Shown: positions 1-64,000 of the stretch, one piece after another
Position numbering within the stretch: the stretch's first letter is position 1
Layout of the letters: the number at the start of each line of letters is the position of its first letter
Made by a program: the position numbers and the translations under genes
Notes under the pieces: generated by a model
The model's input: only the letters and a program-made list of their open reading frames with translations
What the model was told of the DNA's origin: nothing
The model's database searches: none
Origin: Pseudomonas sp. ADAK13
GTDB taxonomy: Bacteria; Pseudomonadota; Gammaproteobacteria; Pseudomonadales; Pseudomonadaceae
NCBI RefSeq assembly: GCF_012935715.1
Contig: NZ_CP052860.1
Coordinates: forward strand, 3,038,001-3,102,000
Direction of reading: 5' to 3'
DNA: 64,000 bases

Positions 1-370
1 TAGTATTAACCCCAAGCCATTTCACAAGCTTATGACGATATTCACCGCTCTGCGGTGCATTCCCCTCTAGCAGATTGTCGATCAGCAACGTGAATGCCAG
101 GTAGGAAAAGCAGTTGGGCACATTGTTATTTTCAAACCGCTGAGCACCGTCGCGAAGCGAATCCATCAATAGAGGATCACGCGACAGCATTTTGCGGAAG
201 AGCTCTTCAACCGTTGCTTCGTTGCCGCGCTCGGCACCGCAAGCGAGGGTCAACGTGCTCGAGGTGACTTCAAAGGCCCGGATTGGGCTAGCATCGCCAT
301 TTGGGCCAATCGCCAGAAAATAATCGACGAGACGCTTCTCCCAAGCGTCAAAAGTACCTGGCAAATCCAC
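1..370 (-). CDS. Unknown protein downstream of DNA methyltransferase (partial, cut by window edge)
   Basis: The reverse strand is open from a GTG at 370 to the window edge, about 123 codons, with no stop. An AAGGA ribosome-binding site lies 9 nt before the GTG; an ATG ten bases further upstream is in another frame and stops after ten codons, so GTG is preferred. The visible N-terminus is acidic and soluble, with no signal peptide or membrane segment. I do not recognise the family. It lies downstream of, and in the same direction as, the cytosine methyltransferase at 633-1853, so it may be the next gene of a restriction or defence operon. That role is inferred from position only. Confidence 0.6.
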   Translation of the reverse strand, partial: MDLPGTFDAWEKRLVDYFLAIGPNGDASPIRAFEVTSSTLTLACGAERGNEATVEELFRKMLSRDPLLMDSLRDGAQRFENNNVPNCFSYLAFTLLIDNLLEGNAPQSGEYRHKLVKWLGVNT

Positions 371-632
371 TTGATTTCATCCTTGTCGAAATGTAAAACC
401 CAGCTGAATTGAGAACAGCATTTCCATAGGTCTGCCAGATTTTTTGTAACACGAATTTCTACGACGTTCGATTGCTGTCATCGGAACATATTAGGACAGT
501 ACAAACTGTACGCCATCTGCCACGATTTAAAAACGCCGTCTACTCATTTTTGAGCATAAGTAACTGAATGTTGCGGCAAGAGGGTCTTGCCGGATTTGTA
601 ACCCCCTTATTTCAGAGATCCCATTGAATCAG

Positions 633-1853
633 TCAGGCGAATGCGGCCGCCTGCTTTGCGGCTCCTTCAAAATCGCGCACAATGTCTTCCCGAGCAGCCA
701 GAATTAGAGGCTCAAGCAGTCGCTCAGCGAGAAATCGCACAGGGGGGACAGCGACACCATCCCCTATAACTTTAAAAGCATGTTGATAAGCTTCAGGCAA
801 TACGTAGGTATCTTCTAGTCCCATCAACGCTGCGGCCTCCTGAATTGAAAGCAGGCGAGTTCTAACTTGACCATTTCCTGCCACAATTATCCTTGAACGT
901 GAGCCACCACCTCTCGGCGTTCTTAGGCAACCCAAGACGTCAGAGAAAGTTATCTCCGCGCGCTGCTTATTGATGTCCCCCTCTCTTCGCATTCGATAAT
1001 AAAGGCTACCAACGCTGACATTTTTAGCAGCCATAGCTTTCTCAAGACGTGCTACATGAATGGGAGTCATCCTACTTATTATTTTTGTGGTTTCCTCAGG
1101 TGTATGCCAATCAATTCCTTCAAGTTTAACAATGCTCTGTAGAGCATTTTTCTTTAGAGTTGGAACTAATCCCAAATCCCACCAAACCCAGTCTGCATGT
1201 ATCTGCGGAGATAATGATCTGTATGCACGCATCAAAGTCGGCGTATGCCAAGACTCCGTTGCCATTTCACGATAAAGGTGGCGCGGAGTGTCAATGTTAC
1301 GTAGCACAGCAATAATGAACACCCGAGGGCGAGATTGGGGCAAAAAGTGTCTGGTATCAATAACTACGGCGCCGTAGCGGTATCCAATTTCACCAAGGCG
1401 TGAGCAAATCGCGGAAAAGTCACGCCCACCCTCAAGAGACAGCAAGCCTACGACATTTTCTAATACTAATAGTCGGGGTTGACGTGACTCTTGGCGGAGC
1501 CCATCAATCAACTCAAGAAAGGGCCATAAGGCACCAGATCTTGTAACTCCCTCGCTACCAGTATTTCCAATGCCTAAACCATTTCCAGCTACAGATAAAT
1601 CCTGACAAGGAAATGATGCCCAAGCTAAGTCGACGTGGACTTTCAAGTCCTCAATTTTAACTTCGTGAATATCACGGTTATCAAAATGACTATCTCCCCA
1701 GTTTTTTTTATATGTTGTAGCTTTGATCCGATCCATGTCGTTGGCAAACATGCACTCCCACTCGTCACCAAGACCCGATCGAGCCATTCCTCCGCCTGCG
1801 AAAAATTCAAAGAAACTATATTTTTCGCTTGTTTTGTCACTGGTATCTAACAT
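633..1853 (-). CDS. DNA (cytosine-5-)methyltransferase
   Basis: This 406-residue protein has the ordered motifs of C5-cytosine DNA methyltransferases: the SAM-binding FAGGG at residues 18-22, the catalytic PCQ at 82-84 (Cys83), ENV at 132-134, QSRPR at 173-177, and C-terminal motifs IX and X (the latter near GDGVAVPP). The target-recognition segment between about 180 and 330 is divergent, so the methylated site cannot be predicted. Length is normal for the family. The gene is AT-rich compared with the core genome on the right, consistent with acquisition. A co-directional partial gene begins 262 bp downstream. It could be a solitary methylase, a type II restriction partner, or the methylase of a multigene defence system; the window does not show which. 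Confidence 0.93.
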   Translation of the reverse strand: MLDTSDKTSEKYSFFEFFAGGGMARSGLGDEWECMFANDMDRIKATTYKKNWGDSHFDNRDIHEVKIEDLKVHVDLAWASFPCQDLSVAGNGLGIGNTGSEGVTRSGALWPFLELIDGLRQESRQPRLLVLENVVGLLSLEGGRDFSAICSRLGEIGYRYGAVVIDTRHFLPQSRPRVFIIAVLRNIDTPRHLYREMATESWHTPTLMRAYRSLSPQIHADWVWWDLGLVPTLKKNALQSIVKLEGIDWHTPEETTKIISRMTPIHVARLEKAMAAKNVSVGSLYYRMRREGDINKQRAEITFSDVLGCLRTPRGGGSRSRIIVAGNGQVRTRLLSIQEAAALMGLEDTYVLPEAYQHAFKVIGDGVAVPPVRFLAERLLEPLILAAREDIVRDFEGAAKQAAAFA

Positions 1854-2231
1854 CGATCTGGATCTCAGCCTGCCAATTTTATCTGGAAAATAATCTGTTG
1901 CTTTTTAGAAGCAGCGCATAGCGTGCAGCTTTATATCGTTCGCCACCAGCTAAGTCGACTCTATCAGCGTGGACGGAATTTGTAGTCGCTACTTTAGACC
2001 TGATGCGGTAGATCTGCCATCCGCCAGTAAACGTTAGCTTCTTGCCATCAGATTTCATTCGGTTTCTGAGCTTATTGGTGCCGCACTATTGTTTTGTTCC
2101 GGCTTCACATTTACGCTTTGCTCCGTCGCGGTCAATCCCGTGGCCGGGTGTCAGAACCTGAATTGTTCGAGGCGCATAGCGCCATAGCCAGCGATTAAGT
2201 GCTTACAGAGGCTTAGCTGCTGCTTTTCTAT
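1854..2231. other. Non-coding AT-rich stretch upstream of the methyltransferase
   Basis: I see no convincing gene here. The stretch lies between the minus-strand methyltransferase start and a plus-strand gene and should hold the methyltransferase promoter. I could not pick out a clear promoter or terminator. Confidence 0.4.
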
Positions 2232-2340
2232 GGCGGTCCGTGCGGGGCAGGCTTCGGCCTGGCCGGTTCCCTCGGACGCCGGTTTCTGACCCCCGTACGG
2301 TCCGCCACCCATTTCGTGTCAGAACGGCTGGGTGGTCGGC
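2232..2340 (+). promoter_or_regulatory. Imperfect inverted repeats, possible structured leader
   Basis: GGCGGTCCGTGCGGGG near 2232-2248 is mirrored with two mismatches by CCCCGTACGGTCCGCC at 2291-2306. TTCTGAC (2284-2290) is mirrored exactly by GTCAGAA (2319-2325). The overlapping arms could form alternative foldings in a transcript leading into the gene at 2448. Function is inferred only. Confidence 0.35.
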
Positions 2341-2368
2341 TCCTTAACTGTCCGAGGAGATAAGGAAA

Positions 2369-2455
2369 ATGACCTGTCCCCCTTTTAAGCTCGTGCGCCG
2401 CCTTTGCCGTTTTTTTAGTACCGCAAACTATCTCGGAGTATTTCGTGATGTTTGA
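2369..2455 (+). CDS. Possible 28-residue leader ORF
   Basis: An ATG at 2369 has AGGAG 9 nt upstream (2355-2359) and reads 28 codons to a TGA at 2453-2455. It overlaps the start of the following gene by 8 to 11 bases. This arrangement is typical of translational coupling. The peptide (Cys-Pro-Pro near its start, then basic) matches nothing I know. It may be a leader peptide or chance. Confidence 0.3.
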   Translation: MTCPPFKLVRRLCRFFSTANYLGVFRDV

Positions 2456-2984
2456 TCTCTCGCTTCTCATAGGCCTCCCCAAACCCAACAGCATCGATAC
2501 CGCGTTGCTTACCCCTGAAGATGCCGCGATTAAACTACGGCAGGCTGCAACTCTTCGGCTTAATGGAGCCCAGAGTATCCTGCTTCATTTTCCGCAAGAC
2601 GTTGAGTTGGCGGTAGAGTTGTTGGATGACGCGGCAGTGCTGTTCGACAAAGCATTCCGATACCTGTCGGGTATCCCTGCTCAGCGCGTTCATCAACAGA
2701 TTGGTGAATACGTCTCTGTCTCGTCCGCTGAAGGCTGTCCCGGTATCCGAACACCATGGGGCAATGAATTTCGCCCGATGATTGAGGATGGCGTTCGATG
2801 CGCTGAGGCCTGGCTCGATGGCTCATCGTTGCCGCTGTGGTGGGCACTGGCGCAAAACCGAAAGCATCATCGTGCAGGTGATCCCCAAGAAGCATTTGAA
2901 GCAGGCTTTCTGCTGCGATTGCAGCAGACGCTGACCATGCGACGTGAAGCCGTCACCTCTCAATCAACCAGCTTTGATGCCTGA
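2448..2984 (+). CDS. Unknown island protein, about 178 aa
   Basis: The frame starts with GTG at 2445 immediately followed by ATG at 2448; GGAG at 2435-2438 fits either, and I choose the ATG. The protein is soluble, mostly helical in appearance, without signal peptide or membrane segments. It has Asp/Glu-rich helices in its first half and a Trp-containing stretch (SLPLWWALAQNRKHH) near residue 127. I do not recognise a domain. The neighbourhood (DUF3987 protein, integrase-type proteins) suggests an accessory gene of an integrative element, but no function can be assigned from sequence. Confidence 0.6.
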   Translation: MFDLSLLIGLPKPNSIDTALLTPEDAAIKLRQAATLRLNGAQSILLHFPQDVELAVELLDDAAVLFDKAFRYLSGIPAQRVHQQIGEYVSVSSAEGCPGIRTPWGNEFRPMIEDGVRCAEAWLDGSSLPLWWALAQNRKHHRAGDPQEAFEAGFLLRLQQTLTMRREAVTSQSTSFDA

Positions 2985-3225
2985 GTCTGTAATTGACGTT
3001 TGAGATTTTCTTTTCCCGTCAAACCCACCGGTCAAGCGATCTTTGATCGCGCTGATCGGAGGGTTCACTCGCTTTTTTTGAAGCCACGTCGTGCCACCGT
3101 CTCATTTTGATATCTGATTAGCGCCACACATTCTTTTACCGTCGTTAATCGCCCGCGATTCTACTAAGCGCAGCGCCGTTTAAGTGTCAGGACGGATCGT
3201 TTCTTCGAGGCGTGGATCTAGGTGT

Positions 3226-3305
3226 AGCGACATCGGCGACACCGGCGACAACCCATGCAGACCGGGCCTGGAGCGTGGCGACACAAGTGGCGACAGTCGC
3301 CACTT
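3226..3305 (-). repeat. Iteron-like TGTCGCC array, left copy
   Basis: GGCGACA (TGTCGCC on the minus strand) begins at 3235, 3244, 3277 and 3289, with a one-base variant at 3226. Its left end is the 21-base palindrome 3285-3305, AAGTGGCGAC-A-GTCGCCACTT. On the minus strand, sequence and spacing (12, 33, 9, 9) match the array at 5513-5594 (11, 34, 9, 9 for its last five copies), so the two are diverged inverted copies flanking the DUF3987 gene. Repeated initiator or regulator binding sites are one explanation. Confidence 0.65.
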
Positions 3306-3593
3306 TCTGAGCGCATTGGCCGGGACGCTTGACCGCCTTTTCGAGTGGGTATAAAAATTGGTGCACGGATCGCTGTCGTTGACAGCACCTGCCCAGGTAG
3401 CCAGAACCTTTAAGGCTACGCCCCTCGCGTGGTGGTTCTTCCCCAAGTGCGATTAGCGTCCGGCGGCTCGCACGGTCACTCCCCAAGAGTGATGGATGCC
3501 TACTCGACCAATCTGCCCGCTGCGGCAGACGATGGATCTACCTCGCTGCATTGCAGCAACCTCACCTCTTGGCACACTTCGCTGCGCCAGACC

Positions 3594-3628
3594 GCGCCCG
3601 TCTCTTTCTCTTGGAAAGAGACGGGCGC
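3594..3628. other. Perfect 15-bp stem-loop in non-coding DNA
   Basis: Arm 3594-3608 (GCGCCCGTCTCTTTC) is exactly complementary to 3614-3628, with a five-base loop. No T run follows on either strand, so it is not a typical intrinsic terminator. It may be part of a structured RNA or an origin hairpin. Confidence 0.6.
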
Positions 3629-3899
3629 TCGTACCACTGCTGCAAGCCACGTCTTACAAGGCATTGCCGCAACTCTCCTCGTGACAATCGGCCTGACAAA
3701 TTCGATTCGTCGCCATCCGCAACGACACAGCCACCGGTGCCGCAGCCCATGGAAAGGCTGCACCTGACTGACAGTCAGGCATGCCCCAGGCGTCGATGTT
3801 GTTGCCTTCTCCCGCTCAGGATCTCTAGGTGCCGAACTCGTCAGTCGGTACAGCCTTCACCCGCCCGCATCTTCGGAAGCGTCTAAGGAGGCCAGATTC

Positions 3900-3929
3900 A
3901 TGGGGTCATGCCCTTGCTCCCGGTCGTAA
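3900..3929 (+). CDS. Possible nine-codon leader peptide
   Basis: ATG at 3900 follows an excellent AAGGAGG at 3886-3892 and reads MGSCPCSRS before a stop. The site is too strong to ignore but the peptide is too short to test by eye. It lies 120 bp before the DUF3987 gene and could be an upstream leader. Confidence 0.2.
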   Translation: MGSCPCSRS

Positions 3930-4051
3930 GGAGTCGTTCGTTCCACGTCAGTGAACACCTCACAGGCCGCAGGGGCCTTGATCCCTGATAACACTCAACA
4001 GTCGTGGCGGGACTACGTGAGGATAACCAGCAATGAACGAGGAGAGGGCCC

Positions 4052-5452
4052 ATGCAGCAGTTAGATCCGAAGCTTGAACTACCACGACCACCTCGACCGC
4101 TGATCGAGTCGAATCCCTTATCCCAGCCTTATCCGTTGCAGGCACTGGGTGGGATTCTTGGGCCTGCGGTGGAGCGCATGGCCGAGGTTATCGGTGTGCC
4201 CCAGGCATTGGCTGCACAATCGGTGTTGGCTGCCTCGGCGCTGGCCACCCAAGGACATGCGGGCTTACAACTCGACGGGAGAAACTATCCCCTGTCGCTG
4301 TACCTGATCACAGTGGCCGCATCCGGTGATCGCAAGACCGCGGCAGATCGATGTGCATTGCTGCCTGCACGGCAATGGGAGCGTGAGCAGTGGCAGCGCT
4401 ACCGCGAACAGCTTGCTCGGTACCGTGCCGCACAGCGACAAGCGCAGCGTATCAATCCTGCCGATCCCGCCCCCACAAACAGCGTACCGCTTGAAGCGGA
4501 GCCTTCGGCCCCTCGGCTGATCACCACAGATCCGACGATTGAGGCCCTGATCAAGGGGCTCTGTCACGACCTGCCCAGCATGGGCCTGTTCTGTGACGAA
4601 GGCGGGCAGTTCCTAGGCAGCAGCACCATGAGTCGGGACAACCGTTTAAAAGCGGTCACGACCTTGTCGTCACTCTGGGACGGTAGCCCGATTGATCGCG
4701 CGCGCTCCATGGCCGGCGAAAGCCTACGGGCTTATGAGCGGCGCTTGAGCCTGCACCTGATGCTGCAACCGTATTTGGCCATGCAGTTACTCAGTGATCC
4801 GTTGCTGCAGGGGCAAGGCATTCTCGGACGCTGCCTGATGACCTGGCCCACCAGCCTGGCCGGGCAACGTAGCTACCAGGCTGTCGACTTGTCCAAAGAC
4901 GCCGCCCTCAAGCGCTATCATCACCGCCTTTCGGCTCTGTTTTATCAGCCTTGGTCACTTTCCGCTGACGGAGCCCTGCAGCTGTCAAAGCTGGTTCTCA
5001 GTCCTCTGGCGCGTCGTCGCTGGATTGATTTGCATGATGCTATCGAAGCTCAACTGGGGGAGTTTGGCGAGCTGGCCAGCGTACGGCCCAGCGGATCAAA
5101 GGCCGCCGATAACCTGCTGCGCGTCGCCGGCATTCTTGCAGTTGTGGAGGAGAGCAGTGTCGTGGAGGTCGACCATATCCAGCGGGCCTCGGCCTTAGTT
5201 GGCTACTACCTCACCGAGATCCAGCGCCTGACCGAGCAGGAGCCGGTGTGCCGGGTAAAAGAAGAGGCGGACCGGCTGTTGCGTTGGCTGCAGGTCAAGG
5301 ATTGGAAACGCTTCAGTATTCGAGATCTGAATCGCAACGGTCCCCGCTTTGCCCGCAAGAGCAGTCGTCATGCCGCAAAGCTGCTGGTCGAGTTGATTGA
5401 TCATCAGTGGTTGATCTCCGATGGCCACACCTTTGAGGTGCGCCATGTTTAA
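4052..5452 (+). CDS. DUF3987 (YfjI-type) protein of integrative element
   Basis: The 466-residue protein resembles the DUF3987/YfjI family found in prophages and integrative elements, often near primases and integrases; its biochemical role is not established. Residues 30-100 carry the family's start region, ending in SGDRKTAADR (91-100), a P-loop-like segment lacking the usual GKT. A charged coiled-coil-like helix with many Gln/Arg residues follows at about 108-135. The C-terminal 60 residues look like a small winged-helix domain. GAGGAGAGG precedes the ATG. The stop overlaps the next gene by 8 bases, so the two are probably co-translated. A DNA-replication role in the island is inferred from family context and the flanking repeat arrays. 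Confidence 0.75.
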   Translation: MQQLDPKLELPRPPRPLIESNPLSQPYPLQALGGILGPAVERMAEVIGVPQALAAQSVLAASALATQGHAGLQLDGRNYPLSLYLITVAASGDRKTAADRCALLPARQWEREQWQRYREQLARYRAAQRQAQRINPADPAPTNSVPLEAEPSAPRLITTDPTIEALIKGLCHDLPSMGLFCDEGGQFLGSSTMSRDNRLKAVTTLSSLWDGSPIDRARSMAGESLRAYERRLSLHLMLQPYLAMQLLSDPLLQGQGILGRCLMTWPTSLAGQRSYQAVDLSKDAALKRYHHRLSALFYQPWSLSADGALQLSKLVLSPLARRRWIDLHDAIEAQLGEFGELASVRPSGSKAADNLLRVAGILAVVEESSVVEVDHIQRASALVGYYLTEIQRLTEQEPVCRVKEEADRLLRWLQVKDWKRFSIRDLNRNGPRFARKSSRHAAKLLVELIDHQWLISDGHTFEVRHV

Positions 5453-5798
5453 TCTTGATGAAGCGTTGCGCAACCATCTGGCTCAGCGTCAAAAGGAGCC
5501 CAAAGCGCGATTTGTCGCCGCTACTGTCGCCACTTTGTCGCCACGCTCAAAACTAGGCAGGACAAGGGTTGTCGCCGCTGTCGCCAGTGTCGCCACCACC
5601 CATAAAGCTATCGCCTCTACGACAGCCATTATTCAATGGTTGAAAGAGGAGGGTGCGCATCTTTACGTCACCGACAACACGCTGTGTTTTCGCCCGACTG
5701 ATTGGGCTCAGTTCGCGATTGTAAGTGCGCACTGGCGAGCCCTTTTGCATGATCTCGCGGCAGTCGATCAAGAACAGAAAAATGGCTCGGGTCGGTAA
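5445..5798 (+). CDS. Small unknown protein with VA-repeat segment
   Basis: I choose ATG 5445, which overlaps the stop of the DUF3987 gene, over the in-frame ATG 5421 because the family-like N-terminus MFNLDEALRNHL begins there. It encodes 117 residues. The middle contains low-complexity Val-Ala-Ala/Val-Ala-Thr segments encoded by the TGTCGCC array (5513-5594). The C-terminal half (about 55-117) looks like a small folded domain with two Trp residues. Similar VAT-rich tails occur in mobile-element replication proteins, as far as I recall. The DNA repeat may be under selection as a binding site as much as the peptide. Confidence 0.6.
   Translation: MFNLDEALRNHLAQRQKEPKARFVAATVATLSPRSKLGRTRVVAAVASVATTHKAIASTTAIIQWLKEEGAHLYVTDNTLCFRPTDWAQFAIVSAHWRALLHDLAAVDQEQKNGSGR
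5513..5594 (+). repeat. Iteron-like TGTCGCC array, right copy
   Basis: TGTCGCC starts at 5513, 5525, 5536, 5570, 5579 and 5588. The array lies inside the small ORF following the DUF3987 gene. It is a diverged inverted copy of the array at 3226-3305, sharing the repeat unit, the order of spacings, and patches between them such as GTCGCCACGCTC and GGGTTGTCGCCG. Confidence 0.7.
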
Positions 5799-6762
5799 GC
5801 GAGCGGGGCGCAATTTCGGCTTCGGTCGCCAGCTTAGCTATGCTGGACCGCAAGCACTGAAAGACCTGTTTGGCGACGGCCATTTTGCTACCGTCAAAGC
5901 CCACAGTGATCGCTGGCAGGCGTTCGTGCATTGGTGTCGATCCGATGAAGGACCGAGGGTCAACGACGCGCGCCAGATAGATCGCGAGATCCTCATGCGG
6001 TACGCCGTCCACGTGCGGGAGCAGGTTGATCAGGGCAACGTCGGCATTGCCACCGCGCAGAACCGACTGTCCAGCGTGAACCGAACGATGGCCGCACTGC
6101 GCGGTGATCAGTACGTCAAAATCCCGAGTCCGAGTAAGGCGCTGGGCTTGCAGCGCTCAAGTGTGCGTAGTGAGGCTCCGCAAGGCCAAGACCGTACGCA
6201 GGTCAAGTTGATCGCCCGGGCGCTGTCAGATCGTCAGCAATCGAGGGTGAGTGCCATTGTGCTCCTCGCCCGTGAGACTGGTATGCGCCTGCGCGAAGCG
6301 ATCCTGGCCGATCTGCCCCGACTGCAACGTGAGGTTCGGCAACTGGGCAAGATCAACATCCAGGATGGCACCAAAGGTGGTCGATCAGGGGCCTCGGCAC
6401 CGCGCTGGATTACGGTAACGGATCAAGTTCGCGATGCCCTGGATTGGGCCAGCGCGACCTCACCCAGTGGCAGCCGGAATTTGTTGGCGCCCGACGAAAG
6501 CTACAAAGACTTTATGCAGGCAGTTGTGCGACCGGCACGGGACATCCTGCATGAGCATGGATTGAAAGGTTTTCATGAACTGCGGGCGGCTTATGCCTGT
6601 GAGCGCTATGAGCAATTGACCGGTTTCCCTGCACCCGTTAATGGCGCGGGTGGTCATCAAAAAGATCGAGAGCTTGATCAGCGTGCACGACAGCAGATCA
6701 GCCACGAATTGGGACATAACCGCATCGATGTGGTGAGTGCCTACATCGGAGGTCGGCGATGA
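5782..6762 (+). CDS. Tyrosine recombinase-type integrase domain protein
   Basis: From ATG 5782 the protein has 326 residues. A basic N-terminus precedes a helical core-binding region (about 30-125) and a catalytic region with Arg169 in TGMRLRE, Lys198, the HELR box (His265, Arg268), ELGH (His312) and the nucleophile candidate Tyr321 near the C-terminus. All expected tyrosine-recombinase residues appear present. The start overlaps the previous gene by 17 bases, and an upstream in-frame ATG at 5725 is less likely because it would extend the overlap. It is distinct from the integrase beside ssrA; such 'integrase domain' proteins are common inside Pseudomonas islands. It might recombine the element or a nested one. 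Confidence 0.8.
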   Translation: MARVGKRAGRNFGFGRQLSYAGPQALKDLFGDGHFATVKAHSDRWQAFVHWCRSDEGPRVNDARQIDREILMRYAVHVREQVDQGNVGIATAQNRLSSVNRTMAALRGDQYVKIPSPSKALGLQRSSVRSEAPQGQDRTQVKLIARALSDRQQSRVSAIVLLARETGMRLREAILADLPRLQREVRQLGKINIQDGTKGGRSGASAPRWITVTDQVRDALDWASATSPSGSRNLLAPDESYKDFMQAVVRPARDILHEHGLKGFHELRAAYACERYEQLTGFPAPVNGAGGHQKDRELDQRARQQISHELGHNRIDVVSAYIGGRR

Positions 6763-7049
6763 CGGCCGAGTTCGACATAGCGTTGTTCCTGCGCCCCGTG
6801 CTCAAAGGTGCACATGCCACGCAGCAGCGGCACATCAGGCAAGCAGAAAGGATGCACGAGGTGATTCGTGAGCGCTGGGGCTGTGCGACTCCTTGGTCCT
6901 GGAAGGAAAAGCACGTGAGATGGTTTCTGAAGCACTACCTGCGAAGCTCAGCACCAGCGACCGTCTACTACTATGAATTAACAGCAGGGTTGATTCGCTG
7001 CAGAAGGCACGAGCTTGATTGGTTGAATAGAATGCCAGCGCCTCTTTGA
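6759..7049 (+). CDS. Small protein coupled to the integrase, core-binding-like
   Basis: The start overlaps the integrase stop in an ATGA, a strong sign of coupled translation. The 96 residues are basic, with many Arg, Trp and His residues and helical heptads resembling the SAM-like core-binding domain of tyrosine recombinases. No catalytic residues are present. It may be an accessory DNA-binding partner of the recombinase or a degenerate recombinase fragment. It is a hypothetical protein otherwise. Confidence 0.6.
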   Translation: MTAEFDIALFLRPVLKGAHATQQRHIRQAERMHEVIRERWGCATPWSWKEKHVRWFLKHYLRSSAPATVYYYELTAGLIRCRRHELDWLNRMPAPL

Positions 7050-7518
7050 AATGGTGCCGCACCTTTTTGGGGGGGCGATGATCTTTATATGGATATTATT
7101 GGTGCGCCCATTGGGTGCCACCGCTATCGAGATGTGACTCGGAGAATAACCTAATTTAAGGTGGCTCTGCATTAATGCAGTTTGACAGTGCCTTTGAGCG
7201 TTCTACGAAAAAATACGAAATACTTCAAAGAACTTTCCTTGTTCTGCGCTTAAATGGTGCAAATCCTGACCTCAGGATGCACCAATAGGGTGAAAAAAGT
7301 GCGTAAATGATGTGAGTGCTCAAAGAGATTCTTTCAAAAAAAGGAGTGAGATTTTAATCGCTGCTGAATCGATTTTTTGTCAATGTAAATCAATGTCTTA
7401 AATGAGCGGGTTGAAGGTTCACAGTGTTAACTGAGTCCTAAGTGTTCTTTGGGGGGTTTACAGACGATCCAAATCTCAGTAGCTTTTTATGCATGAGATT
7501 TTAATGACAGGGAAAGTT
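7050..7518. other. AT-rich intergenic region before the biosynthetic cluster
   Basis: No gene is visible. The sequence is markedly AT-rich and should contain the promoter of the downstream six-gene set. It holds one short palindrome (7263-7278), ATCCTGA-CC-TCAGGAT, that could be an operator. GTGC(A/G)CC/GGTGC-type words recur around 7098-7130 and 7255-7290, but no clear repeat structure is seen. Confidence 0.45.
7263..7278. promoter_or_regulatory. Short palindrome, possible operator
   Basis: ATCCTGA and TCAGGAT are separated by CC. It is the clearest dyad in the promoter region of the cluster. No regulator gene is encoded nearby, so binding is speculative. Confidence 0.25.
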
Positions 7519-8946
7519 ATGAGTAATCCTAGGGATGCATATCTCAAGCGTTTGGTCGCACCTCGAAACATTTGGTTGAATGGTAGGAAAGTAAATAATG
7601 TTCTCCAAGAGCCTGCGTTTCAGGGGGCTATTGACATTACACTGTCCTATTACGATATGTTGGAAGGTCCAGACTTTCACTTCGATTACAAGGGCAGTCC
7701 TGCCGCAATAAGCTTGATGGTTCCAAATACTGTCGATGATCTAGCACGCAAACGTAATGCTTATAAAAAAGTGGCTGATAGTTCATTCGGGATGTTGGGG
7801 CGAACTCCCGATTTTATCAATGCCGGGTTGAGCGCTATGTGTTCTCATGCGACGTTCTTCGGGCGTGATGAATATGCGGATTACTCAGCCAATGTTATTG
7901 ATTTCTATGACCGTTGCGCCAAAGAGCATTTGTTCGTCGGTCACGGTGCTATCAACCCGCAGATTGATCGTTCCAAGCCCATGGGGCTTCAGTCCAACCT
8001 GTACGCTGGCGTCAAATGCGTAAACGTCAGTGATCAGGGGATCGAAGTCAGCGGTGCCAAAATGATTGTGACCCTTGCTCCCATCGCTGATCAATTACTG
8101 ATCTTCAACATGCCCGGACTGACTGAGCATGACGCCGATTATGCGCTGGCTTTCGCTGTCCCGACCGACGCGCATGGCTTGAAGATTATTTGTCGCAAGA
8201 GCCTAGTACATCCCGAATCTTCTGAGTTCGATTATCCGCTGTCGAGCAAAATGGATGAGATAGACGCCTATCTGGTGTTTGATCAGGTGCGTATTTCTTG
8301 GTCTGATGTGTTCATCTTTCGCGACATTGCCAAATCCAATCAATTCTACGACGTGACTCGCACTCGCCATCATACTGGTCACCAAGGGGTTGTCCGGGGG
8401 CTAGCCAAGGCCGAGCTGCTGATTGGCGTTGCGGACAGTCTTGCTCGCAACCTAGGTCTTTCCTCCTACATTAATGTCCAGGAACAACTGGGGGAACTCA
8501 CCACCGCCTATGAGCTTATCCGCGGTGCCGTAATACTCTCTGAACTCGAAGCTCAAGTTGACGCCGAAGGCGTGTGTAACCCAAGTATTCACGCGATCCA
8601 GGCAATTCGCTGTCATTTTCCGAAGTGGTACCAGAAAATGTTGCAGACAGTTCAGTCCCTAGCGGCGGGCTCAATGCTGGCCGTGCCTCACGGTGATGAC
8701 TTTCATAATGAGAACGAAGCATGCCTGCAACAGGCGTTGCAAAATCCGTTTTTGTCACCGTTGGACAGGGGCAAGCTACTCAACTTGGCCTGGGATGTAA
8801 GCGGCGATGGTTTTGGTCAGCGTCAAATGATCTATGAAACCTACCATGCTGGCGATCCCATGCGTATTGCTGCTGCGCACTACAGCAACTACAACAAGCA
8901 AGCCATGTCGGACTCGGTGGAGCGTGCGCTTAAAGGCAATCACTAG
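7519..8946 (+). CDS. HpaB/PvcC-type FADH2-dependent monooxygenase
   Basis: The protein (475 residues from ATG 7519) resembles the oxygenase component of 4-hydroxyphenylacetate 3-hydroxylase and its relative PvcC. These use reduced flavin supplied by a separate reductase to hydroxylate aromatic or related substrates. The N-terminal HpaB domain (YLKRL..RNIWLNGRKVNNV) and the C-terminal acyl-CoA-dehydrogenase-like fold with a GDGFGQRQMIYE stretch are visible. The in-frame ATG at 7489 is rejected because AGGGAA lies 4 nt before 7519 and the family N-terminus begins there. A matching reductase is encoded at 11386. The substrate is unknown; N-hydroxylation rather than phenol hydroxylation cannot be excluded. 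Confidence 0.85.
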   Translation: MSNPRDAYLKRLVAPRNIWLNGRKVNNVLQEPAFQGAIDITLSYYDMLEGPDFHFDYKGSPAAISLMVPNTVDDLARKRNAYKKVADSSFGMLGRTPDFINAGLSAMCSHATFFGRDEYADYSANVIDFYDRCAKEHLFVGHGAINPQIDRSKPMGLQSNLYAGVKCVNVSDQGIEVSGAKMIVTLAPIADQLLIFNMPGLTEHDADYALAFAVPTDAHGLKIICRKSLVHPESSEFDYPLSSKMDEIDAYLVFDQVRISWSDVFIFRDIAKSNQFYDVTRTRHHTGHQGVVRGLAKAELLIGVADSLARNLGLSSYINVQEQLGELTTAYELIRGAVILSELEAQVDAEGVCNPSIHAIQAIRCHFPKWYQKMLQTVQSLAAGSMLAVPHGDDFHNENEACLQQALQNPFLSPLDRGKLLNLAWDVSGDGFGQRQMIYETYHAGDPMRIAAAHYSNYNKQAMSDSVERALKGNH

Positions 8947-9058
8947 CTCGTATATATAGGTGGTCGGCCTGGTACGTAATATTATATTAAGTTTTCAGTT
9001 TTATGTGTGCCTGTGTCGTCGGTTGCATGATATTTGAAGTCAAAGGAGCTGACTGTTC

Positions 9059-10279
9059 GTGATTTATAATCTTGGCAAACTCTCCAGTGTCTTGGATTCG
9101 CAAGATATTGATATGTTGTTAGTGTCCACTCGCGAAAATATCAACTACTTCACGGGTGTCAGGCCCGTGATCAAGGAATTGAATCCCTATTATGGCGAAT
9201 GCTACCTCGTCATTTGTCGGCAGCGTCCAGATGTTGTGCATATCGTGCATTCTTGTGGAGAGTGCGATCAGATTACCGAGTCTAAAACCCCCATAGGCCT
9301 TGTTCGCACCTACGGTACTTTCTATCGCGAGTTACCCGATGCCAGCGTATTGCGCGGGGACGAAGTCGCCATTCATACATGGACCAGCAACTCGGCTCGT
9401 CACTCGAATGCCCAACAGGCGCTTTTTTCTCTGTTGCAAGAATTGGGTCTCACACCGTCGACCCGGGTCGGTTGTGACGAGGACGGCATTGCCCACTCCA
9501 CCCTGACCTCAATGCAGGAACAGTTCGGTCGAGACACTCTCGTTCTGGCATCAGCACTGATCCGACAGATACGCCGAGTCAAGACCCCTTATGAGGTCGA
9601 GATGCTGACCTTGGCGGCCCGCTGTAACGAAGCGGCGATCAAACAGGTGACAGACGCGGTGCATGTGGGCATCAGCGAGGTGCAAATCGGCAAGATCTTC
9701 GAGTCCGCCGTAGTCGACCTTGGCGGCCGCCCTGAGCTAACGATGATTAAGATTGGTCGTGACGCTGTCGGCGGGCAGCGCCAACAGAGGGCAGACATTA
9801 CCTTGCAGCGTGGCGACCTGCTCTGGTTCGACTCCAACACTCGATATCAAGGGTTCTGGGCAGACTTGGCGAGGGTCTACGCCTATGGTGACGTCACCGA
9901 TGCGACAGCTCGGCGCTATGTCGCGTTGCGTGAAGGGATGCTCCACGCAGAGCGGTTGATCAGGCCCGGGATGTCCGGCAAGGACGTCTTCAACATGACC
10001 ATGGAATGCGTGAGAAGCAACGGATTTCCTGAATACAGGCGTCATCACGTCGGGCATGGCATAGGCCACGAGGCCTATGAGCGGCCGATCCTGGCCCCTG
10101 GCGAAGACGCGCTGGTTGAGCAGGGCATGGTGATCTCGGTAGAGACGCCTTATTACGAGTTCGGCCTAGGAGCCTTGCACCTTGAGGATCCATTACTCAT
10201 CGGTGTCGAGGGCAACACTTTTCTGACCATGGATCCGTGTCCCGAGCTTGGGATTATCGCTACGTCATCGTTTCGATAG
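9059..10279 (+). CDS. M24 family (aminopeptidase P/creatinase-like) enzyme
   Basis: The protein has 406 residues and starts with GTG 9059, preceded by AAGGAG (9043-9048). An N-terminal creatinase-like domain (about 1-165) precedes a pita-bread domain with all five M24 metal ligands: Asp258, Asp269, His333, Glu362 and Glu376. It is therefore likely a dinuclear metal hydrolase, classically an Xaa-Pro peptidase. Within a biosynthetic set it could trim a peptide-like precursor, inactivate the product for self-protection, or act on a non-peptide substrate as creatinase does. It sits 112 bp after the monooxygenase and 20 bp before the PLP enzyme. Confidence 0.85.
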   Translation: MIYNLGKLSSVLDSQDIDMLLVSTRENINYFTGVRPVIKELNPYYGECYLVICRQRPDVVHIVHSCGECDQITESKTPIGLVRTYGTFYRELPDASVLRGDEVAIHTWTSNSARHSNAQQALFSLLQELGLTPSTRVGCDEDGIAHSTLTSMQEQFGRDTLVLASALIRQIRRVKTPYEVEMLTLAARCNEAAIKQVTDAVHVGISEVQIGKIFESAVVDLGGRPELTMIKIGRDAVGGQRQQRADITLQRGDLLWFDSNTRYQGFWADLARVYAYGDVTDATARRYVALREGMLHAERLIRPGMSGKDVFNMTMECVRSNGFPEYRRHHVGHGIGHEAYERPILAPGEDALVEQGMVISVETPYYEFGLGALHLEDPLLIGVEGNTFLTMDPCPELGIIATSSFR

Positions 10280-10299
10280 GAAATGAAGGGAGTCGCCTT

Positions 10300-11331
10300 G
10301 TGAAGAGCATTTTGGAAACCATTGGATCGTGTCCAGTCCTTGAGCTTTCCCACTCGCTGGTGCCCAGCGGCAAGAAGCTCTATTTGAAGCTGGAGCAATT
10401 TAACCCCAACCACAGCATCAAGGATCGGACCGCCTTGGGCCTAGTGCTGGCAGCCCTGGAGTCCGGTCTTCTGGCGCCTGGTGGCACCTTGATCGAATCC
10501 ACCTCCGGCAATCTCGGCAAATCCCTGGCGATGATCGGCGCGGCGATGGGCTTGAAAGTGATCGTGGTGGTCGACCCTAAGGTTAGCTCTAGTGCGATCA
10601 ATTGGTACAAAGCCTATGGCGCGCAGGTTGACTTGGTGACAGCGCCGGACGGTCAGGGAGGCTATCAACGCGCGCGGATCGAAAGGGTCCAGCAACTACT
10701 GCACGAGTACCCCGGTGCCTACTGGCCCAACCAGTATGACAATCCGCATAACCCGGCTTATCACGAGAAGGTCTCGGCCAAGGAGTTCGCCAGTCTCGAT
10801 TACGACGTGTTAGCCGGCTGCGTCAGCACGGGTGGGCATCTGTCCGGTATCGCCAGGGGGATCAAGATCGAACGCCCGCAGGTCAAGGTCCTGGCGTGCG
10901 ATGTGGTGGGGTCTGCGGTTCTGGGTGGGGCATTTTCGCCTTACTTGCTCAATGGTGTCGGCCTGGCCTGGCGCTCGGCCAATACCCACCTGGATTGCTT
11001 TGACTACCACAGCTTGATTGATGATCACCATGCGATCTCGATGTGCCGGATTCTGGCCCGTGAAAACGGTTTGCTGCTGGGCGGTTCGGCAGGGCTGGTG
11101 GCCTACGGCGCGCTGCAATGCCTGTATGGCTCCTCGGCGAAAAGTGTCCTGGCAATTATGCCTGACAGCGGCACGAACTACCTCGATACGCTGTATGACG
11201 ACCGTTGGGTGGACGAAAAACAGATCAAGTTGTACGGCGTCGAGGCAATGCGCCAAGACCTGCAGGCCAGCGATTTCAAAAGGTCCAGGCCGGGAGTGGA
11301 TGCCGAGCATTTGGCTTCAATGAGCTATTGA
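10300..11331 (+). CDS. Fold-type II PLP synthase (cysteine synthase/SbnA-like)
   Basis: From GTG 10300 the protein has 343 residues; GAAGGGAG lies about 8 nt upstream, whereas an earlier ATG at 10237 would overlap the preceding gene by 43 bases. The PLP lysine is Lys41 in HSIKDR; the TSGN substrate loop is at 68-71, and a glycine-rich GGSAGL occurs near 270. The C-terminal PDSGTNYLDTLYDDRWV resembles SbnA and cystathionine beta-synthase-like enzymes more than plain CysK. Such enzymes replace the beta-substituent of serine derivatives. SbnB, the usual partner in diaminopropionate synthesis, is not present. A beta-substituted alanine product is therefore inferred. Confidence 0.82.
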   Translation: MKSILETIGSCPVLELSHSLVPSGKKLYLKLEQFNPNHSIKDRTALGLVLAALESGLLAPGGTLIESTSGNLGKSLAMIGAAMGLKVIVVVDPKVSSSAINWYKAYGAQVDLVTAPDGQGGYQRARIERVQQLLHEYPGAYWPNQYDNPHNPAYHEKVSAKEFASLDYDVLAGCVSTGGHLSGIARGIKIERPQVKVLACDVVGSAVLGGAFSPYLLNGVGLAWRSANTHLDCFDYHSLIDDHHAISMCRILARENGLLLGGSAGLVAYGALQCLYGSSAKSVLAIMPDSGTNYLDTLYDDRWVDEKQIKLYGVEAMRQDLQASDFKRSRPGVDAEHLASMSY

Positions 11332-11385
11332 GGCGCGACACCTCCATTTGCGTTTCGTTTGCCTGTTCGTCCATGAGGATGCTGC

Positions 11386-11892
11386 ATGTTTGACTTCATT
11401 CAAACCGAGGCCATACCCCGGCAGGATTATCACGACGGCATGGCTAGGCTCGCGGCAGGCGTCTGCATCATCACTACGCGCGTCAATGGTCGTCCTGAAG
11501 GCATGACCGCCACGTCCGTCTGCAGCGTATCGGATACTCCGCCGACGTTGTTGGTATGCCTCAATCAACGGTCGAGCACTTTCCAGGCGTGTCTGCAGAG
11601 CGAAATATTGAGCGTCAATGTACTGGGCCCCCATGCCGCTGAGCTGAGCGAGATATTCGCCAAACCCCGCAGCGCTGTCGAAAAGTTCTCTTTTGGCCAA
11701 TGGCATACCGGGACCACAGGCTCGCCCTTACTCACGGATGCATTGGTGACTTTTGATTGCCGGATTGTCGCCACTCACCGTGTTCACTCCCACGGAGTGC
11801 TGTTCTGCGAGCCGGTGAGTGTGCAGGTAGGTAGTACACAGGAGGGGTTGGGCTACTTCAACCGGCGCTTCATTCGCCTGGCGGCGCTATGA
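11386..11892 (+). CDS. Flavin reductase (HpaC-like) domain protein
   Basis: The 168-residue protein has the flavin-reductase-like split-barrel fold: GMTATSVCSVSDTPPTLLVCLN near residues 42-63, NVLG near 83, and a terminal FNRRF. These proteins reduce FMN or FAD with NAD(P)H and pass the reduced flavin to a partner oxygenase. The HpaB-type gene four genes... upstream at 7519 is the obvious partner. GAGGA precedes the ATG, and the gene lies 54 bp after the PLP enzyme. Its length is normal for the family. Confidence 0.88.
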   Translation: MFDFIQTEAIPRQDYHDGMARLAAGVCIITTRVNGRPEGMTATSVCSVSDTPPTLLVCLNQRSSTFQACLQSEILSVNVLGPHAAELSEIFAKPRSAVEKFSFGQWHTGTTGSPLLTDALVTFDCRIVATHRVHSHGVLFCEPVSVQVGSTQEGLGYFNRRFIRLAAL

Positions 11893-11957
11893 GCCGGCAT
11901 GCGCTTTTTTAATTGTTCGATGCTTAACGAGTTTCCCTAACACCAGGAGATAACACT

Positions 11958-13814
11958 ATGTGCGGAATGGCGGGTTGGCTTTCTTACTCAAGGGATCTGA
12001 GGCAGCACCGGGACACTGTCCAGCGAATGACCGATACCATGTCCCTGCGCGGTCCTGACGGTGAAGGCTTGTGGATCGAGGGGCCAATTGCCCTGGGCCA
12101 TCGACGTTTGTCGGTGATCGATCTGGAGGGAGGCAGGCAACCCATGGCTGCCAACCAGCCGGGTCACGACAACGATGTAGCGGTCATCAGCTATGTTGGT
12201 GAGGTCTACAATTTTCGCGAGTTGCGTGCTGAGTTGGTGAGTAAAGGGCATCATTTCAAAACCAACAGTGATACCGAAGTGGTGTTGCGGGCCTATGTCG
12301 AATGGGGAGAACAGTTTGCCGAGCGCCTGAATGGCATGTACGGTTTTGCCTTGTGGGATATACGCAAACAAGAGCTGCTGTTGGTCCGTGACCGGATGGG
12401 CGTTAAGCCGCTGTTCTACTTTCCTACCGCTGATGGCGTGATCTTCGGCTCGGAGCCCAAGGCCATCCTGGCCAACGCCCTGGTGCCCCGGCGAATCCAG
12501 GCCGACGGCATGCGCGAGCTGTTGGAACTGGTCAAGACGCCGGGGCAGGCGATCTTCGCGGGCATGCGAGAGGTGCTGCCCGGTGAGATTGTCAAGGTCA
12601 ACCGCGATGGCATCAAGACTCGCCGTTATTGGCAACTAGAAGCCCGCGAGCACGGTGATTCGCTGCAGCAAACCATCCAGCATACCCGTGATTTGCTCGA
12701 AGACATTGTAGATCGCCAGATGATCACCGATGTGCCTCTGTGCGTGCTGCTGTCGGGCGGTCTGGATTCTTCGACCATCACATCCCTGGCCTCCAAAAAG
12801 CTGTTGGCCCAGGGCAAGGAAAATGTGCGTACGTTCTCCCTCGACTTCAAAGACCACGGTGAAGAGTTCGTTAGTGATGGCTTCCGCCTGACCCCCGACA
12901 CACCCTTTGTCTGGGACTTGGTCAAGTGGGTGGACTCCAATCACGGCCAGATCATCCTAGACAGCCGAGAGTTGGCCGATCCGGCATTGCGTCTTGCCGT
13001 CGTCCGCGCGCTTGACTTGCCGCCGGCCTATTGGGGGGACCTTTATCCTTCGCTTTACCGCCTTTTTGAGGAAGTGCGTAAACAATCCACGGTTGCACTG
13101 TCTGGCGAGGCCGCAGACGAGGTCTTCGGTGGGTACCGCTGGTTCCATGACCCGGCTGCCATTCCCGCCGATACCTTCCCGTGGATGTCCATGGCGACGG
13201 TCAAGTTGTTCGACGGCAAGAACCTGTTTGATCAGGGCTTGCTGACGAAACTGGATATGCCCGCTTTCGTGCAAGACAGCTACCGTCAAGCACTCGATGC
13301 GGTGCCGGAATTGCCGGGAGAGGACGCTACCAACCGGCGGATGCGCCAGATCACCCATATTCACCTGACTCGTTACGTGCAGTCCCTGCTGGACCGCAAG
13401 GACCGTATGAGCATGGCGGTGGGGCTCGAACTTCGGGTGCCGTTCTGTGATCACCGGTTGGTTGAGTATGCCTTCAATATTCCCTGGGAAATGAAAACCT
13501 TCGACGGCCGGGAGAAGAGTATCTTGCGTGCGGCGGCACGGGACTTGCTTCCGGATTCCATCGTGCAACGAATCAAAAACCCTTATCCGGCAACCCAGGA
13601 TCCGGCCTACGAAAAAGAATTGCGTTCGGCCATGTCCAGTATCGCGGCGGACCCGAATGCACCGGTGCGCCAGCTATTGGATCTGGGCCGAGTCAAGGAC
13701 ACGCTGGGCAGGGAGGCGGGGAAAGTCTCCCCGTTGCACGAACGCATGGGCATGGAGCGGGTGGTTGGCATGAACAGCTGGCTCGCCGAGTATGATGTGT
13801 CCGTGGATATCTAA
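11958..13814 (+). CDS. asnB: Class-B (glutamine-hydrolysing) asparagine synthetase
   Basis: The 618-residue protein has an N-terminal glutaminase domain with nucleophile Cys2, HRRLSVID near 49-55, and the DRMGVKPL segment at 145-152. The synthetase domain carries the pyrophosphate loop SGGLDSS at 266-272 and the SGEAADEVFGGY stretch. At the oxyanion-hole segment the E. coli NGEIYN is YVGEVYN here (79-85), so the usual Asn is Val80. From memory, an actinobacterial-type AsnB subfamily also replaces this Asn, so this may be a subfamily trait. In secondary metabolism such enzymes make primary amides; ordinary asparagine synthesis is the alternative. It is co-directional with the flavin reductase (65 bp gap). 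Confidence 0.85.
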   Translation: MCGMAGWLSYSRDLRQHRDTVQRMTDTMSLRGPDGEGLWIEGPIALGHRRLSVIDLEGGRQPMAANQPGHDNDVAVISYVGEVYNFRELRAELVSKGHHFKTNSDTEVVLRAYVEWGEQFAERLNGMYGFALWDIRKQELLLVRDRMGVKPLFYFPTADGVIFGSEPKAILANALVPRRIQADGMRELLELVKTPGQAIFAGMREVLPGEIVKVNRDGIKTRRYWQLEAREHGDSLQQTIQHTRDLLEDIVDRQMITDVPLCVLLSGGLDSSTITSLASKKLLAQGKENVRTFSLDFKDHGEEFVSDGFRLTPDTPFVWDLVKWVDSNHGQIILDSRELADPALRLAVVRALDLPPAYWGDLYPSLYRLFEEVRKQSTVALSGEAADEVFGGYRWFHDPAAIPADTFPWMSMATVKLFDGKNLFDQGLLTKLDMPAFVQDSYRQALDAVPELPGEDATNRRMRQITHIHLTRYVQSLLDRKDRMSMAVGLELRVPFCDHRLVEYAFNIPWEMKTFDGREKSILRAAARDLLPDSIVQRIKNPYPATQDPAYEKELRSAMSSIAADPNAPVRQLLDLGRVKDTLGREAGKVSPLHERMGMERVVGMNSWLAEYDVSVDI

Positions 13815-13827
13815 CGCAGAAGGTTTG

Positions 13828-13865
13828 GAACCCACCCGCGCAGCGCCGGCGACGCGAGTGGGTTC
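13828..13865. other. Intergenic hairpin between asnB and the MFS gene
   Basis: GAACCCAC (13828-13835) pairs with GTGGGTTC (13858-13865), with further CGCG pairing inside. No T run follows, so it may be a transcript-stabilising or attenuating hairpin rather than a full terminator. Confidence 0.45.
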
Positions 13866-13902
13866 ACGATGACTCAGCAGTGAACAGGGATGGACATTAC
13901 CA

Positions 13903-15084
13903 ATGGTCAGCTCAGCCTTGCGGATATGGTGTGCAGTTAGTGTGTTGTGTATGGCCTCGTTCACGATGGTGACGTCCGAGTTCGCCCCCATTGGTTTGTT
14001 GTCGCAGATATCATCCGACCTGGGTCAAACCCCGTCCACCGTCGGGTTGACGGTGACGCTGTACGCATGGATCGGGGCTGCCAGTGGCTTGTTATCCAAC
14101 TGGCTGAACCGCTGGATTCCCCGCAAGACGCTGCTGATCGCGTTGATGCTGATACTGGCCGTATCCAACGGCCTGGCGGCGTTATCCCCCGAATTTTCGA
14201 CGCTGCTAGGCGCTCGCGCCTTCGGCGCATTGGCTCATGGTGTGTTTTGGGCAATCGTGGCTGCCACTGCCGCGCATATTGTGCCCCTGCATCGCATGGG
14301 GCTAGCCACTTCGATCGTGTTGGGCGGCATTACGATCGCCACGGTCATGGGCGTTCCGTTGATCAATCTGGTGGGCCAATACGATGGTTGGCGCACGGCC
14401 TTTGTTTGCCTGGCGTTGATGTGTGTTGCCAGCGCTGGTGCGATAGCACTGGTGCTTCCCTCCATGCAGATTCATTCGCTTGCCAGGGGGGTAGGTTTTG
14501 CATCGGTACTGCGGCGGAAGGACCTGTTGATCACTTACGTCATCACCGGGTTGACTGCGGCTGCGCATTTTGGTGCCTACACTTTCGTCGAGCCGTTTAT
14601 TGGCCAGGTACCTGGGATTACGACGTACTTGATTGCTGTCTTGCTATTCGCCTTCGGGGCCGCAGGTTTCCTGGGTAATCTGCTTAGTGCGCTCTTTATT
14701 GATCGCTACTTGAGCGCTTTCATTCTGATAGCGTTGATTGCGATGGCATTGGCCTTGGTTACCTTGGGCATTTACGGTCCTCTTCTGGGTATCGCGCCGG
14801 TGGTTGTCTTGCTGGTGATCTGGGGGGTGGCCATTTCCGCTTTGTTTACCGGCCTGCAGACCTGGGTCTTGAGGATTGCCGGTGATCACACGGTACCGGC
14901 CACAGCAATCCATACAGCTGTACTGAATAGCGCGATCGGGCTGGGTGTGATTATCGGCGGAGAAGCGCTGAATGTGGCCGGCTTCAAGGGGGCGATGCTA
15001 TCGGCCAGCGTGGTGATTGTCCCTGCCATCGTCCTGATGGTTGCCGCAGGAGTCCGCGCTCGGACAGAACCCGTGTTCTTGTGA
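13903..15084 (+). CDS. MFS drug/metabolite efflux transporter
   Basis: The 393-residue protein has about twelve hydrophobic segments and the layout of the DHA1 branch of the major facilitator superfamily. The first helix ends in the SEFAPIGLL motif characteristic of sugar- and drug-efflux relatives (SetA/YdhP-like), and a basic RWIPRK loop follows helix 2. These are proton-driven exporters of the inner membrane. As the last gene of the six-gene set it probably exports the product and gives self-resistance; this is inferred from position. No truncation is visible. Confidence 0.85.
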   Translation: MVSSALRIWCAVSVLCMASFTMVTSEFAPIGLLSQISSDLGQTPSTVGLTVTLYAWIGAASGLLSNWLNRWIPRKTLLIALMLILAVSNGLAALSPEFSTLLGARAFGALAHGVFWAIVAATAAHIVPLHRMGLATSIVLGGITIATVMGVPLINLVGQYDGWRTAFVCLALMCVASAGAIALVLPSMQIHSLARGVGFASVLRRKDLLITYVITGLTAAAHFGAYTFVEPFIGQVPGITTYLIAVLLFAFGAAGFLGNLLSALFIDRYLSAFILIALIAMALALVTLGIYGPLLGIAPVVVLLVIWGVAISALFTGLQTWVLRIAGDHTVPATAIHTAVLNSAIGLGVIIGGEALNVAGFKGAMLSASVVIVPAIVLMVAAGVRARTEPVFL

Positions 15085-15338
15085 AACGGGAGGACGCTGA
15101 TATCTCAGTTGCAAAGGCTTAGACGGGCAGATTAGATCGCCCCTTCAAAACGGTCACCCGCCTGCAAGTGGCCACCGGCGTGTTCTTAGGTATCATCTGG
15201 GCTATTAAAACCGTGATCGCGGGATCCTCGAGCTGGAACAGTTGGGTCATCGGCGGAGGGTGGAAATTGCTCTCTTGAGGTGAGTACGGCCTTTACAATA
15301 GGTTAGATGTTTAGCCGTTCGCCGTCTTTTAAAAGTGA

Positions 15339-15381
15339 GCCCCTGCACACGGGAATGCGGAGCCTTCCCGTGTGCAGGGGC
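15339..15381 (-). terminator. Strong stem-loop, probable integrase terminator
   Basis: A perfect 17-bp stem (15339-15355 with 15365-15381) encloses a nine-base loop. Read on the minus strand it is followed by TCACTTTT, so it could end integrase transcription about 70 bp after the stop codon. The unusually long stem also suits a structured DNA site. Confidence 0.6.
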
Positions 15382-15411
15382 TTGGCATGAGTAGCACAGC
15401 AAGCAGACGAT

Positions 15412-15428
15412 TTGGCGACAGTCGCCAA
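15412..15428. repeat. GGCGACAGTCGCC palindrome, third copy
   Basis: TTGGCGAC-A-GTCGCCAA is a perfect 17-base palindrome. Its 13-base core is identical to the centre of the palindrome at 3285-3305. It lies 24 bp past the integrase stop codon. Confidence 0.55.
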
Positions 15429-15451
15429 CTCTATCGCCGTCCAGTGATCCC

Positions 15452-16708
15452 TCAGCGTATCGGGACGACATTGTGATCCCTGATTTGATTGATGGCAGAT
15501 GCCGACAGGCTGCCGGTGGCCGCCTTCTGGATATGTTCACTCCACCAAGCCATCATTGGGCGCCGGCGTTCGATGTAATCCGCCCGGTTATAAGCGCTTC
15601 GAACTTCGTCCTTATCGACATGCGCCAGCGCGACTTCGATTAGCTCCGGATCCCATCCATGCTCGTTGAGGATTGTGCTGGCCATGGAGCGCATGCCGTG
15701 GCTGACCAAACGGTCCTGAAAGCCCATTCGTTTCAACGCCATGTTTGCTGTTTGGCTATTCGCGTGGGTGCGCGGGTTCCTATCTGACGGGAACACATAT
15801 TCCCTGTGGCCGCTATGGGACTTAAGCGTCTCCAATAACGAGAGTGCATGTTCGGTAAGCGGGATTATGTGCGGACGACGCTTTTTCATTCGCTCCGCAG
15901 GGATTGTCCAGATGCATTTGTCGAAGTCGATATCTGCCCATCGGGTGGTCGCCGCTTCGGAGGGGCGGGTCATGGTATGAAGCTGCCATTCGATCAGGCA
16001 GCGGGTGGTCCGCTTGATGCTGGCGTTCGCGATTTCCATCATGAGTTCCGGAAGCTCGTCAGGTGCTAGCGCGGCCATATTCTCTTTCTTGGGTTTCTTG
16101 AAAACCGCCCGAATGCCGCTGAGGGGGTTGGCAAAGATCATCCCGGAATTGACTCCATAGGTCATGATCTCGTTAAGGCGTTGGCTCACTCGCTTAACCG
16201 TCTCGAGGCTGCCTTTTGCCTCAATTGGGCGAAGGAGCTTAATGACCATCGGAGCATTCACTTCCGATAACGGCGTTGATCTCATGGTTGGAAATACATG
16301 CAGTGTGAGCGAGCGCCAGATGTCTTCGGCATACGCTGGCGTGACCGAGTCCTTCTTCAGTTCGAACCAGGCGGTAGCGACGTTCTCGAACGTGTGCTCC
16401 GTTTCCGCTCGTTTGGCTTCTAGCAGCTCATTGCGTTGAGCTTTGGGGTCGATGCCTTGCGCAAGCAGCTCTCTGGCCTCAACGGTTTTCTTTCGCGCTT
16501 GCGCAAGAGAAACCTCGGGATAAGAGCCGAGTGCCATGTTGATTCGATTCTTGGTGACGGGGTGCCGGTAGTTGAAATTCCACTGCATTGAGCGATTGAC
16601 CCTGACTCGCAGCTGGAGCCCGTCGCCATCGGTGAGGACGTAATCCTTGTCTTTCGGTTTGACCGCCTTGAGCTGGCGGTCGGAGAGGCGGGTGGTTTGA
16701 GCGCACAT
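15452..16708 (-). CDS. P4-type tyrosine integrase of the ssrA-linked island
   Basis: The 418-residue protein has an N-terminal DUF4102 arm-binding domain (about 1-90), a core-binding domain (about 105-205) and a catalytic domain with Arg248 in TRPSEA, Lys276 region, HGMR (His337, Arg340), LAH (His363) and nucleophile Tyr373. All catalytic residues are present. Integrases of this type insert elements into tRNA or tmRNA 3' ends. The gene starts 187 bp from the 3' end of ssrA and reads away from it, the usual arrangement. The C-terminal tail after Tyr373 is about 45 residues. It is the main evidence that the left part of the window is an island. Confidence 0.93.
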   Translation of the reverse strand: MCAQTTRLSDRQLKAVKPKDKDYVLTDGDGLQLRVRVNRSMQWNFNYRHPVTKNRINMALGSYPEVSLAQARKKTVEARELLAQGIDPKAQRNELLEAKRAETEHTFENVATAWFELKKDSVTPAYAEDIWRSLTLHVFPTMRSTPLSEVNAPMVIKLLRPIEAKGSLETVKRVSQRLNEIMTYGVNSGMIFANPLSGIRAVFKKPKKENMAALAPDELPELMMEIANASIKRTTRCLIEWQLHTMTRPSEAATTRWADIDFDKCIWTIPAERMKKRRPHIIPLTEHALSLLETLKSHSGHREYVFPSDRNPRTHANSQTANMALKRMGFQDRLVSHGMRSMASTILNEHGWDPELIEVALAHVDKDEVRSAYNRADYIERRRPMMAWWSEHIQKAATGSLSASAINQIRDHNVVPIR

Positions 16709-16729
16709 GAGAAGTACTCCATGACACCT

Positions 16730-16785
16730 TTTGGTATTCCCAAGATTAGCTCCGGGTAGCCGGGAATACCATTGGGAATACCAAA
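16730..16785. repeat. Inverted and direct repeats between integrase and att region
   Basis: TTTGGTATTCCCAA (16730-16743) is exactly complementary to TTGGGAATACCAAA (16772-16785), and GGGAATACCA recurs at 16762-16771. Three copies of one word in two orientations just upstream of the integrase suit integrase arm sites or an excisionase/autorepressor operator. Confidence 0.6.
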
Positions 16786-16855
16786 CCGCCTGGAACTCAA
16801 AAAACCTGGAAAGCCCCCCGCAGCCCTGAAACCCCCGTATTCACTGGATTTCAGG

Positions 16856-16884
16856 CACAAAAAAAGACGTCCGTGGACGTCTTT
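16856..16884 (-). terminator. ssrA intrinsic terminator
   Basis: AAAGACGTCC (16863-16872) and GGACGTCTTT (16875-16884) form a 10-bp stem. On the minus strand it is followed by a run of seven T, 11 bp after the tmRNA 3' end. Confidence 0.85.
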
Positions 16885-16895
16885 AGATGATCAAG

Positions 16896-17289
16896 TGGTG
16901 GAGCCGGGGGGATTTGAACCCCCGTCCGCCAGTACTCCGCTGTCGGTACTACATGCGTAGCCGTTTCTATTAAGTTAACCCTCAGCGACCCGAAGGGCAG
17001 GGTGCTTTGGGCGAGTTGTGTAAGTTTTAGCCGCTTCGTCCACAACGTACTGCACGGCGATTCTGTTCTATATGACAATCACTTTGGGTTTACAGACATC
17101 CCCTGGTGATTGCTGGACCCGAAGGTACCAGGAGGGAAGGGCTAAGGCTGCTTACGCAGCGAGAGCGTATTCCCCGTAGGTTTCGTCATTGGCAACTATA
17201 AGAAGTTGCAACAGTGGATTTACGAGTTCTGTTACCAACTCGGCATGCACCTAAAGTTTCGCAACCGGCGTCGAATCCTAAACGGCCCC
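16896..17289 (-). ncRNA. ssrA: tmRNA (transfer-messenger RNA)
   Basis: The 394-base gene begins GGGGCCGTTTAGGATTCGACG on the minus strand and ends GGCTCCACCA, giving the tRNA-Ala-like acceptor and the GGGGGTTCAAATCCCCCC T-arm. The tag reading frame is at 17152-17193 and encodes ANDETYGEYALAA followed by TAA. It rescues stalled ribosomes together with SmpB (23524-24006). The 3' end is the likely attachment site of the island encoded to its left. No second copy of the T-arm/CCA sequence was found inside the window. Confidence 0.96.
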
Positions 17290-17354
17290 GTGCTTGTAAC
17301 TCGTTGTTTCTTAGTGAGTGACAAGCCTGTGCAGTGTACGTCAATCGGTCACAG

Positions 17355-17378
17355 AAGGCCAACCCGAAGGTTGGCCTT
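17355..17378 (-). terminator. Terminator of the small exported protein gene
   Basis: AAGGCCAACC and GGTTGGCCTT form a 10-bp stem with a CGAA loop, 14 bp after the stop codon on the minus strand. Confidence 0.7.
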
Positions 17379-17392
17379 GGGCAATCAGCGAG

Positions 17393-17677
17393 TTACTGAT
17401 TGCCGCCTTTGTCCGAGTCTTGCAGGCTTTGCAGGGCCTTGGAGGTGATCTCGATGCATTTCTTGTCATCGCCTGCGGCATGGGCCGCTTTGGCTTGGGA
17501 AACGGCGGTGTCGATTTCGCCAGATTTGCCGCTGGTGTCGGTGGCGAGCAACGCTTTACCGTTGTTGATTTTGTCCAGGTTGATTTGGCACAGATCGTCT
17601 TTTGTTCCGGCTGCAAACGCGGGGGACGCCAGCATCGCAGCGGTAATGAACAAACCAGCAAGAGCGGAACGCTTCAT
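17393..17677 (-). CDS. Small exported protein of unknown function
   Basis: The start at 17677 is chosen because AAGGAG lies 7 nt upstream and it begins a clear signal peptide (MKRSALAGLFITAAMLASPAFA, cut after about residue 22). An upstream in-frame ATG at 17740 lacks these signs. The mature protein of about 72 residues is Lys/Asp/Ala-rich and has two cysteines (about residues 30 and 73) that could form a periplasmic disulfide. I know it only as a conserved hypothetical type in Pseudomonas. It is probably monocistronic. Confidence 0.75.
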   Translation of the reverse strand: MKRSALAGLFITAAMLASPAFAAGTKDDLCQINLDKINNGKALLATDTSGKSGEIDTAVSQAKAAHAAGDDKKCIEITSKALQSLQDSDKGGNQ

Positions 17678-17863
17678 GGGTATCTCCTTGTGCAAATAGG
17701 GCTCGATGCTGCCGGTTTTCCGTGCAGCCAGCGAGGTCACTGATGAGCCTCGTGTGTCGAGGCCTATGCAGATGACTACGCCGGCGCGCAGGGGTTCTGT
17801 TTTGTCGCTGGATTAGTCGAAAAACCCCGAAATCATTAGGTTTTGCACCCAAAGAGGGCGGCC

Positions 17864-20674
17864 CTAGTGGGCGCGCGCCTGGGTTACTCGATCCACCAGG
17901 TACACCAGGCCGTGGTAATCAATTCCACCGTGTTGTGTCAGGCCAATCTCACATGTACGGCTGGTGGAGATGCCTTCGCTGCAATATTGCACGGCGTCTT
18001 TGAGGCTGCGCAGGGAGTGGGCGTTCAGCTCCGGTGTAGTGAAGCCCTTGTCGCCGGCAAAACCGCAGCAGTGAATGCCTTCGGGGATTACCACGGTTTT
18101 GCTGCAACGCCTGGCCAGGTCGATCAGCGCCTGGCTTTCTCCCAGGTGCTGGGTGCTGCAGGTGACGTGCACGGCGATTGGGGCTTCCTGGGGGGTGAAG
18201 TCGAGGCGGTCCATCAGGTGGGTGCGGATAAAACGCACGGGGTCGTAGAGGTCGAGGCGGGTTTCGGCCAGGTCCTGGACCAGGCGCAGGGTGCACGGGC
18301 TGGTGTCGCAGTAGATCGGGTCAAGTCCGCCACGGCTGGCGTGGAGCAGGGCGCCGATCAGTTCCTGGCGTTTGTGTTCGGCTTGCTCGGCGTAGCCTTT
18401 GGACGCGAAAGGCTGGCCGCAGCAGAGGTTGTCCTGATTGTCGGGAAAGACGACCTGGTAACCGGCTTTTTCCAGCAGGCCACGGGTTTTGTCGTACAGC
18501 GACATCTGTTCGTTGTCGCCGGCTGCCGGGCCCATCGCGCGTGAGACGCAGGCGGCGAGGTACACCACACGGGGGCGCTCATCGCTCACGGCGGGGCTGA
18601 AGCGGATGGCTTTTTCCGGTTGCGGCATGGCGTTGGTCCATTGGGGGATTTGCCCCTTGGACAGCCGGGTCACCGTGGCCGAGAGCTTCGTCAGTCGCGG
18701 CGCGCCCAGCAGCATGCGCGCCCCGTTGGCCACGTGCAGGGTGAAGCGCGCGCCTTGCAAGGCGGTGGCGAAATGCGTCGACAGCCATTCGGCGGTTTTC
18801 GTACGGTCGGCGTCGCGGCTGCGCAGCTTTTTCACCAGGTCGCCGGTATTGATTCCTACCGGGCAGCGCTGGGCGCAAAGCCCGGTGGCCGCACAGGTAT
18901 CGATGCCTTGGTATTGATAGGCCGCTTCAAGTTCGGTGGTGTCGATACCTGCGCGCTTTTTGGCCTGGATGTCGCGCCAGATCACAATGCGCTGGCGTGG
19001 GCTCAGGGTCAGCCCCTTCGACGGGCAAACCGGCTCGCAGAAGCCACACTCGATGCACTTATCCACAAGCTCGTCGGCGGCAGGCAGCGGCTTGAGGTGC
19101 TTGAGGTGGATTTGCGGGTCTTCGCTGAGCACCACGTCGGGGTTGAGAATGCCGTTGGGGTCGAGCAAGCGCTTGAGTTGCCACATCAACTGATAGGCAT
19201 CGCTGCCCCATTCCAGTTCGACGAAGGGCGCCATGTTGCGACCGGTGCCGTGTTCGGCCTTCAGCGAACCGCCAAACTCCACCGCCACCAACTGGGCGAC
19301 GTCGTCCATGAACGCCTGGTAGCGTGCGACTTCTTGCGCGCTGTTGAAGCCTTGGGTGAACACGAAGTGCAGATTGCCTTCCAGGGCGTGTCCGAAAAGG
19401 ATGGCCTCGTCGTAGTGATGTTTGTCGAACAACTCGATCAGGCGATTGACGCCGATGGCCAGTTGTTCCACCGGGAAGGTCACGTCTTCGATGATCACGG
19501 TGGTGCCGGTTTTACGCACGGCGCCCACGGCGGGGAAGGTGTCTTTGCGGATTGCCCACAGGCGGGCGTTTTCCACCGGGTCTTCGGTGAAGTCGACTTG
19601 TTTCTCCACCGGGAAGCGGGCCAGTGAGGCCATGATCAGCGCCAATTGCTCATGCAGCAACGAAGGCGAGGCTGCGCGGGATTCGATCAGCAGGGCGCAG
19701 GCATTTTCCGATAGCTGTTGTACGAAAGCCGGCATGCCGGGTTTGTCCTGCACCGAACGCATGCTGCGGCGGTCCAGCAGTTCGACCGCTGAAACCGGTT
19801 GGGTTTTGAGTACAGTCACGGCGTTGCAGCAGGTTTCCACATCCGGGAACACGATCAGGGCCGAGGCTTTGTTCGGGTGATCGATCACCGTGTCGTAGGT
19901 CACTGCGCTGATAAAGCCCAGGGTGCCTTCGGAGCCCACCAGCAGGTGGCTGAGGATATCCAGCGGCTCGTCGAAATCGACCAGGGCGTTGAGTGACAAG
20001 CCGGTGGTGTTTTTCAGACGGTATTTGTGGCGGATTTTTGCAGCCAATTCGGCGTTTGCCCGCGTCTCGCGACCCAGTGTTGCCAGGCGTTCAAGCAGGT
20101 CGCTGTGAAGCTGGCGAAAGGCCGAAACGCTGGCCGGGTCTTCTGTGTCCAGGCGGCTGCCATCGGCCAGTACCAGGCGAATCCCCGCCAGGGTGTGATA
20201 AGTGTTCTGGGCCGTGCCACAGCACATGCCGCTGGCATTGTTGGCGACGATGCCGCCGATCTTGCAGGCGTTGATCGATGCCGGGTCCGGTCCGATCTTG
20301 CGCCCGAAAGGCGCCAGCCAGGCGTTGGCCTGGGCGCCGATCACGCCGGGTTGCAGGCGGATTTGTGTGCCCTGGCCGCGAATCTCGCGCCCGTTCCAAT
20401 TGTCCCCCAACACAATCAATACCGAGTCGCTGATGGCCTGCCCGGAAAGGCTGGTGCCCGCCGCGCGAAAGGTCACCGGGACGCGGTCGCGCTGGGCCAG
20501 TTGCAGCAGCGCCACTACTTCATCTTCCGATTCAACGCGGATCACCAACTGTGGGATCAGTCGGTAAAAGCTGGCGTCGGTGCCGAAGGCGAGGGTGGAA
20601 AGTGGATCGTCGAAACGACGATCTTTCGGGATCAGTTGTGCGGCGTCGCTCAGAAAAGCAGCAGGCAGGCTCAT
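17864..20674 (-). CDS. dld: NAD-independent D-lactate dehydrogenase (FAD/Fe-S fusion)
   Basis: The 936-residue protein joins an FAD-binding PCMH domain (about 40-220), an FAD-oxidase C domain (about 220-490), two ferredoxin-type clusters (CIECGFCEPVCP near 540 and CAATGLCAQRCP near 600) and two cysteine-rich CCG modules (LCCGQPF, HCCGFAG). This is the layout of the lactate-operon D-lactate dehydrogenase (also called LldE), which oxidises D-lactate to pyruvate and passes electrons to the respiratory chain. GGAGG precedes the ATG. It follows lldP by 70 bp, so the two are probably one operon. The lldD gene that usually lies between them is absent. Confidence 0.9.
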   Translation of the reverse strand: MSLPAAFLSDAAQLIPKDRRFDDPLSTLAFGTDASFYRLIPQLVIRVESEDEVVALLQLAQRDRVPVTFRAAGTSLSGQAISDSVLIVLGDNWNGREIRGQGTQIRLQPGVIGAQANAWLAPFGRKIGPDPASINACKIGGIVANNASGMCCGTAQNTYHTLAGIRLVLADGSRLDTEDPASVSAFRQLHSDLLERLATLGRETRANAELAAKIRHKYRLKNTTGLSLNALVDFDEPLDILSHLLVGSEGTLGFISAVTYDTVIDHPNKASALIVFPDVETCCNAVTVLKTQPVSAVELLDRRSMRSVQDKPGMPAFVQQLSENACALLIESRAASPSLLHEQLALIMASLARFPVEKQVDFTEDPVENARLWAIRKDTFPAVGAVRKTGTTVIIEDVTFPVEQLAIGVNRLIELFDKHHYDEAILFGHALEGNLHFVFTQGFNSAQEVARYQAFMDDVAQLVAVEFGGSLKAEHGTGRNMAPFVELEWGSDAYQLMWQLKRLLDPNGILNPDVVLSEDPQIHLKHLKPLPAADELVDKCIECGFCEPVCPSKGLTLSPRQRIVIWRDIQAKKRAGIDTTELEAAYQYQGIDTCAATGLCAQRCPVGINTGDLVKKLRSRDADRTKTAEWLSTHFATALQGARFTLHVANGARMLLGAPRLTKLSATVTRLSKGQIPQWTNAMPQPEKAIRFSPAVSDERPRVVYLAACVSRAMGPAAGDNEQMSLYDKTRGLLEKAGYQVVFPDNQDNLCCGQPFASKGYAEQAEHKRQELIGALLHASRGGLDPIYCDTSPCTLRLVQDLAETRLDLYDPVRFIRTHLMDRLDFTPQEAPIAVHVTCSTQHLGESQALIDLARRCSKTVVIPEGIHCCGFAGDKGFTTPELNAHSLRSLKDAVQYCSEGISTSRTCEIGLTQHGGIDYHGLVYLVDRVTQARAH

Positions 20675-20744
20675 CGGTCCTCCAGAAATAGCAGACGCCG
20701 GAATCGCTGTCCGGCGTCGGTTCTTACCCTATTACACGCAGGAC

Positions 20745-22439
20745 TCAGTGCACCAGCATGCCGGTGAACCAGTAGGCCTGGGCCAAGGTGATCAGCCCGA
20801 CAATCGTCGCGAAAAACAGGCTGTGCTTGAGGGTGAAGCGGAACAGGTCGGATTCCTTGCCCACCAGGCCAGTGGCGGCGCACGCCACGGCGATCGACTG
20901 CGGCGAGATCATCTTGCCGGTCACGCCGCCGCTGGTGTTCGCGGCCACCAGCAAGGTGTCGTTGACGCCGATCTGGTGCGCGGTGGTCGCTTGGAGTGAG
21001 CTGAACAGGGCGTTGGATGAGGTGTCGGAGCCGGTCAGAAACACCCCTAGCCAGCCGAGGAATGGCGAGAAGAACGGGAATGCCGCGCCGGTAGCCGCCA
21101 GTACCAGGGCCATGGTCGATGACATGCCCGAGTAGTTGGTGACGAAGGCAAAGGCCAGCACCATGCCGATGGACAGGATCGGCCAGCGCAGCTCATAGAA
21201 GGTTTCTTTTAAGGTGGTCAGACCAGTTTTGAAGTCGATTTTCAAGACCAGCATCGACACCAAGGCGGAGAAGAAAATCGCCGTGCCGGTCGCGGAAATC
21301 GGGTCAAGCTTGAACACCGCCGGGATCGCGGTAGGCGCAGCAACGATTGGCGCAACCTTGATCACCAATTGATCCAGGTGCGGGATCGCGAAATTGAACA
21401 CCGAGCTGTACATCGCGCCCCCCGCGGCGAACATCGCCTTGAAGGGCTTGAGGGTCCAGATGGTGACCAATACGGTCAGGATCAGGAACGGCGACCAGGC
21501 CTTGAAAATTTCCCCCAGGCTGTAAGGCGAAGCCAGGGTGTTGCGAGGCAGGCCGAAACCACCGGCGCTGGCAGTGACGGCGGTGCCGGACGTTGCGCCA
21601 GCGATTTGCGCATTGGCGCTGCGCTTGGGCTGCCAGACCTTCAGGAACAGGGTCAGGGAAATCAGGCTGGCCAGGGCCGAGGTGATGTCCGGCAGTTCCG
21701 GGCCGATGAAGTTCGAGGTGAAGAACTGCGTGACGGCAAAGCTCAGGCCCGCAACCAGTGCGGCTGGCCAGGTTTCTTTGACGCCGCGCAGGCCGTCCAT
21801 CATGAACACCAGCCAGAACGGCACGAACAAAGACAGCAGCGGCAGTTGGCGACCGGCCATGGCGCCGATCTTGAATGCGTCGATGCCGGTCACCTGGCCG
21901 GCCACGATGATTGGAATCCCGAGTGCGCCGAACGCTACAGGTGCGGTGTTGGCAATCAGGCACAGGCCGGCGGCGTACAGCGGGTTGAAGCCCAGTCCTA
22001 CCAGCAGTGCAGCAGTAATCGCCACAGGTGCTCCGAAACCGGCGGCCCCTTCGAGGAAGGCGCCGAAGCAGAAGCCGATCAGCAGCACTTGCAGGCGTTG
22101 GTCATCGGTAATCGACAGCACAGAGCTGCGGATGATTTCGAACTGGCCGCTCTTGACCGTCAATTTGTAGAGGAATACCGCGGCGACGATGATCCAGGCG
22201 ATTGGCCACAAACCGTAGGCAAAGCCGTAACCGGCGGCGGCGAGCGCCATGTCCACCGGCATCTGGAAGGCAAAGATCGCCACCAGGATCGACAGTGCCA
22301 ACGTGATGCTGCCCGCAACGTGGCCTTTGAGGCGAAACACGGCCAGGGCCAGGAAGAAAAATACGATGGGAATAACGGCGGCCAGTGCGGACAGGCCGAG
22401 GCTGCCGAGCGGGCTGTAGAGCTGTTGCCAGGTTTGCAT
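20745..22439 (-). CDS. lldP: L-lactate permease
   Basis: The 564-residue protein has about thirteen to fourteen hydrophobic segments and the family signature [16 protein letters not shown] near residue 125-140. LldP/GlcA family proteins import L- and D-lactate and glycolate with protons across the inner membrane. Length matches the family. The promoter lies in the divergent region shared with lldR, where an LldR-type operator is seen at 22492-22508. Lactate-induced expression is therefore likely. Confidence 0.95.
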
Positions 22440-22491
22440 GTGGGGTGGCCCCTAATTGTTGTTGGTCAGGCACTGCTTGGGTGATTTGGGT

Positions 22492-22508
22492 AATTGGTAT
22501 TACCAATT
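22492..22508. promoter_or_regulatory. LldR-type operator
   Basis: AATTGGTA-T-TACCAATT is a perfect 17-base palindrome containing the TNGTNNNACNA core of FadR-subfamily GntR regulators. It lies 53 bp before the lldP start in the lldP-lldR divergent region. Confidence 0.75.
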
Positions 22509-22700
22509 TACAATCACTGTTGGCTAGGTTAAAAGCCTTCAGGGGGATGTGTCAATTTGCCGCTTGTGAATCTTTGGTCGTAGGTCGGCGTGAGCGGGGT
22601 CTGATTGGCTGAAACGAGGGTGTTCTGATAGGTGCCGGATGCGCGGCGATAGGCCAGAATAGGGGCCCCGGCGAGTGGTCGGGATGGTGGAGAGTGAGTT

Positions 22701-23468
22701 ATGGGGTTTGATCAGGTGCGTCAGCGCCGTTTGTCTGACGATATCGTCGAGCAGCTTGAGGGCATGATCCTTGAGGGCACGCTGAAGTCGGGCGAGCGCT
22801 TGCCGGCCGAGCGCGCACTGGCCGAGCAGTTCGGGGTGTCGCGTCCGTCGCTGCGTGAGGCGATCCAGAAGCTGGCGGCCAAAGGCTTGCTGGTCAGTCG
22901 TCAGGGTGGCGGCAATTATGTGGTGGAATCGCTGGGTTCAACCTTCAGTGATCCGCTGCTGCATCTGCTGGAAAATAATCCCGAGGCCCAGCGCGACCTT
23001 CTGGAGTTTCGTCAGACCCTGGAAGCCTCGTGCGCGTATTACGCTGCGCTGCGCGCCACTGAAGTGGATCGTGAGCGGCTGACCGCCGCTTTCGAAGAAT
23101 TGCAGGATTGCTACACGCGGTCAGATGAAGTGAGCCGGGCGGAAGAGGGCGCGGCGGATGCGAAGTTTCACCTGGCCATCGCCGAGGCCAGTCATAACGC
23201 GGTACTGCTGCACACCATTCGTGGCCTGTTCGACCTGCTCAAGCGCAACGTGGTGACCAACATTGGCGGCATGTACCAGCAGCGTACCGAGACCCGGGAC
23301 ATGCTGATCAATCAGCATCGTGATTTGTACCTGGCGATTATCGAGGGGCGTGCGGAGCAGGCACGGGAAGTCTCAACACGTCACCTGCTGTATGTGCAGG
23401 AAGTGCTGGAGGAAGTGCGTCAGGAGGTTCAGCGCATGGCCCGGGCGGAACGGCGCAAGGGGATGTAG
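22701..23468 (+). CDS. lldR: Lactate-responsive GntR-family regulator
   Basis: The 255-residue protein has an N-terminal winged helix-turn-helix (LPAERALAEQFGVSRPSLREAI near 34-55) and a C-terminal all-helical FCD ligand domain with metal-binding His residues. It matches the FadR/LldR subgroup. It is divergent from lldP, the expected place for LldR, which represses lactate genes until lactate binds. GGAGAG precedes the ATG. Confidence 0.9.
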   Translation: MGFDQVRQRRLSDDIVEQLEGMILEGTLKSGERLPAERALAEQFGVSRPSLREAIQKLAAKGLLVSRQGGGNYVVESLGSTFSDPLLHLLENNPEAQRDLLEFRQTLEASCAYYAALRATEVDRERLTAAFEELQDCYTRSDEVSRAEEGAADAKFHLAIAEASHNAVLLHTIRGLFDLLKRNVVTNIGGMYQQRTETRDMLINQHRDLYLAIIEGRAEQAREVSTRHLLYVQEVLEEVRQEVQRMARAERRKGM

Positions 23469-23523
23469 CGATGGTTGTGGCTGAGGGAGTGGGCTCCCTC
23501 GGCCACATCAAGTCACAAGAAAG

Positions 23524-24006
23524 TCAGTCTTCCTTGCCCTTGTTACGCACGGCGCGCTGCAATTCCCGGTTGGAATCGCGCTCGCGCTCGGTGTCACGCT
23601 TGTCGTATTCCTTCTTGCCCTTGCCCAGCGCGATCTCGCACTTGACCAGGTGCTTGCTCCAGTACCACGACAGGCAGACACAGGCGTAGCCCTTTTGCTG
23701 CACGGCGGCGTGGAGCTTTTCCAGCTCGCGGGCATTGAGCAGCAGCTTGCGCGTACGTACCGGGTCGGCGATCACGTGGGTGCTGGCGGTCATCAGCGGC
23801 GTGATATGACTGCCGAGCAGCCATGCCTCACCGTCTTTGAGCAGCACGTAACTGTCGATCAGTTGCAGCTTGCTGGCACGCAGACTTTTTACTTCCCAGC
23901 CGGCCAGGACCAGACCAGCCTCGAACCGATGTTCGATGAAGTAATCGTGTCGCGCCTTTTTATTTTGCGCGATGGTCCCTGTTGGGTGTTTCTTTTGTTT
24001 AGCCAT
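23524..24006 (-). CDS. smpB: SsrA-binding protein SmpB
   Basis: The 160-residue protein begins [23 protein letters not shown], the standard SmpB N-terminus, at 24006; the 62 upstream codons in frame are excluded because they are not family sequence. GWEVKSLR and the basic C-terminal tail, which becomes helical in the ribosomal A site, are present. SmpB carries tmRNA to stalled ribosomes. Its partner ssrA lies about 6.2 kb away, on the other side of the lactate genes. Confidence 0.96.
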
Positions 24007-24174
24007 AGGGGCGGCATTATAGGGAGTTGCGAGCGCGTCGGCTACGGTCAACCTGCGTGCTTGAGCGTGTTGAGTGAATCCCGGACAATGCAGGCTGATT
24101 TTTGATTTTTTTCTTTCGCGAATCCTGTTGCCCTTTCGCGATGTTTGCCGCTCAGCTGTGGAAATAACGCTCAC

Positions 24175-24609
24175 ATGACGACGCATATTCAACGTTCGGC
24201 CCTGCTGCCTTACCCGGCACAGGCGCTCTATGACCTGGTCAACGACGTGGCGCGTTACCCGGAGTTCCTGCCTTGGTGTTCAACTGCCGAGGTGTTGGAG
24301 AGCAGTGATGAGCACATGGTCGCCAGCGTGGGAGTCGCGAAGGGCGGCTTGAGCCAGCACTTTGTCACGCGCAACACGCTGGTGCCCGGACAGTCCATCG
24401 AGATGAACCTCGAAGAAGGCCCGTTCACTCAGTTGCACGGTGTGTGGGTGTTCAAGGCGTTGAACGAGAAGGCGTGCAAGATCAGCCTGGACCTGTCGTT
24501 CGATTATGCTGGCCCTATCGTGCGTGCCACCTTGGGCCCGCTGTTCAATCAAGCGGCTAATACCCTGGTGGACGCGTTCTGCCAACGCGCCAAGCAAATG
24601 CATGGCTGA
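24175..24609 (+). CDS. ratA: RatA/YfjG-type SRPBCC (START-fold) protein
   Basis: The 144-residue protein starts at ATG 24175 ([35 protein letters not shown]), the typical beginning of the RatA/Coq10 family. In E. coli RatA was reported to block 70S ribosome association; relatives (Coq10) bind ubiquinone, so the physiological role is debated. It overlaps rnfH by 8 bases, the usual pair. It is divergent from smpB. Confidence 0.9.
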
Positions 24610-24916
24610 GCCATTGGTTGAGGTTGAGGTGGTGTACGCCGCGGTGGATCGTCAGGTGCTGATGAGTCTGGCAGTAGCGCCGGGCTCGAGCCTGCGGGCG
24701 GCAGTGTTGGGCTCGGGAATGGCTGCGCAGTTTCCGGAGCTGGATCTGCAGAGTTGTCCCTTGGGGATCTTCGGCAAAGTGGTGGCGGATGCGGATGTTC
24801 GTGCTGTGCGCGCCGGAGACCGAATCGAGATCTATCGGCCATTGCTGGCCGATCCGATGGAGATAAGGCGCTTGCGTGCGGCCAAGGCTGCCAAGGCAAA
24901 ACAGCAGAGTTCTTAG
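24602..24916 (+). CDS. rnfH: RnfH/RatB family ubiquitin-fold protein
   Basis: The 104-residue protein begins at ATG 24602, overlapping the ratA stop. It has the beta-grasp pattern (VEVVYAAVDRQVLMSLAV...IEIYRPLLADPMEIRR) of the RnfH family. Its function is unclear; the name comes from association with rnf genes elsewhere. A shared terminator follows at 24937-24962. Confidence 0.88.
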   Translation: MAEPLVEVEVVYAAVDRQVLMSLAVAPGSSLRAAVLGSGMAAQFPELDLQSCPLGIFGKVVADADVRAVRAGDRIEIYRPLLADPMEIRRLRAAKAAKAKQQSS

Positions 24917-24936
24917 CTTGCGAAATGGCAGGCAAC

Positions 24937-24962
24937 AAAAAGCCCGGCATGCCGGGCTTTTT
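24937..24962. terminator. Bidirectional terminator between rnfH and bamE
   Basis: AAAAAGCCCGGC-AT-GCCGGGCTTTTT is a perfect palindrome with A and T runs, serving both converging genes. Confidence 0.92.
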
Positions 24963-24978
24963 ATCGAGGGTTACAAAC

Positions 24979-25506
24979 TTATTGCGGGCTCGCGTCCAGA
25001 GGTTCTGGAGTCGGCACCGGAACGGTTTGTACGCCGTCGACGCCTTTCTGGATCTGATCGAGCAACGAGCCAGGCTTGGCCGGTACTTCGGACTGGGGCT
25101 TCTCCTCGTTCTGCGCGGGCGCAGGCGTGGTGGTGCCGCTGTCCTTGCCCAGCAAGGCTTCATCGCGGCTTACGCCCGGTTTGAAGTCCCCCGACAGGCT
25201 GACGAGCTGGTCATTGCCATTGAAGATGACGCTGACCCGCTCCTGCTGACGTTCACCGCCACCAGGTTGGATGCTATAGAGATAATCCCAGCGATCGGCA
25301 TGGAATGTGTCGGTCAGCAGGGGATTGCCCATGATAAACCGTACTTGCCGTCGGGTCATTCCCGGGCGTAACTGGTCTATCATGTCCTGCGTGACGACAT
25401 TGCCCTGCTGGATGTCGATTTTGTAAACCCCGGGGAATGAACAACCGGCGAGTGCGAGCAGTCCCACAAAGGTGAAACTGGTTAGCAAGAGCTTGGTGTT
25501 TTGCAT
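24979..25506 (-). CDS. bamE: Outer-membrane assembly lipoprotein BamE (OmlA/SmpA)
   Basis: The 175-residue protein has a lipoprotein signal peptide ending in LALAGC (Cys22). The BamE domain follows ([27 protein letters not shown]...DRWDYLYS). It is a peripheral subunit of the Bam complex that inserts beta-barrel proteins into the outer membrane. The C-terminal tail after residue 120, rich in Pro, Gln and Thr, is longer than in E. coli and usual for Pseudomonas OmlA. It is divergent from fur, as in other pseudomonads. Confidence 0.94.
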
Positions 25507-25604
25507 CGGTGGGCGACTTCCACTATCTTGGCTGGGACAACGTAAACGCCGATCATACCCGTATTAAGAGAAGCTGCGAAGCAGCATCCGCGAGAAAGCT
25601 AACC

Positions 25605-26009
25605 ATGGTTGAAAATAGCGAACTACGCAAAGCCGGTCTTAAAGTGACTCTGCCACGAGTCAAGATTCTACAAATGCTCGATTCTGCTGAGCAGCGCCAC
25701 ATGAGTGCCGAGGATGTATACAAGGCACTGATGGAGTCTAACGAGGACGTCGGCCTGGCCACGGTTTACCGTGTACTGACCCAGTTTGAAGCAGCAGGAC
25801 TGGTGGTTCGTCATAATTTCGACGGCGGTCATGCAGTCTTCGAACTGGCCGACAGCGGCCACCACGACCACATGGTCGATGTGGAAACTGGCGAAGTGGT
25901 CGAGTTCGTCAGCCCGGAAATCGAGAAGCTCCAGAAGGCGATCGCCGAAGAGCACGGAGTCGAATTGGTGGATCACAATTTGGTTCTGTACATACGTAAG
26001 AAAAAGTAA
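25605..26009 (+). CDS. fur: Ferric uptake regulator
   Basis: The 134-residue protein starts at MVENSELRKAGLKVTLPRVKIL (ATG 25605); an earlier in-frame start at 25509 is not family sequence. The winged-helix DNA-binding domain is followed by the metal-binding segment HHDHMVDVETGEVVEF. Like Pseudomonas Fur it lacks the C-terminal CxxC pairs of E. coli Fur. It represses iron-uptake genes when iron-loaded. It is divergent from bamE. Confidence 0.97.
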   Translation: MVENSELRKAGLKVTLPRVKILQMLDSAEQRHMSAEDVYKALMESNEDVGLATVYRVLTQFEAAGLVVRHNFDGGHAVFELADSGHHDHMVDVETGEVVEFVSPEIEKLQKAIAEEHGVELVDHNLVLYIRKKK

Positions 26010-26041
26010 GAAAGCTACGCAGATTCGCTCTGCGAAACGAT

Positions 26042-26072
26042 CGAAGGCGACCCTAGGGTCGCCTTCGTGCTT
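26042..26072. terminator. fur terminator
   Basis: CGAAGGCGACCC and GGGTCGCCTTCG form a 12-bp stem, followed by TGCTTTCT. It lies between the converging fur and recN genes. Confidence 0.8.
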
Positions 26073-26107
26073 TCTATAGAAAGAAAAGGGTCAGTAAGCC
26101 GAGCGTT

Positions 26108-27781
26108 TCAGACCTTCGCAGTCACCACCATTTTCTTCGCGTGAGCCAGGGACTCCTTGGTCAGGTCGATGCCTCCCAGCATTCGCGCCACTTCTTCTAC
26201 CCGTTCGGTCTTGTTCAGCTTGGACACCGCAGTATGGGTCGCATCACTGCCCCGCACCTTGTGCACGAACAAGTGTTGATGCCCTTGGGCGGCCACTTGT
26301 GGCAAATGGGTGACGGTCAGCACCTGGCCGCGATCGCCCAGCCGGCGCAACAGCTGGCCAACGATCTCGGCAGTCGGGCCGCCGATCCCGACGTCCACTT
26401 CATCGAATACCAGCGTTGGCACACGGGAGGTCTGCGCGGTGATCACCTGGATCGCGAGGCTGATCCGTGACAGCTCGCCACCGGACGCTACTTTAGCCAA
26501 TGCCTTGAGGGGTTGGCCCGGGTTCGCACTGACCAGCAGTTCTACCTGTTCAAGGCCGTTGGGCAGAAGCTCGTTGCTGGTGTTGGTGTGCAGCTCGATG
26601 GTGAAGCGCCCGCCGGGCATGCCCAGCCGCTGGATTTCCTGTTCCACTGCGCTGGCCAGGCCGGTTGCTGCCTGATGGCGCAGGTCGCTCAGCTCCCGGG
26701 CCTTCTCATGATAATGGCGAGCAAAGGAGGCCAACTCTTCACCCAGTCGCTCGATGGATTCATCGTTGGCATTCAGGGTTTCGATCTCATCCAGCAGCTT
26801 TTGCTGCAGGGTCGCGACTTCGGTCGGCTGGATCCGGTGTTTGCGCGCCAGGGTGTAGATGGTGTCCAGGCGCTCTTCTATATCTTGCAGGCGAGCCGGG
26901 TCGGCATCGAAGTGATCAAGAAAACGGTTCAGCTCGCCCACGGCTTCTTCAACCTGGATTTGCGCGCTGGTCAGCAGCGTAGTGGCTTCATTCAGCGAAC
27001 CTGAGGCGTTATTCACGCTGGACAGTCGGTTCAGGCTAGCAGTCAGCGCGTTGAGCACATTCCCGGAATCACTTTCGCTGCACTGTTCCACCACTTGCCG
27101 GCAGATACCCAGCAGGGTCTCGGCGTTGGTCAGGTTCTTGTGTTCCTGTTCCAGTTGCTCCAGTTCGGTCTCGCCGAGCCCCAGGCTTTCGAGTTCTTCC
27201 AGTTGATAGCTGAGCAACTGGTGGCGGGCGCGCTGCTCGTCGCCGGAATTGGAGAGGCGCTCCAGTTCCTGGCGCGTTTGGCGCCAACGCTGGGCGGCCA
27301 ATTGCACCTGGCGCGCCAGGTCGGTGGCACCGGCGTATTCGTCGAGCAGCCGGCGATGGGTGTCGGTTTTCAGCAGGGATTGGTGTTCATGCTGGCTGTG
27401 GATGTCGATCAGCAGCTCGCCCAGGGCTTTCAAATCACCGAGCGGGCAGGGCGTACCGTTTATATAGCCGCGGGAGCGCCCTTCGGCAGTGATCACCCGG
27501 CGCAGGATGCACGGCCCGTCATTATTAAGGTCGCGCTCGGCAAGCCAGGCTTCGGCTTCCGGGATGTCAGCCAGGTCAAAGGTGGCGAGGATGTCGGCCT
27601 TGTCGGCGCCGGGGCGAACCACGCCGCTGTCGGCGCGGTCGCCGAGGGTCAGCCCCAGGGCGTCGAGCATGATCGACTTGCCGGCGCCGGTTTCGCCTGT
27701 GATTACGCTCATCCCGCGATCCAGTTCAAGATCCAGATGTTCAACGATGGCGTAGTTATGTACGGACAGGTGCACCAGCAT
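26108..27781 (-). CDS. recN: DNA repair protein RecN
   Basis: The 557-residue SMC-like ATPase has Walker A GETGAGKS near residues 29-36, a central coiled-coil region (about 150-365), the signature SGGELSR near 430, and Walker B VFDEVDVGIGG. RecN helps double-strand break repair and holds sister chromatids together after damage. Length is normal. It is divergent from grpE. I did not identify a convincing LexA box. Confidence 0.96.
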   Translation of the reverse strand: MLVHLSVHNYAIVEHLDLELDRGMSVITGETGAGKSIMLDALGLTLGDRADSGVVRPGADKADILATFDLADIPEAEAWLAERDLNNDGPCILRRVITAEGRSRGYINGTPCPLGDLKALGELLIDIHSQHEHQSLLKTDTHRRLLDEYAGATDLARQVQLAAQRWRQTRQELERLSNSGDEQRARHQLLSYQLEELESLGLGETELEQLEQEHKNLTNAETLLGICRQVVEQCSESDSGNVLNALTASLNRLSSVNNASGSLNEATTLLTSAQIQVEEAVGELNRFLDHFDADPARLQDIEERLDTIYTLARKHRIQPTEVATLQQKLLDEIETLNANDESIERLGEELASFARHYHEKARELSDLRHQAATGLASAVEQEIQRLGMPGGRFTIELHTNTSNELLPNGLEQVELLVSANPGQPLKALAKVASGGELSRISLAIQVITAQTSRVPTLVFDEVDVGIGGPTAEIVGQLLRRLGDRGQVLTVTHLPQVAAQGHQHLFVHKVRGSDATHTAVSKLNKTERVEEVARMLGGIDLTKESLAHAKKMVVTAKV

Positions 27782-27953
27782 GACGGCCGCTCCCAGGCTT
27801 TAGGTCTGGTTATTTATACAGTGTTTTGTTTGAGGGTGACAATCCTGATGCTTAGTCCGATTTGCTTGAATGAATGTCTTTTTAAGTGCGACGAGGAATG
27901 ACCGGCGGGAATTGATCCAGGACAAGTGAAAGACTTTTGGTAACGCCTCAACC

Positions 27954-27982
27954 CTTGAACCTGAAAATTGTGGCCCCATATA
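27954..27982 (+). promoter_or_regulatory. Sigma-32 heat-shock promoter of grpE
   Basis: CTTGAA (27954-27959) and CCCCATATA (27974-27982) are separated by 14 bases, matching the sigma-32 consensus. The grpE start lies about 52 bp downstream. Confidence 0.85.
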
Positions 27983-28034
27983 CCGGAACAGAAGCGCGAG
28001 TCGAGTTCGCGCATGATTTTGAAAGGAGAAATCT

Positions 28035-28595
28035 ATGGCTGACGAACAGACGCAGGATACGCAAAATCCAGACGCCAATCAGGCAGCAGGTGAAGACCTT
28101 GCCGCTCGTGTGCAAGTGCTCGAAGAGCAATTGGCCGGCGCACAGGATCAATCGTTGCGTGTTGCCGCCGATCTGCAGAACGTCCGCCGCCGCGCCGAGC
28201 AGGATGTAGAAAAAGCTCACAAGTTCGCCCTGGAAAAATTTGCCGGTGATCTGTTGCCGATCATCGACAGCCTGGAGCGTGGCCTTGAGCTGTCCAACCC
28301 GGACGACGAAAACATCCGCCCAATGCGCGAAGGGATCGAACTGACCCTGAAAATGTTCCAGGACACCCTGAAACGTTATCAGCTGGAAGCCATCGATCCG
28401 CAAGGCGGTGAGCCGTTCAATGCCGAGCATCACCAGGCGATGGCGATGCAGGAAAACGCTGATCTTGAGCCGAACAGCGTATTGAAGGTGTTCCAGAAGG
28501 GTTACCAGCTCAACGGTCGCCTTCTGCGCCCCGCAATGGTTGTGGTGAGCAAGGCTCCTGCACCGGTTGCACCTTCGATTGATGAGCAGGCTTGA
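28035..28595 (+). CDS. grpE: Nucleotide exchange factor GrpE
   Basis: The 186-residue protein has an acidic, disordered N-terminus, a long coiled-coil helix (about 22-75) and a C-terminal beta domain ending in [14 protein letters not shown]. It dimerises and speeds ADP release from DnaK. AAAGGAG precedes the ATG. It heads the grpE-dnaK-dnaJ chaperone group and has its own sigma-32-like promoter. Confidence 0.97.
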
Positions 28596-28619
28596 AATAA
28601 GTCGTAACGGCCCCATCTA
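28591..28619 (+). promoter_or_regulatory. Sigma-32 heat-shock promoter of dnaK
   Basis: CTTGAA (28591-28596), overlapping the grpE stop codon, and CCCCATCTA (28611-28619) are separated by 14 bases. The spacing is the same as at grpE. Confidence 0.85.
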
Positions 28620-28697
28620 TAAGTCAAGCGTTTAAGTACTGCCGCAGTTAGCCACCACTGCTGCGGCAACAAAATCTAAGTTTCGGGAGAGTAAATC

Positions 28698-30614
<1,917 letters not shown>

Positions 30615-30930
30615 CTTGGTCGCCCGGTTGACCGCTCATAAGCGGTGACTGGTAGGATGTCGCCGCGCGGGAGCTTGCTCCCGCGTTGGCGTGTCTGGGG
30701 TACGCGAATTTTTACAGCATGCGACAACGCTCGGATGCTGGCGGTGTGATCGGGAATGCTCCTGCTTTCCGGACGACATTCACCGCGTTTTTGGCCGGTT
30801 GCCGGCTGAAAGCAGTAACGACCAGGATCGTTGAATTGACGTGAGTTGGGTCCGGGCCTGTATTGGGGCTCAACGAGTTTGGCAAGGCTCAGGAGGGTTT
30901 TGCCGGACGTCCTTAAGAGTGCAAAGACTT
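30615..30930. other. dnaK-dnaJ intergenic region
   Basis: No gene is visible in these 316 bases. A REP-like hairpin occurs at 30666-30685. I see no convincing separate heat-shock promoter for dnaJ. Confidence 0.5.
30666..30685. repeat. REP-like palindrome
   Basis: CGCGGGAG-CTTG-CTCCCGCG has the GGGAGCTTGCTCCC core found in many Pseudomonas REP elements. It could also work as a transcript-end hairpin for dnaK. Confidence 0.6.
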
Positions 30931-32872
<1,942 letters not shown>

Positions 32873-32881
32873 GAAGTAGCT

Positions 32882-32919
32882 AAAACGGGGCCTCAGGACT
32901 ATTCTAGGGCCCCGTTTTT
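32882..32919 (+). terminator. dapB terminator
   Basis: AAAACGGGGCC pairs with GGCCCCGTTTT across a 15-base loop, with one more T following. Confidence 0.9.
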
Positions 32920-33048
32920 ACCCGCTAGGCGACGTCCTGTCGCATTCCCCTGCCTTTAAGGCTCATTAGCGGTGGACCAAAAAAGCCTTTTTCTGTAAGC
33001 TACAGCTTTAGTGTGTCCACTAAAAGCGCGCAGAATAATTCGGTGAAG

Positions 33049-33086
33049 AAGCGGGGTGACGTGTCCATACGTCACTCCGCTTTTTT
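33049..33086 (+). promoter_or_regulatory. Terminator-like hairpin in the carA leader (possible attenuator)
   Basis: A stem of about 14 pairs (33049-33062 with 33069-33082, one G-U pair) and a six-base loop is followed by a T run to 33086, only 45 bp before the carA start. As dapB already has a terminator, this may be an attenuator controlling carAB. Confidence 0.6.
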
Positions 33087-33131
33087 ACAACCTGCGATCG
33101 CCCTTTCAGGCTTTATTTACGGGAGGTCTTC

Positions 33132-34268
33132 TTGACTAAGCCAGCCATACTCGCCCTTGCTGATGGCAGCATTTTTCGCGGCGAAGCCATTGGAGCCGAC
33201 GGTCAGACCGTTGGAGAGGTGGTGTTCAACACCGCCATGACCGGCTATCAGGAAATCCTTACCGATCCTTCCTACGCCCAACAGATCGTTACCCTGACCT
33301 ATCCGCACATCGGTAACACCGGTACTACACCGGAAGACGCCGAGTCTGATCGTGTCTGGTCGGCGGGTCTGGTAATTCGTGACCTGCCACTGGTTGCGAG
33401 CAACTGGCGTAACACGATGTCCCTGTCCGATTACCTGAAAGCCAACAACGTTGTGGCGATCGCCGGTATCGATACGCGTCGCCTGACACGCATCCTGCGT
33501 GAAAAAGGTTCGCAGAACGGCTGCATCATGGCCGGTGACAACATCTCCGAAGAAGCGGCGATTGCAGCGGCCCAAGGTTTCCCTGGCCTGAAAGGCATGG
33601 ACCTGGCGAAAGTCGTCAGCACCAAGGAACAGTACGAGTGGCGCTCCACTGTCTGGGACTTGAAGACCGACAGCCACGCGACTATCGAAGCTTTCGAGTT
33701 GCCTTACCACGTCGTGGCATACGACTACGGTATCAAGCACAACATCCTGCGCATGCTGGTCGAGCGCGGTTGCCGCGTGACCGTGGTGCCTGCACAAGCC
33801 CCGGCCAGCGATGTGCTGGCCCTGCAGCCGGATGGCGTGTTCCTGTCCAACGGCCCGGGTGACCCTGAGCCTTGCGACTACGCCATCAAGGCGATCAAGG
33901 AAGTGCTGGAAACCGAGATCCCGGTATTCGGCATCTGCCTCGGCCACCAACTGCTGGCCCTGGCCTCCGGCGCCAAGACCCTGAAAATGGGTCACGGCCA
34001 CCACGGTGCCAACCACCCTGTGCAGGATCTGGACACTGGCGTCGTAATGATCACCAGCCAGAACCACGGTTTTGCGGTGGATGAAGCGACTCTGCCGGGC
34101 AACGTCCGGGCGATTCACAAGTCGCTGTTCGACGGTTCCCTGCAAGGCATCGAGCGCACCGACAAGAGCGCGTTCAGCTTCCAGGGCCACCCTGAAGCAA
34201 GCCCGGGCCCGAACGACGTAGCGCCGCTGTTCGACCGTTTCATCAATGAGATGGCCAAGCGACGCTAA
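33132..34268 (+). CDS. carA: Carbamoyl-phosphate synthase small subunit
   Basis: The 378-residue protein starts at a TTG (33132) with GGGAGG 5 nt upstream; no suitable ATG fits the conserved N-terminus [12 protein letters not shown]. The C-terminal class I glutaminase domain has GICLGHQ (nucleophile Cys near 267) and the [11 protein letters not shown] His-Glu segment. It supplies ammonia from glutamine to CarB for arginine and pyrimidine synthesis. Confidence 0.97.
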
Positions 34269-34275
34269 CTGAGCG

Positions 34276-34314
34276 GCCTGAGGGTGGCCCGGGAAACCGG
34301 CGGCCCCCTCAGGC
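34276..34314. other. Hairpin between carA and carB
   Basis: GCCTGAGGG (34276-34284) pairs with CCCTCAGGC (34306-34314), extended inside by GGCC/GGCC. There is no T run, so it may modulate the carA/carB transcript ratio or be a processing site. Confidence 0.5.
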
Positions 34315-34373
34315 TCTTCAAAGATTGTTCAAGACGGCTTGCCGACTGACCTGCGGATTTGAGTGACAAACCC

Positions 34374-37300
34374 ATGCCAAAACGTACAGACATAAAAAGC
34401 ATCCTGATTCTCGGCGCTGGCCCGATCGTGATCGGCCAGGCCTGCGAATTCGACTACTCCGGCGCCCAGGCCTGTAAAGCCCTGCGCGAAGAGGGTTACC
34501 GCGTCATCCTGGTTAACTCCAACCCGGCCACGATCATGACCGACCCGGACATGGCCGACGCCACCTACATCGAGCCGATCAAGTGGCAGACCGTTGCCAA
34601 GATCATCGAGAAAGAGCGTCCGGACGCGCTGCTGCCAACCATGGGTGGCCAGACCGCCCTGAACTGCGCACTGGACCTGGAGCGCGAAGGCGTCCTGGAG
34701 AAGTTCGGCGTAGAAATGATCGGCGCCAATGCCGACACCATCGACAAGGCTGAAGACCGCTCGCGTTTCGACAAGGCGATGAAATCCATCGGCCTTGACT
34801 GCCCGCGCTCGGGTATCGCCCACAGCATGGAAGAGGCCAATGCGGTCCTGGAACGTCTGGGCTTCCCGTGCATCATCCGTCCGTCCTTCACCATGGGCGG
34901 CACCGGCGGCGGTATCGCTTACAACCGTGAAGAGTTCGAAGAAATCTGCGCCCGCGGCCTGGACCTGTCTCCGACCAAAGAGCTGCTGATCGACGAATCC
35001 CTGATCGGCTGGAAAGAATATGAGATGGAGGTTGTCCGCGATAAGAAGGACAACTGCATCATCGTTTGCTCCATCGAAAACTTTGACCCGATGGGCGTGC
35101 ACACCGGTGACTCGATCACCGTTGCGCCTGCACAGACCCTGACGGACAAGGAATACCAGATCATGCGTAACGCCTCTTTGGCGGTGCTGCGTGAGATCGG
35201 CGTGGAAACCGGTGGCTCCAACGTCCAGTTCGGCATCTGCCCGGACACTGGCCGCATGGTTGTGATCGAGATGAACCCGCGTGTATCGCGTTCTTCGGCG
35301 CTGGCATCGAAAGCTACCGGCTTCCCGATTGCGCGCATCGCTGCCAAGCTGGCGATCGGTTACACACTGGACGAGCTGCAGAACGAAATCACTGGCGGCG
35401 CAACACCTGCATCCTTCGAGCCGTCGATCGACTACGTCGTCACCAAGCTGCCACGCTTTGCTTTCGAGAAATTCCCGAAAGCCGACGCCCGCCTGACCAC
35501 GCAGATGAAGTCGGTCGGTGAAGTCATGGCCATCGGCCGGACCTTCCAGGAGTCCTTGCAGAAAGCCCTGCGTGGCCTGGAAGTAGGTGTTTGCGGCCTG
35601 GACGAGAAGCTCGACCTGAGCAACCCGGAAAGCATGAGCGTGCTCAAGCGCGAGCTGACCGTGCCGGGTGCCGAGCGTATCTGGTACGTGGCCGATGCTT
35701 TCCGCGCCGGCATGACCGTCGAAGACATCTTCGGCATGAACATGATCGACCCGTGGTTCCTGGTGCAGATCGAAGATCTGATCAAGGAAGAAGAGAAGGT
35801 CAAGACCCTGGGTCTGTCCTCTATCGATCGCGACCTGATGTTCCGCCTCAAGCGCAAAGGCTTCTCCGACATGCGCCTGGCCAAGCTGCTGGGTGTGACC
35901 GAGAAGAACCTGCGCACGCATCGCCACAAGCTGGATATCTTCCCGGTCTACAAGCGCGTTGATACCTGCGCGGCCGAGTTCGCCACCGACACCGCGTATA
36001 TGTACTCCACCTACGAGGAAGAGTGCGAAGCCGCGCCGTCGGGCCGCGACAAAATCATGATCCTGGGTGGCGGTCCAAACCGTATCGGCCAAGGCATCGA
36101 GTTCGATTATTGCTGCGTACACGCCGCTCTCGCCCTGCGCGAAGACGGGTACGAGACCATCATGGTCAACTGCAACCCGGAAACTGTTTCCACCGACTAC
36201 GACACGTCCGACCGTCTGTACTTCGAGCCGGTAACGCTGGAAGACGTACTGGAAATCTGTCGCGTCGAGAAGCCAAAAGGCGTGATCGTCCAGTACGGCG
36301 GCCAAACCCCGTTGAAACTGGCTCGCGCACTCGAAGCTGCTGGCGTGCCGATCATCGGTACCAGCCCTGACGCTATCGACCGTGCCGAAGACCGTGAGCG
36401 CTTCCAGCAGATGGTTGAGCGCCTGAACCTGCGTCAGCCGCCAAACGCCACCGTGCGCAGCGAAGACGAAGCGATCCGCGCAGCCAGCAAGATTGGTTAC
36501 CCGCTGGTGGTGCGTCCGTCCTACGTATTGGGCGGCCGGGCGATGGAAATCGTCTACGAAGAAGAAGAGCTCAAGCGCTACCTGCGTGACGCGGTGAAAG
36601 TGTCCAACGACAGCCCGGTGCTGCTGGACCACTTCCTCAACTGCGCCATCGAGATGGACGTGGATGCGGTCTGCGACGGCACCGACGTCGTGATCGGCGC
36701 GATCATGCAGCACATCGAACAGGCTGGCGTTCACTCCGGTGACTCCGCTTGCTCGCTGCCGCCTTACTCGCTGCCGGCGCACATCCAGGACGAGATGCGC
36801 GAACAGGTCAAGAAAATGGCCCTGGAACTGGGTGTGGTCGGCCTGATGAACGTACAGTTGGCGCTGCAAGGCGAAGACATCTACGTCATCGAAGTCAACC
36901 CGCGCGCTTCGCGTACCGTGCCATTTGTTTCCAAGTGCATCGGTGTTTCCCTGGCGATGATTGCCGCTCGTGTGATGGCCGGTAAGACCCTGAAGGAAAT
37001 CGGCTTCACCAAGGAAATCATTCCGAACTTCTACAGTGTGAAAGAGGCGGTGTTCCCATTCGCCAAATTCCCTGGCGTGGACCCGATCCTGGGCCCAGAG
37101 ATGAAGTCCACTGGTGAAGTGATGGGCGTGGGCGATACCTTCGGTGAAGCGTTCGCCAAGGCCCAGATGGGCGCCAGCGAAGTGCTGCCGACCGGCGGTA
37201 CTGCGTTCATCAGCGTGCGTGATGATGACAAGCCACTGGTTGCAGGCGTGGCCCGTGATCTGATCAACTTGGGCTTCGAAGTCGTGGCTACTGCCGGGAC

Positions 37301-37595
37301 CGCCAAGCTGATCGAGGCTGCCGGCCTGAAAGTACGTCGCGTGAACAAGGTGACGGAAGGCCGTCCGCACGTGGTCGACATGATCAAGAATGACGAAGTC
37401 ACCCTGATCATCAACACCACCGAAGGTCGCCAGTCGATCGCGGACTCCTACTCCATTCGTCGTAACGCCTTGCAGCACAAGATCTACTGCACCACCACCA
37501 TTGCTGCTGGCGAAGCTATCTGCGAAGCGCTCAAGTTCGGTCCTGAAAAAACCGTGCGCCGCTTGCAGGATCTACACGCAGGATTGAAGGCATGA
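34374..37595 (+). CDS. carB: Carbamoyl-phosphate synthase large subunit
   Basis: The 1073-residue protein starts at [22 protein letters not shown] (ATG 34374); a GTG five codons earlier is less likely. It contains two homologous ATP-grasp halves (about 1-400 and 550-935), an oligomerisation domain between them and a C-terminal MGS-like allosteric domain. carA and carB are separated by 105 bp; the extra gene found between them in P. aeruginosa is absent. It overlaps greA by 4 bases. Confidence 0.98.
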
Positions 37596-38068
37596 TCAAA
37601 TACCCAATGACCGTCCAGGGCGCAAAAGCCCTGGAAGAAGAGCACGCCCACCTGACCAAGGTCGTCCGTCCGAAGCTGAGCCAGGACATCGGTACGGCCC
37701 GGGAATTGGGTGACCTGAAGGAAAACGCCGAATACCATGCTGCTCGCGAGCAGCAAGGTATGGTCGAGGCGCGGATCCGTGACATCGAAGGCCGCCTGCA
37801 GAACTCGGTGGTTATCGACGTCACCACCATCCCGAAGACTGGCAAGGTGATTTTCGGCACCACCGTGGAAATCGCCAACGTCGAGACTGACGAAAGCGTG
37901 GTTTACCACATCGTGGGTGAGGACGAGGCCGACTTCAAACTCGGCAAGATCTCTGTCGGTTCGCCGCTGGCCCGCGCCTTGATTGCCAAGGAAGAGGGCG
38001 ATGTGGTGGCCGTCAAGACGCCTGGTGGCGTGATCGAGTACGAGATTGTCGAAGTTCGTCACATCTGA
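37592..38068 (+). CDS. greA: Transcription elongation factor GreA
   Basis: The 158-residue protein has an N-terminal coiled coil with [18 protein letters not shown] near 35-52, including the acidic tip residues, and a C-terminal FKBP-like domain. It rescues backtracked RNA polymerase by stimulating transcript cleavage. The start overlaps the carB stop in an ATGA, so translation is coupled. Confidence 0.97.
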
Positions 38069-38073
38069 AAGAC

Positions 38074-38096
38074 GGCGCCCGCTTCATGCGGGCGCC
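38074..38096 (+). terminator. Hairpin directly after greA
   Basis: GGCGCCCGC-TTCAT-GCGGGCGCC forms a 9-bp GC stem, without a T run. It ends one base before the likely start codon of the next gene, so it may hide that gene's ribosome-binding site. Confidence 0.55.
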
Positions 38097-38501
38097 ATGC
38101 TTTGGCAGTTTGCCCAGATGCTTTGGGTTGGCGGCCTATGGCTGTTACATATTGGTGTACTGCCGGCGCTGGGCCTGATTGGCCTGGCACCGTTGCTGAT
38201 CGATGAGGTCGGCGGATTATTAAGTGCGTTGCTGGTGGGTTTTGCAGCGGCGTGCGTGACGCTTCAAGCGCTGGTGCTGATCAAGGCCGAAGGCTTGGGG
38301 AGTTTGTGGCGGGATATTCGCGGGCAACTGCTGTTGATGGCGCTGTATGCGTGCGCGATGTTTTGCGTGGTGCGCATCTTTCTGCCGGAAGCGTTGCGCT
38401 GGCAGTTGTTCAGCTATCTTGTGCTAGGGTTTTCCGGGTTGGTGCTGGTTGTACAGCCGGCGCCAGGATGGAGTGGCAGGGCGCGCGAAGCACGCCCGTG
38501 A
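38097..38501 (+). CDS. DUF4149-type membrane protein
   Basis: From ATG 38097 the protein has 134 residues and four hydrophobic segments, matching the small membrane proteins found after greA in pseudomonads. The start is uncertain: a TTG at 38046, inside greA, would add 17 residues, and the sequence before ATG 38097 is a hairpin rather than a ribosome-binding site. Function is unknown. It converges with yhbY. Confidence 0.7.
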   Translation: MLWQFAQMLWVGGLWLLHIGVLPALGLIGLAPLLIDEVGGLLSALLVGFAAACVTLQALVLIKAEGLGSLWRDIRGQLLLMALYACAMFCVVRIFLPEALRWQLFSYLVLGFSGLVLVVQPAPGWSGRAREARP

Positions 38502-38509
38502 CCCTTGTT

Positions 38510-38818
38510 TCACTTGAAGCGGTGTACGTTCGACAATTGCTTGTTGACGCTGAAGTTCTTGCGATACAGCAGCGCCATCTTGCCGATGACCTGAACCAGG
38601 TCCGCTTTGCCAACCTTGCACAGTTCTGCAATGGCTGCCAGGCGCGCCTCGCGATCAAGGATGCTGACCTTGATCTTAATCAGCTCATGATCGCCCAATG
38701 CGCGTTCAAGTTCGGCTAACACACCTTCAGTCAAACCATTGTCTGCCACAATCAAAACTGGTTTCAGATGGTGGCCAATGGATTTGTACTGTTTCTTCTG
38801 CTCTTGAGTGAGCGGCAT
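38510..38818 (-). CDS. yhbY: YhbY-type CRM-domain RNA-binding protein
   Basis: The 102-residue protein is a single CRM domain with the GxxG-like segment and HELIKIKV near 64. In E. coli YhbY associates with pre-50S ribosomal particles. It is divergent from rlmE, the rRNA methyltransferase gene, as in many proteobacteria. Confidence 0.93.
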   Translation of the reverse strand: MPLTQEQKKQYKSIGHHLKPVLIVADNGLTEGVLAELERALGDHELIKIKVSILDREARLAAIAELCKVGKADLVQVIGKMALLYRKNFSVNKQLSNVHRFK

Positions 38819-38923
38819 AATCTGACCCCTGCGTCTGATCTTGTAAAAAGCGGCGGCCAGTTTACCCGAGCGAGTCCGGGACCGCCCAGTTAATCACGAC
38901 CCGTTTTATTTTCGAGGTGGCCC

Positions 38924-39574
38924 GTGGCCCGTTCCAAAACTAGCCTTAAGTGGCTGCAAGAGCATTTCAACGACCCTTACGTCAAAATGGCGCAAAAGGA
39001 TGGCTACCGTTCCCGGGCCAGCTACAAGCTGCTGGAGATCCAGGAAAAGGACAAGTTGATCCGTCCTGGCATGAGCGTTATCGACCTTGGTGCCGCCCCG
39101 GGTGGCTGGTCCCAGGTGACCAGTCGTCTGATTGGTGGGCAAGGTCGTTTGATCGCTTCCGACATCCTGGAAATGGACAGCATCCCGGATGTGACCTTTG
39201 TTCACGGCGATTTTACCCAGGATGAAGTGTTGGCACAGATCCTGGAGGCGGTCGGAAATTCGCAGGTAGACCTTGTGATTTCCGATATGGCCCCCAATAT
39301 GAGTGGATTACCCGCTGTTGATATGCCGCGGGCCATGTTCCTCTGTGAATTGGCATTGGATCTGGCGGGACGGGTACTGCGTCCGGGTGGTGACTTTCTG
39401 GTCAAGGTCTTCCAGGGTGAAGGCTTCGACGAGTATCACAAGAACATCCGCAAGCTGTTCGACAAGGTACAGACACGCAAGCCTGACTCTTCCCGGGACA
39501 GGTCTCGCGAGCAGTATTTGCTGGGTCGCGGTTTCCGTGGCATTGAAGGCGCTGCCAGTGAAGAGCGTTTTTGA
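38924..39574 (+). CDS. rlmE: 23S rRNA 2'-O-ribose U2552 methyltransferase
   Basis: The 216-residue protein starts with a GTG (38924). It has the SAM motif [14 protein letters not shown] near 52-65 and the catalytic K-D-K-E set expected in FtsJ/RrmJ (Lys near 36, Asp in DMAPN, Lys in [10 protein letters not shown], and the following Glu). It methylates U2552 late in 50S assembly. It precedes ftsH, the conserved order. Confidence 0.96.
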
Positions 39575-39765
39575 GAAATTTGACGGAGGCGATAGGTTTT
39601 TTTATATCGCTTTCGTCACGAAGCTTTACGAATATTGTGTAGTCAAAGTTTCACAAAGGGTTACAGACGGCGCCTGCCAGAGTTGTAGGTAATGTAGTAA
39701 GTTAGGCCGGTGAATATCATGCGAAGCACGCGCCAGTAGCGGAGCTTGCTTCAGAGGGTAGTTAA

Positions 39766-41685
39766 TTGAACGATATGGCAAAGAATCTGATCCTGTGGTT
39801 GATCATCGCGGCTGTCCTCGTGACGGTGATGAACAACTTCTCCAGCCCTAACGAGCCGCAGACCCTCAACTATTCCGACTTCATCCAGCAAGTTAAGGAT
39901 GGCAAGGTCGAGCGCGTAGCAGTTGATGGCTACGTGATTACCGGCAAGCGCAACGATGGTGACAGCTTCAAGACCATCCGTCCGGCAATCCAGGACAATG
40001 GCCTGATCGGCGACCTGGTGGATAACCACGTGGTTGTTGAAGGCAAGCAGCCTGAGCAGCAGAGCATCTGGACCCAGTTGCTGGTGGCCAGCTTCCCGAT
40101 ATTGGTGATTATCGCCGTGTTCATGTTCTTCATGCGCCAGATGCAAGGTGGTGCGGGAGGCAAGGGCGGGCCGATGAGCTTCGGCAAGAGCAAGGCACGC
40201 CTGCTTTCCGAAGATCAGGTGAAAACCACCCTGGCTGACGTCGCCGGTTGCGACGAAGCCAAGGAAGAAGTAGGCGAGCTGGTTGAATTCCTGCGCGATC
40301 CGGGCAAGTTCCAGCGCCTGGGTGGTCGTATTCCTCGCGGCGTGCTGATGGTTGGCCCGCCAGGTACCGGTAAAACCCTGTTGGCGAAGGCCATTGCGGG
40401 CGAAGCCAAAGTGCCGTTTTTCACCATTTCCGGTTCCGACTTCGTCGAAATGTTCGTCGGTGTGGGTGCCAGCCGTGTTCGCGATATGTTCGAGCAGGCC
40501 AAGAAGCACGCGCCATGCATCATCTTCATCGATGAAATCGACGCCGTTGGTCGCCATCGTGGCGCTGGCATGGGCGGCGGTCATGATGAGCGTGAGCAGA
40601 CTCTCAACCAGTTGCTGGTTGAGATGGACGGCTTTGAAATGAATGACGGCATCATCGTGATCGCTGCGACCAACCGTCCTGACGTGCTTGACCCTGCGCT
40701 GCTGCGTCCGGGCCGTTTTGACCGTCAGGTTGTGGTGGGTCTGCCGGACATTCGTGGTCGCGAACAGATTCTGAAAGTGCACATGCGCAAAGTGCCAATG
40801 GGTGACGACGTGGCTCCGGCCGTGATTGCCCGCGGTACTCCAGGCTTTTCCGGTGCCGACCTTGCCAACCTGGTGAACGAAGCTTCGCTGTTCGCTGCCC
40901 GTACCGGCAAGCGCATCGTTGAAATGAAAGAGTTTGAGCTGGCGAAAGACAAGATCATGATGGGCGCCGAGCGCAAATCCATGGTCATGTCCGAGAAAGA
41001 GAAGCAGAACACCGCTTATCACGAAGCGGGTCACGCCATTGTTGGTCGCGTTGTGCCTGAGCATGACCCGGTCTACAAAGTGTCGATCATTCCACGTGGT
41101 CGGGCGCTGGGCGTCACCATGTTCCTGCCGGAAGAGGACCGTTACAGCCTCTCCAAACGTGCGCTGATCAGCCAGATCTGCTCGCTGTATGGCGGCCGGA
41201 TCGCTGAGGAGATGACCCTGGGCTTCGACGGCGTCACTACCGGTGCCTCCAACGACATCATGCGCGCCAGCCAGATTGCGCGGAACATGGTGACCAAATG
41301 GGGTCTGTCGGAAAAACTCGGTCCTTTGATGTACGCCGAGGAAGAAGGCGAAGTGTTCCTGGGGCGCGGTGGTGGCGGTCAAGCTGCCAGCTTCTCCGGT
41401 GAGACGGCCAAGTTGATCGACTCGGAAGTGCGCAGCATCATTGATCAATGCTACGGCACGGCCAAGCAGATCCTTACCGACAACCGTGACAAGCTCGACG
41501 CCATGGCTGATGCCCTGATGAAGTACGAGACCATTGATGCCGAGCAGATCGACGACATCATGGCTGGTCGTACGCCTCGCGAGCCTCGTGATTGGGAAGG
41601 GGGGTCGGGTACTTCGGGCACGCCGCCGGTGGTACAGAACGAACGCCCTGAAACCCCGATCGGCGGCCCGGCTGCTGACCATTAA
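39766..41685 (+). CDS. ftsH: ATP-dependent zinc metalloprotease FtsH
   Basis: The 639-residue protein has two transmembrane segments (about 5-25 and 105-125), Walker A GPPGTGKT near 200, the AAA second region of homology, and the zinc site HEAGH near 420. It degrades misfolded membrane proteins and regulators from the inner membrane. The start is chosen as TTG 39766 because AGAGGG lies 7 nt upstream; the ATG at 39775 has it 16 nt away. The ATG would give a three-residue shorter protein. Confidence 0.97.
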
Positions 41686-41693
41686 GGTTTGAA

Positions 41694-42545
41694 ATGACTT
41701 CTGCGTTGTCCTTGACCCGGTTGCCTTGCGGCAGCCGGGTTCTTGATTTGGCCCATACACACGTTATGGGCATTCTTAATGTAACCCCTGATTCCTTTTC
41801 CGACGGTGGCCGCTTCAGTCAGCTGGATGCTGCGTTGCGTCATGCGGAAGCGATGGTGGCTGCCGGGGCGACCCTGATAGACGTCGGTGGTGAATCGACT
41901 CGTCCTGGTGCGCGCGCGGTTTCTCCTCTGGAGGAGTTGGAACGGGTTGCGCCGATTGTCGAGCGCATCCATCGAGAGTTGGACGTCATCATCTCTGTCG
42001 ACACCTCGACTCCTGCCGTCATGCGCGAAACTGCGCGACTTGGCGCGGGGTTGATCAACGATGTGCGCTCTCTGCAGCGCGACGGCGCCCTTGATGCGGC
42101 CGCCGCCACGGGTCTGCCCGTTTGCCTGATGCACATGCTTGGTGAGCCGGGCACGATGCAGGACGATCCGCATTACGACAATCTGGTCGGTGAAGTGAAA
42201 GGCTTTCTAGCCGAACGCATGGCTCAATGCGCTGCTGTGGGGATTGCCCCCGAGCGGATCATCCTTGATCCGGGATTTGGTTTTGCCAAGACCCTGCAGC
42301 ACAATTTGAGCCTGTTCAAGCATATGGAATCCCTGCATGCCCTTGGTCGGCCCCTTTTGGTTGGGGTTTCGCGCAAGAGCATGATAGGTCTGGCGTTGAA
42401 TCGTCCGGTGGGTGAGCGGCTGCATGGCGGCCTGGCACTCGCGGCACTTGCCGTAGTCAAAGGCGCGCGTATCTTGCGCGTGCATGACGTGGCCGAGACG
42501 GTCGATGTCGTGCGAATGATCGCAGCGGTTGAATCAGCCGAATAA
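41694..42545 (+). CDS. folP: Dihydropteroate synthase
   Basis: The 283-residue TIM-barrel protein has the two family signatures, [15 protein letters not shown] near 24-38 and [13 protein letters not shown] near 61-73, and the C-terminal RVHDV. It condenses p-aminobenzoate with pterin diphosphate in folate synthesis and is the sulfonamide target. It starts 8 bp after ftsH and precedes glmM by 16 bp. Confidence 0.97.
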
Positions 42546-42561
42546 GAATGATGGAGCACTT

Positions 42562-43899
42562 ATGACTAAAAAATATTTTGGCACCGATGGCATCCGCGGT
42601 CGGGTCGGCGAATTCCCGATTACCCCAGATTTCATGCTCAAGTTGGGTTGGGCCGCCGGTATGGCGTTCCGCAGCATGGGTGCGTGTCGCATCCTGGTGG
42701 GCAAGGACACCCGTATCTCGGGTTACATGTTTGAGTCCGCGCTGGAGGCTGGGTTGTCCGCCGCCGGTGCTGATGTGATGCTGCTGGGGCCGATGCCTAC
42801 GCCGGCGATCGCTTATCTGACGCGTACCTTTCACGCTGAAGCCGGTATCGTGATCAGCGCTTCGCACAATCCTCACGATGACAACGGCATCAAGTTCTTC
42901 TCGGGCCAGGGCACCAAGCTGCCGGACGAGATCGAGCACATGATCGAAGAGTTGCTGGATGCGCCGATGACCGTCGTCGAATCGAGCAAGCTGGGCAAGG
43001 TGTCGCGGATTAACGACGCTTCCGGCCGTTACATCGAGTTCTGCAAAAGCAGCGTGCCGAGCAGTACCAATTTTGCGGGGCTGAAAGTCGTCATCGACTG
43101 TGCGCACGGCGCGACCTACAAGGTTGCGCCAAGCGTGTTCAAAGAGTTGGGCGCGCAGGTGACCGTGCTGTCGGCCCAGCCCAATGGCTTGAATATCAAC
43201 GACAACTGCGGCTCCACCCATATGGGCCAGTTGCAGGCAGCGGTCCTGGCCGAACATGCTGACCTGGGCATCGCGTTTGATGGCGATGGCGATCGGGTAT
43301 TGATGGTCGATCACACCGGTGCAATTGTTGATGGCGACGACCTGTTGTTCATCATCGCCCGTGATTTGCACGAACGTAACAAGCTGCAAGGCGGTGTTGT
43401 CGGCACCCTGATGAGTAATCTCGGCCTGGAACTGGCCCTGGCAGATCTGGGCATTCCGTTTGTGCGCGCCAATGTCGGTGACCGCTACGTGATCGCTGAG
43501 CTGCTGGAGCGCAATTGGCAAGTGGGTGGCGAAAATTCCGGGCATGTCGTCTGCTTCCAGCACACAACTACCGGCGATGCGATCATTGCGGCGCTGCAGG
43601 TGCTGTTGGCGCTGCGTCGTCGCGAAGAAAGCCTCGCCCAGGCACGCCAAGCGCTGCGCAAGTGCCCGCAGGTACTGCTGAACGTGCGCTTTGCGGGCGG
43701 TGATAACCCTATCGAGCATCCGGCCGTCAAAGAGGCCAGCGAGCGCGTCACTGTGGCCATGGCGGGCCGTGGCCGGGTCTTGCTGCGCAAGTCGGGCACC
43801 GAGCCTTTGGTGCGCGTAATGGTCGAAGGCGAGGACGAAACACAGGTTCGCGGCTATGCCGAAGAGCTGGCAAAACTGGTAACTGAAGTTTGCGCCTGA
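42562..43899 (+). CDS. glmM: Phosphoglucosamine mutase
   Basis: The 445-residue protein starts at [13 protein letters not shown] (ATG 42562). The phosphoserine loop [16 protein letters not shown] is near residues 98-113 and the metal-binding DGDGDR near 240. It converts glucosamine-6-phosphate to glucosamine-1-phosphate for peptidoglycan and LPS. It lies directly after folP, the conserved pair. Confidence 0.97.
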
Positions 43900-43965
43900 A
43901 TTCGGCTTGCCAGTGATGATGTGGTTGGGTAACATCTGCGCCCACTTTGACCGACGAGGTACAGC

Positions 43966-44721
43966 ATGCGTCGCACTATGGTAGCTGGTAACTGGAAGAT
44001 GCACGGTACCCGCGCCAGTGTCGCTGAGCTGATCAACGGCCTTCGTCATTTGGCCTTGCCTGGCGGTGTTGATGTCGCGGTATTCCCACCTTGCTTGTAT
44101 ATCAATCAAGTGATTGATGGCTTGAAAGGCAAGTCGATTCAGGTCGGCGCGCAGAACTCTGCGGTGGAATCCATGCAAGGTGCATTGACCGGTGAGATTG
44201 CACCGAGTCAGTTGGTTGATGCGGGTTGTTCCCTGGTGCTTGTTGGGCACTCCGAGCGTCGCCAGATCATGGGTGAGCGCGATGGGACACTCAATCGCAA
44301 ATTCGCGGCGGCACAGGCTTGCGGCTTGATTCCGGTGTTGTGCATAGGGGAGACCCTTGAGCAGCGTGAGTCCGGTAAAACTCTTGAGGTTGTCGGGCGT
44401 CAGCTGGGCAGCATCATCGAGGAGCTGGGAGTCGGTGCCTTTGCAAATGCAGTAATTGCTTACGAGCCGGTCTGGGCCATTGGTACCGGGCTGACTGCTT
44501 CGCCGCAACAGGCGCAGGATGTGCACGCAGCCATCCGCGCGCAGTTGGCGGCAGAGAATTCTGAAGTCGCACGAGGTGTGCGGCTTCTATACGGCGGCAG
44601 CGTGAAGGCGGCCAATGCGGTCGAACTGTTCGGCATGCCGGATATCGATGGGGGGCTCATTGGTGGAGCTTCCCTGAATGCAGATGAGTTCGGTGCGATT
44701 TGTCGCGCCGCGGGAAACTGA
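43966..44721 (+). CDS. tpiA: Triosephosphate isomerase
   Basis: The 251-residue protein begins [15 protein letters not shown] and has the substrate Lys (in NWKMH), GHSERR with the catalytic His near 94, and [10 protein letters not shown] with the catalytic Glu near 166. It interconverts glyceraldehyde-3-phosphate and dihydroxyacetone phosphate. It is followed by secG after 4 bp. Confidence 0.98.
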
Positions 44722-44725
44722 AAAA

Positions 44726-45109
44726 ATGCTGGAAACAGTCATCGTTGTTTTTCATCTGCTGGGTGCACTGGGCGTAGTTGCTCTGGTTTTGCTGCAGCAG
44801 GGTAAAGGTGCGGACGCTGGTGCGTCTTTCGGGGCAGGTGCTTCAAATACTGTGTTCGGAAGCCAAGGTTCCTCTACCTTTCTTAGTAAGTTTACTGCTA
44901 TACTTGCCGCCGGTTTCTTCATAACCAGCTTGGGGTTAGGTTACTTTGCTAAAGAGAAAGCTCATGTGCTGACTCAAGTAGGTCTCCCAAATCCAGCAGT
45001 GTTGGAAGTTCCAAAAGCAAAACCGGCTTCTGATGATGTCCCGGTGCTTCAAGAGCAAAAGTCGGCTACTCCAGCGACTGACGTACCTCCAGCTCAAGAG
45101 CAGAAGTAA
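44726..45109 (+). CDS. secG: Protein-export membrane protein SecG
   Basis: The 127-residue protein starts at [18 protein letters not shown] (ATG 44726). Two transmembrane segments flank the [32 protein letters not shown] signature. The Pro/Gln/Lys-rich C-terminal tail with repeated QEQK is typical of Pseudomonas. It assists the SecYE translocon. The earlier frame start lies inside tpiA and is rejected. Confidence 0.95.
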
Positions 45110-45130
45110 GAAGGTTGTAAACGCTGTATT

Positions 45131-45216
45131 GCCGAGGTGGTGGAATTGGTAGACACGCAACCTTGAGGTGGTTGTGCCCATAGGGTGTAGGGGTTCGAGT
45201 CCCCTTCTCGGTACCA
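45131..45216 (+). tRNA. tRNA-Leu (GAG)
   Basis: The 86-base sequence begins GCCGAGG, contains the A-box TGGTGGAATTGGTAGACACG, the anticodon loop CTTGAGG (anticodon GAG), a long variable arm and the T-loop GGTTCGAGTCC, and ends with encoded CCA. It lies between secG and tRNA-fMet, the conserved order. Confidence 0.96.
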
Positions 45217-45312
45217 ATTATCAGGAGAGCCCGCTGTTGCGGGCTTTCTTGTAGGTGGAAGGTTACATTGACCCTGTAAGGGATCGGTCGTATACTTCCG
45301 CCCCAGCTTTGT

Positions 45313-45389
<77 letters not shown>

Positions 45390-45399
45390 GTTTTAGCGG

Positions 45400-45423
45400 A
45401 GCCCCTTTTAAGGGGCTTTTTGT
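45400..45423 (+). terminator. tRNA operon terminator
   Basis: AGCCCCTT-TT-AAGGGGCT is followed by TTTTTGT. Confidence 0.9.
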
Positions 45424-45438
45424 TAGCTGGACACTTTC

Positions 45439-45490
45439 AACGCCGCTGTTCGACGGCGTTTCAAGGATGGGCGTTTCGCCCATTTTTTTA
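45439..45490 (+). promoter_or_regulatory. Tandem hairpins in the rimP leader
   Basis: AACGCCG/CGGCGTT (45439-45460) is followed by ATGGGCG-TTT-CGCCCAT and seven T (45467-45490). The second is a good intrinsic terminator only 40 bp before rimP, so it may attenuate the nusA operon; NusA is known to control its own operon in E. coli. Confidence 0.6.
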
Positions 45491-45529
45491 TTTTGCACAG
45501 CATGCACATACATGCACGAGGGGGTTCAG

Positions 45530-45988
45530 GTGTCGAGCAAGCTAGAAGAGTTGCAGGCCTTGTTGGCCCCGGTGGTCGTGGCCCTAGGCTATGAATGCTG
45601 GGGTATTGAGTTTTCGGCTCAAGGTCGCCACTCAATGTTGCGCGTTTATATCGATAAAGAGGGCGGCGTGCTGGTGGACGATTGTGCCATTGTCAGCCGT
45701 CAGATCAGCGGTGTCCTGGATGTTGAAGATCCGATCTCCGTTGAATACACCCTCGAAGTTTCCTCGCCTGGCATGGAACGCCCACTGTTCACTATTGATC
45801 AGTTTGCAAAATTTGCCGGTGAACAAGTGAAGATCAAGCTGCGTTCTCCCTTTGAAGGGCGACGCAACTTTCAGGGCCTTCTGCGCGGTGTAGAAGAGCA
45901 GGACGTCGTGGTGCAGGTAGAAGACCATGAGTTCCTGTTGCCGATCGATATGATCGACAAGGCCAACATTATTCCCAGTTTTGACTGA
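45530..45988 (+). CDS. rimP: Ribosome maturation factor RimP
   Basis: From GTG 45530 the protein has 152 residues and starts [33 protein letters not shown] lies 5 nt upstream. In-frame starts at 45467 and 45512 would add non-family residues. It helps 30S subunit assembly. It leads the rimP-nusA-infB-rbfA-truB-rpsO-pnp cluster. Confidence 0.94.
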
Positions 45989-46035
45989 GACGCGGATCCC
46001 GCGGATCCAATGGCTTGCGAAAGGCGAGGCGTACG

Positions 46036-47517
46036 ATGAGCAAAGAAGTACTGCTGGTTGTTGAGTCGGTATCCAATGAAAAGGGCGTACCGGCAAACGT
46101 GATTTTTGAAGCGCTGGAGCTGGCCCTGGCCACTGCTACCAAAAAGCGTTTTGAAGACGAAGTTGATCTGCGTGTGGAAATCAACCGCCACACCGGTGCC
46201 TACGAGACTTTCCGTCGCTGGACGGTCGTCGAAGAAGCCGATCTTGATGATCCGGCCATCGAAACCTGGCCGAGCAAGGTTGCTGAAACGCACCCGGGCG
46301 CCCAGGTCGGTGATGTCGTCGAAGAAAAGATCGAATCCATCGAGTTCGGCCGCATCGCTGCACAGACTGCCAAGCAAGTCATTGTGCAGAAGGTCCGCGA
46401 AGCCGAGCGCGCTCAAGTCGTTGACGCCTATCGCGAGCGCCTGGGGGAAATCATCTCCGGCACCGTGAAAAAAGTCACCCGCGATAACGTGATCGTCGAC
46501 CTGGGCAACAACGCTGAAGCGTTGCTGGCTCGCGAGGACATCATTTCCCGCGAAACTTTCCGGGTTGGCGTGCGTTTGCGTGCGCTGCTCAAGGAAATCC
46601 GCACCGAGAACCGCGGCCCTCAGTTGATCCTGTCGCGTACCGCGCCGGAAATGTTGATTGAATTGTTCCGCATCGAAGTGCCGGAAATTGCCGAAGGCCT
46701 GATCGAAGTCATGGCTGCGTCCCGCGACCCGGGTTCGCGCGCCAAGATCGCGGTCCGCTCCAAGGACAAACGCATCGACCCGCAAGGTGCTTGCATTGGT
46801 ATGCGCGGTTCGCGCGTCCAGGCAGTGTCGGGCGAATTGGGCGGTGAGCGTGTGGACATCGTCCTGTGGGACGATAACCCGGCGCAGTTCGTGATCAACG
46901 CAATGTCGCCTGCTGAAGTGGCGGCAATTATCGTTGACGAGGATGCCCATGCAATGGACATCGCCGTTGGCGCAGACAATCTGGCTCAGGCCATCGGTCG
47001 CGGTGGTCAGAACGTACGTTTGGCCAGCCAGTTGACCGGCTGGACCCTGAACGTGATGACCGAATCGGACATCCAGGCTAAGCAGCAAGCAGAAACCGGT
47101 GACATCCTGCGCAACTTCATCGACGAGCTGGAAGTCGACGAAGACCTGGCGCAGGTGCTGGTAGATGAAGGCTTCACCAGCCTGGAAGAGATTGCCTACG
47201 TACCGTTGGAAGAAATGCTCAACATCGACGGCTTTGACGAAGACACCGTCAACGAGCTTCGCGCTCGGGCCAAGGATCGTTTGTTGACTAAAGCCATCGC
47301 TACTGAGGAAAAGCTGGCAGACGCCCATCCGGCCGAAGACCTGCTCTCGCTTGAGGGTATGGACAAGGATTTGGCGATGGAACTGGCGGTGCGCGGCGTA
47401 ATTACCCGCGAAGACCTGGCCGAGCAGTCTATTGACGACCTGCTCGACATCGACGGCATTGACGATGATCGTGCCGGCAAGTTGATCATGGCCGCCCGAG
47501 CCCATTGGTTCGAGTAA
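46036..47517 (+). CDS. nusA: Transcription termination/antitermination factor NusA
   Basis: The 493-residue protein has the N-terminal RNA polymerase-binding domain (about 1-130), S1 domain (about 135-200), two KH domains (about 200-345, with [11 protein letters not shown]) and two C-terminal acidic AR repeats typical of gammaproteobacteria. It modulates pausing and termination. The start [18 protein letters not shown] is at ATG 46036. Confidence 0.97.
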
Positions 47518-47544
47518 TTAGGCGCGGCCTGAGGAGAGAAGTGC

Positions 47545-50067
47545 ATGACGCAAGTCACGGTGAAACAACTGGCCGATGAGGTCAAAACACCGGTAGAGCG
47601 CCTGTTGCAGCAGATGCGTGAGGCAGGTCTGCCGCACACCGCCGCCGATGAAGGTGTGAGCGATAGTGAGAAGCAGTCTTTGCTGACTCACTTGAAGAGC
47701 AGCCACAAGGCGAAAGTGGAAGAACCGCGCAAGATTACATTGCAGCGCAAAACCACCAGCACCCTGCGTGTTGCTGGTAGCAAGAGCATCAGCGTTGAAG
47801 TACGCAAGAAGAAAGTCTTCGTACAGCGCAGCCCGGAAGAAATCGAAGCCGAGCGCAAACGCGAACTGGAAGAACGTCGCGCAGTAGAAAATGCTGCTCG
47901 TCAGAAGGCTGAAGAAGAAGCCAAGCGTCGCGCCGAAGAAGAAGCGCGTCGCCAGCCTGCTGCTGCGCAACCTGCTAACACTGAGGCCGTTGCTGCGCCT
48001 AGCGCGCCTGTAGAAGCTGTTCGTGAGGCCACTCCGGTTGCCGCCGCGCCTGCTCCTGCAGCCGACGCTCGCAAACGCGAAGAACCTCGTCGCCCGGACA
48101 AACCACGTGCCGACGATAACAATCGTCGTGGCAGTGGCGATGGTGAGCGCAAAAACGCTCCGCATCGTGCTTCGGTCAAAGAGAAGGCGCCAGCGCCACG
48201 CGTTGCTCCACGTACTACCGACGAAGAAAGCGACAGCTTCCGTCGCGGTGGTCGCGGCAAGGCCAAGCTGAAGAAGCGCAACGCCCACGGTTTCCAGAGC
48301 CCAACCGGCCCTGTCGTGCGTGATGTGCAGATCGGCGAGACCATCACTGTTGGCGATCTCGCCAATCAGATGTCGGTCAAGGCTGCTGAAATCATCAAGT
48401 TCATGTTCAAACTGGGTACTCCAGCCACCATCAACCAGGTACTGGATCAGGAAACTGCCCAACTGGTTGCTGAAGAGCTGGGCCACAAAGTGACCCTGGT
48501 CAGCGACACCGCCCTGGAAGATTCCCTGGCCGAGTCCCTGAAGTTTGAAGGCGAGACCTTCTCCCGTGCGCCAGTCGTGACCGTAATGGGCCACGTTGAC
48601 CATGGTAAGACCTCGCTGCTCGACTACATCCGTCGTGCCAAGGTAGCTGCAGGCGAAGCCGGCGGCATCACCCAGCACATCGGTGCGTACCACGTTGAAA
48701 CCGAACGCGGCATGGTCACCTTCCTCGACACCCCAGGTCACGCCGCGTTTACCGCAATGCGTGCCCGTGGTGCCAAGGCGACTGACATCGTGATCCTGGT
48801 AGTTGCAGCGGACGACGGCGTCATGCCGCAGACCATTGAAGCTGTCCAGCACGCCAAGGCCGCTGGTGTTCCACTGGTAGTTGCAGTGAACAAAATCGAC
48901 AAGCCGGGCGCCGATCTCGATCGCATCCGTAGCGAGTTGTCGGTTCACGGCGTGACGTCCGAAGAGTGGGGCGGTGATACGCCGTTCGTTTCGGTTTCGG
49001 CGAAAGTCGGTACCGGTGTAGACGAACTGCTTGAAGCTGTTCTGCTGCAAGCCGAAGTACTCGAACTGAAAGCAACCCCATCGGCCCCGGGTCGTGGTGT
49101 TGTGGTTGAATCGCGTCTCGACAAAGGTCGTGGCCCGGTTGCAACCGTTCTGGTTCAAGACGGTACCCTGCGCCAAGGCGACATGGTCCTGGTCGGTTCG
49201 AACTACGGCCGTGTGCGTGCCATGCTCGACGAGAACGGCAAGCCAATCAAGGAAGCCGGTCCTTCCATCCCTGTCGAGATCCTCGGCCTGGACGGTACCC
49301 CGGACGCTGGCGACGAGATGAGCGTGCTGTCGGACGAGAAGAAAGCCCGTGAAGTGGCTCTGTTCCGTCAAGGCAAGTTCCGCGAAGTCAAGCTGGCCCG
49401 TGCTCACGCCGGCAAGCTGGAAAACATCTTCGAGAACATGGGCCAGGCAGAGAAGAAGACGCTTAACATCGTCCTCAAATCTGACGTTCGTGGTTCCCTC
49501 GAAGCGTTGAACGGCGCCTTGAACGGCCTGGGTAACGACGAAGTGCAAGTGCGTGTTGTCGGTGGCGGTGTCGGTGGTATCACCGAATCCGACGCCAACC
49601 TGGCACTGGCTTCCAACGCTGTACTGTTCGGCTTCAACGTGCGTGCCGATGCTGGCGCACGGAAGATCGTCGAGCAGGAAGGCCTGGACATGCGTTACTA
49701 CAACGTCATCTACGACATCATCGAAGACGTCAAGAAGGCCCTCACCGGCATGCTTGGCAGCGACGTCCGGGAGAACATCCTGGGTGTGGCTGAGGTGCGT
49801 GACGTGTTCCGCTCTCCGAAATTCGGCGCGATCGCCGGTTGCATGGTTATCGAAGGTGTTGTGCACCGTAACCGTCCAATCCGTGTACTGCGTGAAGACA
49901 TCGTTATCTTCGAAGGCGAGCTGGAATCCCTGCGCCGCTTCAAGGATGACGCTTCCGAAGTACGTGCCGGCATGGAATGCGGTATCGGCGTCAAGAGCTA
50001 CAACGACGTCAAGGCTGGCGACAAGATCGAAGTCTACGAGAAGGTCCAGGTTGCTCGCAGCCTCTAA
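47545..50067 (+). CDS. infB: Translation initiation factor IF-2
   Basis: The 840-residue protein has the N-terminal IF2_N domain, a long Glu/Arg/Ala-rich linker (about 95-250), the GTPase domain with GHVDHGKTS near 351, DTPGH and NKID, and C-terminal domains that bind fMet-tRNA. It positions the initiator tRNA on the 30S subunit. It follows nusA by 27 bp. Confidence 0.98.
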
Positions 50068-50138
50068 CTCGCGCACTTCAAGGGCCACGCGGCGCCCAGG
50101 CATGCAAATGCCGGGCGCAGCGTCCGGACTCTAAACGC

Positions 50139-50172
50139 AACGCCCGGTCTGGCTTTTGTCAGGCCGGGCGTT
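50139..50172 (+). terminator. Hairpin between infB and rbfA
   Basis: AACGCCCGG pairs with CCGGGCGTT, extended by CTG/CAG. Only TT follows, so readthrough into rbfA is likely. Confidence 0.55.
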
Positions 50173-50226
50173 TGCCGCTTTCAGACCCCACGGGTTTCAC
50201 CGTGTGGCAGTAACAGGTAACAAGAC

Positions 50227-50628
50227 ATGGCAAAAGAATACAGCCGTACCCAACGTATCGGCGATCAGATGCAGCGCGAGCTCGCACAGCTGATCCGTCG
50301 TGAAGTAAAAGACCCACGTGTTGGCCTCGTCACCATCACCGCCGTTGAAGTCAGCCGTGACGTTGGTCACGCCAAGATCTTCATCACCGTGATGGGCCAG
50401 GACAACAGCGAAGAAATCGCGCAAAGCATCAAGGTGCTCAACTCTGCCGCAGGCTTCCTGCGCATGCAGCTGGCCCGCGAAATGAAGCTGCGCAGCGTTC
50501 CACAGTTGCACTTCCACTACGACGAAAGCGTCGTGCGTGGCGCGCACCTGTCGGCACTGATCGAGCGGGCCGTGGCTGAAGACAATCAGCACCCGGAATC
50601 CGCCACGCCTGAAGACGCCAAGGAGTAA
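50227..50628 (+). CDS. rbfA: Ribosome-binding factor A
   Basis: The 133-residue protein is a single KH-like domain ([27 protein letters not shown] at the N-terminus). It acts in late 30S maturation and cold adaptation. Its stop lies 3 bases before truB, whose ribosome-binding site is inside the rbfA end. Confidence 0.97.
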
Positions 50629-50631
50629 TCG

Positions 50632-51549
50632 GTGGCTCAGGTCAAACGTATCCGTCGTAACGTCAGCGGCATCATTCTGCTCGACAAGCCCATCGGCTTT
50701 ACCTCCAATGCGGCGTTGCAGAAGGTCCGCTGGCTGCTCAATGCCGAGAAGGCAGGGCACACCGGCAGCCTCGATCCGCTGGCCACCGGCGTGTTGCCGT
50801 TGTGTTTTGGCGAGGCCACCAAGTTTTCGCAATACCTGCTCGATTCCGACAAGGGTTACGAAACCCTGATGCAACTGGGCAAGACCACCACCACGGCAGA
50901 CGCCGAAGGTGATGTTTTGCAGGTTCGCGAGGTGACCGTTGGTCGTGCTGATATCGAAGCTGCCTTACCCGCTTTTCGTGGGCAAATCAGTCAGATACCG
51001 CCGATGTACTCGGCTCTCAAGCGTGATGGCCAGCCTCTTTACAAGCTGGCACGTGCAGGTGAAGTGGTGGAGCGCGAACCGCGTTCTGTTACTATTGCGC
51101 GCTTGGAATTGCTCGCCGCCGAAGGCGACACTGCCCGGTTGGCGGTGGACTGCAGCAAAGGCACCTATATCCGTACCCTGGTGGAGGATATTGGTGAGCA
51201 ACTAGGCTGTGGCGCATACGTTGCAGAACTGCGACGCACCCAGGCAGGCCCTTTCACCCTGGCCCAGACGGTCACGCTGGAAGAGCTGGAGGCGGTACAT
51301 GCCGAAGGCGGCAATGAAGCGGTTGATCGCTTCCTGATGCCATCGGACAGCGGTTTGCTGGATTGGCCACTGCTGCACTTCTCGGAGCACAGCGCGTTCT
51401 ACTGGCTTAACGGCCAGCCGGTACGTGCACCGGATGCCCCGAAGTTCGGCATGGTGCGGGTACAAGATCACAACGGTCGCTTCATCGGTATCGGTGAAGT
51501 GAGCGAAGACGGGCGCATCGCGCCGCGTCGACTGATTCGGTCAGAATGA
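50632..51549 (+). CDS. truB: tRNA pseudouridine-55 synthase
   Basis: The 305-residue protein starts with GTG 50632; AAGGAG (50620-50625) overlaps the rbfA end. The catalytic [17 protein letters not shown] stretch, with the nucleophilic Asp near 47, and the C-terminal PUA-like domain are present. It makes pseudouridine 55 in the T-loop of tRNAs. Confidence 0.97.
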
Positions 51550-51622
51550 CCGAACGAGGGTGGCTGTTAACAGGCACGGTCACTACTCATTTTTAGATAC
51601 AGGGATTTGTCCCTGGCCTGTT

Positions 51623-51645
51623 GAAACCGTCCTTTGGATGGTTTC
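51623..51645 (+). promoter_or_regulatory. Hairpin in the rpsO leader
   Basis: GAAACCGTCC-TTT-GGATGGTTTC forms a 10-bp stem with one G-U pair, 20 bp before the rpsO start. It could belong to an S15 autoregulatory structure, as S15 represses its own mRNA in several bacteria. Confidence 0.45.
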
Positions 51646-51664
51646 CTGAAAAAAGGATTGCCTC

Positions 51665-51934
51665 ATGGCTCTCGACGTTCAAGAAAAAGCTCAAATCGTA
51701 GCTGACTACCAGCAAGCTGTTGGTGACACTGGTTCGCCAGAAGTGCAAGTTGCACTGCTGACCCACAACATCAACAAGCTGCAAGGTCACTTCAAGGCCA
51801 ACGGTAAAGATCACCACTCCCGTCGTGGTCTGATCCGCATGGTAAACCAGCGTCGTAAGCTGCTGGACTACCTGAAAGGCAAGGATCTGGGTCGTTATCA
51901 GACTCTGATCGGTCGCCTGGGTCTGCGTCGCTAA
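51665..51934 (+). CDS. rpsO: 30S ribosomal protein S15
   Basis: The 89-residue protein has the S15 sequence with the [25 protein letters not shown] segment binding 16S rRNA. AAAAAAGGA precedes the ATG. It lies between truB and pnp, the conserved order. Confidence 0.98.
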
Positions 51935-51972
51935 TAAGCGATTGCGCTAGAGGTTGGTTGGCTGTCGTGTGT

Positions 51973-51989
51973 CAGTGGGTTTCCCGCTG
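51973..51989 (+). other. Hairpin between rpsO and pnp
   Basis: CAGTGGG-TTT-CCCGCTG forms a 7-bp stem. In E. coli this interval holds an RNase III processing hairpin that controls pnp; whether this one does is untested. Confidence 0.35.
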
Positions 51990-52128
51990 GCCCATGGCAG
52001 GCTTCCAGCCTCAAGTTTTATCTGGATACACGTTTTACCCTGGACAGGCGTTGGGCCGATTCCCGACATTGCCCAAGAATTTCGCAAGAAGACAAGTTCC
52101 CCAAGAGCCACAAAGAAGGTAGGACACC

Positions 52129-54234
52129 GTGAACCCGGTTATCAAAAAATTCCAGTTCGGTCAGTCGACCGTTACCCTCGAGACAGGCCGTATTGCCCGT
52201 CAAGCCTCCGGCGCAGTGCTGGTCACCGTTGACGACGACGTCACCGTATTGGTGACCGTTGTTGGCGCCAAGACCGCTGACCCGAGCAAAGGCTTTTTCC
52301 CTCTTTCCGTTCACTACCAGGAAAAGACTTACGCTGCCGGTAAGATCCCTGGCGGTTTCTTCAAGCGTGAAGGCCGTCCTTCCGAGAAAGAAACCCTGAC
52401 TTCCCGACTGATCGACCGTCCGATCCGTCCGCTGTTCCCAGAAGGCTTCATGAACGAAGTGCAGGTTGTCTGCACCGTCGTTTCCACCAGCAAGAAGACC
52501 GATCCGGACATCGCTGCGATGATCGGTACCTCGGCTGCCCTGGCCATCTCCGGTATTCCTTTCGATGGCCCGATCGGCGCTGCCCGTGTTGCGTTCCACG
52601 AAAGCACCGGCTACCTGCTGAACCCGACTTACGAACAACAGAAAGCTTCGAGCCTGGACATGGTCGTTGCCGGTACTTCGGAAGCCGTGTTGATGGTTGA
52701 ATCGGAAGCCAAAGAGCTGACCGAAGACCAGATGCTGGGCGCGGTACTGTTTGCTCACGACGAGTTCCAGGTTGTGATCAACGCTGTTAAAGAACTGGCT
52801 GCTGAAGCTGCCAAGCCAACCTGGACCTGGGCTCCTGCGCCTGAAGCGACTGAACTGCTGGGCGCTATCCGCTCCGAGTTCGGCACCGCCATCTCCGACG
52901 CCTACACCATCACCATCAAGGCCGACCGTTACGCTCGCCTGGGTGAGCTGAAGGACCAGGTTGTTGCCAAGCTGTCCGGTGAAGAAGGCCAGCCTTCTTC
53001 CAGCGAAGTCAAAGCAGCATTCGGCGAAATCGAATACCGCACCGTTCGCGAAAACATCGTAAACGGCAAGCCACGTATCGACGGTCGCGACACTCGCACC
53101 GTACGCCCACTGAACATCGAAGTCGGCGTTCTGCCAAAAACCCACGGCTCGGCCCTGTTCACCCGTGGCGAAACCCAGGCCCTGGTTGTTGCAACACTGG
53201 GGACTGCCCGTGACGCACAGCTGCTGGACACCCTGGAAGGCGAGAAAAAAGACCCGTTCATGCTGCACTACAACTTCCCTCCGTTCTCGGTAGGTGAGTG
53301 TGGTCGCATGGGTGGCGCTGGTCGTCGCGAAATCGGTCACGGCCGTCTGGCCCGTCGTTCGATTTCGGCCATGCTGCCTGCCGCCGACGTGTTCCCGTAC
53401 ACCATTCGTGTTGTGTCGGAAATCACCGAGTCCAACGGTTCCAGCTCCATGGCTTCGGTCTGCGGTGCTTCCCTGGCGCTGATGGACGCTGGTGTTCCGA
53501 TGAAGGCACCGGTTGCCGGTATCGCTATGGGTCTGGTTAAAGAAGGCGAGAAGTTCGCCATCCTGACCGACATCCTGGGCGACGAAGACCACCTGGGCGA
53601 CATGGACTTCAAAGTAGCCGGTACCGCCAAAGGTGTTACCGCGCTGCAGATGGACATCAAGATCAAGGGCATCACCGAAGAAATCATGGAAATCGCTCTG
53701 GGCCAAGCCCTGGAAGCGCGCCTGAACATTCTCGGTCAGATGAACCAGATCATTGGTCAGTCCCGTACCGAACTGTCGGAAAATGCTCCGACCATGATCG
53801 CGATGAAAATCGACACCGACAAAATCCGTGATGTTATCGGTAAAGGCGGCGCGACCATTCGTGCGATCTGTGAAGAGACCAAGGCTTCGATCGACATCGA
53901 AGACGACGGCTCGATCAAGATCTTCGGCGAAACCAAGGAAGCGGCTGAGGCTGCACGCCAGCGCGTTCTGGGTATCACCGCTGAGGCAGAGATCGGCAAG
54001 ATCTACGTCGGTAAGGTTGAGCGCATCGTCGACTTCGGCGCATTCGTCAACATCCTGCCAGGCAAGGACGGTCTGGTTCACATCTCCATGCTGAGCGACG
54101 CTCGCGTTGAGAAAGTGACCGACATCCTGAAAGAAGGCCAGGAAGTGGAAGTGCTGGTACTGGACGTGGACAACCGCGGCCGTATCAAGCTGTCCATCAA
54201 GGACGTAGCAGCAGCCAAGGCTTCGGGCGTTTAA
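52129..54234 (+). CDS. pnp: Polyribonucleotide nucleotidyltransferase (PNPase)
   Basis: The 701-residue protein has two RNase PH domains (about 1-230 and 310-540) around a helical linker, then KH ([22 protein letters not shown] near 565) and S1 domains. It degrades RNA phosphorolytically from the 3' end and joins the RNA degradosome. A GTG start at 52129 has AAGGTAGG upstream. A strong terminator follows. Confidence 0.98.
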
Positions 54235-54262
54235 TCACCCCGTCGCTGCCAGCTGAAAAAAG

Positions 54263-54285
54263 GGACTCTTCGGAGTCCTTTTTTT
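54263..54285 (+). terminator. pnp terminator
   Basis: GGACTC-TTCG-GAGTCC with the stable UUCG tetraloop is followed by seven T. Confidence 0.95.
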
Positions 54286-54337
54286 ATGCCTGTGGGAAAG
54301 TGTCGCGAAATCAGGCGTTTAGCCATACCCAAAAGCC

Positions 54338-54424
54338 GCAACTTGCATGCAGGCACGATCGCCTTCATGCAAGTTGCACGATTTCGAAAATTGGGTATTT
54401 TTATAAGGTATTGATTTATAAGGT
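54338..54424. promoter_or_regulatory. Inverted and direct repeats upstream of the BON gene
   Basis: GCAACTTGCATG (54338-54349) is exactly complementary to CATGCAAGTTGC (54366-54377). TTTATAAGGT occurs twice (54400-54409, 54415-54424). The AT-rich repeats lie 107-131 bp before the start and may include operator or promoter elements. Confidence 0.5.
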
Positions 54425-54530
54425 TTTTATTGGAAATAAAAACTTGGCACAGCGCCTGCAATAGTACTGATAGCCCTGCAGCTTTAACGTTTACACGCTG
54501 CAGACTTTTGATAAAACAGGAGTTACTCGT

Positions 54531-54878
54531 ATGAAAAAGTTCGCTATCGCTGCTGCAACTGCCACCGCTCTGACCCTGACCATGGCCAACGTGGCCTTCG
54601 CTCAAACTTCCCAGGCGCCTATGGTTGTAGCGGCCGGTGAAGTGACCAAAGCCAAGGAAGCGACCTCCGATACCTGGATCACTACCAAAGTGAAAAGTGA
54701 CCTGGTTACCGAGAAAGGCATTCCTGGTACCGACATCAAAGTCGAAACCAACAAAGGCGTAGTGTCCCTGTCGTCGACCGTAGCTATCACCGAAGCTCAG
54801 AAAACGACTGCTGTTGCCATCGCCAAGAAAATCAAAGGCGTTAAAGCTGTATCGGCCGACGGCCTGAAAGCAGAGTAA
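54531..54878 (+). CDS. Exported BON-domain protein
   Basis: The 115-residue protein has a signal peptide (about 1-24, ending NVAFA) and one BON domain (TWITTKVKSDLVTEKGIPGTDIKVETNKGVVSLSSTV). OsmY-like BON proteins act in the periplasm and are often stress-induced, probably at membranes. A BON protein at this place after pnp is conserved in pseudomonads. AGGAG precedes the ATG. Confidence 0.88.
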   Translation: MKKFAIAAATATALTLTMANVAFAQTSQAPMVVAAGEVTKAKEATSDTWITTKVKSDLVTEKGIPGTDIKVETNKGVVSLSSTVAITEAQKTTAVAIAKKIKGVKAVSADGLKAE

Positions 54879-54985
54879 CGCTTAACGAATCGCCTGAACT
54901 AGGCAGAGGCGGCCACGAGCGAGTCAAGACATCCGCTCAATGCACCTCACAGGTTCATGCGACCGGCCACACGGATGTGGTCATT

Positions 54986-55019
54986 ACAGGCCCCGGCACT
55001 TGTGCCGGGGCCTGTTCTA
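54986..55019 (+). terminator. Terminator of the BON gene
   Basis: ACAGGCCCCGGCA pairs with TGCCGGGGCCTGT over a four-base loop, followed by TCTAT. It is a 13-bp stem. Confidence 0.75.
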
Positions 55020-55032
55020 TTGCGCAAGGGAA

Positions 55033-55134
55033 CTGTAGGAGCGAGCTTGCTCGCGAAAAACCTCAGAACACCGCGTCAATTCAGAAAGTCCGCGTTATCG
55101 TTGACGTTCTTCGCGAGCAAGCTCGCTCCTACAG
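55033..55134. repeat. REPIN (paired inverted REP elements)
   Basis: The 25-base CTGTAGGAGCGAGCTTGCTC-GCGAA at 55033-55057 recurs in perfect inverted form at 55110-55134. This is the REP type common in P. fluorescens-group genomes, arranged as a mobilisable doublet. It lies between the BON and DUF748 genes. Its own mobiliser (RAYT transposase) is not in the window. Confidence 0.85.
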
Positions 55135-55151
55135 GGGGGCCAGCGTTTGGG

Positions 55152-58097
55152 TTACTCGGCATCCAGATGCATCGGCGTCACCACCCGACCATCCTTCTCG
55201 GCTTCACCCAGGTTTGCATCGATAAAGTAAACCCGGTCATCTTCCAGCTGGCCCTTGTCCACCAGGTAGTCCTTGATCGCGCTGGCGCGGTCCTGGCCCA
55301 GTTGGCGTAGCAGCACGTCGCTGCCGCTCCAGAACTTGATCACACCGTCCCGCAGCTTGGCAGTGCGCTCATCGCTGCTCAGGTCCTTCCACTCGGGAGG
55401 CGGCTGCAGTTTCAAGCGGGTGCGGTAGATGCCTTCCAGCAGTGGCGCCTTTTCCTTTTCAGGGACTTCAAGCAGCGACGCCTGTGCCGGGACTTTATCG
55501 CCACGGCGCTGGAGGATCTTGTAGTAGTTGTACTGGTATTCGCGTTCCAGTCGTTGTGCGGCCAAAAGCGGGCCGTCACTGCTGGCAGCGGCGGTACCTT
55601 CGATTTCCAGGCGCAGGGCAGGGCGCTCCTTGAGTGCCTTGGCGAGGCTGTCCAGCGCTGACTCGGAGTCCTTGCTCAGCTCGCTGGAACCCGCCGCAAA
55701 CGACACGTTGCCGAGGTCCTGGGCGCCGCCACCGCTGATCAGGCCGCCAATAAACTTGAACGGTGCCGTGGCTGCACGTACCACCAGGTTACGCAGGGTC
55801 TGCCAGACAATCGGCATCACGCTGAATTGCGGGTTGTTCAAGTCACCGGTTACCGGCAGCTCAATGGAGATCTTGCCGTCGGAATCCTTGAGCAGGGCAA
55901 TCGCCAGGCGAATCGGCAGGTCCACGGCGTCGGCACTGTCGACCTTCTCACCCAGTTGCAACTGCTCGACCACCACTTTGTTCTCGGCCTTCAACTGGCC
56001 CTTGGTGATGACGTAATGCAGGTCCAGGTTGAGCCGGCCCTTGCGGATACGGAACCCGGCGAATTTGCCCGAGTACGGTGTGAGTGTGGTCAGTTCGACA
56101 CGTTTGAAGCTGGTGGCGATATCCAGTGCGGCCATCGGATCAAACGGATTGACGCTGCCCTTGATGGTGACCGGCGCATAACGGTCAACCTTGCCCTTGA
56201 CGTCAACGCTCGCCGGTTTCGCCTGGCGACTGTCGATGGTGCCGATCTGGCCGTTAAGCTGTTGAATGGCGGTGGCGAAGTTCGGGGTCAGGCTGAAGTC
56301 GGCGAAATTGGCCGAGCCGTCGTTGATCGCAATTTGACCCACGCGGATGCCCAAGGGCTTTTCCTTACCGGCCGCAGGTTTCGCGGCCGACTTGCTGCCG
56401 CTGTTGGCCGGCTGCGGAATCAGCAAGTCATCGATGTTGGTGGTGCGGTCATCATTGATCATGAAGCGCACGTAGGGCTGCAACAGGTTGACCTTGTCGA
56501 TCGACAGGCTGTCGCCGTGTTGATAGTTCACGCCTTCCAGTACCAACCGCTGCCACTTCAGGAAGTCGCGGGTTTTCAGGGTGTCCAGGGTGTGCAACTG
56601 GTCGACCTGTGCCCGGCCAGTCACCTGGAACGCCAGGGGCTCGGTACTTTTCAGGTTTACATCCAGGTTGCTGCCGAGCATGCCGCTACGCAGTTCCAGG
56701 CGGATAAACGGGCTGATGTAGGACTGCGCGACACGCAGGTCGATGTCTTTGGTATCCACTTTCAGCTTGGCGCTGACCGGGCTCAGGTTGACCTGGCCGG
56801 TGGCCTGGAGCTTGCCTTGCTTGCCTACGCCGGTATCGAGCTTGAGGGTAAACGGGCTCTGGTTAAGGCTGTCGAAATCCTGCAGGTCAAGGTTCAGCGG
56901 GCCGACTTCCAGGGCCACTGCCGGTTTGGCCGAGCGGTCCGCCAGATGCACTTGATAGTTGCGCAGTTGCACGTCCTTGAGCAGCACTTGCCAAGGCTTG
57001 CTCGGCGCGGCCGGCGCAGGTTTTGGCGAGTCGGCAGTGGCGGGGGCGGCAGCGGGTTCGGGCGCGGCTGCCGGTTTGCTCGGCTGGCTGGCGAACAGCT
57101 TTTGCCAATCCAGCTGGCCGTCGGCTTCGAGGGCCGCCCAGGTTTCGAGTTTATTGCTACGGATCTTGCCGACGATCACTTGCTGCTTGGCCAGGTCGAC
57201 GGTGGTTTCGCTGACGTCCAGTTTCTCCAGGCGCGCGAGCGGCCGGCCATCCGGTGCCTTGATCGCAAACGGCGCGACACTCAGGGCGACGTTGGTCAGG
57301 TTCAGCTCGGTTTCTTTCGCCAGGCTCAGCTTGTAGTCGGTGCTGAAGTTGAGGACACCGTCTTCCAGAACCAGCGGCACCGCGTCACGCACATACGGCC
57401 ACCAGACTTTCATCTTGCCGTCGGTAACCTTGAGTTTGCCTTCGGAGGCAATCGGGATAAGGCTGAAATTGCCGGTCCAGTCGATCTGGCCGCCTTCCGG
57501 TCCGGCTGCCACCAACGTCATGTCGGCATTGTCTTCGGGCAGGGTGCTGAGGTTTTTCAGCTCGAAATCCAGTTTGTCGTAGAGAAACTCGATCGGCTCG
57601 CTAGGGCGCAAATCCTGGAAGTGCACATAGCCGCCCGCCAGCTTGATGTTATCGATGCGCAGGGGGAACGGTTTGGCGTTCGGATCGGTTGGGGTCGGCT
57701 CGCTGGCCGGCAATTTGAACAGCTGTGCCAGGTTGAGCTGGCCGGACTTGTCGAACAGCAGCTCGGTCTTTGGCTTGTCGAGTTGGACGTCAGCCAGGTG
57801 CAGGGCGCGTGTCCACAAACTGTCGATCTGCAGGTTGGCATAGAGGCGTTCAAAGGCCACTTGCTCCTTGCCGGGCTCACCGATATTCAGGCCCCACACG
57901 GTCAATTCGAGACTGAACGGGTTGAGCTCGATACGCTGGATATGCGCCGGCACGGTGGCGTAATTGGCCAACTGTTGATTGGCCACACGAAGGGCAATGC
58001 CGGGGAGAATAAGGAAGCCCAGCAAGCTGTACAGGGCAAGGGCGGTCAGCAAGGCGCCGGCGGCGCGAATCAATCCTTTGGGCATATGTGACGCCAT
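55152..58097 (-). CDS. DUF748 (AsmA-like) envelope protein
   Basis: The 981-residue protein has one N-terminal membrane helix (about 12-35) and long beta-rich repeats typical of DUF748/AsmA-like proteins, which span the periplasm and are thought to move lipids. An Ala/Pro-rich linker near 340-365 and a C-terminal OmpA-like stretch (about 820-980, LSKDSESALDSLAKALKERPALRLEIEG) are present. ATG 58097 and ATG 58085 (MPKGLIRAAG) are both possible starts; neither has a clear ribosome-binding site. Confidence 0.85.
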   Translation of the reverse strand: MASHMPKGLIRAAGALLTALALYSLLGFLILPGIALRVANQQLANYATVPAHIQRIELNPFSLELTVWGLNIGEPGKEQVAFERLYANLQIDSLWTRALHLADVQLDKPKTELLFDKSGQLNLAQLFKLPASEPTPTDPNAKPFPLRIDNIKLAGGYVHFQDLRPSEPIEFLYDKLDFELKNLSTLPEDNADMTLVAAGPEGGQIDWTGNFSLIPIASEGKLKVTDGKMKVWWPYVRDAVPLVLEDGVLNFSTDYKLSLAKETELNLTNVALSVAPFAIKAPDGRPLARLEKLDVSETTVDLAKQQVIVGKIRSNKLETWAALEADGQLDWQKLFASQPSKPAAAPEPAAAPATADSPKPAPAAPSKPWQVLLKDVQLRNYQVHLADRSAKPAVALEVGPLNLDLQDFDSLNQSPFTLKLDTGVGKQGKLQATGQVNLSPVSAKLKVDTKDIDLRVAQSYISPFIRLELRSGMLGSNLDVNLKSTEPLAFQVTGRAQVDQLHTLDTLKTRDFLKWQRLVLEGVNYQHGDSLSIDKVNLLQPYVRFMINDDRTTNIDDLLIPQPANSGSKSAAKPAAGKEKPLGIRVGQIAINDGSANFADFSLTPNFATAIQQLNGQIGTIDSRQAKPASVDVKGKVDRYAPVTIKGSVNPFDPMAALDIATSFKRVELTTLTPYSGKFAGFRIRKGRLNLDLHYVITKGQLKAENKVVVEQLQLGEKVDSADAVDLPIRLAIALLKDSDGKISIELPVTGDLNNPQFSVMPIVWQTLRNLVVRAATAPFKFIGGLISGGGAQDLGNVSFAAGSSELSKDSESALDSLAKALKERPALRLEIEGTAAASSDGPLLAAQRLEREYQYNYYKILQRRGDKVPAQASLLEVPEKEKAPLLEGIYRTRLKLQPPPEWKDLSSDERTAKLRDGVIKFWSGSDVLLRQLGQDRASAIKDYLVDKGQLEDDRVYFIDANLGEAEKDGRVVTPMHLDAE

Positions 58098-58193
58098 CTA
58101 TGTCGATCAAGAGTGCCTTGGAGTATGGCACGGGTTTACGGTTCCGAAGAACCGGGCCTTTATTACTGAGCCCGGGCCCTTTTGGGACAAGTC

Positions 58194-59210
58194 TTACAGC
58201 TGCAGGATCAGGGTCTTCAGCGGTGGCTGTTGGTCCAGCGACGGGAAGTCTGCGCCGGGTGTCATGACCTGCCAGTCGCGTACCGGGCGACCGGCCTTTT
58301 CGGCGCAGCGCAGGACCTGGTCGCGCCAGTCGTCCATGCTGACTTTTGCCAGGTTGTTGCAGCAGATCAGCACACCGTCATCGGCAGTGGCCAGCAGCGC
58401 AGGCTTGAGCAGGCTCTGGTAGTCGCGCAGCAGGTCGACGGTGCCGAAAGCGCTCTTGGCCCAGGCGGGAGGGTCGAGCAGCACCAGGTCGTACTGGCGT
58501 TGATCCAGGCGTGGATAGCTCGGCAGTTTCTGACCGCGGCGCTGGCTGATGGGCAGGCCCGCCAGTTGGCGGATTGCCGGGAAATAATCCGACTGCACGA
58601 ATTCCATCGTCGGCAATTGCGGGTTGAGTTGACCGTTTTCGCGACCGACCGCCAGGTTGCCCTCGGCAAAGTCCAGGTTGCACACCTCGCGGGCGCCACC
58701 GGCAGCGGCGCTCAGGCCTACGCCGCAGGTGTAGGCAAACAGGTTCAGCACGCTTTTGCCGGCACTGTGTGCCTTGACCCAGCCACGGGTGTTGCGCAGG
58801 TCCAGGAACAGCAGCGGGTCTTGCCCGGCGTGCCGCCCGCGTACGCGGTAATTGAGGCCCCATTCGTGGCCGATCAAGTCTTCCAGGGCCGCAGGTTCCG
58901 CGCGGTACACCGTGTCTTCACGGTCGATGCGCGAGTTGCCCCGGGAGCGATCGTTGTAGACCAGCAGCAGCTCCAGCCCCAGGTGCTGGTTGATCGCCTG
59001 GTGCAATTTCAGCAGGTCTTCACTTTCCAGCGACTGGTGAAAGCTCTGCACCAGCAGTTGCGGGCCATAGCGGTCGATGGTCAGGCCGCCAGCGCCTTCC
59101 TGGCTGCCGTGGAACAGGCGATAGCAATCGGTGCCTTGGGCATGCAGCTCGGCAAGCAAGTCCTGGCGATGATCGAGGGCGGCGCGCAGCGCCTGATTCA
59201 AGGGAGACAT
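58194..59210 (-). CDS. Class I SAM-dependent (RlmI-like) rRNA methyltransferase
   Basis: The 338-residue protein has the Rossmann motif NLFAYTCGVGLSAAAGGA near 165-182 and the catalytic DPPAWAKS near 250, as in RlmI/RlmK-type 23S rRNA m5C methyltransferases. The N-terminal part lacks a clear PUA domain. The target nucleotide cannot be predicted. It is on the same strand as its neighbours but separated from them by 43 to 96 bp. Confidence 0.8.
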   Translation of the reverse strand: MSPLNQALRAALDHRQDLLAELHAQGTDCYRLFHGSQEGAGGLTIDRYGPQLLVQSFHQSLESEDLLKLHQAINQHLGLELLLVYNDRSRGNSRIDREDTVYRAEPAALEDLIGHEWGLNYRVRGRHAGQDPLLFLDLRNTRGWVKAHSAGKSVLNLFAYTCGVGLSAAAGGAREVCNLDFAEGNLAVGRENGQLNPQLPTMEFVQSDYFPAIRQLAGLPISQRRGQKLPSYPRLDQRQYDLVLLDPPAWAKSAFGTVDLLRDYQSLLKPALLATADDGVLICCNNLAKVSMDDWRDQVLRCAEKAGRPVRDWQVMTPGADFPSLDQQPPLKTLILQL

Positions 59211-59253
59211 AGTGCGCGCCTTGCAGGGTAATTGGGGCGCGGGAGTTTAACAG

Positions 59254-60129
59254 TTATGGCTCCAGCAGGCCCATTCGCCTGTGGGCCCGTTGCACCGAAC
59301 CATTGCGCATGGCCCAGCGCAACAACGGCGCGCTGCGCCTGACCCCGGCACGGATCATCTGGCGCTGGATCGGGCTTTGCTTCTGCCCGAGCATGTCGCT
59401 GGCCCAGTCCGGCAGCAGGTCGATGCCGGCCTGCATCATCAACGAGCCAAACGGCTTGGCCAAGGTGCTGGGAGACGGCGCATTAAGCAGCAGGCGCAGG
59501 ACTTCGTGGCTGCGTTCATCACACAGCAGTTGCGGGCGAATACGCTCAAGGTAATCGGAAACTTCCTGACGTGAGCGCGGCACATGGCGCGCGCCCAATT
59601 GCTCGGCCACCAGGGCGATTTCGCTGTAGTACCGGTCTTGATCCCTGGGGGATAAATCCGGGTTGCGATAACGCAGGTGGGCCGCGAGAAAGTTGCTGAC
59701 CTCTGCCACATGCACCCAGGTCAGCAGTTCGGGGTCACTGGCCGCATACGGTCGTCCGTCCGGGGCATGGCCGACCACTTGCAGGTGAATGGTGCGCACT
59801 TTCTCGATCAGCCATTCGGCATCACGCCGCGAACCGAACGTGGTCCCGGAAATAAACTGCGAGGTGCGTCGTAAACGCCCCAGCATGTCCTGCCGAAAGT
59901 TCGAGTGGTCCCACACGCCGGCCAGCGCCAGCGGGTGTAATGCCTGCAACATCAATGCGCTGATGCCGCCAATCAACATGCTGCTGAAGTCGCCATGGAC
60001 CTTCCAGCTCACCGAGTTCGGTCCAAAGAGACCTGGATCGCCCTTGGGGTTTTCCAGGTCGAGTTGGCCCAGCGACAAACCGGTCAGGCTCATCAGCTGG
60101 TTTTCGATGCGGCTGCGAATGAATTCCAT
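59254..60129 (-). CDS. Oxygenase MpaB family protein (DUF2236)
   Basis: The 291-residue protein matches the DUF2236/MpaB family, with the conserved GDFSSMLIGGISALMLQALHPLALAGVWDHS stretch near 46-76 and HVAEVSNFLAAHLRY near 140-154. The His residues are expected to bind haem as in latex-clearing relatives. Substrate is unknown. It is 6 bp downstream of acsA and probably co-transcribed. Confidence 0.85.
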   Translation of the reverse strand: MEFIRSRIENQLMSLTGLSLGQLDLENPKGDPGLFGPNSVSWKVHGDFSSMLIGGISALMLQALHPLALAGVWDHSNFRQDMLGRLRRTSQFISGTTFGSRRDAEWLIEKVRTIHLQVVGHAPDGRPYAASDPELLTWVHVAEVSNFLAAHLRYRNPDLSPRDQDRYYSEIALVAEQLGARHVPRSRQEVSDYLERIRPQLLCDERSHEVLRLLLNAPSPSTLAKPFGSLMMQAGIDLLPDWASDMLGQKQSPIQRQMIRAGVRRSAPLLRWAMRNGSVQRAHRRMGLLEP

Positions 60130-60135
60130 GGGTTC

Positions 60136-62073
<1,938 letters not shown>

Positions 62074-62135
62074 GAGGGATCCTTATTCTTGTTTTTGCGA
62101 CAAGCAATAAAGATGCACCCTGTGGCAGGCGGGTT

Positions 62136-62167
62136 CAAGGCCAACGTCCAAACAGACGTTGGCCTTG
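62136..62167 (-). terminator. pgi terminator
   Basis: CAAGGCCAACGTC pairs perfectly with GACGTTGGCCTTG around a six-base loop, 12 bp after the pgi stop. It has no long T run. Confidence 0.7.
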
Positions 62168-62178
62168 CAGGCATACCC

Positions 62179-63843
62179 TCAACCGCGGTGACGACCGCGG
62201 AAGTAGTTGATCAACCCTTGGGTGGATGCATCGTCCGCAGGCTGTTCTTCAGTGCCGGTAAGGCGGTTGTAGACGCCTTTGCCCAGCTCCTTGCCCAGCT
62301 CCACGCCCCATTGGTCGAAGGCATTGATGCCCCAGATGACGCTCTGCACGAACACTTTGTGCTCATACATCGCCACCAGCGCGCCGAGGCGGCGAGGGCT
62401 GATGCGTTCAACCACAATGGTGTTGCTCGGGCGGTTACCCGGGATCACCTTGTGCGGTGCAAGTTTCTGCACTTCGGCTTCGGCCATGCCTTTTTCGCGC
62501 AGTTCGGCTTCAGCTTCGGCGCGGGTCTTGCCCAGCATCAGTGCCTGGCTCTGGGACAGGCAGTTGGCGTACAGCCACTGATGGTGGTCGGAAACCGGGT
62601 TGAAGCTGACGATCGGCACGATGAAATCGGCCGGGATCAGTTGGGTGCCTTGGTGCAGCAGTTGGTGATAAGCGTGCTGGCCGTTGCAGCCTACGCCGCC
62701 CCAGATAACCGGGCCGGTGTCGGTGGAAACCGGCGTACCGTCCTGGCGCACGCTCTTGCCGTTGGATTCCATGTCCAGCTGTTGCAAGTGCTTGGTGATG
62801 TTCCGCAGGTAGTGGTCGTACGGCAGGATCGCATGGCTCTGTGCGCCCCAGAAGTTGCCGTACCACACGCCCAACAGGCCCAGCAGCACCGGCATGTTCG
62901 CCTCGAACGGCGCGGTCTGGAAATGCTGGTCCATGGTATAGGCACCGGACAGCAGTTCCTTGAAGTTGGACATGCCGATGGCCAGCGCAATCGGCAGGCC
63001 GATGGCCGACCACAGCGAGTAACGACCGCCGACCCAGTCCCACATCGGGAAGATGTTTTCTTCGCGGATACCGAAGGCCACGGCGGCCGCGTTGTTGCTC
63101 GATACGGCGATGAAGTGGCGATACAGCTCGGCTTCCGAACCACCCTGGGCCAGGTACCAGGCGCGGGCGGCCTGGGCGTTCTTCAGGGTTTCGAGGGTGT
63201 TGAAGGATTTGGACGAGACGATGAACAGCGTGGTCTCGGCGCGCAGCTTCATGGTCAGCTCGTGGAACTCGCTGCCGTCGATGTTCGCCAGGTAATGGCA
63301 GCGCACGCCTTTGTGGGCGTAGGACAACAGCGCTTCGGAGACCAGCTCCGGGCCGAGGAACGAGCCACCGATACCGATGTTCACCACGTCGGTGATCGGC
63401 TTCTCGGTGTAGCCACGCCACAGGCCGTCGTGGATGCGGCCGACCAGGTCAGTGATCTGGTTCAGCACCTTGTGCACGTCCGGCATGATGTTCACGCCGT
63501 TGACCGACAGCTTGTCACCCACCGGACGACGCAGCGCGGTGTGCAGCGCCGGGCGGCCTTCTGAAGAGTTGACCGGCTCGCCGTTGAACAACGACTTGAT
63601 CGCGCCTTGAAGGTCGACTTCCTTGGCCAGGCCCACCAGCAGGTCGCGGGTTTCGCTGGTGATCAGGTTTTTCGAGTAATCGAGGAAAAGTCCGCAGCTG
63701 CTCAAGGTGAACTGGGTAAAGCGCTGGGGATCGGCATTAAAGGCTTCGCGCATGCTGAAATCCTGCATGGCTTGGCGATGTTGATTGAGCGCTTGCCAGG
63801 CGGGCAGAGCGGTAACGTCATGAGGAGTGCGGTAGTACGCCAT
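62179..63843 (-). CDS. pgi: Glucose-6-phosphate isomerase
   Basis: The 554-residue protein has the two SIS domains, the signature [13 protein letters not shown] near 277 and the second signature [14 protein letters not shown] near 509. It interconverts glucose-6-phosphate and fructose-6-phosphate. In Pseudomonas it serves the Entner-Doudoroff cycle and sugar precursors. The upstream region to the window edge holds no visible gene. Confidence 0.97.
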
Positions 63844-64000
63844 CGCTGCGGGTTTCCTTTTTATTGCTGGGACTGCTTGTAGGACACTTTAAAGCCGGGA
63901 ATGTCCTGTCTTTGTGAAGATGACAGGCTCCGGTCGACGCCAACGAATAGCGTAGGGCGAATACATTAAACCTAGCGTGTCGATCTGTCTTGGCTTTGTC

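Follow-up and report, generated by a model that had tools for sequence, protein, structure and literature searches.

What does a compact group of six co-directional genes in Pseudomonas sp. ADAK13 make? An earlier note on the 64,000-nucleotide stretch of DNA that carries them (the window) had described a small-molecule pathway lacking NRPS and PKS, a reading that is upheld for the six-gene set, and had named no described pathway with these genes. Our text search, which covered the open literature, likewise gave no pathway with this set and no described cluster of the HpaB-M24-SbnA kind. From the related loci of distant bacteria, we lean toward the view that a mobile operon family produces a small antimetabolite similar to orotate or to a pyrimidine base, and that this locus is its Pseudomonas version.

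The six-gene locus

All six genes are intact and lie on the plus strand (7489/7519-15084 in the ORF listing of the window), and Pfam and NCBIfam models assign them to the families originally named (Table 1). The HpaB ORF has a possible start at 7489, and the start at 7519 agrees with that in P. spelaei; the SbnA-like ORF is listed from 10237, the GTG at 10300, past the M24 stop, being the likelier start. The proposed location of the genes inside an island is well supported because an integrase adjoins the tmRNA gene, although an exact search of the window and 8 kb to its left gave no second att copy of at least 14 bases. A promoter scan yielded no more than it did from shuffled sequence.

Table 1. 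Features of the locus, in positions of the window
Feature	Position	Strand	Model or evidence
HpaB-type FADH2-dependent monooxygenase, core gene 1	7519..8946	+	PF11794/PF03241 (HpaB_N/HpaB)
M24 creatinase/prolidase-fold metalloenzyme, core gene 2	9059..10279	+	PF00557/PF01321 (Peptidase_M24/Creatinase_N)
SbnA-like fold-type II PLP enzyme, core gene 3	10300..11331	+	PALP; TIGR03945 SbnA 282 bits, below cut-off
HpaC/RutF-type flavin reductase (Pseudomonas version)	11386..11892	+	PF01613 Flavin_Reduct
Class-B asparagine-synthetase-like amidotransferase, N-terminal Cys2 (Pseudomonas version)	11958..13814	+	GATase_7 + Asn_synthase
MFS exporter, SotB/NepI/Cmx-like (presumed product efflux)	13903..15084	+	PF07690 MFS_1
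Tyrosine integrase of island, PRK09692-type	15452..16708	-	NF007246 487 bits, above cut-off; adjoins tmRNA 3' end
tmRNA gene (ssrA), presumed integration site	16896..17289	-	ARAGORN

Distribution of the genes

The complete set is present in four Pseudomonas genomes, those of ADAK13, P. spelaei, P. orientalis, and G160, so that the six families do co-occur outside the genome in which they were noticed. The P. spelaei DNA match spans 7511-15079 of the window, the three further copies are free of internal stops, and dN/dS is 0.02-0.24 in all 18 comparisons among the loci; with such recurrence the grouping is not due to chance. The Pseudomonas loci are under purifying selection and have moved horizontally. 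The idea of all six genes as a conserved unit did not hold, however, as only HpaB-M24-SbnA was found across phyla, with HpaC, AsnB, and MFS belonging to the Pseudomonas version. This core trio has the same order and strand in each of the 12 opened loci that hold all three genes (4 from Pseudomonas and 8 from six other lineages, in two phyla). Beyond Pseudomonas it occurs on Pectobacterium chromosomes, and a plasmid collection added Chimaeribacter, Sphingobium, a marine member of the Bacillaceae, Staphylococcus epidermidis, and Macrococcus, a range that takes in Pseudomonadota and Bacillota and includes plasmids of human skin staphylococci.

In whole-genome surveys, whose samples overlap one another, the HpaB profile matched 1 of 345 Enterobacterales genomes (the centre genome of the survey, which is also a row of the profile), 2 of 25 genomes sharing the genus of this centre genome, none of 396 from the phylum to which a Mycolicibacterium belongs (a survey without a positive control), and 2 of 398 in the phylum of ADAK13, namely ADAK13 itself and G1456 (421 bits). 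The latter was rejected as a member because its neighbourhood lacks M24 and SbnA and has the look of aromatic degradation. M24 was found in 3 of 398 genomes of the genus, ADAK13 included, and the SbnA profile in 1 of 298 of the family, ADAK13 itself. A 3,932-base piece of the Pectobacterium core was not matched in E. coli genomes, and in viral contigs there was no SbnA or HpaB profile relative among the matches to two short peptide patterns each.

The three core enzymes

The PLP enzyme scores 282.2 bits on the SbnA model TIGR03945 against a cut-off of 349.95 and is therefore termed SbnA-like rather than SbnA; its closest solved structure is SbnA (5d84). Residues R147, Y167, and S197, identical in all eight rows, correspond to SbnA Arg132, Tyr152, and Ser185, which are reported to select O-phosphoserine (PMC12414870). 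With these three residues kept, the enzyme is predicted to carry out an O-phosphoserine-dependent beta-substitution, and the beta-substituted alanine originally proposed is a likely product. SbnI-like serine kinases, seen in five of the eight non-Pseudomonas loci, agree with such residues, although they miss the model cut-off: the Bacillaceae copy scores 178.8 bits on the O-phosphoserine synthase model SbnI (cut-off 350), that of Chimaeribacter has a very weak score of 18.8 bits on SerK, and the three tested gave no Pfam domains. The kinase and the PLP enzyme recall the staphyloferrin B/L-DAP pathway (SbnA, SbnB, SbnI), from which the Pseudomonas set differs in having no member of the SbnB family (the partner dehydrogenase) among its six genes and in adding HpaB and M24; the cluster enzymes read STGGH where the SbnA loop reads STTGS. 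Serine-derived beta-substitution by a cysteine-synthase-like enzyme is also used toward a small cyclic antibiotic in the D-cycloserine pathway, where DcsD is the O-ureidoserine synthase; here, however, no arginase or ATP-grasp gene is among the six, and the SbnA-like profile favors SbnA (269 bits) over O-ureido-L-serine synthase (170 bits).

On our profile of the HpaB-type monooxygenase (A4), whose rows include seven of the eight scored cluster copies, the eight reach 786-862 bits, the copy outside the profile (G1544) scoring 850 bits, while the best other among the matches listed has 421. Both curated cut-offs are missed (342.7 against 480.2 bits for TIGR02309 and 194.2 against 885.2 bits for TIGR02310). 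The enzyme shares with the HpaB/HpaC 4-hydroxyphenylacetate 3-monooxygenase the family fold, the pairing of an oxygenase with a flavin reductase, and R105 and H152, the equivalents of Arg100 and His142, whereas the substrate-loop residues of the T. thermophilus enzyme are replaced, with F109 in place of Tyr104 and M208-P209 in place of Ser197-Thr198 in 10 of 10 cluster rows. Against outgroups only M208 and ten other residues are cluster-specific; Phe109 also occurs in five and Pro209 in three of seven outgroup rows.

In the M24 enzyme the five metal ligands (D258, D269, H333, E362, and E376) are invariant in 8 of 8 rows, but the catalytic set of prolidase is not kept: His192, His291, and Arg295 of the P. 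furiosus enzyme correspond to Q240, Y340, and I344 (or V). Tyr340 is common to all 13 usable outgroup rows (15 were tried, L011 and L019 being wrong reading frames and left out), and against these outgroups only K39, K231, and R241 are cluster-specific. The family also contributes three divergent enzymes: an M24 protein lacking the catalytic set of prolidase, an HpaB whose substrate loop is altered, and an O-phosphoserine-type PLP enzyme whose loop has changed to STGGH.

Enzymes of the Pseudomonas version

The flavin reductase, present in 4 of 4 Pseudomonas loci, scores 169 bits on RutF and 114 bits on HpaC, both below cut-off, and is presumably the partner of HpaB; the two-component flavin enzyme suggested earlier is supported. 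The exporter (PRK03545 237 bits, Cmx/CmrA 166 bits, and NepI 123 bits, none reaching its cut-off) belongs to the MFS_1 family, and the export proposed earlier is supported as well. The domains and Cys2 of the AsnB-like protein, whose N-terminus reads MCGMAGW, similarly argue for AsnB-type amidation, and it exceeds the cut-off of TIGR01536 (asn_synth_AEB; 482 against 267 bits).

We consider it very doubtful that this protein acts as a hydroxyamidotransferase of the TsnB9 type, with a hydroxamate as the Pseudomonas product. It has the class-B amidotransferase architecture of TsnB9/SaHAT, and its nearest solved structure is a hydroxyamidotransferase (7ylz, 568 bits, against 142 bits for asparagine synthetase B, 1ct9); such enzymes form hydroxamates from glutamyl hydroxamate (PMC13418202). 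The identity to SaHAT is 44%, however, whereas three other asnB genes share 47%, 53%, and 56% with it, and a tree of eight sequences does not place it and SaHAT as sisters. On these comparisons we dropped the hydroxamate as first choice. Moreover, a diiron oxygenase of the TsnB7 kind, a partner described as AurF-like (PMC5719088), has no match among the six genes.

Accessory genes in distant bacteria and the nature of the product

In the eight non-Pseudomonas loci, orotate genes, LOG, and NUDIX stand in place of AsnB and HpaC. A LOG-type phosphoribohydrolase and a NUDIX hydrolase are each found in 8 of 8, PyrD (dihydroorotate dehydrogenase) and PyrE (orotate phosphoribosyltransferase) each in 7 of 8, and at least one of the two in all eight, PyrD being absent from the S. 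epidermidis plasmid and PyrE from the Sphingobium stretch; there are no AsnB matches. The four Pseudomonas loci have none of PyrD, PyrE, LOG, and NUDIX, and their product may therefore differ from that of their relatives. The Pectobacterium cluster PyrD is merely 40% identical to the other copy in that genome and was therefore probably acquired together with the cluster. Between core and accessory proteins the distance matrices show correlations of 0.92-0.98, which are confounded by host relatedness. The cluster PyrD and PyrE retain their catalytic and orotate-site stretches, and with this canonical look they could serve supply instead of resistance or product processing. Damaged-looking copies occur in S. 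epidermidis plasmids (one with a split MFS gene, another with M24 annotated in pieces), and fragments in C. californicus (M24) and Pantoea (AsnB).

The core trio beside extra pyrimidine-making genes in distant bacteria suggests that the product mimics one of the units from which DNA and RNA are built. Of the small amino-acid-like product in the earlier note, the beta-substituted alanine stands as a likely element, but the accessory genes point beyond a mere amino acid. A plain non-proteinogenic amino acid without pyrimidine mimicry, a beta-substituted alanine from the SbnA-like enzyme that HpaB/HpaC would hydroxylate and AsnB would amidate before its export, the orotate genes of relatives only buffering general toxicity, would suit the family assignments, the Pseudomonas AsnB and MFS, the O-phosphoserine-selecting residues, and the lack of nucleotide-handling genes in Pseudomonas; we regard it as rather unlikely, since the accessory genes of all eight other loci would then be coincidence. 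If instead PyrD, PyrE, and LOG supplied uracil (dihydroorotate to OMP to UMP to free base) for the SbnA-like enzyme to join to O-phosphoserine, an HpaB-hydroxylated willardiine-type amino acid would result. This would account for LOG beside PyrD/PyrE, for O-phosphoserine use, and for the best score of the Pseudomonas reductase, RutF of uracil breakdown. It seems quite improbable, as the gene lists consulted show no upstream steps (CarAB, PyrB, PyrC), NUDIX and M24 would be left unexplained, and these non-Pseudomonas loci gave no AsnB match. S. epidermidis reportedly makes 6-N-hydroxyaminopurine (6-HAP), and HpaB could N-hydroxylate adenine while NUDIX and LOG cleaned up nucleotides; the compound, the species, and a "gene cluster" are mentioned together in papers of the open literature. 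That this is the product of the S. epidermidis/Macrococcus version, and with it of the whole family, is nonetheless extremely improbable: SbnA, M24, SbnI, and the orotate enzymes would have no place, and the open literature yielded no 6-HAP gene cluster and no text joining compound, biosynthesis, plasmid, and monooxygenase.

A hypothetical pathway to an orotate- or pyrimidine-like antimetabolite

Building on the observed gene content, order, conservation, mobility, and residues, we infer from sequence the chemical steps and biological role of the favored antimetabolite pathway. The SbnA-like enzyme would transfer the three carbons of O-phosphoserine onto a nucleophile, a beta-substitution step suggested by the conserved selecting residues and the linked SbnI-like kinases. 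The M24 metalloenzyme might then close or reshape the beta-substituted alanine, our guess being a cyclic-amide step like that of dihydroorotase, and HpaB with flavin reductase would hydroxylate the intermediate, probably at nitrogen or on the ring. In Pseudomonas, AsnB would convert a carboxylate to the amide and the MFS protein would export the product, whereas in other hosts the extra PyrD/PyrE, LOG, and NUDIX would complete the base and set it free, or else protect the producing cell. If so, the trio would be a compact, transferable three-enzyme route to an antimetabolite directed at pyrimidine metabolism, and since the extra PyrD/PyrE copies hint at the target, the question is directly testable.

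The boldest product that fits, though an improbable one, is a pyrazine isostere of orotate or uracil with an emimycin-like pyrazinone ring; no emimycin gene cluster was found in the open literature. SbnA itself takes glutamate; here the SbnA-like enzyme would combine O-phosphoserine with glycine to N-(2-amino-2-carboxyethyl)glycine, M24 would close a six-membered lactam, as dihydroorotase does for dihydroorotate, and HpaB would oxidize a ring nitrogen. In other hosts PyrD would aromatize the ring, PyrE ribosylate it, and LOG free the base, with NUDIX as a safeguard; in Pseudomonas AsnB would provide a ring carboxamide; and in Sphingobium, where a ligase linked to a carrier protein comes nearest to oxalyl-CoA synthetase, the two-carbon unit might be brought as oxalate. 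A pyrimidine antimetabolite route shared across phyla would then be borne by skin staphylococci.

No orotate/DHODH, SbnA/HpaB, or tgs-like cluster of matching kind was found in the open literature, and terms for asparagine synthetase, cysteine synthase, and flavin reductase are absent from the main text of two antibiotic-cluster papers, one on Pantoea (PMC4010436) and another (PMC7744662). Among the closest known systems is the tgs operon of coagulase-negative staphylococci, which makes the nucleobase antimetabolite 6-thioguanine (PMC7994395). It is likewise a small, patchily distributed operon. Two of its six genes encode NUDIX proteins, and others an efflux protein and a PLP enzyme; in one S. 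chromogenes strain it is plasmid-borne. It differs in its purine and sulfur-transfer chemistry (SufS-like, TtuA-like), and its gene table lists no HpaB, M24, SbnA, or orotate enzymes. Its authors urge a search for more nucleotide-analogue genes (PMC7994395), for which the HpaB-M24-SbnA cluster is a candidate. The tgs-like trait of nucleotide-handling genes within the operon is seen in 8 of 8 non-Pseudomonas loci and in 0 of 4 Pseudomonas loci.

A three-gene core conserved in distant bacteria

A plasmid collection was searched for relatives by tblastn with the M24, SbnA-like and HpaB proteins, and 84,980 species genomes were covered by a pattern-based scan with the M24 protein. The genes HpaB-M24-SbnA, with order and strand kept, were found in chromosomal contigs of Pectobacterium zantedeschiae and Pectobacterium peruviense and on plasmids of Chimaeribacter arupi, Sphingobium sp., Bacillaceae bacterium C02, Staphylococcus epidermidis and Macrococcus, that is, in eight loci of six lineages outside Pseudomonas (four more matching plasmid records, three of S. 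epidermidis and one of Macrococcus, are left out of the locus counts). The plasmid location is partly a product of the search, because five of these six lineages came from the plasmid collection. The full six-gene set also occurs in Pseudomonas spelaei, Pseudomonas orientalis and a further Pseudomonas (G160), so that the six-gene cluster recognized in the earlier note holds as a syntenic unit within that genus, but the unit conserved across lineages is the smaller HpaB-M24-SbnA trio.

The relatives share 45-57% (HpaB), 36-47% (M24) and 44-58% (SbnA-like) identity with the window proteins. Eight cluster copies of HpaB score 786-862 bits on an HpaB profile of which seven are themselves rows; the eighth, from survey genome G1544 and outside those rows, scores 850 bits. 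The best non-cluster protein among the matches listed reaches 421 bits, and two HpaB proteins of a Nitratireductor genome score 229 and 211 bits. A decayed copy lies in Chimaeribacter californicus, where just the end of the M24 gene was matched, followed by a LOG gene (Table).

Accessory genes and a possible product

LOG (TIGR00730) and NUDIX genes accompany the core in all eight non-Pseudomonas loci (the NUDIX genes of locus L002 and of the S. epidermidis plasmid being counted from the record annotation plus a motif check rather than from the ORF listing), PyrD in seven (S. epidermidis being without it) and PyrE in seven (Sphingobium being without it). The signature motifs that we assumed for LOG and NUDIX are kept in the seven copies of each that were checked, with locus L007 outside the check. 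An SbnI-like serine kinase occurs in five of the eight (S. epidermidis, two Macrococcus, Bacillaceae and Chimaeribacter); the Bacillaceae kinase and the tested Macrococcus copy both stay below the SbnI model's cut-off of 350 (178.8 and 102 bits), the Chimaeribacter protein gives just 18.8 bits, on SerK, and no Pfam domain was found in these three. A Fre-like flavin reductase lies upstream of HpaB in Pectobacterium and Chimaeribacter, and none was identified in the remaining non-Pseudomonas loci.

Distance matrices of HpaB, M24, SbnA, LOG, PyrD and PyrE correlate at 0.92-0.98 (0 to 32 of 2000 permutations equally high), which is supportive only, because host relatedness adds to the correlation. 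The Pectobacterium PyrD probably arrived together with the cluster, because it is 40% identical to the other PyrD match of the same genome (which shows one in-frame TAA) and scores better on the mitochondrial-type class 2 DHODH (256 bits) than on 1f76 (231 bits), which we take to be the E. coli enzyme. Conserved catalytic and orotate-site stretches, with residue roles as we presume them, are retained in cluster PyrD and PyrE.

We propose that the core is best explained as making an orotate- or pyrimidine-like compound, because two orotate-binding enzymes, an enzyme of a kind that removes bases from nucleotides, a NUDIX hydrolase and exporters repeatedly join a serine-based three-enzyme core. 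Either producer protection or a part in synthesis would fit PyrD and PyrE, since their presence is patchy and their sites are canonical. A pyrazinone or emimycin-like product is our guess at the chemistry; emimycin is a uracil analogue for which a search of the open literature turned up no gene cluster. In the Sphingobium plasmid, the cluster includes a weakly KAS III-like protein and an adenylation-carrier protein, annotated in the record just as a shorter "hypothetical" covering part of it; the latter is nearest to oxalyl-CoA synthetase, a hint that the Sphingobium pathway can take in a two-carbon acid.

For the 6-thioguanine operon tgs, NUDIX proteins, an exporter and plasmid carriage in one strain are described (PMC7994395), a known precedent showing that clusters of such a kind exist for purines. 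Mobile antimetabolite operons are already a known kind; it is the core enzymes that are unusual here. We provisionally regard the gene set as undescribed, no description having been found in the open literature (a search without subscription journals, preprints or MIBiG).

Next to the cluster PyrD and a YdcZ-like exporter gene, the Bacillaceae plasmid has a pair that by eye resembles dihydropyrimidine dehydrogenase PreA/PreT. On the S. epidermidis plasmid the cluster MFS gene is annotated in two pieces, suggesting a frameshift; it is separated from PyrE by genes for an HD-domain phosphohydrolase and an NAD-dependent oxidoreductase.

Active-site residues

Arg132, Tyr152 and Ser185 of SbnA are reported to confer selective O-phosphoserine binding (PMC12414870), and their equivalents are kept in all eight aligned SbnA-like sequences, whereas the SbnA loop STTGS reads STGGH in the cluster enzymes. 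The M24 protein has all five metal ligands, but prolidase His192, His291 and Arg295 are replaced by Gln240, Tyr340 and Ile344 (Val in some); Tyr340 is common to 13/13 usable outgroup sequences and so marks a subfamily wider than the cluster. Cluster HpaB retains Arg100 and His142, has Phe for Tyr104 (as do five of seven outgroup HpaB) and Met-Pro for the Ser197-Thr198 loop, with Met208 in none of the seven. The AsnB-like enzyme has a complete glutamine-dependent architecture, and its nearest solved structure is a hydroxyamidotransferase; that function is not favoured by the identities, 44% to authentic SaHAT versus 47, 53 and 56% to three other asnB genes.

The Pseudomonas version and its surroundings

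The window is a section of a 7.3 Mb genome assembled as a single contig. Its six cluster genes are intact and share one direction, and domain and family models bear out the families assigned to them in the earlier note. The SbnA-like gene probably starts at a GTG past the M24 stop, and HpaB probably at 7519 rather than at the ORF's listed start. A promoter scan over 6900-15500 gave three sites against a mean of 5.5 in shuffled sequence, i.e. no excess.

Table. Features of the window and of related loci.
Sequence	Feature	Position	Strand
Window	Druantia type II-like defence gene(s)	633-1853	-
Window	QslA-domain protein	2445-2984	+
Window	DUF3987 protein	4052-5452	
Window	Integrase_1-domain protein	5725-6762	
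Window	HpaB	7519-8946	+
Window	M24	9059-10279	+
Window	SbnA-like	10300-11331	+
Window	HpaC	11386-11892	+
Window	AsnB-like	11958-13814	+
Window	MFS	13903-15084	+
Window	Integrase, adjoining tmRNA gene	15452-16708	-
Window	tmRNA gene	16896-17289	-
Chromosome left of window (L058)	Druantia type II-like defence genes	3712-8370	-
Bacillaceae C02 plasmid (L038)	PreA/PreT-like pair	17841-20479	
S. epidermidis plasmid (L035)	MFS in two pieces	1654-2984	
Sphingobium plasmid (L037)	Adenylation-carrier protein and weakly KAS III-like protein	13865-16582	
C. californicus (L023)	Decayed copy	10001-10914	
Pantoea dispersa plasmid (L001)	Remnant	12002-13947	

HpaC, AsnB and MFS are present in all four Pseudomonas loci, in which there was no match to the relatives' PyrD, PyrE, LOG or NUDIX. 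Each of the 18 pairwise comparisons with the window genes gives a dN/dS between 0.02 and 0.24, and no gene copy from P. spelaei, P. orientalis or G160 has an internal stop. The cluster is rare in its own genus (3/398 genomes by the M24 survey, its own genome counted in). It moves horizontally, because identity to P. orientalis drops from 98.2% over 6915-15132 to 86.8% over the adjoining chromosome (16810-21960), and because P. spelaei, with a different neighbourhood, matches the window's leading 25 kb solely at 7511-15079 (90.3%). In P. orientalis the integrase is reduced to a 60-base match.

On a Pantoea dispersa plasmid, downstream of a transposase gene, lies a remnant of a related cluster, with a C-terminal AsnB fragment (73% identity) and a seemingly intact MFS gene (82%); core genes were not matched in this stretch. 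The DUF3987 and Integrase_1-domain proteins encoded left of the window cluster have counterparts in the corresponding position of the G160 island. Druantia type II-like defence genes span the window's left edge, with PADLOC model scores, for these three genes only, of 639 (DruM), 1167 (DruF) and 890 bits (DruG). Between these and the DUF3987 gene, a small protein matches the QslA domain (LasR-specific antiactivator) at E 2e-10.
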